In this document: positions 1 to 64,000 of the stretch, one piece after another
How positions within the stretch are numbered: position 1 is the stretch's first letter
Layout: every line of letters begins with the position of its first letter
DNA from: Megaleporinus macrocephalus
Lineage: Eukaryota; Chordata; Actinopteri; Characiformes; Anostomidae
Assembly (NCBI GenBank): GCA_021613375.1
Contig: CM038708.1
Span: 29,659,559 to 29,723,558, forward strand
Direction of reading: 5' to 3'
Length of the DNA: 64,000 nucleotides
Notes under the pieces: generated by a model
The model's database searches: none
What the model saw: the letters and a program-made list of their open reading frames with translations, nothing else
What the model was told of the DNA's origin: nothing
Translations under genes and position numbers: made by a program

Positions 1-9
1 TATTTACAG

Positions 10-39
10 GACTCTGCACACTTCCCCTCACACACGGCC
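10..39 (+). pseudogene. Linker-exon relic of a CTLD gene with broken donor
   Basis: This 30-nt stretch follows a good acceptor (tatttacag) and matches the second exon of the lectin gene further right (44718-44747): GACTCTGCACAC here against GACTCTGTACCC there. It would read LCTLPLTHG in phase 1. The expected donor GT is AT here (ATGAGT), and reading through meets a stop soon after, so normal use is unlikely. It may be the former second exon of the large lectin gene that follows, with the signal-peptide exon left of the window, or a remnant of another gene. Being 30 nt and symmetric, it could be skipped without frame change. Confidence 0.45.
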
Positions 40-686
40 ATGAGTTTTTTCATTTGTCTAGACAGTCATCATAAAATATAGCAAATACAATTTTACACAT
101 ACACATAATTTGAGTTTAAATTCAAACACAAGAGAAAGCACCGGATTAAAAACAAAGCAGGCTGCCGTGACTAAATTTATTACAGGTTAATAACAAACAC
201 TGTGTGTTTTATTTGTTGCCGGTGGATAAAAACACTTGTAGCTGACCTGCACAGATCTAAATTTAGGACTTCTAATAGACGATTACATTTATAGTTTTAA
301 AAATCTGATCTAAACTGTTCTAAAATCAAACTTTAATCATGTAGCAATTAAACTTTACGTGAAATAAGTTATGTTCCTACAAATGTTTAAAAGCAAGAAT
401 TGGTTATGGCAATTACTTTTAATAATCCTTCAACTGCTTGTTGAACATTGATTTATTTGTTATTTTGCACAGTCAAAGCAGTCCATCAAAACAGACTTAA
501 AAAAAAAACCAGTCTGAGCAGAGCTATTGGTTATGAGGAACAATAAGGCTGTGCTGTCAATCCTGTTGATCTTGTTTGGATCTTGTTTTTTTCTGGGGGT
601 TTGCCCTCTCACTTCTTTTCCCATTTTCAGTTAACTTATTTACATATGAAATGGCAATGATTGCTATGTGTATGATTTACCTAAAC
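40..686. other. AT-rich non-coding stretch
   Basis: No exon, conserved motif or recognisable repeat was found here. The sequence is AT-rich with ordinary complexity and is presumably intron or intergenic. Confidence 0.4.
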
Positions 687-840
<154 letters not shown>

Positions 841-957
841 AAGTCTCCCGGAAGTTCCGGAAGTCTCCCTGATGCCTGCAAGTCAGATAAAATCTTAGAA
901 TCTAGAAGGAGCAGCTAAGAGTGCACACAAACATGCCTGACACCATCTGACCCAAAT

Positions 958-1036
958 AAGTTTATCTTGGTCTCATCAGACCACAAAACACGGTTCCAGT
1001 AATCCATGTCCTTAGTCTGATTGTCTTCAGTAAACG
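958..1036 (-). mobile_element. Tc1/mariner transposase fragment
   Basis: The minus strand reads TEDNQTKDMDYWNRVLWSDE and then TK. This is the conserved WSDET block of Tc1-like transposases, holding the second catalytic aspartate. Only this short stretch is recognisable, so it is a dead fragment. Confidence 0.6.
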
Positions 1037-1179
1037 TTCAGGAATTGTTAGTAAGATGGTAGTAACTAAGATAGTAAGATGGATATTTATTGATCAATGA
1101 CTTGCCAATCAAGTACTGTGTTCTGTGTTCACTTATTTGTTCACCATGTAAGCAAACTAAACTTTCTGATTATTTATGA

Positions 1180-1960
1180 TGAAATACAAACCCAATTCCA
1201 AAAGTGTTGGGGCGCTGTGTAAAATGTAAATAAAAACAGAATGCAGCTCTTATATAGATGATCTCATAGAGCCATATTTTATTCACAATAGAGCCTAAAA
1301 CACTTATCAGTTGTTGAAAGTGAGACATTTTAACACTATATAAAAACTGTTTAATCATTTAGATTTTGATGGATGCTACCGTTGTATAGCATCTTCTCTT
1401 CTTTTAACAACAGACTGTAAACGTCTGGGAAGTGAGGAGATTGCTCGAGTTTTTGGAAAGGCATGAATGTCCCATTCTGGTCTGATGTAGGATTCTAGCA
1501 GCTCAACAATTCTTGATCTTCTTTGCTGGATTTTTTGTTTCATGGTGCGCTGTGTGTTGTAACCCTTCATTTTCTTCCCTTTGATACAGTTTTTTTTTTC
1601 TGTAAGAAGTAACGATAATAAATCACCTGTGCACTTGAAAACTGGGATCTCGTCTCCTCGTGTCCACACCTACGCTCATAGTGGCAACATGGTCGTAGGC
1701 AAATCCCATTGAATTTCCTTTTGGGGGGTTTCAGGTGCTACAGGTTGCATTTCTGGATCATGTTGACATATGACTTGTTTTTTGCACGATACAGCTTTAA
1801 CTTGCATTTGTGGATTACATGGTGAACTGTGTTCACAGACAATGATTTCTAGAAGTGTTGCAAGGCCTATGCACTGATTTTACAGACTCATGCCTGTTTT
1901 TAGTGCAGTGCCCTCTGAGGGCCCGAATATCACGAGCATCCAGATTCTGATTCTGATTCA
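1180..1960. mobile_element. Interspersed DNA-transposon remnant
   Basis: The stretch begins with 'acccaattccaaaagtgttg' and contains several motifs that I remember as parts of a common fish element whose end reads like 'caattccaa.gaagttggga'. It ends near 'gggcccgaatatcacgagca'. No intact transposase frame is visible; a 97-codon minus-strand frame at 1376-1669 lies inside it. The superfamily is not assigned with confidence. Confidence 0.5.
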
Positions 1961-2138
1961 GATCCAGATTCCAAATTAAAATTCCAGTTATCATGAAAAT
2001 TTATTTTCACAGTGCTGCAGACATAAAGGGCGACTTACCTCCTTCAACCTGAAACAAATCGATTGGAAAATAATCAAACCTGCCTGGCTCCATCAATTCA
2101 AGCTGGCACGTATAAGATTTGTACTTTTTTCTCTACAG

Positions 2139-2198
2139 GACTTCTTTTCCCCGCTACAGTCGCTCCCACAGACGCCACCTCTGTTCCAACTTCATCAG
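2139..2198 (+). CDS. Upstream Thr/Ser/Pro-rich exon of the large lectin gene
   Basis: A 60-nt exon sits between a strong acceptor (tttttctctacag) and the donor G|gtcagaatat. It enters and leaves in phase 1 and reads LLFPATVAPTDATSVPTSS. The donor and first intron bases match those of the 87-nt Thr/Ser exons further right (g|gtcagaatatg), so it is probably an older member of the same exon family. It joins in frame to CTLD A (7132) through a split Glu codon. No initiator Met or signal peptide was found before it, so the gene start is left of the window or missed. Confidence 0.6.
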
Positions 2199-5100
2199 GT
2201 CAGAATATCTTTTTTATTGCTTAGTATATTTCTGGATCATACAGATCATTTATCAGTTACTGGTGCTGTTCTATCATTCTCAGCCCAGCAGTTACACTGA
2301 GCTGTTGGAAAACTCCAGCACTGCTATATCTGATCTACTCATATAAGCACAACACACACTAATAATGTTAAAATAAAGATTATTATTATTGTTATTGTTA
2401 TTGTTATTAATAATAATAATAACAATAACAATAATAATAATTTTTATTTAAAAAGCACCATTCATACATAAAAGCAAATCGATGTGCTTTACAGAGCTTC
2501 TAAACACAACTGGGAAAACTAAAATAAAATTATTACAATGTTAAAGTGAGAAGTTAGTCTGGAGGAATGCTGAGTTAAATCTCTAATGACTCTTTTTCAA
2601 GGCATTCAGAGATGAAATGGCTTCATACTCCTAAGGAACAACACAGTAACACCTGTTCTAGATCATAGTGAACTCCTAAGGAACAACACAGTAACACCTG
2701 TTCTAGATCATTGTGAACAGCTAAGGAACAACACAGTAACATCTGTTCTAGATCATAGTGAACTCCTAAGGAACAACACAGTAACACCTGTTCTAGATCA
2801 TAGTAAACTCCTAAGGAACAACACAGTAACATCTGTTCTAGATCATAGTGAACTCCTAAGGAACAACACAGTAACACCTGTTCTAGATCATAGTAAACTT
2901 CTAAGGAACAACACAGTAACACCTGTTCTAGATCATAGTGAACTCCTAAGGAACAACACAGTAACATCTGTTCTAGATCACAGTGAACTCCTAAGGAACA
3001 ACACAGTAACACCTGTTCTAGATCATAGTGAACTCCTAAGGAACAACACAGTAACACCTGTTCTAGATCATAGTGAACTCCTAAGGAACAACACAGCAAC
3101 ACCTGTTCTAGATCATAGTAAACTCCTAAGGAACATTTACATTTATTACATTTATGGCATTTAGCAGACGCTCTTATCCAGAGCGACTTACAAAAGTGCT
3201 TAGTGTTCAGTCAGAGTATGACCCTCTATCTAGTACAAACAGGTTTAAGTCCAAACCACTCTTATACTCAAACACTGCCATAAACACAGGGCCAGTGCTG
3301 ATACCTAGAAACAAGACAACGCAATACCTAGCAAGACAGGAACATCTATAAGAGAATAAATACAAGACTACATACAGTACAAGTGCAGTACTTAGCCAGT
3401 GCTCCTAGAAGATAAAGTGCAATTACAGTTTGTACCAGTACTTTAGTATATAGTGTTTATAAGTACTTTACAAAGAGATAGGTCTTCAGTCTGCGTTTGA
3501 AGACCGCGAGAGAGTTCGCTGTTCGGACAGCCAGTGGAAGTTCGTTCCACCATCTGGGTGCCAGGACAGAGAAGCGTTTTGTTGCATGTCTTCCATGAAT
3601 CTTGAGAGATGGCGGGTCAAGCCGAGCCGTACTTGAAGCGCGAAGGGCTCGAGGTGCGGTTCGACTTTTGACCATTGCCATAAGGTAAGGAGGAGCTGGT
3701 CCATTCTTGGCTTTGTAGGCAAGCATCAGAACTTTAAACTGAATGCGAGCAGCTACAGGAAGCCAGTGAAGGGAGCGCAGCAGTGGAGTGACATGAGTGT
3801 ACTTGGGGAGATTGAAGACGAGCCGTACTGCTGCATTCTGGATCAGTTGTAGGGGCCTGATGGCCTGCAGAGGAAGACCAGCCAGGAGAGAGTTGCAGTA
3901 GTCCAGCCTTGAAATGACAAGAGACTGGACGAGCACCTGGGAGGCCTCTTGAGAGAGGAAGGGTCGGATGCGTCTGATATTGTAGAGAATGTACCTGCAT
4001 GACCGAGTCAGGTTCGTAATATGCGCGGAGAAAGATAACTGGTCATCCAGAGTCACCCCAAGGTTTCTTGCATCTTTAGACCGAACAATCAAAGAGTTCT
4101 CGAATGAGATGGCAAGATCCTGCTGAGGACCTGTAGTTCCAGGGATGAACAGCAGCTCAGTCTTGCTGGGATTGAGCTTCAGATGATGAGCTGTCATCCA
4201 TGAAGCAATGTCGGTCAGACATGCAGAGATACGACTGCAAACCTGAGTATCAGACTGTGGGAAGGAAAGCATTAGTTGAGTGTCATCAGCATAGCAGTGG
4301 TAAGAGAAACCATGAGAGGTAATTACATCACCAAGAGAACGGGTGTAGAGTGAAAAGAGGAGAGGACCTAGCACTGAGCCTTTAGGGACACCAGTAAGGA
4401 GCCTGCAAGGAGCAGATGTAGACCCTCTCCATGTTACCTGGTAAGACCGCCCCTCTAGATAGGACTCAAACCACTTCCATGCAGAGCCCACGATTCCCAG
4501 GTCAGCGAGGACGGATAGAAGGATCTTGTGGTTCACCGTGTCGAAAGCTGCAGAGAGGTCCAGAAGGATCAGGACCGATGACAGTTTGGATGATCTTGCA
4601 GTCTGGAGCTTCTCAGTCACCGCTATGAGGGCTGTTTCTGTTGAGTGCGCTGGTTTGAAGCCGGACTGGTTGGGGTCCTGGAGCAGGTTCTGGGTGAGAA
4701 AGAGAGAAAGTTGGTTATAAACAGCACGCTCAAGAATTTTTGATAGAAAAGAAAGGAGTGATACCGGCCGGTAGTTGCCGACATCTGAGCTGTCCAGTGT
4801 GGGCTTCTTCAGAATTGGAACCACTCTGGCAGTCTTGAATGCGGCTGGGACCCGTCCTGATGACAAGGAGCTGTTTATGATGAATGTGATGTAGGGCAGC
4901 AGATCCATGGAGACTGTCTGGAAGAGTGTGGATGGAATGGGATCCAGTGGGCAGGTGGTCGGGTTGCTGGATTTAAGCAGCTGTAGGGCCTTGTCTGTGG
5001 AAAGAGGAGAGAAGCATGTTAAGGAATTATTGGCAAGAGAATGAGTATTGGTGAGGGAAGTGGAGCAAGAGGAAAACGACTGGCGGATTCTGTTAACCTT

Positions 5101-6950
5101 CTCCTCAAAGAAGGTGACAAAATCCTCCGGGGTAAGGGAAGAGGGTGGTGGGGGAGAGGGGGGTTTGAGAAGAGAGGAGAAAATACTAAAGAGCTTGCGT
5201 GGATCAGATGATGATGCTTCCAGTTTCTCCTTATAGAAGGATGACTTGGCAGCAGTAACCTCCGTTGAGAACTTGTAGAGGAGAGCTTGGTAGGAGTGCA
5301 GGTCAGAGTCAAGTTGGGACTTCCTCCACTTCCTCTCTGCCTTCCTTAGCTCTCTCCGGTTGCTGCGTAGGACTTCAGTCAGCCACGGGGCAGGTGGAGA
5401 GGATCTAGCTGGCCTGGAGGAAAGAGGACACAAAAGGTTAACTGCAGATGAGAGTGAAGAAAGTAATGTATCTGTGGCTGTATCCAAAGAAAGAGAAAGA
5501 AAAGAATCAGGATGTGGAAGGGTAGTAAGGATAGTTGAAGCGAGAGACGAGTGAGAAATGGAGTGCAGGTTGCGTCGAGTGAAGGACGAGCCTGAAGAAG
5601 AGGCATTGACAGCGAGAGCAGTGAGGGAGAGTGTGAAAGATAGAAAGTGGTGATCTGAGCAGTGTATGGGGGTTACTGTCATATCCAGTGCTGGGACAGG
5701 TCTGCTGAAGATCAGGTCTAGGACATTGCCTGCTCTGTGCGTTGGAGGGGTCTGGTTGAGCTCAAGGTCGAAGGATGACAGCAGCGGTTCGAGACCTGAT
5801 GACCGGAACGACACAGTAACATCTGTTCTAGATCATAGTGAACTCCTAAGAAACAACACAGTAACACCTGTTCTAGATCATAGTGAACGGCTAAGGAACA
5901 ACACAGTAACATCTGTTCTAGATCATAGTGAACTCCTAAGAAACAACACAGTAGCACTTGTTCTAGATCACAGTGAACGGCTAAGGAACAACACAGCAAC
6001 ACCTGTTCTAGATCATAGTGAACGGCTAAGGAACAACACAGTAACATTTGTTCTAGATCATAGTGAACTCTTAAGGTACAACACAGTAACACCTGTTCTA
6101 GATCACAGTGAACTTCAAAGGAACAACACAGCAACATCTGTTCTAGATCATAGTGAACTCCTAAAGAACAACACAGTAACACCTGTTCTAGATCACAGTG
6201 CACTTCAAAGGAATAACACAGTAACACCTGTTCTAGATCATAGTGAACCCCTTAAGGAACAACACAGCAACACCTGTTCTAGATCATAGTAAACTCCTAA
6301 GAAACAACACAGTAACACCTGTTCTAGATCAAAGTAAACTCCTAAGGAACAACACAGTAACACCTGTTCTAGATCATACTGAACTCCTTATGAACAACAC
6401 AGTAATGTTTCTTCTAGATCATAATTAAATCCTAATGAGCAACACAGTAACACCTTGTTTATTACTAATGAGTTTTATGTAGGTTTCATTATAGGTTGTT
6501 CTAGAACATTCTAGAACAGGTGTACCACGTATATTCTCTAACATATAGCAATTATACTGTATACTAATATTAAGAAGCAGGTGAATTTGGAGATAGGACA
6601 CATTCACAGACATATATTTTTAAGTGACTCTGACACTGCACTAAAGACCAGAGCAACAACTACTACACAACTCCTGTGAACTACTAAAGGACTCAGCAAA
6701 GAATTTTTAATAGATCAGTAATTTATTTATTTATTTTAGAAACAATAGTTATTAAGTAATTCTTTATGAGACTCAGTAATTATTGATCAGTTAATAGTGG
6801 ACTATCCTCATCATTCATTCACTCTTAGCTACTGAGTAATTACCTAGTAATTCCAGGTAGGTCATTGTATTTACTGTTAATGCAGCATTAATTATTAGTT
6901 TAGTAATACTTTTTAGTTTTGCAGTAGTTACTTATTACCTTAAATATTAT

Positions 6951-7019
<69 letters not shown>

Positions 7020-10000
7020 AGTAAAGAAATCAAATATGCAGGACAGGGACACCTTCTTAGTATTAAGGACTGCAAAGTAAATTTTGCATAATCATGCACA
7101 TCCATTCATGTAATGTCACTTTAACATGCAGAGTGCCAGGATGGCTGGTCCCAGTTTGGATCTCGCTGTTTCAGGATCTACACTGCAGTCGCCAATTGGA
7201 ATAACTCTGAGGTGCAGGTTCATTTGTTTTACTATAATTAGATAAATAGATCGATAGATGTGCGTTTTCTGATAAGGATTGATCTTAGTGATTTACGAAC
7301 AACTTCCGAACAACGATGTAACTTTAAGAACCCTAATTTTGCAAGAGTTTCCAAAAAGTCTTCTTAGTCTCCAAATTTACGAGCTAGTTTCAGTCGAGTC
7401 AAGAACTGAACCACCGATGTACATAAGTTTCCTCATTATTATGCCACAAATGTATCGTTATGTAAATAATTATAATAAAAAAGAAAAACAAATAAGGATT
7501 TACCTTACTTTTATGTAAAAAATAAATTTAAAAAATTCACTTGCAGTTGTTGTTTATAGCACGCCGAGCCTATAAATATGAACACGATTAACCTTTCTAG
7601 CAAATGCATTTTTCTCTGGATGAACTAAAAGCCAAATGCTTGAAGAAATAGAGAAAAAAACAAAACATACTATTCTCCAAAGCTCGGGAAAGTTATACAC
7701 AAAGTACAAAGGGAAGGAGATTGCTAGGAACATAAGTGCCTGTAGTGTTCATCACATTTGTCAGCCTTTCACTTGATACTTCATATGTACATAATTGATC
7801 ATTCAGTTTGATTGGTTGAGGTATAAGAAGCTTAGTAAGGCAATGTGTAATTATGTTTAGAAAATATTTCATTTAAATGTGTATATCAAAAAAAAATGTA
7901 TTGTACTTTAAGCAGTTTAAACTGTTTGTTTCACGTGATTACAATGATTCCAACCCTGAAATAGTAAGTAAGTGAAACCTTGGATTTAATAACTGGTCAA
8001 CTGTTTTTGTTTTTTTTGGAAAGCAGCAGCTTCCTCCGTGGTGTCCTGCCTTGGACACCATGTCTGTTCAATAATTTGCGTATGGTAGACTCATGAACAG
8101 AGATATTAACCAGGTCCAGTGATTACCTCAAGCCTTTAGCTGTTACTCTAGGTTTGTTTTTTACCTCTCTGAGTATTCTGTGTTGTGCCTTTGGAGTCGA
8201 TTTGGCGGGGCGCCCACCTCTAGGGAGAGTAGCCACAGTACTAAATCATATCCATTTGTAGACAGTTAGTCTAACTGTGGACTGGTTAATACTTAAAGTC
8301 TTGGAGACTACTTTGTAACCCTTTCCAGTTTTATACAAATTAATCATTTTTGATCGTAGGTCTTCGGAGATCTCTTTTTTGCGAGGCATGGTTTACATCA
8401 GTAGATGCTTCTTGTGAATAGCAAACTCAAAAAGTTTCAGTGTCTTTTATAAGTCAGAGTAGCTCTACACCTCGCTGGACTCCAGGTTTGCTAACTCCTA
8501 ACTCTAATTAGCTTTTGTTTAAGTCATTAGCATACGGATTCACTTACTTTTTCCACCAGCACAGTGAATGTTTTATAGATGTGTCCAATACAGACATAAA
8601 ATATTATTATTGTTTGTGTGGTATGAGGTTAAGCACATTGAGTTTATCTATTGGGACTTGGGACCTAATTGAATGGGGAGGTGGAAAAGGTGGGATTTGT
8701 GTCTCTACCATGTTCAGACCAAACCTACATCACGGCTCTAAACAAAACCATTATTAATTTATTTTCATGACAAATTTACAGGTTATTCTACATCAACCTA
8801 AAGCATCTATTATAAGTCTTTTTAGTTAATATTCTTTCTGTTAGTTGGACAGTACTAGGAATCACTACTAGTACAGATGGAGTGATCTTTCAAATTCTGT
8901 CAGATTTACTGATGAATGAAATGTGAGTGAAAAATAACACAGCATTAATATATATTACTGATCTGTTTCAGCAAAACTGTGTGTCTGTGGGAGGACATCT
9001 AGCATCTGTACACAGCAGTGAAGAATACGCTTTCATCCAGGCTTTAGTGCTGAATGCAACTAATACTTCCGCTTATACTTGGTTGGGTGCAACTGATGCA
9101 GCACAGGTTTGTATAATCCAGTGATATTTTAAATACATTATAATAACTGTTAAGGTATTTATATTAATATCTTTGTTTTTATAGGAGGGAGTGTGGGTGT
9201 GGACAGATGGGTCAGCATTCAGTTACGTTATCTGGACTTCTGGACAGCCTGATAACTATTTGAATGTAGAAAACTGTCTAATGATGAATTTCCCAGGTAC
9301 CATTTCTTTTAGTGTAATTTTCAGCATGACTTATGTAACGATTATTTTATGTCATTGATTTACTATAGAATGGTTCTTGATCGTCACTGAAATACTAATA
9401 TAATATCTGCACAGTTACAGATCTCAATATAATAATAATTTTCCCTCTTTTTTATACTTTTTTCAGTAAATTGGAATGATATACCTTGTGATGCGCTGTT
9501 TACATCAGTGTGTGCCAGTAAGTATTTCAATATTATGATAGCTTTGTTAGATATACAACTCTATCTGTGTTTTCAACCACATCACCATTTCTACACAAAA
9601 GTGGAACGCTATTTTCTAATATCTCGGTGCAAATACACTTTTTTTATTCGGTTTCATTCATTTTGAAGGCACTCATTGGTCGATTTGATCTATTTATTTC
9701 CAACCTGTTTTCTGTAAACAATAGTTGTGATTCCACTTGTTTTGGTGATTTTACTGAATGTTTTGAGCAAACCATTTAACCATTGTGTACCATTAGCTTG
9801 CTAAGTGTGTTAAAATGATTATTTACGAATTGTCCATCTCTTATTTTATTTATTTATAATTTGTATTGATTGTTTGTATTAATTAAAATAATAACTATGA
9901 GCGATAAACACATTCATATTACTTTATGTTATGTATTATGATCTGAGTTACATGTTGAGTAGGGAAATTTATCTTGCGCTACACTCATTGGCCACTGTAT

Positions 10001-13000
10001 CAGGAAATCCCACCTAGATATGTGCCGATATAAAATTTGCAGTAAGAATAATGATATTTACCTTATCATTTAATCAGGGTTTACTATATTATAACAGTAC
10101 TATTTTATTTATATTAATTTATATACAAACTAACATGTAACTTCATTCTTCTGCAGAAACAATCACTACAATCACTGATCTATCAACTACTGCTCCCTCA
10201 ACTGTGACAAACAGCTACACAACCTCTGGTCCTCCTGCATCTGGTCAGAATATGTTCTTTGTCTTTTTAATACAGTAGAGTTCAAAAGTCTGAGAGCACA
10301 TTGAAATCTGGCGTATTTCATGTGATATAACATAATTCAACATTTTCATGTGACAATAAAAAATTTGCAATAAGAATAATGATATTTACCTAATCATTTA
10401 GTTTACTATAATCTAACAGTATTATTTTATTAACACCAACTAAAGAAGTAGCTTCACAAAATGTGCATGAAATAACAATAAACAGCTGTAGCTGGAACTG
10501 AGAATCCTGCCATTGAATACTGACCTTGTGTGAAAATGCTTCAATATAAGCAACGTTAAATTAAAGTGTGGTTAACACCAGCAGTTTCTTTTTCGTGTTA
10601 TACCTGATAAACATATAACTCACTGTATAGTCTTGATTATATACAAACTAACATGTAACTTCATTCTTCTGCAGAAACAATCACTACAATCACTGATCTA
10701 TCAACTACTGCTCCCTCAACTGTGACAAACAGCTACACAACCTCTGGTCCTCCTGCATCTGGTCAGATTATGTTCTTTGTCTTTTCAGTAAAGTAAAATC
10801 TATTTATTTCCAACCTCTTTTCTGTAAACAATACTTGTGATTCCACATGTTTTGGTGATTTTACTGAATGTTTTGATTAAACTGGTTTTAACCGTAGTGT
10901 ACCATTAGCTTCCTAAGTGTGTTAAAATGTTTATTCACGAATTGTCCATCTCTTATTTTATTTTATTTATGATTTGTATTGATTTTATTTCTTTTTGTAA
11001 CAAACAGGGTTTATGGCTACACTGTAAATGAGGGTTGCCCTCAGTGCATTATAAGTCTAATTAAAATAATAACTATGAGCGATAAACACATCCATATTAC
11101 ATTATGTTATGTATTATGATCTGAGTTACATGTTGAGTAGGTAAACCTATCTTGCGCTATACTCATTGTCCACTGTATCAGGAACACCCACCTAGATATG
11201 TGCCGATATAAAATTTGCAAATATTAGTAATGATATTTACCTAATAATTGAATCAGGGTTTACTATATTATATTATTATTTTATTTAAATTACTTTATAT
11301 ACAAACTAACATGTAGCTTCATTCTTCTGCAGAAACAATCACTACAATCACTGATCTATCAACTACTGCTCCCTCAACTGTGACAAACAGCTACACAACC
11401 TCTGGTCCTCCTGCACCTGGTCAGATTATGTTCTTTGTCTTTTTAATACAGTAGAGTTTAAATGTCTGAGAGCACATTGAAATCTGTCGTTGTTCTTTAT
11501 AAACCTGAAATTAAACAACAGAGCATTTCAAGAATTGAGAATGAGAAAACAAAGAACAGATTTTCATGTAATATAGCATAATATAACAGAATTCAACCTA
11601 GACAGGTGGAACTGAGAATCCTGCCATTGAATACTGACCTTGTGTGAAAATGCTTCAATATAAGCAACGTTAAATTAAAGTGTGGTTAACACCAGCAGTT
11701 TCTTTTTCATGTTATACCTGATAAACATATAACACATTGTAAAGTCTTGAGTATATACAAACTAACATGTAACTTCATTCTTCTGCAGAAACAATCACTA
11801 CAATCACTGATCTATCAACTACTGTTCCCTCAACTGTGACAAACAGCTACACAACCTCTGGTCCTCCTGCACCTGGTCAGATTATGTTCTTTGTCTTTTC
11901 AGTAAAGTAGTTTAAGGCCCTCATTGGTCGATTTCATCCATTTATTTCGAACCTCTTTTCTGTAAACAATACTTGTGATTCCACATGTTTTGGTGATTTT
12001 ACTGAATGTTTTGATCAATCTGGTTTTAACCGTAGTGTACCATTAGCTTCCTAAGTGTGTTAAAATGTTTATTTACGAATTGTCCATCTCTTATTTTAAT
12101 TTATTTATGATTTGTATTGATTTTATTTCTTTTTGTAACAAACAGGGTTTATGGCTACACTGTAAATGAGGGTTGCCCTCAGTGCATTATAAGTCTAATT
12201 AAAATAATAACTATGAGCGATAAACACATCCATATTACATTATGTTATGTCTTATGATCTGAGTTACATGTTGAGTAGGTAAACCTATCTTGCGCTATAC
12301 TCATTGTCCACTGTATCAGGAACACCCACCTAGATATGTGCCGATATAAAATTTGCAAATATTTGTAATGATATTTACCTAATCATCGAATCAGGGTTCA
12401 CTATATTATATTATTATTTTATTTAAATTACTTTATATACAGACTAACATGTAGCTTCATTCTTCTGCAGAAACAATCACTACAATCACTGATCTATCAA
12501 CTACTGCTCCCTCAACTGTGACAAACAGCTACACAACCTCTGGTCCTCCTGCACCTGGTCAGATTATGTTCTTTGTCTTTTTAATACAGTAGATTTTTTT
12601 TAAATGTGAGAGCACATTAATACCTCGTATTTTTCTTTATAAACCTGGAAATAAACAACAGAGAATTACAACAAATAAGCATGAGAAAACAAAGAAAAGA
12701 TTTTCATGTAGTATAACATAATTTTAAAAAGTTACAAATCAGAAAAGAATGTAAATTAGAATATGTGTTTCCAGGACAGGGACCTCTTCTTAGTTAGTGT
12801 TAAGGACTGCAAAGTAAATTCTTTCTGGAGCAGGAAATATTCATAAAATCATAATCATGCACATCCATTCATGCAATATCACTTTAACATGCAGCGTGCC
12901 AGGATGGCTGGTCCCAGTTTGGATCTCGCTGTTTCAGGATCTACACTGCAGGAGCCAATTGGAATAACTCTGAGGTGCAGTTCCTTTTGTTCTATTATAT

Positions 13001-16000
13001 ATATATAGATGGATAGATGGATGGATGGATGGATTTCATATTATTGCAGACAGTTTAAATGCAAGATACAGTGACAAGAAAATGTATGTGAACACTTTAA
13101 AATGACCTGGTTTTCTGCATTAATTGGTCATAAAGCATGATCTGATCTACATCCCAAGTATGGACAAACATAATGTACTTAACCTAATACCACACAAACA
13201 GTTCTAATATTTCATGTGTGTATTGGACACATCTACTAAACATTCACAGTGCTGGTTTAAAAAGTAAGTGAAACCTTGGATTTAATAACTGGTCAACTGT
13301 TTTTGGTTTTTTTTTGGAAATCAGCAGCTTCCTCCGTGGTGTCCTGCCTTGGACACCATGTCTGTTCAATAATTTGCGTATGGTAGACTCATGAACAGAG
13401 ATATTAACCAGGTCCAGTGATTACCTCAAGCCTTTAGCTGTTACTCTAGGTTTGTTTTTTACCTCTCTGAGTATTCTGTGTTGTGCCTTTGGAGTCGATT
13501 TGGCGGGGCGCCCACTTCTAGGGAGAGTAGCCACAGTACTAAATCATATCCATTTGTAGACAGTTAGTCTAACTGTGGACTGGTTAATACTTAAAGTCTT
13601 GGAGACTACTTTGTAACCCTTTCCAGTTTTATACAAATTAATCATTCTTGATCGTAGGTCTTCGGAGATCTCTTTTTTGCGAGGCATGCTTTACATCAGT
13701 AGATGCTTCTTGTGAATAGCAAACTCAAAAAGTTTCAGTGTCTTTTATAAGTCAGAGTAGCTCTACACCTCGGTCCAATCCCGTTTCATTGACTGGACTC
13801 CAGGTTTGCTAACTCCTGACTCAAATTAGCTTTTGTTTAAGTCATTAGCATAAGGATTTACTTACTTTTTCCACCAGCACAGTGAATGTTTTATAGATGT
13901 GTCCAATACAGACATGAAATATTATTATTGTTTGTGTGGTATGAGGTTAAGCACATTGAGTTTATCTATAATTGGAACTTAATTGAATGGGGAGGTGGAA
14001 AGGGTGGGATTTATTTATTTTCATGACAAATTTATGATTTATTCTACATCAACCTAAAGCATCTATTATATGTCTTTTTAGTTAATATTCTTTCTGTTAG
14101 TTGGACAGTACTAGGAATCACTACTAGTACAGATGGAGTGATCTTTCAAATTCTGTCAGATTTACTGATGAATGAAATGTGAGTGAAAAATAACACAGCA
14201 TTAATATATATTGCTGATCTGTTTCAGCAAAACTGTGTGTCTGTGGGAGGACATCTAGCATCTGTACACAGCAGTGAAGAATACGCTTTCATCCAGGCTT
14301 TAGTGCTGAATGCAACTAATACTTCCACTTATACTTGGTTGGGTGCGACTGATGCAGCACAGGTTTGTATAATCCAGTGATATTTTAAATACATTATAAT
14401 AACTGTTAAGGTATTTTTATTAATATGTTTGTTTTTATAGGAGGGAGTGTGGGTGTGGACAGATGGGTCAGCATTCAATTACATTAACTGGACTTCTGGA
14501 CAGCCTGATAACTATTTGAATGTAGAAAACTGTCTAATGATGAATTTCCCAGGTACCATTTCTTTTAGTGTAATTTTCAGCATGACTTATGTAACGATTA
14601 TTTTATGTCATTGATTCACTATAGAATGGTTCTTGATCGTCACTGAAATGCCAATATAATATCTGCACAGTTACAGATCTCAATATAATAATAATTTTCC
14701 CTCTTTTTTATACTTTTTTCAGTAAATTGGAATGATGTGTCTTGTAATGCACTGTTTCCATCAGTGTGCGCCAGTAAGTTTTTTTAATATTATGATAGCT
14801 TTGTTAGATATACAACTCTATCTGTGTTTTCAACCACATCACCATTTCTACACAAAAGTGGAACGCTATTTTCTAATATCTCGGTGCAAATACATTTTAT
14901 TTTTATTCTGTTTCATTCATTTTGAAGGCACTCATTGGTCGATTTCATCCATTTATTTAGAACCTCTAAACAATAGTTGTGATTCCACATGTTTTGGTGA
15001 TTTTACTGAATGTTTTGAGCAAACTGGTTTTAACCATAGTGTACCATTAGCTTCCTAAGTGTGTTAAAATGTTTATTTACGAATTGTCCATCTCTTATTT
15101 TATTTTATTTATGATTTGTATTAATTTTATTTCTTTTTTTTACCTTAGGGTTTAAGGCTACACTGTAAATGAGGGTTGCCCTCAGTGCATTATTAGTCTA
15201 ATTAAAATAAAAACTATGAGCGATAAAAACATCCATATTACATTATGTTATGTATTATGATCTGAGTTACCTGTTGAGTAGGGAAATCTATCTTGCACTA
15301 CACTCATTGGCCACTGTATCAGGAACACCCACCTAGATATGTGCCGATATAAAATTTGCAGTAAGAATAATGATATTTACCTTATCATTTAATCAGGGTT
15401 TACTATATTATAACAGTACTATTTTATTTATATTACTTTATTTACAAACTAACATGTAACTTCATTCTTCTGCAGAAACAATCACTACAATCACTGATCT
15501 ATCAACTACTGCTCCCTCAACTGTGACAAACAGCTACACAACCTCTGGTCCTCCTGCACCTGGTCAGATTATGTTCTTTGTCTTTTTAATAAAGTAGAGT
15601 TCAAAAATCAGAGAGCATTTGAAATCTGGGGGTTGTTCTTTATCAATCTGAAATTAAACAACAGAGCATTTCAAGAATTGAGAATGAGAAAACAAAGAAA
15701 AGATTTTCATGTAATATAAAATAATATAACAGAATTTCATGTGATATAATATAAAATAATATAACAGAATTTCAGGTGATATTACATTATTCAACATATT
15801 CAGGTGCCAATATAAAATTAGCAATAAGAATAATGATACTTACCTAATCACTTAGTTTACTATAATCTAACAGTATTATTTTATTTAAACCAACCAAAGA
15901 AGTAGCTTCACAAAATGTGCATGAAATAACAATAAACAGCTATAGCTGGAACTAAGAATCCTGCCATTGAATACTGACCTTGTGTGAAAATGCTTCAATA

Positions 16001-19000
16001 TAAGCAACGTTAATTTAAAGTGTGGTTAACACCAGCAGTTTCTTTTTCATGTTATACCTAATGACCATATAACTCACTGTATAGTCTTGATTATATACAA
16101 ACTAACATGTAACTTCATTCTTCTGCAGAAACAATCACTACAATCACTGATCTATCAACTACTGCTCCCTCAACTGTGACAAACAGCTACACAACCTCTG
16201 GTCCTCCTGCATCTGGTCAGATTATGTTCTTTGTCTTTTCAGTAAAGTAGTTTAAGGCCCTCATTGGTTGATTTCATCCATTTATTTCGAACCTGTTTCC
16301 TGTAAGCAATGGTTGTGATTCCACTTGTTTTGGTGATTTTACTGAATTGTTTGATCAAACTGGTTTTAACCATAGTGTACCATTAGCTTCCTAAGTGTGT
16401 TAAAATGTTTATTCACGAATTGTCCATCTCTTATTTTATTTTATTCATGATTTGTATTGATTTTATTTCTTTTTGTAACAAACAGGGTTTATGGCTACAC
16501 TGTAAATGAGGGTTGCCCTCAGTGCATTATAAGTCTAATTGAAATAATAACTATGAGCGATAAACACATCCATATTACATCATGTGATGTATTATGATCT
16601 GAGTTACATGTTGAGTAGGTAAACCTATCTTGCGCTATACTCATTGTCCACTGTATCAGGAACACCCACCTAGATATGTGCCGATATAAAATTTGCAAAT
16701 ATTAGTAATGATATTTACCTAATAATTGAATCAGGGTTTACTATATTATGTTATTATTTTATTTTAATTACTTTATATACAAACTAACATGTAGCTTCAT
16801 TCTTCTGCAGAAACAATCACTACAATCACTGATCTATCAACTACTGCTCCCTCAACTGTGACAAACAGCTACACAACCTCTGGTCCTCCTGCACCTGGTC
16901 AGAATATGTTCTTTGTCTTTTTAATACAGTAGAGTTTAAATGTCTGAGAGCACATTGAAATCTGTCGTTGTTCTTTATAAACCTGAAATTAAACAACAGA
17001 GCATTTCAAGAATTGAGAATGAGAAAACAAAGAACAGATTTTCATGTAATATAGCATAATATAACAGAATTCAACCTAGACAGGTGGAACTGAGAATCCT
17101 GCCATTGAATACTGACCTTGTGTGAAAATGCTTCAATATAAGCAACGTTAAATTAAAGTGTGGTTAACACCAGCAGTTTCTTTTTCATGTTATACCTGAT
17201 AAACATATAACACATTGTAAAGTCTTGAGTATATACAAACTAACATGTAACTTCATTCTTCTGCAGAAACAATCACTACAATCACTGATCTATCAACTAC
17301 TGCTCCCTCAACTGTGACAAACAGCTACACAACCTCTGGTCCTCCTGCATCTGGTCAGATTATGTTCTTTGTCTTTTCAGTAAAGTAAAATCTATTTATT
17401 TCCAACCTCTTTTCTGTAAACAATACTTGTGATTCCACATGTTTTGGTGATTTTACTGAATGTTTTGATTAAACTGGTTTTAACCGTAGTGTACCATTAG
17501 CTTCCTAAGTGTGTTAAAATGTTTATTCACGAATTGTCCATCTCTTATTTTATTTTATTTATGATTTGTATTGATTTTATTTCTTTTTGTAACAAACAGG
17601 GTTTATGGCTACACTGTAAATGAGGGTTGCCCTCAGTGCATTATAAGTCTAATTAAAATAATAACTATGAGCGATAAACACATCCATATTACATTATGTT
17701 ATGTATTATGATCTGAGTTACATGTTGAGTAGGTAAACCTATCTTGCGCTATACTCATTGTCCACTGTATCAGGAACACCCACCTAGATATGTGCCGATA
17801 TAAAATTTGCAAATATTAGTAATGATATTTACCTAATCATCGAATCAGGGTTCACTATATTATATTATTATTTTATTTAAATTACTTTATATACAGACTA
17901 ACATGTAGCTTCATTCTTCTGCAGAAACAATCACTACAATCACTGATCTATCAACTACTGCTCCCTCAACTGTGACAAACAGCTACACAACCTCTGGTCC
18001 TCCTGCACCTGGTCAGAATATGTTCTTTGTCTTTTTAATACAGTAGAGTTTAAATGTCTGAGAGCACATTGAAATCTGTCGTTGTTCTTTATAAACCTGA
18101 AATTAAACAACAGAGCATTTCAAGAATTGAGAATGAGAAAACAAAGAACAGATTTTCATGTAATATAGCATAATATAACAGAATTCAACCTAGACAGGTG
18201 GAACTGAGAATCCTGCCATTGAATACTGACCTTGTGTGAAAATGCTTCAATATAAGCAACGTTAAATTAAAGTGTGGTTAACACCAGCAGTTTCTTTTTC
18301 ATGTTATACCTGATAAACATATAACACATTGTAAAGTCTTGAGTATATACAAACTAACATGTAACTTCATTCTTCTGCAGAAACAATCACTACAATCACT
18401 GATCTATCAACTACTGCTCCCTCAACTGTGACAAACAGCTACACAACCTCTGGTCCTCCTGCACCTGGTCAGATTATGTTCTTTGTCTTTTTAATACAGT
18501 AGATTTTTTTTAAATGTGAGAGCACATTAATACCTCATATTTTTCTTTATAAACCTGGAAATAAACAACAGAGAATTACAACAAATAAGCATGAGAAAAC
18601 AAAGAAAAGATTTTCATGTAGTATAACATAATTTTAAAAAGTTACAAATCAGAAAAGAATGTAAATTAGAATATGTGTTTCCAGGACAGGGACCTCTTCT
18701 TAGTTGGTGTTAAGGACTGCAAAGTAAATTCTTTCTGGAGCAGGAAATATTCATAAAATCATAATCGTGCACATCCATTCATGCAATATCACTTTAACAT
18801 GCAGCGTGCCAGGATGGCTGGTCCCAGTTTGGATCTCGCTGTTTCAGGATCTACACTGCAGGAGCCAATTGGAATAACTCTGAGGTGCAGTTCCTTTTGT
18901 TCTATTATATATATAGATGGATAGATGGATGGATGGATGGATTTCATATTATTGCAGACAGTTTAAATGCAAGATACAGTGACAAGAAAATGTATGTGAA

Positions 19001-22000
19001 CACTTTAAAATGACCTGGTTTTCTGCATTAATTGGTCATAAAGCATGATCTGATCTACATCCCAAGTATGGACAAACATAATGTACTTAACCTAATACCA
19101 CACAAACAGTTCTAATATTTCATGTGTGTATTGGACACATCTACTAAACATTCACAGTGCTGGTTTAAAAAGTAAGTGAAACCTTGGATTTAATAACTGG
19201 TCAACTGTTTTTGGTTTTTTTTGGAAATCAGCAGCTTCCTCCGTGGTGTCCTGCCTTGGACACCATGTCTGTTCAATAATTTGCGTATGGTAGACTCATG
19301 AACAGAGATATTAACCAGGTCCAGTGATTACCTCAAGCCTTTAGCTGTTACTCTAGGTTTGTTTTTTACCTCTCTGAGTATTCTGTGTTGTGCCTTTGGA
19401 GTCGATTTGGCGGGGCGCCCACTTCTAGGGAGAGTAGCCACAGTACTAAATCATATCCATTTGTAGACAGTTAGTCTAACTGTGGACTGGTTAATACTTA
19501 AAGTCTTGGAGACTACTTTGTAACCCTTTCCAGTTTTATACAAATTAATCATTCTTGATCGTAGGTCTTCGGAGATCTCTTTTTTGCGAGGCATGCTTTA
19601 CATCAGTAGATGCTTCTTGTGAATAGCAAACTTAAAAAGTTTCAGTGTCTTTTATAAGTCAGAGTAGCTCTACACCTCGGTCCAATCCCGTTTCATTGAC
19701 TGGACTCCAGGTTTGCTAACTCCTGACTCAAATTAGCTTTTGTTTAAGTCATTAGCATAAGGATTTACTTACTTCTTCCACCAGCACAGTGAATGTTTTA
19801 TAGATGTGTCCAATACAGACATGAAATATTATTATTGTTTGTGTGGTATGAGGTTAAGCACATTGAGTTTATCTATAATTGGAACTTAATTGAATGGGGA
19901 GGTGGAAAGGGTGGGATTTATTTATTTTCATGACAAATTTATGATTTATTCTACATCAACCTAAAGCATCTATTATATGTCTTTTTAGTTAATATTCTTT
20001 CTGTTAGTTGGACAGTACTAGGAATCACTACTAGTACAGATGGAGTGATCTTTCAAATTCTGTCAGATTTACTGATGAATGAAATGTGAGTGAAAAATAA
20101 CACAGCATTAATATATATTACTGATCTGTTTCAGCAAAACTGTGTGTCTGTGGGAGGACATCTAGCATCTGTACACAGCAGTGAAGAATACGCTTTCATC
20201 CAGGCTTTAGTGCTGAATGCAACTAATACTTCCGCTTATACTTGGTTGGGTGCGACTGATGCAGCACAGGTTTGTATAATCCAGTGATATTTTAAATACA
20301 TTATAATAACTGTTAAGGTATTTTTATTAATATGTTTGTTTTTATAGGAGGGAGTGTGGGTGTGGACAGATGGGTCAGCATTCAATTACATTAACTGGAC
20401 TTCTGGACAGCCTGATAACTATTTGAATGTAGAAAACTGTCTAATGATGAATTTCCCAGGTACCATTTCTTTTAGTGTAATTTTCAGCATGACTTATGTA
20501 ACGATTATTTTATGTCATTGATTCACTATAGAATGGTTCTTGATCGTCACTGAAATGCCAATATAATATCTGCACAGTTACAGATCTCAATATAATAATA
20601 ATTTTCCCTCTTTTTTATACTTTTTTCAGTAAATTGGAATGATGTGTCTTGTAATGCACTGTTTCCATCAGTGTGCACCAGTAAGTTTTTTTAATATTAT
20701 GATAGCTTTGTTAGATATACAACTCTATCTGTGTTTTCAACCACATCACCATTTCTACACAAAAGTGGAACGCTATTTTCTAATATCTCGGTGCAAATAC
20801 ATTTTATTTTTATTCTGTTTCATTCATTTTGAAGGCACTCATTGGTCGATTTCATCCATTTATTTAGAACCTCTAAACAATAGTTGTGATTCCACATGTT
20901 TTGGTGATTTTACTGAATGTTTTGAGCAAACTGGTTTTAACCATAGTGTACCATTAGCTTCCTAAGTGTGTTAAAATGTTTATTTACGAATTGTCCATCT
21001 CTTATTTTATTTTATTTATGATTTGTATTAATTTTATTTCTTTTTTTTACCTTAGGGTTTAAGGCTACACTGTAAATGAGGGTTGCCCTCAGTGCATTAT
21101 TAGTCTAATTAAAATAAAAACTATGAGCGATAAAAACATCCATATTACATTATGTTATGTATTATGATCTGAGTTACCTGTTGAGTAGGGAAATCTATCT
21201 TGCACTACACTCATTGGCCACTGTATCAGGAACACCCACCTAGATATGTGCCGATATAAAATTTGCAGTAAGAATAATGATATTTACCTTATCATTTAAT
21301 CAGGGTTTACTATATTATAACAGTACTATTTTATTTATATTACTTTATTTACAAACTAACATGTAACTTCATTCTTCTGCAGAAACAATCACTACAATCA
21401 CTGATCTATCAACTACTGCTCCCTCAACTGTGACAAACAGCTACACAACCTCTGGTCCTCCTGCACCTGGTCAGATTATGTTCTTTGTCTTTTTAATAAA
21501 GTAGAGTTCAAAAATCAGAGAGCATTTGAAATCTGGGGTTGTTCTTTATCAATCTGAAATTAAACAACAGAGCATTTCAAGAATTGAGAATGAGAAAACA
21601 AAGAAAAGATTTTCATGTAATATAAAATAATATAACAGAATTTCATGTGATATAATATAAAATAATATAACAGAATTTCAGGTGATATTACATTATTCAA
21701 CATATTCAGGTGCCAATATAAAATTAGCAATAAGAATAATGATACTTACCTAATCACTTAGTTTACTATAATCTAACAGTATTATTTTATTTAAACCAAC
21801 CAAAGAAGTAGCTTCACAAAATGTGCATGAAATAACAATAAACAGCTATAGCTGGAACTAAGAATCCTGCCATTGAATACTGACCTTGTGTGAAAATGCT
21901 TCAATATAAGCAACGTTAATTTAAAGTGTGGTTAACACCAGCAGTTTCTTTTTCATGTTATACCTAATGACCATATAACTCACTGTATAGTCTTGATTAT

Positions 22001-25000
22001 ATACAAACTAACATGTAACTTCATTCTTCTGCAGAAACAATCACTACAATCACTGATCTATCAACTACTGCTCCCTCAACTGTGACAAACAGCTACACAA
22101 CCTCTGGTCCTCCTGCATCTGGTCAGATTATGTTCTTTGTCTTTTCAGTAAAGTAGTTTAAGGCCCTCATTGGTTGATTTTATCAATTTATTTCGAACCT
22201 GTTTTCTGTAAACAATACTTGTGATTCCACTTGTTTTGGTGATTTTACTGAATTGTTTGATCAAACTGGTTTTAACCATAGTGTACCATTAGCTTGCTAC
22301 GTGTGTTAAAATGTTTATTCACGAATTGTCCATCTCTTATTTTATTTTATTCATGATTTGTATTGATTTTATTTCTTTTTGTAACAAACAGGGTTTATGG
22401 CTACACTGTAAATGAGGGTTGCCCTCAGTGCATTATAAGTCTAATTAAAATAATAACTATGAGCGATAAACACATCCATATTACATTATGTTATGTATTA
22501 TGATCTGAGTTACATGTTGAGTAGGTAAACCTATCTTGCGCTATACTCATTGTCCACTGTATCAGGAACACCCACCTAGATATGTGCCGATATAAAATTT
22601 GCAAATATTAGTAATGATATTTACCTAATAATTGAATCAGGGTTTACTATATTATATTATTATTTTATTTAAATTACTTTATATACAAACTAACATGTAG
22701 CTTCATTCTTCTGCAGAAACAATCACTACAATCACTGATCTATCAACTACTGCTCCCTCAACTGTGACAAACAGCTACACAACCTCTGGTCCTCCTGCAC
22801 CTGGTCAGAATATGTTCTTTGTCTTTTTAATACAGTAGAGTTTAAATGTCTGAGAGCACATTGAAATCTGTCGTTGTTCTTTATAAACCTGAAATTAAAC
22901 AACAGAGCATTTCAAGAATTGAGAATGAGAAAACAAAGAACAGATTTTCATGTAATATAGCATAATATAACAGAATTCAACCTAGACAGGTGGAACTGAG
23001 AATCCTGCCATTGAATACTGACCTTGTGTGAAAATGCTTCAATATAAGCAACGTTAAATTAAAGTGTGGTTAACACCAGCAGTTTCTTTTTCATGTTATA
23101 CCTGATAAACATATAACACATTGTAAAGTCTTGAGTATATACAAACTAACATGTAACTTCATTCTGCTGCAGAAACAATCACTACAATCACTGATCTATC
23201 AACTACTGCTCCCTCAACTGTGACAAACAGCTACACAACCTCTGGTCCTCCTGCATCTGGTCAGATTATGTTCTTTGTCTTTTCAGTAAAGTAGTTTAAG
23301 GCCCTCATTGGTCGATTTCATCCATTTATTTCGAACCTCTTTTCTGTAAACAATACTTGTGATTCCACATGTTTTGGTGATTTTACTGAATTGTTTGATC
23401 AAACTGGTTTTAACCATAGTGTACCATTAGCTTGCTACGTGTGTTAAAATGATTATTTATGAATTGTCCATCTCTTATTTTATTTTATTCATGATTTGTA
23501 TTGATTTTATTTCTTTTTGTAACAAACAGGGTTTATGGCTACACTGTAAATGAGGGTTGCCCTCAGTGCATTATAAGTCTAATTAAAATAATAACTATGA
23601 GCGATAAACACATCCATATTACATTATGTTATGTATTATGATCTGATTTACATGTTGAGTAGGTAAACCTATCTTACACTATATTCATTGTCCACTGTAT
23701 CAGGAACACCCACCTAGATATGTGCCGATATAAAATTTGCAAATATTAGTAATGATATTTACCTAATAATTGAATCAGGGTTTACTATATTATATTATTA
23801 TTTTATTTTAATTACTTTATATACATACTAACATGTAGCTTCATTCTTCTGCAGAAACAATCACTACAATCACTGATCTATCAACTACTGCTCCCTCAAC
23901 TGTGACAAACAGCTACACAACCTCTGGTCCTCCTGCACCTGGTCAGAATATGTTCTTTGTCTTTTTAATACAGTAGAGTTTAAAAGTCTGAGAGCACATT
24001 GAAATCTGTCGTTGTTCTTTATAAACCTGATATTAAACAACAGAGCATTTCAACAATTGAGATTGAGAAAACAAAGAAAAGATTTTCATGTAATATAAAA
24101 TAATATAACAGAATTTCAGGTGATATTACATTATTCAACATATTCAGGTGCCAATATAAAATTAGCAACAAGAATAATGATATTTACCTAATCATTTAGT
24201 TTACTATATTCTAACAGTATTATTTTATTAACACCAACTAAAGATGTAGCTTCACAAAATGTGCATGAAATAACAATAAACAGCTATAGCTGGAACTAAG
24301 AATCCTGCCATTGAATACTGACCTTGTGTGAAAATGCTTCAATATAAGCAACGTTAAATTAAAGTGTGGTTAACACCAGCAGTTTCTTTTTCATGTTATA
24401 CCTGATAAACATATAACTCACTGTATAGTCTTGATTATGTACAAACTAACATGTAACTTCATTCTTCTGCAGAAACAATCACTACAATCACTGATCTATC
24501 AACTACTGCTCCCTCAACTGTGACAAACAGCTACACAACCTCTGGTCCTCCTGCACCTGGTCAGATTATGTTCTTTGTCTTTTCAGTAAAGTAGTTTAAG
24601 GCCCTCATTGGTTGATTTCATCCATTTATTTCGAACCTGTTTCCTGTAAGCATTAGTTGTGATTCCACTTGTTTTGGTGATTTTACTGAATTGTTTGAGC
24701 AAACTGGTTTTAACCATAGTGTACCATTAGCTTGCTACGTGTGTTAAAATGATTATTTACGAATTTTCCATCTCTTATTTTATTTTATTCATGATTTGTA
24801 TTGATTTTATTTCTTTTTGTAACAAACAGGGTTTATGGCTACACTGTAAATGAGGGTTGCCCTCAGTGCATTATTAGTCTAATTAAAATAATAACTATGA
24901 GCGATAAACACATCCATATTACATTATGTTATGTATTATGATCTGAGTTACATGTTGAGTAGGTAAACCTATCTTGCGCTATACTCATTGTCCACTGTAT

Positions 25001-28000
25001 CAGGAACACCCACCTAGATATGTGCCAATATAAAATTTGCGAATATTAGTAATGATTTAATCAGGGTTTACTATATTATATTATTATTTTATTTAAATTA
25101 CTTTATATACAAACTAACATGTAACTTCATTCTTCTGCAGAAACAATCACTACAATCACTGATCTATCAACTACTGCTCCCTCAACTGTGACAAACAGCT
25201 ACACAACCTCTGGTCCTCCTGCACCTGGTCAGATTATGTTCTTTGTCTTTTTAATACAGTAGATTTTTTTTAAATGTGAGAGCACATTAATACCTCATAT
25301 TTTTCTTTATAAACCTGGAAATAAACAACAGAGAATTACAACAAATAAGCATGAGAAAACAAAGAAAAGATTTTCATGTAGTATAACATGATTTTAAAAA
25401 GTTACAAATCAGAAAAGAATGTAAATTAGAATATGTGTTTCCAGGACAGGGACCTCTTCTTAGTTAGTGTTAAGGACTGCAAAGTAAATTCTTTCTGGAG
25501 CAGGAAATATTCATAAAATCATAATCATGCACATCCATTCATGCAATATCACTTTAACATGCAGCGTGCCAGGATGGCTGGTCCCAGTTTGGATCTCGCT
25601 GTTTCAGGATCTACACTGCAGGAGCCAATTGGAATAACTCTGAGGTGCAGTTCCTTTTGTTCTATTATATATATAGATGGATAGATGGATGGATGGATGG
25701 ATTTCATATTATTGCAGACAGTTTAAATGCAAGATACAGTGACAAGAAAATGTATGTGAACACTTTAAAATGACCTGGTTTTCTGCATTAATTGGTCATA
25801 AAGCATGATCTGATCTACATCCCAAGTATGGACAAACATAATGTACTTAACCTAATACCACACAAACAGTTCTAATATTTCATGTGTGTATTGGACACAT
25901 CTACTAAACATTCACAGTGCTGGTTTAAAAAGTAAGTGAAACCTTGGATTTAATAACTGGTCAACTGTTTTTGGTTTTTTTTGGAAATCAGCAGCTTCCT
26001 CCGTGGTGTCCTGCCTTGGACACCATGTCTGTTCAATAATTTGCGTATGGTAGACTCATGAACAGAGATATTAACCAGGTCCAGTGATTACCTCAAGCCT
26101 TTAGCTGTTACTCTAGGTTTGTTTTTTACCTCTCTGAGTATTCTGTGTTGTGCCTTTGGAGTCGATTTGGCGGGGCGCCCACTTCTAGGGAGAGTAGCCA
26201 CAGTACTAAATCATATCCATTTGTAGACAGTTAGTCTAACTGTGGACTGGTTAATACTTAAAGTCTTGGAGACTACTTTGTAACCCTTTCCAGTTTTATA
26301 CAAATTAATCATTCTTGATCGTAGGTCTTCGGAGATCTCTTTTTTGCGAGGCATGCTTTACATCAGTAGATGCTTCTTGTGAATAGCAAACTTAAAAAGT
26401 TTCAGTGTCTTTTATAAGTCAGAGTAGCTCTACACCTCGGTCCAATCCCGTTTCATTGACTGGACTCCAGGTTTGCTAACTCCTGACTCAAATTAGCTTT
26501 TGTTTAAGTCATTAGCATAAGGATTTACTTACTTCTTCCACCAGCACAGTGAATGTTTTATAGATGTGTCCAATACAGACATGAAATATTATTATTGTTT
26601 GTGTGGTATGAGGTTAAGCACATTGAGTTTATCTATAATTGGAACTTAATTGAATGGGGAGGTGGAAAGGGTGGGATTTATTTATTTTCATGACAAATTT
26701 ATGATTTATTCTACATCAACCTAAAGCATCTATTATATGTCTTTTTAGTTAATATTCTTTCTGTTAGTTGGACAGTACTAGGAATCACTACTAGTACAGA
26801 TGGAGTGATCTTTCAAATTCTGTCAGATTTACTGATGAATGAAATGTGAGTGAAAAATAACACAGCATTAATATATATTACTGATCTGTTTCAGCAAAAC
26901 TGTGTGTCTGTGGGAGGACATCTAGCATCTGTACACAGCAGTGAAGAATACGCTTTCATCCAGGCTTTAGTGCTGAATGCAACTAATACTTCCGCTTATA
27001 CTTGGTTGGGTGCGACTGATGCAGCACAGGTTTGTATAATCCAGTGATATTTTAAATACATTATAATAACTGTTAAGGTATTTTTATTAATATGTTTGTT
27101 TTTATAGGAGGGAGTGTGGGTGTGGACAGATGGGTCAGCATTCAATTACATTAACTGGACTTCTGGACAGCCTGATAACTATTTGAATGTAGAAAACTGT
27201 CTAATGATGAATTTCCCAGGTACCATTTCTTTTAGTGTAATTTTCAGCATGACTTATGTAACGATTATTTTATGTCATTGATTCACTATAGAATGGTTCT
27301 TGATCGTCACTGAAATGCCAATATAATATCTGCACAGTTACAGATCTCAATATAATAATAATTTTCCCTCTTTTTTATACTTTTTTCAGTAAATTGGAAT
27401 GATGTGTCTTGTAATGCACTGTTTCCATCAGTGTGCACCAGTAAGTTTTTTTAATATTATGATAGCTTTGTTAGATATACAACTCTATCTGTGTTTTCAA
27501 CCACATCACCATTTCTACACAAAAGTGGAACGCTATTTTCTAATATCTCGGTGCAAATACATTTTATTTTTATTCTGTTTCATTCATTTTGAAGGCACTC
27601 ATTGGTCGATTTCATCCATTTATTTAGAACCTCTAAACAATAGTTGTGATTCCACATGTTTTGGTGATTTTACTGAATGTTTTGAGCAAACTGGTTTTAA
27701 CCATAGTGTACCATTAGCTTCCTAAGTGTGTTAAAATGTTTATTTACGAATTGTCCATCTCTTATTTTATTTTATTTATGATTTGTATTAATTTTATTTC
27801 TTTTTTTTACCTTAGGGTTTAAGGCTACACTGTAAATGAGGGTTGCCCTCAGTGCATTATTAGTCTAATTAAAATAAAAACTATGAGCGATAAACACATC
27901 CATATTACATTATGTTATGTATTATGATCTGAGTTACCTGTTGAGTAGGGAAATCTATCTTGCACTACACTCATTGGCCACTGTATCAGGAACACCCACC

Positions 28001-37080: not shown

Positions 37081-38940
37081 AACATATATGGCAAATAACT
37101 TCACACACCATCCACAGTGGTCCGATTTTTAGATCTCAAATAGTTTTAAATAGTTCACATAATGAACTATGTGGCATCTTATATTGTGTGGTTGATATAT
37201 TTGTCATTTGGTGTGGTTTTCCTTGTTTAAGTGAACACACAGTATCAACACATAAAAAAACAGTGGCTTAACGTCAGGGTATGACTTTTCATACTGTCAG
37301 GATTTTATTTTTAAGACTATAATTTTATATCATGCATGCACTGTAATTAATTCAGGAAATGCAAGTCTAATATAAAGTAATATACTAGTATCTCTTTTCT
37401 TATAGCAAACACAATTAATGATTTGGTGAAGCATTATCTGAGGCTAACTAATATGAGAGCCTTCTAAAGGAAAATGTATCACAAAATGCAGTGGCCCAGC
37501 TGACCCCAATGAGGCTTATGATATCTGAACATTTACGCACTAATACAAACACACCACCCCCTCTCTTCCTCACACACATACACGCACACATAGTTTTGTA
37601 ACTTTTGTAACAGGTTTTGACCAGTAGCATTACAGAGTTACATGTTTCAGAGCAGAAGAACATGTAACAGGTATAATACGTGTCATGTCTAGGTATTTAA
37701 CAAGCTGTTATGTAAGTAACACCAACACTTTAGCCACTTAATGAAAAACAATAAAACAGTATATCTACTTAATGTAAGTAGTGTATAAACAAAACATTAC
37801 TTAGTGTAACTAATTACTACTAACTAAAGTACTACCAAGACATATACTTAATGTCAGTACAGTATCAACAAAGCATCTACTAAATTTAAAGTATCAACAA
37901 AACATATTTTACTTTATATAAATAATGCATCAACAACATATCTATAAAATGTCTGTATGTTAATTAGAAAGAACTGCTGTCCACCTATGAATTGTAATAA
38001 TATATTCACTTGAATGTTTATATGCTTCACTACTGCAAATGTATACATATGTTCTTGATGTGTTATTAATAGTCTGTTGAGGATTTATTGATCATCTACA
38101 AAGGACAGAGGCTGCCACCGCCATGTTTTCTACAGTAGCCCAGAACAGGTACACATACTAGCTGTATAGAGAGTTATTATTTCCCAGTTATTTTCAAAAA
38201 AATCTGTTCCACCTTAAAAAGGTTACATTCTGGTCCCTGTACAAGCTGCAGCATTTAAGGTAGAACATTCAAGTAACATTTCTAGTCATTAACAATTGGA
38301 TTTTAACTTCTTTGAACTTACTTCTACTTAACTTATTCATAACACTTTTTTTATTTTACAGATTGTGTTGCACTTAAATTTAAAATTAAATTTCTCAAAA
38401 ACCCATTATATTCACAGTAATATAAACATTGTTAGTTTATTAGTTGAATGTCTGTAAGGTGAGATATATAAGATGAGAGTAAAATGAAGTAATGTGTGTC
38501 CCTGTGGAAGAGGGGGCGGAGTCAGAAGTGACTCATTATCATTTGAAGGACAGTTAAAGCGGCTGTTCTGAACAGGACTGTTTACAAAGGAGGAGAAGAC
38601 GCTGTGCTGCTACAACCTATTGCTATTTTAACCAAATCATGTTCAGATATTTCACTAAGTCCCCAGAGAGGCTGTTAACATGTGGAAAAGGAGTTCTCCA
38701 GAAATGAAAGAGTTTCTCCAGAAATGAAAAAATGAGCCAATATGTTAACAGATCACATTTTAAATAACACTTATACACATTTACAGATATATGTACTGTG
38801 TATGTATGTGTGTGTAAGTGTAAAAGGCTGAATGAGAATTTCATAGAAAACAGGCAAGCTGTCCTGCAAGTAGCCATGACGTGTGGCTTAAAACTGAACT
38901 CATTATCTGTAGAGGATGTATTAAATTATTTTTTACTTGT
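37081..38940. other. Intergenic stretch with weak degenerate tandem repeats
   Basis: Around 37750-37950 a loosely repeated motif (cttaatgt.agta....atcaacaaaacat) recurs several times with much variation. A GC-richer patch lies at 38505-38610. No gene was identified. Confidence 0.4.
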
Positions 38941-39065
38941 CATCTGACCAGGGGCACCCAAACATGTTATGCCATTGATTTCCTATAAAATCATCTCTAA
39001 TAGAACATGTGCATAATATAATCTCAATATATCAATGCTTTTGCCTCTTTTACATTCTTTTTCGG

Positions 39066-39116
39066 TAAATTGGAATGGTGCAGTTTGTAATGCACTGCTT
39101 GCATCAGTTTGTGCCA
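39066..39116 (+). pseudogene. Decayed last CTLD exon
   Basis: The 51 nt match the fourth CTLD exon and read VNWNGAVCNALLASVCA when joined in phase. The preceding acceptor is TTCGG instead of TTCAG, and the WND ligand motif is WNG. No other CTLD exons lie nearby. Flanking sequence to about 39740 resembles the intron after CTLD exon d, ending with a degraded Thr/Ser-exon acceptor (cttctgcaaaaacc). It is a remnant of another cassette between the two lectin genes. Confidence 0.75.
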
Positions 39117-39740
39117 GTGAGCATTGCAAAGGCCGCGATTTATCATTTTATGTTGGTTTTAATGGCACAACACTGTCCTAAAGATCTATCTATATCTATC
39201 TATCTATATTTTCAACCGCAATCACTACTTCTATACAAATATTGGACACCATTCTCTGAGTTTCATTTATTGATTGCGTCCATTCATTTCAAACCAATTG
39301 TCTGTAAACAAAACTTCTGATTTTGCTTTATTTTTACTGATTTTGAGCAAACTGCTTTTAACCACAGTGTACCTCTAAGCCTAAAATGATTATTTCCTAA
39401 TAGTCCATCTCTTATCTCTTTGCTGAATATCTTTTAGTTATGATTTTTAACTAATGATTTATAAATGAGGGTTCCCTTCTAGAGTACCTTATATAATGTA
39501 CTCTCAGTACAACTGTATAACTATGAGTGATAAACACATCCATATTACAGTTTGTATTAAACACTGAGTTATCTGTCTTGCGCTACATTCACTGGCCACT
39601 GTATCAAGAACACCAAGCTTGATATGTGCTGATAAAATTTTTTTTATTATTTTTTATAATTTTGTACCTGATAAACTGAGTCACTGTATAGTCTTGATTA
39701 TATACAAATGAATGCAACATTTTTCTTCTGCAAAAACCGG
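39117..39740 (+). pseudogene. Degraded stalk-intron sequence linked to the dead CTLD exon
   Basis: It shares ordered blocks with the introns after CTLD exon d in gene 1: the 'accacagtgtacc' block, 'tagtccatctcttat', 'atgagggttccc', and 'cactggccactgtatcaaga'. It ends at the mutated acceptor near 39730. A small ATCT repeat lies at 39185-39210. Confidence 0.65.
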
Positions 39741-39915
39741 GCGTTCCTTGTTGTGTCTTTATATATACCCTCTGTTTTTCCCAGTCTTTGTGGAGAATTG
39801 TGGGTGTTGGTATCTGTAGAGTTGCTTCCTGTCTGTCTGTTTACGTCTCGTGTTCATAATGGAGTCAAATAAAAGACAATTGCATGTATATCCGCCTACC
39901 TCGTCTCTTGCAGCA
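39741..39915. mobile_element. Possible LTR or retroelement fragment
   Basis: The stretch has TATA-like and AATAAA-like (caaataaaag) signals and ends 'ccgcctacctcgtctc', an arrangement like a short LTR. There is no second LTR or coding region, so the call is tentative. Confidence 0.25.
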
Positions 39916-41320
39916 TTATAAGAACATTATAAACATTGAAAAAATATAACTTTATGTAATTATTTTGAATATTCTATTTTGAATATTCTATTTTGAACAA
40001 GAAATCACTATAGAATGAAGGTGGTAACAGGAAGATTAAAATGCTTTGCTGTTTATTTTTTTAAAACTCTGACAATTAGTACATATGTAACATTGATTAA
40101 ACACAAGAAATGTAGTAATGTGAAGAAGTACACTCCATAAAGTTTGTTTCTCCTTTGTGACATATGTGGATATATCAACATTTGATCTTCAGTTATACAG
40201 CATTTTATATATTAAGTGGGAAAAGTTTTATGTAGGCATTTGCCTTTAAGTGTCCTCCACCTTCTGATATCTTTTTTTTAAGTTTAATTATTTTGTTTAA
40301 CCACTTTCCAAAATCATATGCATCGATGGTTTTCTTTCAGAGAACCTCAGAGAACTCTCTATATTTAAGCATGACGATACCACACATTCTACTGACAAAT
40401 AGTAAACCAGGCCAGATATATGTGGTTTTAATAAAGCTTCTGAGTTTCTTCATGATATTCTGTAACAGTGTTCTAAACATTAGTGTCTGTACTAGTACCT
40501 GATTGGGGGCACCTCATTTTTCCCACCGGCAAAGAAGATCTTTGAACTTCATATTAAGAGTCACTACTCAACTCTGGAGACAGAACAGCTGAGCAGCTGA
40601 TTTTCCAATTAATTTAGGGGCCATACTGTTATTCCTACACACGTTGCTGTGCAAGCTCGACTCTATCCTGATCTACTGTGATATACAGCTAAAACAACAA
40701 CTACTTTGTAGACATCCATTTTTTATAGATCTGTCTGCATACATTTCATATTTGCAAACAAATGCTCACCCTATTTTAATGAACCACTTATAAAGTAAAC
40801 ACAAAAACAGCCCAGTTGTCATCTGTCTTACAGAGTTGGGACAGTGAATAAATAAAAAACAACAACTATGCTAATGGTGTGTTAAGTGTGACCAACATTT
40901 CAGTAATTTGCTATTTGTTCCTCCATGCAAAAATCTCCACCCTGTGAGAGCGTTTTCAGTCATCTTAAATAACATCACTCCATTCACTGAAATAGTACAA
41001 ACCCCTTCTCACTAACACAAGCTTGGACTCTTAGCTATTCCTTTATGCAAATTACAGGTAAATGTGACAAACTATGCTTATCATTTCCCATAAAAGCTAC
41101 AAACCACCAGGTTCATGAATTGAATAATAATTAACTTGTGTACCTGGATTCAACCCCAACTAGAAAAGTTTACTCAGGAAATATGACGTGTACATATGTC
41201 TGTAATGTGCATTCCTCTTTCTCTCGTCCAGGTCGTTCTTGAGTAGTCTAATAGTGGCTTAACTTTCTTTCAATAGAAACTGAGAACATGTTTTAGTTTT
41301 TGTCCCACCATCATGTCAAC
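39916..41320. other. No feature seen
   Basis: AT-rich intergenic DNA; no exon with lectin or other known motifs was found on either strand. Confidence 0.35.
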
Positions 41321-41329
41321 ACTGTTGGC

Positions 41330-41830
41330 CTCAGAATTGCTAGACAGAGTGATTCGTCACTCCAGAGAAAACGTCTCCACTGCTATAGAGACCAGTGTCA
41401 GCATGCTTTACACCAGTGCATCTGACACTTTGCATTGCACTTTGGTGATATAAGGTTAGGGTGCAGCTGCTCGGCCATGGAAACCCATTCCATGAAGCTC
41501 TCTATGCTGTTCTTGAGCTGATCTAAAGGCCACATGAAGTTTGGAGGTCTGTAGTGATTGACTGCGCCTCAGCATTTGCTGACCCCACTCTGTCATTTTA
41601 CGTATCTGCCATTCCAATCGCTTCCACTTTATAATACCCCTGTCAGTCAACTGTGGAATATTTAGTAGTGAGGAAATTTCCCGGCAGGTAGCTTCCTATC
41701 ACAACAACGTGCTGGAATTCACAGAACTCCTGAAAGCAGCCCATTCTTTCACAAATGTTTGTAGAAGCAGTCTGCATGTCTAGGTGCTTGGTTTTATACA
41801 CCTGTGGCCATGGAAGTGAAAAAAAGTAAA
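41330..41830 (-). mobile_element. Tc1-like transposase remnant
   Basis: The minus strand reads MTEWGQQMLRRSQSLQTSKL, then ELHGMGFHGRAAAP, then NAKCQMHWCKAC and, after a stop, WRRFLWSDES. The order DNA-binding end, linker, WSDES is that of Tc1-type transposases. Stops interrupt it. Confidence 0.6.
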
Positions 41831-41999
41831 ACATTTTATTTGTTCAGGGACATATTATTGCATTCTGATGGGAGTAGTATAAGCTGAAGTCCAGGTTATC
41901 ATGGATCACGTCAAAAATAAAAGAACTCCTACCCAGACCAGCATGGCACACACCAATACTCTTCACTTCATTTGTACTTTTAGGTACAGCTTTGTTAGA

Positions 42000-42260
42000 T
42001 TCCATAAAATCTCTGTGGGACGTAGGGGACGGGTGCTTTTGTTTGTGTACCTTTACTCTGCTTTGTTGTAGGGAGTTGGGGGTAGTTTTGTGTATTTTTG
42101 TTTCCTTTTGTTTTCAGGTTGAGTTAGTTCTCTGACTTTAGTTCTTTTTCTTTGTTATTGTGGTGTTAGCCTGTCCCTGAAGCCGCTGTCCCATCTTTTT
42201 ACTCATTTGTTGAAAATAAACTTTCTGTTTTCTGGTTGTAAACAGTGTCCTTTGTTTGGT
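42000..42260. other. T-rich stretch with AATAAA, possibly LTR-like
   Basis: GT- and T-rich sequence with GAAAATAAACTTTCTG near 42213, followed by a strong hairpin. It may be a retroelement end; no coding region is attached. Confidence 0.25.
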
Positions 42261-42268
42261 CTGGCAGG

Positions 42269-42329
42269 GGTCAGGGGAAAGAACACACTCTCTATTTCTG
42301 AAATTGAAAGTGGGTTCTCTCCCCTGACC
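42269..42329. repeat. 61-bp near-perfect inverted repeat
   Basis: The left arm 42269-42298 starts GGTCAGGGGAAAGAAC. The right arm 42300-42329 ends GTTCTCTCCCCTGACC. The 30-base arms match at 26 positions around a one-base centre, giving a long hairpin. Confidence 0.85.
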
Positions 42330-43640
42330 AGGTGTAAACGTGGTCTATGTTGAAAAGCTGGAACTGAATTAAAGACATTTGTTGAAGGTGATCTTCAGAA
42401 CCAGACATAGGTTTTTAGGCATTTCCACCCTCAACACAACCCACAACAGTCATTCAGATCCATGTGACCAGGCAAACCAAACATATAACAGCTTTGTACC
42501 TCCAACTAATTTGCCTTCCTCCCTCTAAACAGTTCAGAACACTTCGCCAGGGCAAAGTCAGACAAACAGAGGCAAAGGAGTGGCTGTTTTTGCATCTATT
42601 TGTTTCAGCTTGCAGGTTAGTCTATAGCTTTTCATTTAGAATCTGAAGAAAACAATAACACAGAACATGTAGATGTTTTAATAATCTAACAATGTGTCTC
42701 CAGGGAGGAGTAGCAGGTAGTGCAAAAGAATTTATCAGTTCTGTGGTTACATGTACATCTTGTAAGGTTATAAGTTCTACAAATGTTTTGAGTGTTTGTT
42801 TGTCAGCAAGTGACAAGAGTATTATAGTAAGACAGTCATTAAGTAATGATAGAGTGGTGCTTTTTCTAGCTGGACAATACAGCTGCACAAAGCACGTAAA
42901 TAACATTAGGAATATTCTGAAAAGGCTGGTGTCATTACTAAATGTAAAAACATTGCAGTGATATTATTATGAAAAAAGATTAACAGAGTGAGTTTGTTTG
43001 TTTAGTACACGTATTTTGGTTTCCCAATTATTCTAGTAATAATACTAGATATTAACTGCATACAACAATATCTTAGATTCAGATTAAAACCAGAAAAAAA
43101 ACCCTTTACTAATTGAATTCAACAAATTAATATTAAACAGAAACCAGAAAAAAATCATCAGTAAACCAGTAAAAAGAAAAAACAGTGAAGTCACATAGTT
43201 CTTTCCTAAATTAATTTATTGACAGGTTGTAACGTGACTAATGTTGAAAACTTTGTGTATTTAGAAAAAGGAAAATCTGATTATTGACTGTTTTGGGTAG
43301 ATCCAGAGTTTTTTCCATTATCAGATTGTGCTTGAAGTGCTTCAAAACAAATTAGTTGTCAAATTCATTATTGCCAAAATCTGATGTTCGGTAATGATCT
43401 GGTTATTTTGTTTATTTAAACGGGCTCTGTAAATCATGGACACAATAATGACCTCTGGAATTACTGGCGCCCCAAATAACACATGGCAAAATTGTTTGGT
43501 GTGAAGTGGTTGAGGTTTTTTTTCCTGGAAAAATTTTTCACCATAAAATTTGAAACAGACACTACACACTGTAAGATACTGTTTCTGTCCTGTTCATCAG
43601 ACTCTTTTTTTTCTGGGCTTATTTTAATAAGGTTTCTACC
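42330..43640. other. Upstream region of lectin gene 2; no clear promoter
   Basis: AT-rich sequence preceding the signal-peptide exon. No convincing TATA box or other promoter element was identified. Overlapping open frames around 42620-42960 on both strands lack any recognisable domain. Confidence 0.35.
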
Positions 43641-43665
43641 ATGCTGTTCCTTCTGCTGGTTTCAG
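43641..43665 (+). CDS. Lectin gene 2, signal-peptide exon
   Basis: ATG followed by CTG TTC CTT CTG CTG GTT TCA G and the donor gtcagt. It reads MLFLLLVS and splits a Gly codon with the next exon (44718). This is the only start exon of this type in the window. Confidence 0.75.
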
Positions 43666-45900
43666 GTCAGTAAAACTTTATTAGATTTATTCTATTCTAT
43701 TCTATGTAATTTTACAGATAGAGTAACTTCAGTAAGTGTTAAAACTCACATGATTGTGCCTGTGGGTCAGCTGAATCAGGCACTGCATTAGGGCAGAAAA
43801 ACTACACATCACATAAGACACAAGCTAAACCAGATATCAGGAGGGAGTTTGAGCAGAGAAAGATTACACACAGGTGCAAAATGGATATAAAAAGGTTAAA
43901 AAACATATCAGTGTTAATTTCGTTGATGAAATATTTTCGTCATAGTTTTCGTCAACGAACCATTTTTCATGACGAAGATGAGACGATAACGAAATAAAAT
44001 CTACAGAAAGGATAAAAACTATGACGAAATTGATTTACACTTTAGTCACTTTAGTGTCTCTAGTAAACACTGTGATCTAGAGATGTGGCAGTTTTTCATT
44101 CATTGATTTACTGTTATGTTAAAATTTATTTGAATTAAAAATATTTTCATAGTAAAAAGTGATAAATGCAATTAATGTAGATTAGTTAACCACAGAGCAT
44201 GTAATTTAATTAGATCGACAGCACTAGTAACAATTATTAAATAAATAAGAGATAATAAATAAAAAGGTGATACAAGGATTAAATAACAGTTTTCTCTTAT
44301 TTACTTTGCAGTTACGGAAGACCTCAAATGTTTGTTAAATCTGTTTGTGTGTGTATTGGTCTTTCAAACATGAAAAATATTCCATAACTGGTTAATAAAT
44401 GTTTAATTTTGTGTAAGTACATATAATGATTTAAATAATTGAAGGGAACTGAAAAAGCATTACATTTTACACCCTTTATATTTTAGTCGACTGAATCGAC
44501 TGTAGATTTAGTCTAGACTATATTCTTATGATAAAACTAGACTAAAACTAAAAACTATTCAGATGACTAAATTATGACTAAAACTAAGTGACATTTTAGT
44601 CAAAAGACTAAGACTAAGACTAAATTAAAATTTGCTGTCAAAATTAACACTGAAACATATGTACATGTGGGCAATTTGTCAAAATTGAATTTTTAATATG
44701 CAATGTTTTTCTTATAGGACTCTGTACCCTTCCCTTCACTCACAGCCGTAGGTGTACATTTGCTTTCCTTATCAATACAAAATATAATTTGTTTGGAATT
44801 GTACTCCCCATTACACAAAGCCAACATGTTGACTAGAAATGCCATGAGTTGGAGTAAGTTGGCTTTCTCTAAGGTCCAGAGAATGTTTTTAAAATGTCTG
44901 CTTTAATAAAAATAGCAAGTGCTTCACAAAAGATCATATTTTCACGTCCATGCAAAGACCTTCATATAAAGCCTGGCACTATGGTACATACTTTAAAATG
45001 GAAAGTCTATGTAAATAAAGTAGCACAGGATGAGATGCTGATATTTTCATGAACATGTCAGTCCTAAAAAATGTGATGAATGGCTTAACTAGTCTCAGGA
45101 GAAGCATGTTCTAACCCTCTGACATCTTAGCCTGAAAGCATAATGTGTTTAGGGATGACCTAGTTGGGGGATGGGACTTTTACATGACTAAATTATAAAT
45201 TAAATCTGAATATTGCTGTGCATATGCCTTGTTTTATTTATTTATAGGTATTATTTATATATTTTTATTCATTTCACTCTGGAATCTGTGCAGATTTATA
45301 AAAATGCAACTCTTTGAACCACAAAGATTGTTTAGCCAATGTTTTTAGCACAATAGGTTAAAAGTTGTGAGCCAGATACTATGAATGGCTAGAAATAGAA
45401 TACTAATTATTAACTTCTTTACTGTCCACGACCTCCAGACACTCCTATAATGAAAGATTTAGCCAGTCTGCATTGTTTTCCATGCAATCACTGAACAATA
45501 AGGCCTACGTTGTACTAGATCTGAGATTTTTAGCTACATCCACATGTAGCTGCTTTGTGTCATGAAAATAAGGCCTTAACTCAAAACAAAGGTAATGTGT
45601 CTGTTCTGATCAAATAGAAAAAAAGGAAAAATTATTTCTCCATAAAGTGAAAAACAGGCACAAAGACAGACTTCAGTGGGACAGTTTGCAAACATGACTA
45701 TTATCATTAACTGAGCTGACAAATTTGAAAATACAGAGTGCCAGGATGGTTGGTCACAGTTTGGATCTCGCTGCTTCAGGATCTTCACAAGAGCCACAGA
45801 CTGGGAAAGCGCTGAGGTACAAATTGAAATGCTCTATTATGTATGTATATAAAGTATGATAGAACTTGTAAATATCTAACCTTTAATTAAAGAAAATGCT

Positions 45901-45960
<60 letters not shown>

Positions 45961-46357
45961 TACCGCTCCACTTACAATGGACTGACGGGTCTCTAAAGAA
46001 AGTTGTTTCTTTCTGGCCATTTTGAGCCTGTCAGCAAGCCATCAACTGCTGATGCTTCAGATACTAAACTAACCTAGAATGTTGTTCCCTTTTATGTTCA
46101 CTTATTAGTAGAATGTTTTTCAGCTGTGCATCACAATTGAGCAAGAGTGTCCTAACAACCAATTAGTCCAATAACATCCTTAACTTGGATTGGCGGCCGT
46201 ACCAGGAGATTTAGGTATTGCTGATAATAGGACTATATGCAAAATAAGCCTCTATGAAAAAATAGGCTTTAATACAAACATTTACACTTGAAATGGACAA
46301 TATTGTTTGAATAGCATGAAATGAAATTCTAAAGTGATCCTAAATTTTTGAGCGTTA

Positions 46358-46434
<77 letters not shown>

Positions 46435-49400
46435 CTAAGATTTTCATTTAAAATCTAGAGGTGCTTCATCCATTCCATGTCCATGTTACAAAGCAGTCCC
46501 TGATGTAATGCATCATGAAATGTTTCAAAGGCCTTTGGAGGAAAAAGAGCTCAAAAACATCTCAGATTCTCTCCTGGGCTTAACAGCGGAGCTGAGGCTC
46601 TTCTACTTCTTGCCAAAAAGCTCTTCTGATCATAGAACCCAGTTCCAGTAGCCCCTAGCAGCGGTGGACTGTAACAGAGTACATTTACTTACTTTAACTG
46701 CAGTTTTGAAGTCTTGGTGACTCCAAGAATGCTAAAATATTTTGTGATTCTCTAACTGTGAAATATTAGCTTGTACATTACATCCTAATCCAGGCAGATT
46801 CACTACAACACTACACATTTTTTACCAGTGGATATGGGCATTTTCTCACATTGAGCTTTTTATTATAGCCATCATTTATGTATGGAGCTCAACACACTTT
46901 GGTTTCACTTCACTTGTGTATTGTCTCATTTTTAATGACTGACAGCATGTATCAAAGTCCACACCTGCGGTTTGTGATTTTGTTTAAGTGCACAATGACG
47001 TAACACATTTGCAGGACAGGCAGCTTCTGACAAATAACACAAAACTGATGCATTGGCATTTGGAGTGTGTACCCAGTATAATACTGTTATTATGGTGTGA
47101 ACGGGCTGTTTAGCACGTGTGTTCTCTGTTTCTGTTTTTTTAGGGCTGGATTTATCAGAAAGGTTAAAGGGTATAGGGTGAGACTGAGTGGATTAACCAC
47201 AAAGACATTTTAACCCATCTTTTAAATCAACAAAACAGTGTTATTTGACTAGCAGTGTAGTGGCTAGGTTGGCAACACGGTGGCATAGTGGCCTCACAGC
47301 AAGATGATTCGGGTTGGAGTCCTGGTCCGGGCTGTTCTGTGTGGAGTGTGCATGCTCTCCCCATGCTTGAGTGGGTTTCCTCCGGGTACTCCGGTTTCCT
47401 CCCACAGTCCAAACTCATGCATGATAGGTTGATTGGTCACTCTAAACTGCCCATAGGTGTGAGTGTGAGTGTGTGTTGGCCATGCGATGGACTAACGAAC
47501 TGTCCATGGTGTACCCTGCCTTCGCCCAATGACGCTGGGATTGGTTCCAAACCCCCGTGCCTCTGACTGGCGGGATTAATCGGCAGATAATGGATGGATG
47601 GATGTATTGGCTAGGGGCACCTGTGCAATGAATATACTTTTAGTGTGTTTGAGTGTTAGTCAGTGTTCTGTACCAAAACACATCAAAATCAAAACGATTA
47701 TTTTTCGGTGTTAATTGATTGTACACTACTCATGTGGCAGATAGAGATTAAAAGAGCTGAAGTTCATATTCTTTTACTGTTGATAGCAAGTGATGATTGA
47801 AAATTTAAGTCAAAAATGACATGGCAACAACAAATGTTCCTGATCTGTTTCAGCAAAACTGTGTGTCTGTGGGAGGACATCTAGCGTCTGTACATAGCAG
47901 TGAAGAATACGCTTTCATCCAGGCTTTAGTGCTGAATGCAACTAATTCAAACTCACTGACATGGTTAGGTGCTACGGATGTTGTACAAGTATGTATGATT
48001 TTATTTCAGAAAATATATTATGTCACATAAATAAATATGTTACATCTTTACCAATCACATGTTTCTTTTTATAGGAGAGAGAGTGGGTGTGGACAGATGG
48101 GTCAGCTTTTGATTATGTTAACTGGTCTCCTGAACAGCCTGATAACTATGGCACCGAAAACTGTTTAGAAATGAATTTTAAAGGTATTCTATTCTTTTCT
48201 ACCTGTATACCGACATACAGTTATCCCAGCCCATCACTGAAACACTAACAAAACAATAATACACTTGCAGACTCTTTAAAGTTTCCATATAAAGTTCCCA
48301 TTTTTCTCTTTTTTAGTGAATTGGAATGATATGGCCTGTCACAGACATCTTCCATATGTTTGTGCACGTAAGTATTTTAAATGCGGGGAAACATTATGTA
48401 GTTTTGCTCTGAGAGTCTAACCAGATGTGGCTTAGCAACGGCACTCTGCAGACAGTGTTGTGGTTTTGCTAAGTGGGACGGCAGAGGCGTTATTCATCTC
48501 TCTAGCACGGCAGCCCAGTCTCAAACCAAACTTTCCTTATTCACGTTGGGCTCCACTCCTTTACAGCATCTCTACAGATTGTACAGCCTGTGATCGTCCT
48601 TAATGTAGACAATAAAATAAAACATTTTTCATAACCATAACCAACTGTTATTTCTATTCATATTAACAACTGAACTCCAGTCACACCCAATCAGCACAGA
48701 CGTTACTGATTCTTGCAAAGGGACAAAACATGATTTAGGTTCATTTTCAATATTATGTTAATATTTATAGATAAAGGTCTATAAAGAGAATAGATATTTA
48801 ATTAAAATAACTAATTAAAATAATTAATAGAAAAATAATTGATTAATTAAAATTAATAAAAAATTAAAATTAACATTTTATTTTATAACATTATTTGTGT
48901 AAACTTTATCAGACACACAAAAATAACCCTGCTGTTTTAAATGGCTGAATGAAGTTATATAATAAAATGTGTTTTACTACTTTTTTTTATTACTTTTTTT
49001 ATTCATAATATGGTCAACAGGCAGCAAAGGGTCACTGAACCTCCTCTTATTATGTGACTAAGAGAGAAAAGCTGTATCTTAGTAAAAAATCAAAGGGGAA
49101 TGAGTAAAGCGTCTGCATGCCCGTGCTGGAGGACGAGGACTCTCTAAATTGAACTAAATTGAACTGATTAAGATCACAACAGACTAAGAAAATGAATTAA
49201 CATAGTTTCTATAGATATTTGATTGTAACTGTATAATAATCATTTGAGTGGTTGTCTATCCCCTTTCTAATGGTTTATTGGAAATTCAGAGAGATTCTTA
49301 ATAAGGCAATAGTGAAGTTCATAGTTTTAAAAAATCCTTCCTCGGTTGTGATTCTCTATATGATCTTGGAAAAATCACTTTCATTTTATATGAAGACACT

Positions 49401-51611
49401 GTGTTTTTTAGTCATATAATAAGTGGCATAGTGTTCAGTGGCCTTTTGCTGTGTGGTCATGTGAGTGTATATTCCAATAAGGCACTTGATACAGTGGCGC
49501 TGTCCTTGTAACCAGGTAACTTACTAGCATATGTGGGCATAAACCTGACAGAGAAGAGAAAATTATATGTTTTTCCATTTTAATCCCCTCTTGAACATTT
49601 TTGTTTTTTACTCAGCTGCTATAAAAAAAACAAAAATGCCAACATTTATTCCAGAGTTTTTAACTAAGAAGATAATACTGGCACGTTAAAGCTGTGACTG
49701 CAGTGATCAATACTGTTTAAAATATCATAAAGCTAAAAACATACCAAACATCCTACAGTTACATCAATCTAGAGCAGGAAGTGGAGTCTGCAGGGTTGTA
49801 GCTTACAGGTTATAGCTGACCATGATGTTGTTGGATTTATTTAGGATTATAAAAAAAATCTATATAGTTGAGCGAAAGTGAAGATGTAAATATGGAAGTT
49901 TTATGGAAATATGATGTAATGTATTTGCATTTATTATGTGATATCTGATTTTTTGGCAGTTTGAAATTGTTACTGAGTTCAAGTAGTTGAATTGTTGAGT
50001 TGTTCAGTCTTCATCAGTAAGATGCTGTCGCTGTCCAATAACAACAAGTATCTTCAAAATGGGAACTTTACAGAAGAGGCCAAAACGATCTTTACTTTCA
50101 ATGTAGTCAATGGATCCAGAAGTTTTCTACAATGTAGATAAATCTAAATCAACAAAAAATGGGGATACATGTTTTTCTTTGGACAGTGACGATATGTACT
50201 GTTAATCTGATATTACGTTGAGCTATTTCCTAAACTTAGTGCTGTAATGGATTTCTGCTTGTGTACACTTCAGATGACTAAATTATGACTAAAACTAAGT
50301 GACATTTTAGTCAAAAGACTAAGACTAAGACTAAATTAAAATTTGCTGTCAAAATTAACACTGAAACATATGTACATGTGGGCAATTTGTCAAAATTGAA
50401 TTTTTAATATGCAATGTTTTTCTTATAGGACTCTGTACCCTTCCCTTCACTCACAGCCGTAGGTGTACATTTGCTTTCCTTATCAATACAAAATATAATT
50501 TGTTTGGAATTGTACTCCCCATTACACAAAGCCAACATGTTGACTAGAAATGCCATGAGTTGGAGTAAGTTGGCTTTCTCTAAGGTCCAGAGAATGTTTT
50601 TAAAATGTCTGCTTTAATAAAAATAGCAAGTGCCTCACAAAAGATCATATTTTCACGTCCATGCAAAGACCTTCATATAAAGCCTGGCACTATGGTACAT
50701 ACTTTAAAATGGAAAGTCTATGTAAATAAAGTAGCACAGGATGAGATGCTGATATTTTCATGAACATGTCAGTCCTAAAAAATGTGATGAATGGCTTAAC
50801 TAGTCTCAGGAGAAGCATGTTCTAACCCTCTGACATCTTAGCCTGAAAGCATAATGTGTTTAGGGATGACCTAGTTGGGGGATGGGACTTTTACATGACT
50901 AAATTATAAATTGAATCTGAATATTGCTGTGCATATGCCTTGTTTTATTTATTTATAGGTATTATTTATATATTTTTATTCATTTCACTCTGGAATCTGT
51001 GCAGATTTATAAAAATGCAACTCTTTGAACCACAAAGATTGTTTAGCCAATGTTTTTAGCACAATAGGTTAAAAGTTGTGAGCCAGATACTATGAATGGC
51101 TAGAAATAGAATACTAATTATTAACTTCTTTACTGTCCACGACCTCCAGACACTCCTATAATGAAAGATTTAGCCAGTCTGCATTGTTTTCCATGCAATC
51201 ACTGAACAATAAGGCCTACGTTGTACTAGATCTGAGATTTTTAGCTACATCCACATGTAGCTGCTTTGTGTCATGAAAATAAGGCCTTAACTCAAAACAA
51301 AGGTAATGTGTCTGTTCTGATCAAATAGAAAAAAAGGAAAAATTATTTCTCCATAAAGTGAAAAACAGGCACAAAGACAGACTTCAGTGGGACAGTTTGC
51401 AAACATGACTATTATCATTAACTGAGCTGACAAATTTGAAAATACAGAGTGCCAGGATGGTTGGTCACAGTTTGGATCTCGCTGCTTCAGGATCTTCACA
51501 AGAGCCACAGACTGGGAAAGCGCTGAGGTACAAATTGAAATGCTCTATTATGTATGTATATAAAGTATGATAGAACTTGTAAATATCTAACCTTTAATTA
51601 AAGAAAATGCT

Positions 51612-51671
<60 letters not shown>

Positions 51672-52068
51672 TACCGCTCCACTTACAATGGACTGACGGG
51701 TCTCTAAAGAAAGTTGTTTCTTTCTGGCCATTTTGAGCCTGTCAGCAAGCCATCAACTGCTGATGCTTCAGATACTAAACTAACCTAGAATGTTGTTCCC
51801 TTTTATGTTCACTTATTAGTAGAATGTTTTTCAGCTGTGCATCACAATTGAGCAAGAGTGTCCTAACAACCAATTAGTCCAATAACATCCTTAACTTGGA
51901 TTGGCGGCCGTACCAGGAGATTTAGGTATTGCTGATAATAGGACTATATGCAAAATAAGCCTCTATGAAAAAATAGGCTTTAATACAAACATTTACACTT
52001 GAAATGGACAATATTGTTTGAATAGCATGAAATGAAATTCTAAAGTGATCCTAAACTTTTGAGCGTTA

Positions 52069-52111
<43 letters not shown>

Positions 52112-55100
52112 CTAAGATTTTCATTTAAAATCTAGAGGTGCTTCATCCATTCCATGTCCATGTTACAAAGCAATCCCTGATGTAATGCATCATGAAATGT
52201 TTCAAAGGCCTTTGGAGGAAAAAGAGCTCAAAAACATCTCAGATTCTCTCCTGGGCTTAACAGCGGAGCTGAGGCTCTTCTACTTCTTGCCAAAAAGCTC
52301 TTCTGATCATAGAACCCAGTTCCAGTAGCCCCTAGCAGCGGTGGACTGTAACAGAGTACATTTACTTACTTTAACTGCAGTTTTGAAGTCTTGGTGACTC
52401 CAAGAATGCTAAAATATTTTGTGATTCTCTAACTGTGAAATATTAGCTTGTACATTACATCCTAATCCAGGCAGATTCACTACAACACTACACATTTTTT
52501 ACCAGTGGATATGGGCATTTTCTCACATTGAGCTTTTTATTATAGCCATCATTTATGTATGGAGCTCAACACACTTTGGTTTCACTTCACTTGTGTATTG
52601 TCTCATTTTTAATGACTGACAGCATGTATCAAAGTCCACACCTGCGGTTTGTGATTTTGTTTAAGTGCACAATGACGTAACACATTTGCAGGACAGGCAG
52701 CTTCTGACAAATAACACAAAACTGATGCATTGGCATTTGGAGTGTGTACCCAGTATAATACTGTTATTATGGTGTGAACGGGCTGTTTAGCACGTGTGTT
52801 CTCTGTTTCTGTTTTTTTAGGGCTGGATTTATCAGAAAGGTTAAAGGGTATAGGGTGAGACTGAGTGGATTAACCACAAAGACATTTTAACCCATCTTTT
52901 AAATCAACAAAACAGTGTTATTTGACTAGCAGTGTAGTGGCTAGGTTGGCAACACGGTGGCATAGTGGCCTCACAGCAAGATGATTCGGGTTGGAGTCCT
53001 GGTCCGGGCTGTTCTGTGTGGAGTGTGCATGCTCTCCCCATGCTTGAGTGGGTTTCCTCCGGGTACTCCGGTTTCCTCCCACAGTCCAAACTCATGCATG
53101 ATAGGTTGATTGGTCACTCTAAACTGCCCATAGGTGTGAGTGTGAGTGTGTGTTGGCCATGCGATGGACTAACGAACTGTCCATGGTGTACCCTGCCTTC
53201 GCCCAATGACGCTGGGATTGGTTCCAAACCCCCGTGCCTCTGACTGGCGGGATTAATCGGCAGATAATGGATGGATGGATGTATTGGCTAGGGGCACCTG
53301 TGCAATGAATATACTTTTAGTGTGTTTGAGTGTTAGTCAGTGTTCTGTACCAAAACACATCAAAATCAAAACGATTATTTTTCGGTGTTAATTGATTGTA
53401 CACTACTCATGTGGCAGATAGAGATTAAAAGAGCTGAAGTTCATATTCTTTTACTGTTGATAGCAAGTGATGATTGAAAATTTAAGTCAAAAATGACATG
53501 GCAACAACAAATGTTCCTGATCTGTTTCAGCAAAACTGTGTGTCTGTGGGAGGACATCTAGCGTCTGTACACAGCAGTGAAGAATACGCTTTCATCCAGG
53601 CTTTAGTGCTGAATGCAACTAATTCAAACTCACTGACATGGTTAGGTGCTACGGATGTTGTACAAGTATGTATGATTTTATTTCAGAAAATATATTATGT
53701 CACATAAATAAATATGTTACATCTTTACCAATCACATGTTTCTTTTTATAGGAGAGAGAGTGGGTGTGGACAGATGGGTCAGCTTTTGATTATGTTAACT
53801 GGTCTCCTGAACAGCCTGATAACTATGGCACCGAAAACTGTTTAGAAATGAATTTTAAAGGTATTCTTTTCTTTTCTACCTGTATACCGACATACAGTTA
53901 TCCCAGCCCATCACTGAAACACTAACAAAACAATAATACACTTGCAGACTCTTTAAAGTTTCCATATAAAGTTCCCATTTTTCTCTTTTTTAGTGAATTG
54001 GAATGATATGGCCTGTCACAGACATCTTCCATATGTTTGTGCACGTAAGTATTTTAAATGCGGGGAAACATTATGTAGTTTTGCTCTGAGAGTCTAACCA
54101 GATGTGGCTTAGCAACGGCACTCTGCAGACAGTGTTGTGGTTTTGCTAAGTGGGACGGCAGAGGCGTTATTCATCTCTCTAGCACGGCAGCCCAGTCTCA
54201 AACCAAACTTTCCTTATTCACGTTGGGCTCCACTCCTTTACAGCATCTCTACAGATTGTACAGCCTGTGATCGTCCTTAATGTAGACAATAAAATAAAAC
54301 ATTTTTCATAACCATAACCAACTGTTATTTCTATTCATATTAACAACTGAACTCCAGTCACACCCAATCAGCACAGACGTTACTGATTCTTGCAAAGGGA
54401 CAAAACATGATTTAGGTTCATTTTCAATATTATGTTAATATTTATAGATAAAGGTCTATAAAGAGAATAGATATTTAATTAAAATAACTAATTAAAATAA
54501 TTAATAGAAAAATAATTGATTAATTAAAATTAATAAAAAATTAAAATTAACATTTTATTTTATAACATTATTTGTGTAAACTTTATCAGACACACAAAAA
54601 TAACCCTGCTGTTTTAAATGGCTGAATGAAGTTATATAATAAAATGTGTTTTACTACTTTTTTTTATTACTTTTTTTATTCATAATATGGTCAACAGGCA
54701 GCAAAGGGTCACTGAACCTCCTCTTATTATGTGACTAAGAGAGAAAAGCTGTATCTTAGTAAAAAATCAAAGGGGAATGAGTAAAGCGTCTGCATGCCCG
54801 TGCTGGAGGACGAGGACTCTCTAAATTGAACTAAATTGAACTGATTAAGATCACAACAGACTAAGAAAATGAATTAACATAGTTTCTATAGATATTTGAT
54901 TGTAACTGTATAATAATCATTTGAGTGGTTGTCTATCCCCTTTCTAATGGTTTATTGGAAATTCAGAGAGATTCTTAATAAGGCAATAGTGAAGTTCCTA
55001 GTTTTAAAAAATCCTTCCTCGGTTGTGATTCTCTATATGATCTTGGAAAAATCACTTTCATTTTATATGAAGACACTGTGTTTTTTAGTCATATAATAAG

Positions 55101-58100
55101 TGGCATAGTGTTCAGTGGCCTTTTGCTGTGTGGTCATGTGAGTGTATATTCCAATAAGGCACTTGATACAGTGGCGTTGTCCTTGTAACCAGGTAACTTA
55201 CTAGCATATGTGGGCATAAACCTGACAGAGAAGAGAAAATTATACATACCAAACATCCTACAGTTACATCAATCTAGAGCAGGAAGTGGAGTCTGCAGGG
55301 TTGTAGCTTACAGGTTATAGCTGACCATGATGTTGTTGGATTTATTTAGGATTATAAAAAAAATCTATATAGTTGAGCGAAAGTGAAGATGTAAATATGG
55401 AAGTTTTATGGAAATATGATGTAATGTATTTGCATTTATTATGTGATATCTGATTTTTTGGCAGTTTGAAATTGTTACTGAGTTCAAGTAGTTGAATTGT
55501 TGAGTTGTTCAGTCTTCATCAGTAAGATGCTGTCGCTGTCCAATAACAACAAGTATCTTCAAAATGGGAACTTTACAGAAGAGGCCAAAACGATCTTTAC
55601 TTTCAATGTAGTCAATGGATCCAGAAGTTTTCTACAATGTAGATAAATCTAAATCAACAAAATTGGGGATACATGTTTTTCTTTGGACAGTGACGATATG
55701 TACTGTTAATCTGATATTACATTGAGCTATTTCCTAAACTTAGTGCTGTAATGGATTTCTGCTTGTGTACACTTCAGCTGTGGTAGCACTGTGTAGAGTA
55801 CAAATGTGTGGATTACAACTTATAACTCTTTGTAAAGTCAGAGAAAGTGTACAGCAGGTAGATGTACCCACTAAAGCAGCTGCAGACTCTATATTACACT
55901 GAACACCACACCTATGTCTATGTGTCCCTACAGCTCAAAGAGAAGCTGATAGACAGAGGACTGCCAAACAACTTCACTCTTTGTTTGAGAACCATTAAAA
56001 ATAAATCCCCATAGATTTCAAGTACACATGTTCAAGTACATGTATTTTCTGAGTACACAGCCCGCATTATAACATAACAAAAACAATATGTATATTTTAA
56101 ATATATGAAAGTTATTTCCTAAGTATACACAGGCCCTATAGATTTAACATTTGAAGTATTTTTTATTTTCTTTATGAATTTTATCTGCAATTGTTTTTCA
56201 AAGAGTTTTATAAAATCTCACCAAAGCAAGTCACATTTTATTCCTTCGAACAGCTGTGATGAGCATCGTCAAAACAAGCTGGCATATTTGTCTACGCTAT
56301 ATTTAATATGGTTAATTGCTTCTACAGAAACAATCACCACAAAAATGGTCCTGCAACTCAAAGTGAATTCAAGTAAAGACTTGATGACACCCCACAATTC
56401 ACAGCTTTTCCTCCAACAGGTAGCGTACAAAAGTCACTGTAACCCCCTCATGTGCTTCATATCTACTGAATGTTTTATGAATATGGTTATTTCTATTATT
56501 TCCTGCTTTCAGTCAGTTCTTGCTTCTGGTAACCATATGTATAATGTTTTTATAGTATATTCTGTTTTCTGTTTGGGTTATTGAAGAATTATGAAAATAA
56601 TTAATTGCAAGTAATTGCCTAAGTATGAGCAACTAATCACATTTATTCACAGTAAAAACAGTGAAATTACAAAATAATGTTATTTTTTATTGACCCTGAA
56701 AAAAAGACATTTTTGCACATTTGTTATACTTAAATGTTTCAGATCATAAAACTATTTTTACTATTAGACCAAGATAACCCAGACTAACACAAAATCTTGT
56801 TTTTAAATAATGATTTCATTTATAGAAGTAAAAATGTTGTTCAGCACTTCCTGGCCCTCTGCGAAAAAAGTTACTGCTTGCATTACTACTAAATAATCCA
56901 GTTAACTAAATTAAATCGACTGTTGGGTTACTAGCCTAACAGTTACACACCCAGGCATGATCACTGCCAGACCTGTTACATCTAAAAATCACTTACAATC
57001 ACAAATAAAACCTGTCTGTTAGTGTGCACATGATGCCACGTTCTAAAGAGATTCAAATACAGATGCAAAACGATGCAGTAAGTCATTGAAATCTACTGTC
57101 TGGAAAGAGTTACGAAGCCATTGCCAAGGCTCTGGGACTCCAGTGAGCCACACCGAAAGGCATTCATTCATAAATGGAGAAACCTTGGAAGAGTAGTAAA
57201 ACATCCTGGGAGTGACCAGCCTGCCAAAATTTCACCAGGAGCACATCATGACTCATCTAGGAGGTCACAAAAGAACGCTGACAAACATCTCAAGAACTGT
57301 AGGCCTCACTTGCTTCAATTAATGTCAATGTTTATGATTCCACAACAAGAAAGACTCTTGGGAGTTTTTCTTGGGACAAAACCCAAAAACCCAATGGTTC
57401 ACCTCGTATTCGCCAAACAAACATCTAGACGACCCCCAAGACTTTTGGAATAATATTCTGTGGACTGATTAGTCAAAAGTGGAGCTTTATGGAAGACATG
57501 GTTCCTGTTACATCTGGCACAAAGCTACACCACATTCCACTATAAGAACATCACACCAACAGTCAAACATGGTGATGGTAGTGTGATGGTCTCAGGCTGC
57601 TTTGCTTTGGCTGGAGCTAGACAAATTGATGGAACCATAAATTCTGCTCTATATCAAAAAAATCAAGAAACAGAATGTCTTCCCACCAGTTGGTGACCTA
57701 AAGCTCAAGCACAGCTGGGCTATCCAGCCATCAGCATCCTGTGGGCAGCGTCCTTTGAGGACTAATTAAGTTACTTGACAGCTCTGAGTTTGAACAGGAG
57801 GGCTTCGGACTTACAGATAGTATAGAAAAAGGTCAAACTAGGAAGATGGGTTAGTAGTGGTACAACAGTGGCATTAGTTCCTGAGTTGTTCAGTCTTCAT
57901 CAGTAAGATGCTGTCGCTGTCCAATAACAACAAGTATCTTCAAAATGGGAACTTTACAGAAGAGGCAAAACGATCTTTACTTTCAATGTAGTCAATAGAT
58001 CCAGAAGTTTTCTACAATGTAGATAAATCTAAATCAACAAAATTGGAGATACTTGTTTTTCTTTGGACAGCGACGATATGTACTGTTAATCTAATATTAC

Positions 58101-58393
58101 GTTGAGCTATTTCCTTACTTAGTGCTGTAATGGATTTCTGCTTGTGTACACTTCAGCTGTGGTAGGACTGTGTAGAGTACAAATGTGTGGATTACAACTT
58201 ATAACTCTTTGTAAAGTCAGAGAAAGTGTACAGCAGGTAGATGTACCTACTAAAGCAGCTGCAGACTCTATATTACACTGAACACCACACCTATGTCTAT
58301 GTGTCCCTACAGCTCAAAGAGAAGCTGATAGACAGAGGACTGCCAAACAACTTCACTCTTCGTTTGAGGACCATTCAAAATAAATGCCCATAG
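43641..58393 (+). CDS. Two-CTLD secreted lectin gene
   Basis: Gene-level entry. Exons: 43641-43665 (signal), 44718-44747 (linker), CTLD E (45737-45816, 47854-47988, 48075-48183, 48317-48367), optional linker copy 50429-50458, CTLD F (51448-51527, 53531-53665, 53752-53860, 53994-54044), tail 56328-56419 and 58313-58393 (TAG). The sum is 1,008 nt (335 residues) with the second linker exon, or 978 nt (325 residues) without it; both stay in frame. The protein starts MLFLLLVSGLCTLPFTHS, a short signal peptide, and has no membrane anchor. The CTLDs carry QPD, GTENC and WND ligands, predicting Ca2+-dependent, galactose-type sugar binding. It is the stalk-less relative of lectin gene 1. An AATAAA overlaps the last codons (58379-58384). 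Confidence 0.8.
43909..44652. mobile_element. hAT-type non-autonomous element with 8-bp target duplication
   Basis: The ends are CAGTGTTAATTT and AAATTAACACTG. Perfect 8-bp repeats AAACATAT flank it at 43901-43908 and 44653-44660, the target duplication length of hAT transposons. There is no transposase frame. The sequence is rich in GACTAAAACTA words. A truncated right-end copy lies at 50268-50363, made by the tandem duplication of the lectin unit. Confidence 0.9.
44718..44747 (+). CDS. Lectin gene 2, linker exon
   Basis: A 30-nt exon, acceptor cttatag, donor gtaggt, phase 1 at both ends. It reads LCTLPFTHS and completes the signal peptide region. A partner lies at 50429 and a relic at 10-39. 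Confidence 0.75.
45737..48367 (+). CDS. CTLD E, four exons
   Basis: Exons 45737-45816, 47854-47988, 48075-48183 and 48317-48367. Segments: CQDGWSQFGSRCFRIFTRAT, DWESAE, QNCVSVGGHLASVHSSEEY, LTWLGATDVVQ, EREWVWTDGSAFDYVNW, SPEQPDNYGTENCLEMNF, VNWNDMACHRHLPYVCA. All six cysteines and five Ca2+ ligands are present. Exon c is one codon shorter than in gene 1. Exon b is almost identical to that of gene 1 for its first 90 nt. Confidence 0.9.
45904..45957. repeat. (TA)n microsatellite, unit 1
   Basis: About 27 TA dinucleotides bordering the left end of a TIR element. Confidence 0.95.
45957..46362. mobile_element. TIR element with CACTA(C/A)CGCTC ends, copy 1
   Basis: The left end is ACACTACCGCTCC. 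The right end is TGAGCGTTAGTGT, its imperfect inverse. It sits between TA repeats, as expected for a Tc1/mariner-type TA target. No transposase frame. Duplicated at 51668-52072. Confidence 0.7.
46362..46431. repeat. (TA)n microsatellite, longer allele
   Basis: About 34 TA dinucleotides; the duplicate at 52071-52107 is about half as long, which accounts for most of the change in offset between the two units. Confidence 0.95.
46500..47225. other. Intron stretch, possible transposon fragment
   Basis: The part at 46510-46660 ('ctgatcatagaacccagttc' and around) resembles fragments of DNA transposons from memory. The remainder shows nothing recognisable. Duplicated in unit 2. Confidence 0.3.
47260..47604. 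mobile_element. Interspersed repeat with tRNA-like head, copy 1
   Basis: It starts 'cacggtggcatagtgg' with a B-box-like 'gggttggagtcct'. It continues 'gtgggtttcctccgggtact' and 'ccggtttcctcccacagtcc', and ends in GGATGGATGGATG. This layout is that of a very common fish retroposon. It creates open frames on both strands (47288-47566 plus, 47227-47418 minus) that are not genes. Confidence 0.75.
48368..50267. other. Intron between CTLD E and the second linker exon
   Basis: It holds an AT-rich patch (48790-48890) and a dispersed-repeat copy near 50010-50195. No exon was found. A stretch of about 170 bp (49568-49739) is absent from unit 2. Confidence 0.5.
50268..50363. mobile_element. Truncated right end of the hAT-type element
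   Basis: It matches the last 95 bases of 43909-44652, ends AAATTAACACTG and continues into the same flank. It was cut by the tandem-duplication junction. Confidence 0.9.
50429..50458 (+). CDS. Second linker exon, between the two CTLDs
   Basis: An identical copy of the 44718-44747 exon with intact splice sites. It is phase-compatible with both neighbours and would insert RLCTLPFTHS between CTLD E and CTLD F. Whether it is spliced in or skipped cannot be told from sequence. Confidence 0.5.
51448..54044 (+). CDS. CTLD F, four exons
   Basis: Exons 51448-51527, 53531-53665, 53752-53860 and 53994-54044. The encoded domain appears identical to CTLD E. The visible exon difference, TACACAGC for TACATAGC in exon b, is silent. 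All Ca2+ ligands and cysteines are present. Confidence 0.9.
51613..51668. repeat. (TA)n microsatellite, unit 2
   Basis: Counterpart of 45904-45957. Confidence 0.95.
51668..52072. mobile_element. TIR element with CACTA(C/A)CGCTC ends, copy 2
   Basis: Counterpart of 45957-46362, followed by a short TA run at 52071-52107. Confidence 0.7.
52937..53281. mobile_element. Interspersed repeat with tRNA-like head, copy 2
   Basis: Counterpart of 47260-47604, copied by the tandem duplication. Confidence 0.75.
54045..55933. other. Intron after CTLD F
   Basis: Copy of the unit 1 intron with one gap of about 170 bp; a dispersed repeat lies at 55517-55700. No exon apart from the orphan terminal exon that follows. 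Confidence 0.5.
55934..56014 (+). pseudogene. Out-of-order copy of the last exon
   Basis: An 81-nt copy of the terminal exon, reading LKEKLIDRGLPNNFTL, then CLRTIKNKSP and TAG. It lies before the penultimate exon (56328) and needs a phase-0 donor, while CTLD F ends in phase 1, so it cannot be joined in frame. Its flank (about 55497-56014) repeats 57886-58393. It differs from the functional copy by CGT to TGT (Arg to Cys) and other changes. Confidence 0.8.
56328..56419 (+). CDS. Lectin gene 2, penultimate exon (tail domain)
   Basis: 92 nt, acceptor ttctacag, donor CAG|gtagcg, phase 1 to 0. It reads QTITTKMVLQLKVNSSKD, then LMTPHNSQLFLQQ. Its first 15 nt (AAACAATCACCACAA) nearly match the start of the 87-nt Thr/Ser exon (AAACAATCACTACAA), hinting at the source of that exon. 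Confidence 0.82.
57070..57780 (+). mobile_element. Degenerate Tc1-like transposase
   Basis: Across shifting frames the plus strand reads ESYEAIAKALGLQ, later DESKVELYG, then KHGDGSVMVSGCFALAGARQ and IDGTINSA, the order of a Tc1-type transposase. Several stops and frameshifts make it inactive. It lies in the last intron of lectin gene 2. Confidence 0.7.
57886..58312 (+). repeat. Parental copy of the duplicated last-exon flank
   Basis: It matches 55497-55933 closely ('gagttgttcagtcttcatca' and on) and includes a dispersed-repeat copy. Confidence 0.8.
58313..58393 (+). CDS. Lectin gene 2, last exon
   Basis: Acceptor tgtccctacag; reads LKEKLIDRGLPNNFTLRLRT, then IQNKCP and TAG. It joins 56328-56419 in phase 0. 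No membrane anchor. Confidence 0.85.
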   Translation, partial: LKEKLIDRGLPNNFTLRLRTIQNKCP

Positions 58394-59190
58394 AATGAAG
58401 ATGGTATCAATACGGAGGATGTGACTAACTGATTTTGCAGTACGTTAATCAAAGTCATTAGGCTGGCTTTACACAGTGAAACTCTCATGCCACTGTAGTT
58501 GCTTGAAACCTGCAAAAGACTAGACTATAGAATGTTAGATAAAGAACAGATATACAGATATAGCATAAAAACAATTGCAAGATGGCTAGAAAACATGTAC
58601 GAAGATAAAAACAAAAGCCTCCAATATGTAAAAATGATGTGGTCTTTAAAAACAGTTCAAAAAAATTAGCTGCTAGTGGAGTAACTGAATTGGTGCAACT
58701 ACATCTCCAGTTGCACAGAAAACATGCAACTACATGCAATACATTTTTACACTGTGCCTTTCCAGCCTTTCTGTTTGTAATAAGGTTCTCTAAGGTGTGA
58801 TAAACATTAATGATTCTGTTTATGATGTTAATGTAGAACCAACTTGTAAGTTCAATAATGAGGGCTGTATTCAGCAGAATCTGAATGGTTGCATGCGGTG
58901 CACATAAAGAAAAAAGAGACTGTGAATAACTTGTACCTAAACCACATTGGCTTTGCACTGGAATCATAAATGTAAATAAGCAGTGCTGCTGGAGTTTTAA
59001 ACTCTTCAGTGTCACTGTTGTACTGAATAACCCACCAGCCAAATATACCCAGCCAGCAGAGTCTTCTGACCACTGATGAAGGACTAGACACGCAAAACAG
59101 TATGAATATATTATTAATATCTATTTATAAATTATAATACATCAATACATCAGAAATTTACTGAGGACTTCAAGCAAGTGTAGAAAAAAC
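58394..59190. other. Intergenic stretch between convergent genes
   Basis: Two overlapping minus-strand frames (58485-59042, 185 codons; 58852-59091) are open here, but no family was recognised and no splice or start context supports them. They may derive from a repeat. Confidence 0.35.
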
Positions 59191-59191
59191 G

Positions 59192-59197
59192 TTTATT
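59192..59197 (-). terminator. Poly(A) signal of the MAP4K gene
   Basis: TTTATT on plus gives AATAAA on the minus strand, about 460 bp after the stop codon; a plausible 3' end. Confidence 0.45.
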
Positions 59198-59656
59198 TGT
59201 CAGTGCTGAGATGTTTCACGGCAGAAGAATCCTTAAGTTCTTTGGGTTCTGGTTAAGAGATGAATTCATTATGTAGGATATTTCTAATAATCAAGCTTAG
59301 TCACTAAAAGAAGGACATTTTACACAGGTGCTCATTCCACAAAATATATAGTATATATACAAAGTTTGGGGAAGCAAATATGATAAGGGAGCAGAGGGTG
59401 TTGCATTGGGTGACACTCGGAGCAACAGTCTTTCCTTTTGTGTACCAAAGAATTCACTCCATGTGCAGCGCCTACTTCTCACACAGGAAGCAGTTTTAGA
59501 GTTTTGGGCCAGGTGAGTTGAAGCCGTATTATTTGCATGTCCTGATGGCTCTCACGTCCTCAGAGTTTGCTAAGAGTTTCCTCCTGGCAGATAGAGGGAC
59601 CACTGATATGCGTATAAACGTCCCTCACAGGCTGATCCCCTCCGTTCTGTCTTCTC

Positions 59657-62510
59657 TCAGTAGCTGCTCTCGTGACCAGTCAGAATGTATAGATTGCTGG
59701 TTGCTGAAGGGTTGTCCGTCGGGGTGCTCTGTAGGACAATGTCTCTGCAAAATAGGTTCCGTATGGGACGTTAAAAACGCTAAAAAAAAAATAAAATAGA
59801 AATGACACATGAAAGGGGAGTCAATAGAAAAAGCATTGCATTACCTGTTCGTGCCTAAAACACGAAACACTCTAGATTCATCCGTGATTTCTTGTGTTAT
59901 CTGTAAGAGAAAATTACAGCCTCAGTCTTAGATCAAGACTCATATCATCCAAAGCAAAATCTCTAATATTTATTTTCAACATTTGAGCTCAGCAGCTGCC
60001 CTTTACATTGTATGACAATGTCATAAAGAATGGACCAATAGAAATGCTCTAAATTTGCTTTGCATAAAGTCTCTTTACACTACTTGCATTGAAAATAAAG
60101 AAGGTTTTTGTTCTTCAAGTTTTTCTTAGGACAGTAACAATATCCAATCCATAACTCTGTAACTCTGGCAGAGACACATATCTCGGACCATTAAGACCTC
60201 AAACAATGTTGATGTTGAGGATAATAATCTAAAATAAAGGATACAATTCCTTGTCATGCTCAGCAGATACATTTTAATATACAGTGCTGAGCAAAAATCT
60301 GTGATCTCCCTTCATTTATTTAGTTTCCCATTAAAATGTCCATTATGGTATTTAGTTATTCATTTTTACTGCAGCAGGAAAACAGCAGAACACACTGTAA
60401 CAGAATTTTCACAGACAATTCCACAAATACATTTAATGTTTGTACATGTCTTTAACACAGATTCCTGTTGTTTCAGGAGAAATCTTTCAGCCTTCTTCAG
60501 AAATCTGCAGCGAGATTTTTCAACACCTCCAAACTACTGTCTTAGAAATTCTCAGAAAATCATTTTCTGCTTCTGCTTAATCACTTCTCTTCACCAATCC
60601 TCCTTTTTGGCTATTTCCTCTCAGTAAGGGCTGCCTGACAGCTACACATCCTTTCAGACTCATCAGACTTTTGTAGGTCTGAAGCGAGCGTGTAGCTTGC
60701 TTTTCTTCTCACTCTTAAAGACACTGTTTATCTTATGCTGACAGGTTGGTGCTCTACCTGCTCTTGCACAGTTGTGAGAAGTTCCATTCAGTCTACAGCT
60801 TTTAATAAGTTGAACCTCTCTTTGAAGTTTTGAAAACTTTCTTCCCTTATGCAAGTAAGCATGTCCTCTTTAGCATTTTAGATGCACATGAGAACAAACT
60901 TGGCAAGGCAGCTGAACTCTATTCAGTTCTGGATCTTTAGTTTTGCTTACTTTTCACATTTCACTATAACATTATATTGTTGCTGTCAAAAAAAAAAACA
61001 TGTCAATGGAACCAGATTTTTATCCAAGCTGTTTTGGAGCATTTCTATTTGTCTAATCATAATGAAATTATTTCATAAAGTAAATGACAGTTTCTGCTTT
61101 CAAATGATGTAGCAAAATAAAAGTCTCCAAAAATGGAGATACATAGTTCTTTTTGGACAGCGATGATATACAATCTCCACAAACACATCTACTAATAAAC
61201 TATTAACTTAGACTTAATGGCTGATAAGAATGGAAATAAAATATATATATATATTTTTTTGTCTGTCAGGCTTATCGTAAACAGCTAAATAAAAAAAGTA
61301 AATAAATACCAAAAAACATATATTAACAAGAATAGGCTATAAAAAACCTATAGAGCTGTTCTTGTAAAAACAAATATGTTTGGTACATGAGTGCAATTGG
61401 ACTTTCCAAAACTAAAGTATGAGGTACTGCAAAATTGTGATATACCTCACAGTCATGCAGACTACGTCCTTTAAGGCCATGTTTCCAGAAAGCTAAAACG
61501 CTGTCCTGCAAACAAACTGGAAAGAAACAAGAAAATATATAAGCACGTCTGAGACAAAAAAATAAAGTAACATTTACTATATAGACACAAGTATTGGGAC
61601 ACCCACACATTACACCTAGAGGAGCTTTTATGGCATCCTATTCTAAATCCATAGGCATTAATATAGAGTTGGTCCCCGCTTTACAGCGATAGCAGCTTCT
61701 ACTCTTCTAGGAAGGCTCTCTACAAACTTTTCTGGGAAACAGCATTTGTGAGGTGAGACAGTGTTGTTGGACATGAGGGCCTGGCTCACAGTCTCTGTTC
61801 TAGTTCATCCCAAAGGTGTTGGATGGGGTTGAGGTCAGGACTCTTTTAAACTCTTTCACACCAAACTCACCCAACCAACCTTTATGGAGCTTGCTTTGTG
61901 TATAGGGACAGAATTACATACCTGAATTCAATGATTAAGAGGTCCCAGTTCCTTTGTCCATATAGTGTACTTTATCAAACATGTCACATTCAACTTGTTT
62001 CATGTGCTGTTATAATGCAGTCACTGATACAGATATATGATTAAGTTTGATTACTTACCTAAAGTCTCTATAGGGAAGTCAAAGTCCAGTTCTGAAGCTA
62101 ACTCCTTACTAGGGACACCCTGAAGATTAACAATCTTCACTGTTTCTGTAATGGTAGATAACGATAGATATTTTAATTATAAATAACAGTGAGAGTTATA
62201 GCATAGCAGCAGATCCCTATTATATAGGATGTGGTACAATGTATTATATTAACACTAAAATTAATCAATACACTGTAAAAAAAGTCCTGAATTCAATTTA
62301 TTTACAAATGTGTACATCATTTTAGTCTTTCATTTGATTTATTTAGGCAGTAATTGTGTGAAAAGCATTTATGTGCAAATCATGTATACATTCAAATCAA
62401 CATTTAACATCATCAACAGGCTGTACAGTATACTCACTTTCTAGTGCAATCAGAACGGTATCTCTGTCCAGCTGTGTTACCTGCACTGCTTTTACACATT
62501 CACTGTCTAT

Positions 62511-62545
<35 letters not shown>

Positions 62546-63832
62546 CGCATAAATCATTAACGTGAATAAAGCAATGCAGGCAGTTGTAATGGTTTATTCC
62601 GTATCATTTACACCTACCAGGCTGGGAGTTTGGCATGCCGTTCAGTTGTATAATGTCAAACTTCAGCTGTTGTTCAGTCTGAGGTTCGTCATTTCGTGGC
62701 CTGCATTTCGTCACCCCTACGCAGAGCTGAGGAAGCTCATCCGTCACCAAAACCAGCAGCTCAAAGATGACCAGGGGGTCAGGCAGGACCACAGCTATGT
62801 GCTACATGAATGAGATATGTCACCAGTAACAAAAACAACAAATAGCCCGCCTTATAGTCTAGTTTTCTTCTAAATCACGGACTTTTTCTACACTGCTATT
62901 GCATTTAGCACAACACTGAAGTAACTATCAAAGATGAACATTTACAGATTTTGTGACTTAAACTACCATTTTGGCCAAGCAAATATACACCATGTGTATA
63001 TACAAAAGTATAGGGACACCTACACATACAGGAGTTTTATGACATTGCATCCATAGACATTATAATGGAGCTATCCAGCTTGAACAACTTTCACTTCTCT
63101 GGGAAGCGTTCTACAAGACTAAGGAGTGTCTGTGGTCCTTTCATCTAAAAGAGTATTTGATGTTCATCCCAAAGGTGTTTGATGGGGACTGCATGGCTAA
63201 GATTTTATACAGTTGTGGTAACAGCACTGAATGATACCCCTGAATTCAATAATAAAGTAATGGGTTCTAGTTCTTTTCTACGTGTAGTGTATGATTGTAC
63301 CTCACACTTTACTTATCAAATTACACTCAGCTTCTTATATAAAGTGATAGAAAACATGGTAGGACACAGAAAACTTCAATTCCATATGCTGCTGTATGTT
63401 ATTGCTTAGCATGGACATGCATGTGTTGGGACCATTTTAAATGTATGTATCACAGTGTATAACAAGATTAAGGCAACAAAATTGATATTGCACATCCAGT
63501 GCAACTTTCACATCTGCTCCTAACTGGAGACTCACCTTAAGGTGCATAAACTTCTGCAGGGGTTCGTACCACAGGAGTAAAACGAGCCCAGAGGGAACAG
63601 CTGCACACAGGAACGTGCTGTCGGTGTACGGATTGCGAGCTGGTGGGAAAAGAACATAACAGCCGCAGCCAAAAGTCTGTTAATAAGTTGCAGTCTGATT
63701 AAGAGGGCTGATAAACAGAGACAGCAACATCCACATACATCAGTGGAAGTATAGTAATACAAAACTCCCTTACCGACACTGCACTTTCGACACCCTTTAG
63801 TGTCTGGGATCTTTAGTGACACGGCAAATTTC
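59657..63832 (-). CDS. MAP4K-family kinase, C-terminal CNH domain exons (partial gene)
   Basis: Nine minus-strand coding exons were checked, of which these eight have firm borders: 63774-63832, 63536-63639, 62618-62801, 62438-62506, 62059-62145, 61446-61516, 59845-59900 and 59657-59744 (TGA); count them as the firm set. In order they read [146 protein letters not shown], ending TGHESSY. All junction phases agree. This is the citron-homology end of a MAP4K Ste20-type kinase (JNK pathway regulator, cytosolic). The kinase domain lies beyond 64000. The paralogue (MAP4K1/2/3/5) is not settled. Confidence 0.93.
59985..60145. repeat. Dispersed repeat copy in MAP4K intron
   Basis: Same family as 33800-33985 ('accaatagaaatgctctaaa', then 'tttttcttaggacagtaaca'). 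Confidence 0.6.
60275..60960. mobile_element. Probable DNA-transposon fragment in MAP4K intron
   Basis: It starts 'acagtgctgagcaaaaatct', similar to ends of common fish elements. It continues through 'ctgcctgacagctacacatc' and 'gaagcgagcgtgtagcttgc', which I recall as parts of the same element. The 123-codon plus frame at 60256-60627 falls inside and is not a gene. Confidence 0.4.
60985..61175. repeat. Dispersed repeat copy with an inverted half
   Basis: 61003-61055 is the reverse complement of 33847-33900 (tggaaccagatttttatcca and on), while 61115-61170 is in direct orientation. It thus forms a foldback version of the dispersed repeat. Confidence 0.6.
61575..61969. mobile_element. 395-bp TIR element, 'tattgggacac' family, copy 1
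   Basis: The left end TACTATATAGACACAAGTAT and right end CTTTGTCCATATAGTGTA are imperfect inverses. The internal sequence ('ccaaaggtgttggatgggg') is the kind found in many fish genomes. It is non-autonomous and lies in a MAP4K intron. Confidence 0.7.
62513..62544. repeat. (CA)n microsatellite
   Basis: About 14 CA repeats just upstream of a MAP4K exon acceptor. Confidence 0.9.
62995..63291. mobile_element. TIR element of the 'tattgggacac' family, copy 2
   Basis: A shorter relative of 61575-61969: 'gtatatacaaaagtataggg' at the left, 'ttctacgtgtagtgta' at the right, and the shared internal 'catcccaaaggtgtttgatg'. In a MAP4K intron. Confidence 0.65.
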
Positions 63833-64000
63833 CTGTTAAAATGACATTAAAACAGTTCTTTATTGTGGGACTTCTGAATGTTCTGACATAACCCCTTAAA
63901 ATTCAGTATCCCACTCTTAAAACTAAATAACTGACATAGTCTTATAGTCATGACTGAATAATAAAAAATAGTACCAAAAAAACTAGGGTAGGGATAAATG

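What the first reader, a model, noticed from the sequence alone, without database searches (positions are those of the whole stretch)
10157..31987. Twenty-five near-identical 87-nt mucin-type exons
The same 29-codon Thr/Ser/Pro exon occurs 25 times. Apart from the final codon (TCT or CCT) and one GCT to GTT change, I saw no difference, even at silent sites, while adjoining introns differ by substitutions and indels. That points to exon homogenisation by gene conversion or unequal crossover, or to selection on the DNA or RNA itself. The result is a variable-length O-glycosylated stalk between lectin domains. I do not know of a described fish lectin with this layout.
Basis: partly seen in the sequence, partly recalled or inferred. 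Interest (0 to 1): 0.88.

Follow-up and report, generated by a model that had tools for sequence, protein, structure and literature searches.

The report
Fish lectin with multiplied mucin-stalk exons
A fish gene for a sugar-binding protein has copied its small stalk exon twenty-five times and its lectin head four times, apparently by recent uneven DNA exchange, predicting a long multi-headed lectin whose stalk lengths could vary between individuals.

Summary
Twenty-five 87-nt phase 1-1 exons lie at 10157-31987 and differ only at exon positions 37 and 84. A genome-wide exon search lists 26 copies; the 26th is in a paralogue 58 kb upstream of the window. They form four arrays (5+6+7+7), each after a four-exon C-type lectin domain. 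The 43 modelled exons join through GT-AG introns into one frame of 1,283 residues.

Introns fall into two unrelated classes. Within a class, copies differ on average 3.2% or 5.6%; four 369-nt introns differ at 2 sites. Exons vary less than introns (3 variable sites against 14.8 expected), but zero silent changes against 4-5 expected is weak evidence. Block edges and four-gamete patterns place exchanges in or beside a ~160-bp exon module. Recent unequal crossing-over plus purifying selection suffices.

The unit is the family's single hinge exon, multiplied. Leader exon 2 has AT instead of GT at its donor, so secretion is unproven. Verdict: new variant of a known kind.

The parts
10..39 (+). Leader exon 2 (GLCTLPLTHG), phase 1-1; its donor position (40-41) reads AT instead of GT. 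Leader exon 1 (MLFFLLFS) begins 144 bases before the window, in L015 at 9857.
   Evidence: of 6 copies of this exon found by a word search of the + strand over the first 130 kb of the 164-kb region, the other 5 have a GT donor
7132..9517 (+). Lectin domain C1, exons 7132-7211, 8972-9106, 9185-9296, 9467-9517 (126 codons; QPD and WND present)
   Evidence: (PF00059, 68.6 bits, cut-off 22.6)
10157..12557 (+). Stalk array 1: st1-st5 at 10157, 10675, 11333, 11789, 12471 (87 nt each)
12895..14773 (+). Lectin domain C2, exons 12895-12974, 14228-14362, 14441-14552, 14723-14773
15476..18467 (+). Stalk array 2: st6-st11 at 15476, 16129, 16811, 17267, 17925, 18381. st11 joins the X-type upstream intron to the last-position D intron, as expected of a crossover inside the exon module.
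18805..20680 (+). Lectin domain C3, exons 18805-18884, 20135-20269, 20348-20459, 20630-20680
21383..25227 (+). Stalk array 3: st12-st18 at 21383, 22035, 22717, 23173, 23855, 24473, 25141
25565..27440 (+). Lectin domain C4, exons 25565-25644, 26895-27029, 27108-27219, 27390-27440 (coding sequence identical to C3)
28143..31987 (+). Stalk array 4: st19-st25 at 28143, 28795, 29477, 29933, 30615, 31233, 31901
32320..32402 (+). Tail exon T1 (ENVIAMRISVISNQDLMASDSLQLFLQQ)
   Evidence: similar tails in Colossoma, Acnodon and Serrasalmus proteins
32954..33034 (+). Tail exon T2 with stop codon (LKEMLIDRGLPSNLTLRLRTINKKSP*)
18344..25223 (+). Left copy of the youngest tandem duplication (unit 6,760 bp; right copy starts at 25104). 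Four mismatches over 6,880 bp; left edge 37 nt before st11 and st18.

Best explanation
This is one gene (W) in a cluster of fish C-type lectin genes. Its paralogue A and its relatives show the plan leader - one or two C-type lectin domains - one Thr/Ser/Pro hinge - tail. In W the single 87-nt hinge exon has been multiplied to 25, and whole lectin-domain-plus-stalk blocks have been duplicated to give four. This came about by repeated unequal crossing-over, with exchange points inside or beside the exon and its short intron flanks (about -37 to +35), the only sequence that neighbouring stalk exons share. Shown: the open gene model, duplication edges at the module boundary in two of the three longest block alignments, one hybrid exon (st11), four-gamete patterns of variants, low intron divergence, and fewer variable sites in stalk exons than in introns. 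Inferred: purifying selection on the stalk peptide keeps the units alike. Because each unit is 29 codons in phase 1-1, copies can be gained, lost or skipped without shifting the frame. The product is predicted to be a secreted, multivalent, Ca2+-dependent galactose-type lectin (QPD plus WND in all four heads), with heads separated by O-glycosylated stalks of 145, 174 and 203 residues and a fourth stalk of 203 before the tail. It would cross-link or agglutinate glycan-bearing microbes or mucus.
For: 43 exons, all 42 introns between them GT-AG, one open frame to a stop. PF00059 match for C1; one QPD and one WND per head and 24 Cys in the product. 359 of 725 stalk residues are Ser/Thr and 91 Pro. 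Single-hinge paralogue A in the same cluster and single-hinge relatives, e.g. Colossoma KTITTTTVPSTTVPSTMTVTTSGPPTP before the same tail. Within-class introns of W differ by 3-6% on average against 8-16% in the six stretches realigned between W and A; all 25 W exons share two bases that differ in A; so the amplification most likely followed the A/W split, although the largest within-W intron distance (9.6%) overlaps the lowest W-A value (7.8%). Left edges of the block 3/4 and block 2/3 alignments lie 37 nt before the last stalk exon of a block. st11 and paralogue A pair X-type upstream sequence with D-type downstream sequence. Four-gamete patterns. Stalk exons 3 variable sites against 14.8 expected at the Y-intron rate. 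W-A stalk exon 2-3 of 87 differ, against 8 of 135, 10 of 80, 19 of 109 and 11 of 51 in the lectin exons of C1.
Against: Leader exon 2 has AT instead of GT at its donor, so this haplotype may make a protein without a proper signal peptide, or none. No transcript, glycan or binding data. The statistical excess of exon over intron conservation is moderate and assumes independence of the P and Q sets; within W, stalk exons do not vary significantly less than lectin exons (2 of 87 against 16 of 378, P 0.55). The left edge of a third block alignment (11604/24288) lies inside an X intron, not at the module. The tail domain has no Pfam match above cut-off, and the structure model of a relative was poor (mean pLDDT 53).
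Confidence: 0.7

Rival explanations
1. Gene conversion among stalk exons, including transfer between paralogue A and W, is the main cause of their identity, acting on a short tract of about 160 bp.
For: W-A divergence is 2 of 87 in the exon (st3), 1 of 37 just upstream (st2) and 1 of 35 just downstream (st25; 2 of 35 for st5 and st11), against 8-16% in the six longer intron stretches realigned. Variants at -17, exon 84, +7 and +30 show four-gamete patterns. The module is shared between two otherwise unrelated intron contexts.
Against: The near flanks hold the splice sites, so constraint also predicts low divergence there. Unequal crossing-over inside the module gives the same shuffling and is independently suggested by block edges. 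The array is young enough that little homogenisation is needed.
Confidence: 0.3
2. Selection on the RNA (cassette-exon splicing signals) fixes silent sites in these exons.
For: No silent change in about 25.3 silent sites per exon against 4.3-5.4 expected, P 0.013-0.004. Near flanks are also conserved between W and A. Units are frame-neutral.
Against: The expected number is small. Between W and A one silent difference is seen (TAC/TAT) against 3.5 expected, P 0.13, not significant. 72 of 471 Y-intron windows of the same length have no more variable sites than the Q exons.
Confidence: 0.12
3. The locus is decaying: a lectin gene that lost its leader splice site, with a neutral repeat array left behind.
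For: AT at the donor of leader exon 2, where the other 5 of 6 copies found have GT.
Against: All 43 downstream exons keep an open frame and canonical splice sites. Stalk exons vary less than introns. Skipping leader exon 2 keeps the frame. The AT may be a rare allele or an assembly error.
Confidence: 0.2
4. Part of the array is an assembly artefact (false tandem duplication of haplotypes), most plausibly block 4.
For: Blocks 3 and 4 differ at only 4 positions in 6,880 bp.
Against: The duplication edge falls at the exon-module boundary, with different introns on the left of st11 and st18. Blocks 1, 2 and 3 differ in sequence and exon number. st25 and the intron after it differ from st18.
Confidence: 0.08

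Closest known systems
Characiform CTLD-hinge-tail lectins, several annotated 'macrophage mannose receptor 1-like' (e.g. Colossoma macropomum P0001, Acnodon P0002, Serrasalmus P0004)
   Same: Same lectin domain; in Colossoma the same hinge start (KTITT) and similar end (SGPPTP); same tail; one hinge before the tail.
   Different: In the sequences read, the hinge differs in length through TTVPS-like repeats inside one hinge segment (its exon structure in those species was not seen). W multiplies the whole exon 25-fold and the lectin domain 4-fold. No close relative of W was found among proteins of about 706-2245 aa (only the 7988 best candidates were scored).
Schistosoma mansoni polymorphic mucins, SmPoMuc (PMC2576457, passages seen)
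   Same: A mucin-repeat exon with flanking introns repeated head to tail (27-bp exon 2 in ~1-kb units; [quoted passage not shown]
   Different: 9-residue repeats, units separated by microsatellites; no lectin heads in the passages seen; there the authors describe homogenised introns while exons differ between clusters.
Human LPA kringle IV type 2 repeat (PMC6314250, passages seen)
   Same: Large tandem genomic repeat (5.6 kb, two exons, 1 to >40 copies per allele) making in-frame protein length variants; three silent exon changes define its subtypes, while introns differ more.
   Different: Repeats a folded kringle domain, not a mucin stalk; unrelated gene.
Mannose receptor family, e.g. MRC1, MRC2, LY75
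   Same: Several C-type lectin domains in one chain; sequence hits to solved structures of these proteins.
   Different: I recall no repeated Thr/Ser/Pro stalks between their domains; W shows no ricin-type or FN2 domain and, by eye, no membrane span in its 43-exon model.

Membership tests
C-type lectin domain proteins (PF00059) | Profile match above curated cut-off | tested here: met
   68.6 bits against 22.6, for C1 only; C2-C4 are near-identical but were not scanned
C-type lectin domain proteins (PF00059) | Galactose-type Ca2+ site motifs (QPD and WND) in each domain | tested here: met
   four QPD and four WND, one per head; that these motifs point to galactose binding is recalled
C-type lectin domain proteins (PF00059) | Ca2+-dependent sugar binding | not testable with these tools
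   needs expressed protein
Characiform CTLD-hinge-tail lectins | Hinge followed by the conserved tail (RLKV...LQQLK..LIDRGLP.N.TL.LR.I.KKSP) | tested here: met
   T1 and T2 exons
Characiform CTLD-hinge-tail lectins | Leader peptide exons with working splice sites | tested here: inconclusive
   leader exon 1 present, leader exon 2 present with AT at its donor
Classical mucin VNTR | Repeats head to tail within one large exon (recalled definition) | tested here: not met
   each 29-residue unit is its own exon with intervening introns
Mannose receptor family | Ricin-type domain, FN2 domain, membrane anchor (recalled definition) | tested here: inconclusive
   none seen by eye in the 43-exon model; only C1 plus one stalk unit and the tail were scanned by Pfam; the leader region is uncertain

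The most novel reading that the evidence does not exclude
A length-tunable lectin: the ~160-bp stalk-exon module acts as an in-frame recombination cassette, so that stalk length (reach) and head number vary between individuals by germline exchange, and possibly between transcripts by exon skipping, as a standing source of variation in a mucosal defence lectin.
Probability: 0.3. Interest if true: 0.65.

Novelty: new variant of a known kind. Interest (0 to 1): 0.44.

Why it matters
The locus gives a clear case of a protein spacer built by exon-by-exon amplification, with a hybrid exon and block edges marking where exchanges occurred. It makes a simple question testable: does the number of stalk exons vary in a population and change the reach and avidity of a lectin? 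It also shows how easily exon identity in a young array can be over-read as special homogenisation.

Tried and rejected
Exon-specific homogenisation or RNA selection as a necessary explanation: rejected as unproven, because the sliding-window and silent-site controls are only moderately unusual.

A sharp-edged conserved block of about 3% against 28-34% between W and A: a first alignment suggested this for the stretches next to the stalk exon. A better pairwise alignment of six stretches gave 8-16%, so the claim was dropped. The lectin introns were not realigned.

A first exon model with wrong starts for two lectin exon types gave stops; using the acceptor sites in the sequence gave the open frame.

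Structure: a model of the Colossoma relative from a 20-row alignment was poor (mean pLDDT 53), so no fold search was made. Rfam at gathering thresholds gave only a LINE 3' element. An exact search of a 28-nt exon piece in viral contigs found nothing and was of little use.

Literature: in the rows listed by eight searches (several lists were cut, e.g. 10 of 55) no title or abstract start describes a fish lectin with repeated mucin exons; one search held a badly formed term. The Fugu lectin catalogue (PMC514892) has no 'mucin' in its text (passages only). Absence from print is therefore not established.

Full report
Observation. The 87-nt exon occurs 25 times between 10157 and 31987 on the + strand. 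The only variable positions are 37 (one T) and 84 (16 C, 9 T), giving three exon sequences seen 15, 9 and 1 times. Read from the G that ends a preceding stalk exon, each codes ETITTITDLSTTAPSTVTNSYTTSGPPA(S/P); st4 has V for A; after a lectin exon the first residue is K. The assembly holding the window has 1.28 Gb in 100 contigs. An exon search there lists 26 places: the 25 and one 58 kb upstream of the window.

Gene model. Each array follows a C-type lectin domain of four exons. Four lectin domains, 25 stalk exons and two tail exons, 43 in all, are separated by 42 GT-AG introns with compatible phases and give one frame of 1,283 residues ending in TAG at 33034. A first attempt with wrong starts for two exon types gave stops. 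Domain C1 matches PF00059; each of the four heads has QPD and WND. The stalks hold 359 Ser/Thr and 91 Pro in 725 residues. Leader exon 1 begins 144 bases before the window. Leader exon 2 (10-39) is followed by AT, where the other 5 of 6 copies found in the first 130 kb of the region have GT. Skipping it keeps the frame but shortens the leader to MLFFLLFS. This is the main doubt about a secreted product from this haplotype.

Family. Flanking DNA (70 kb upstream, 30 kb downstream) holds further lectin, leader and tail exons of the same kind. Gene A, with its stalk exon 58 kb upstream of the window, has two lectin domains, one stalk exon and the tail. The best database relatives are characiform proteins with one or two lectin domains, a hinge and the same tail: Colossoma 68%, Acnodon 59%, Serrasalmus 59% identity to a gene A query (11 of the 70 hits read; 20 aligned). 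Astyanax P0003 and Salminus P0006 also have Thr/Ser-rich linkers between lectin domains, so such linkers are not unique to W. A search with the whole 1,283-residue product found no close relative of about 706-2245 aa (15 hits at E <= 1e-10, the fish ones LY75-like at about 19-23% identity; only 7988 candidates scored).

How the array grew. Stalk exons alternate between two contexts. P has Y-type intron upstream and X or D downstream; Q has X upstream and Y downstream. X and Y are unrelated. Homology between contexts spans about -37 to +35 around the exon, with fixed class differences from +25 on. Blocks 3 and 4 are a 6,760-bp tandem duplication with 4 mismatches over 6,880 bp. Its left edge, and that of the block 2/3 alignment, lies 37 nt before the last stalk exon of a block, the module edge; the left edge of the block 1/4 alignment lies in an X intron instead. 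st11 has X upstream and D downstream, as does paralogue A. Four-gamete patterns hold for -17 with +7, for 84 with +7 and +30, and for intron context with 84 and +30. Exchange inside or beside the module is the simplest reading; recurrent mutation cannot be excluded for single sites.

Exon against intron. In the 10 Y introns, 41 of 482 core sites vary (mean pairwise 3.2%, maximum 5.4%). In 11 X introns 25 of 193 gap-free core sites vary (mean 5.6%, maximum 9.6%). The exons on either side of the Y introns vary at 1 of 87 (10 P exons) and 2 of 87 (10 Q exons). Together 3 against 14.8 expected, Poisson P 2.5e-4; silent sites 0 against 4.3-5.4, P 0.013-0.004. This sum uses 20 of 25 exons (st1, 6, 11, 12 and 19 are not in it), counts position 84 in both sets, treats the sets as independent and ignores clustering. 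As a control, 13 of 471 Y-intron windows of 87 nt have at most 1 variable site and 72 at most 2; for X, 8 and 27 of 182. Four of the five 369-nt X introns differ at 2 of 369 sites. Dropping two block-4 copies does not change the Y counts. So the exons are conserved beyond introns, but moderately.

Controls inside the gene. The four lectin domains vary at 16 of 378 exon sites (last exon 8 of 51), against 4 of 196 in the two short lectin introns (Fisher P 0.23) but 165 of 1203 in the long first lectin intron, of which 163 are single-copy differences. C1 to C2 has 15 base changes, 11 amino-acid changing and 4 silent by my reading of the list. Stalk against lectin exons within W is not significantly different by a site count (2 of 87 against 16 of 378, P 0.55). 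Between W and paralogue A the stalk exon differs at 2 or 3 of 87 sites in the six exons compared, against 48 of 375 in the C1 lectin exons (P 0.003), but not significantly less than lectin exon 2 alone (8 of 135, P 0.32). At a 14% intron rate 12.2 differences were expected and 2 seen (P 4.5e-4); for silent sites 3.5 expected and 1 seen (P 0.13). Six intron stretches realigned between W and A differ by 8-16% with many indels; the lectin introns, aligned once and less well, differ by 19-36%, and the 85 nt before lectin exon 2 by 5-6%.

Function. Inferred: a secreted multivalent galactose-type lectin with long O-glycosylated spacers; valency and reach grow with exon number. Every unit is frame-neutral, so gain, loss or skipping is tolerated. 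No expression, glycosylation or binding was tested. The tail has no Pfam family above cut-off, and the one structure model was too poor to use.

Compared with known systems. Tandem repeats of a mucin-coding exon are known in Schistosoma mansoni SmPoMuc genes (PMC2576457, passages), and large in-frame exon arrays in human LPA kringle IV type 2 (PMC6314250, passages). W combines such an array with lectin heads; the rows listed by eight searches of the open library do not describe that, which does not prove absence. I class it as a new variant of a known kind.

Noticed in passing
44558-49567 and 50269-55244: A second, almost perfect tandem duplication (two adjoining alignments, each 99.84% identical) of a related lectin gene or gene part downstream of W.
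   Followed up: partly
56327-56419: A tail exon of a neighbouring gene begins ETITT, like the stalk exon; 14 of its first 15 bases match the stalk exon, which hints that stalk and tail exons may share an origin.
   Followed up: no
2627-3135 and 5805-6455: The same 45-bp minisatellite unit on both sides of a long reading frame that looks by eye like a LINE reverse transcriptase (3457-5832, minus strand), with an Rfam LINE 3' element at 3151-3204, all inside the first long intron of W.
   Followed up: no
39065-39121: A lone match to the last lectin exon (63% identity) without its other three exons nearby, apparently a relic.
   Followed up: no
G000:C7:29563014-29691545: Lectin exons of this family extend at least 96 kb upstream of the window, while more distant C-type lectin matches lie elsewhere on C7 and on other contigs such as C21, C22, C16 and C12 (list incomplete).
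   Followed up: partly
10244-10674 and 15563-16128: The long X introns appear by eye to contain a degenerate copy of the 3' part of a Y intron and the start of an exon module, as if a stalk exon had been lost there.
   Followed up: no
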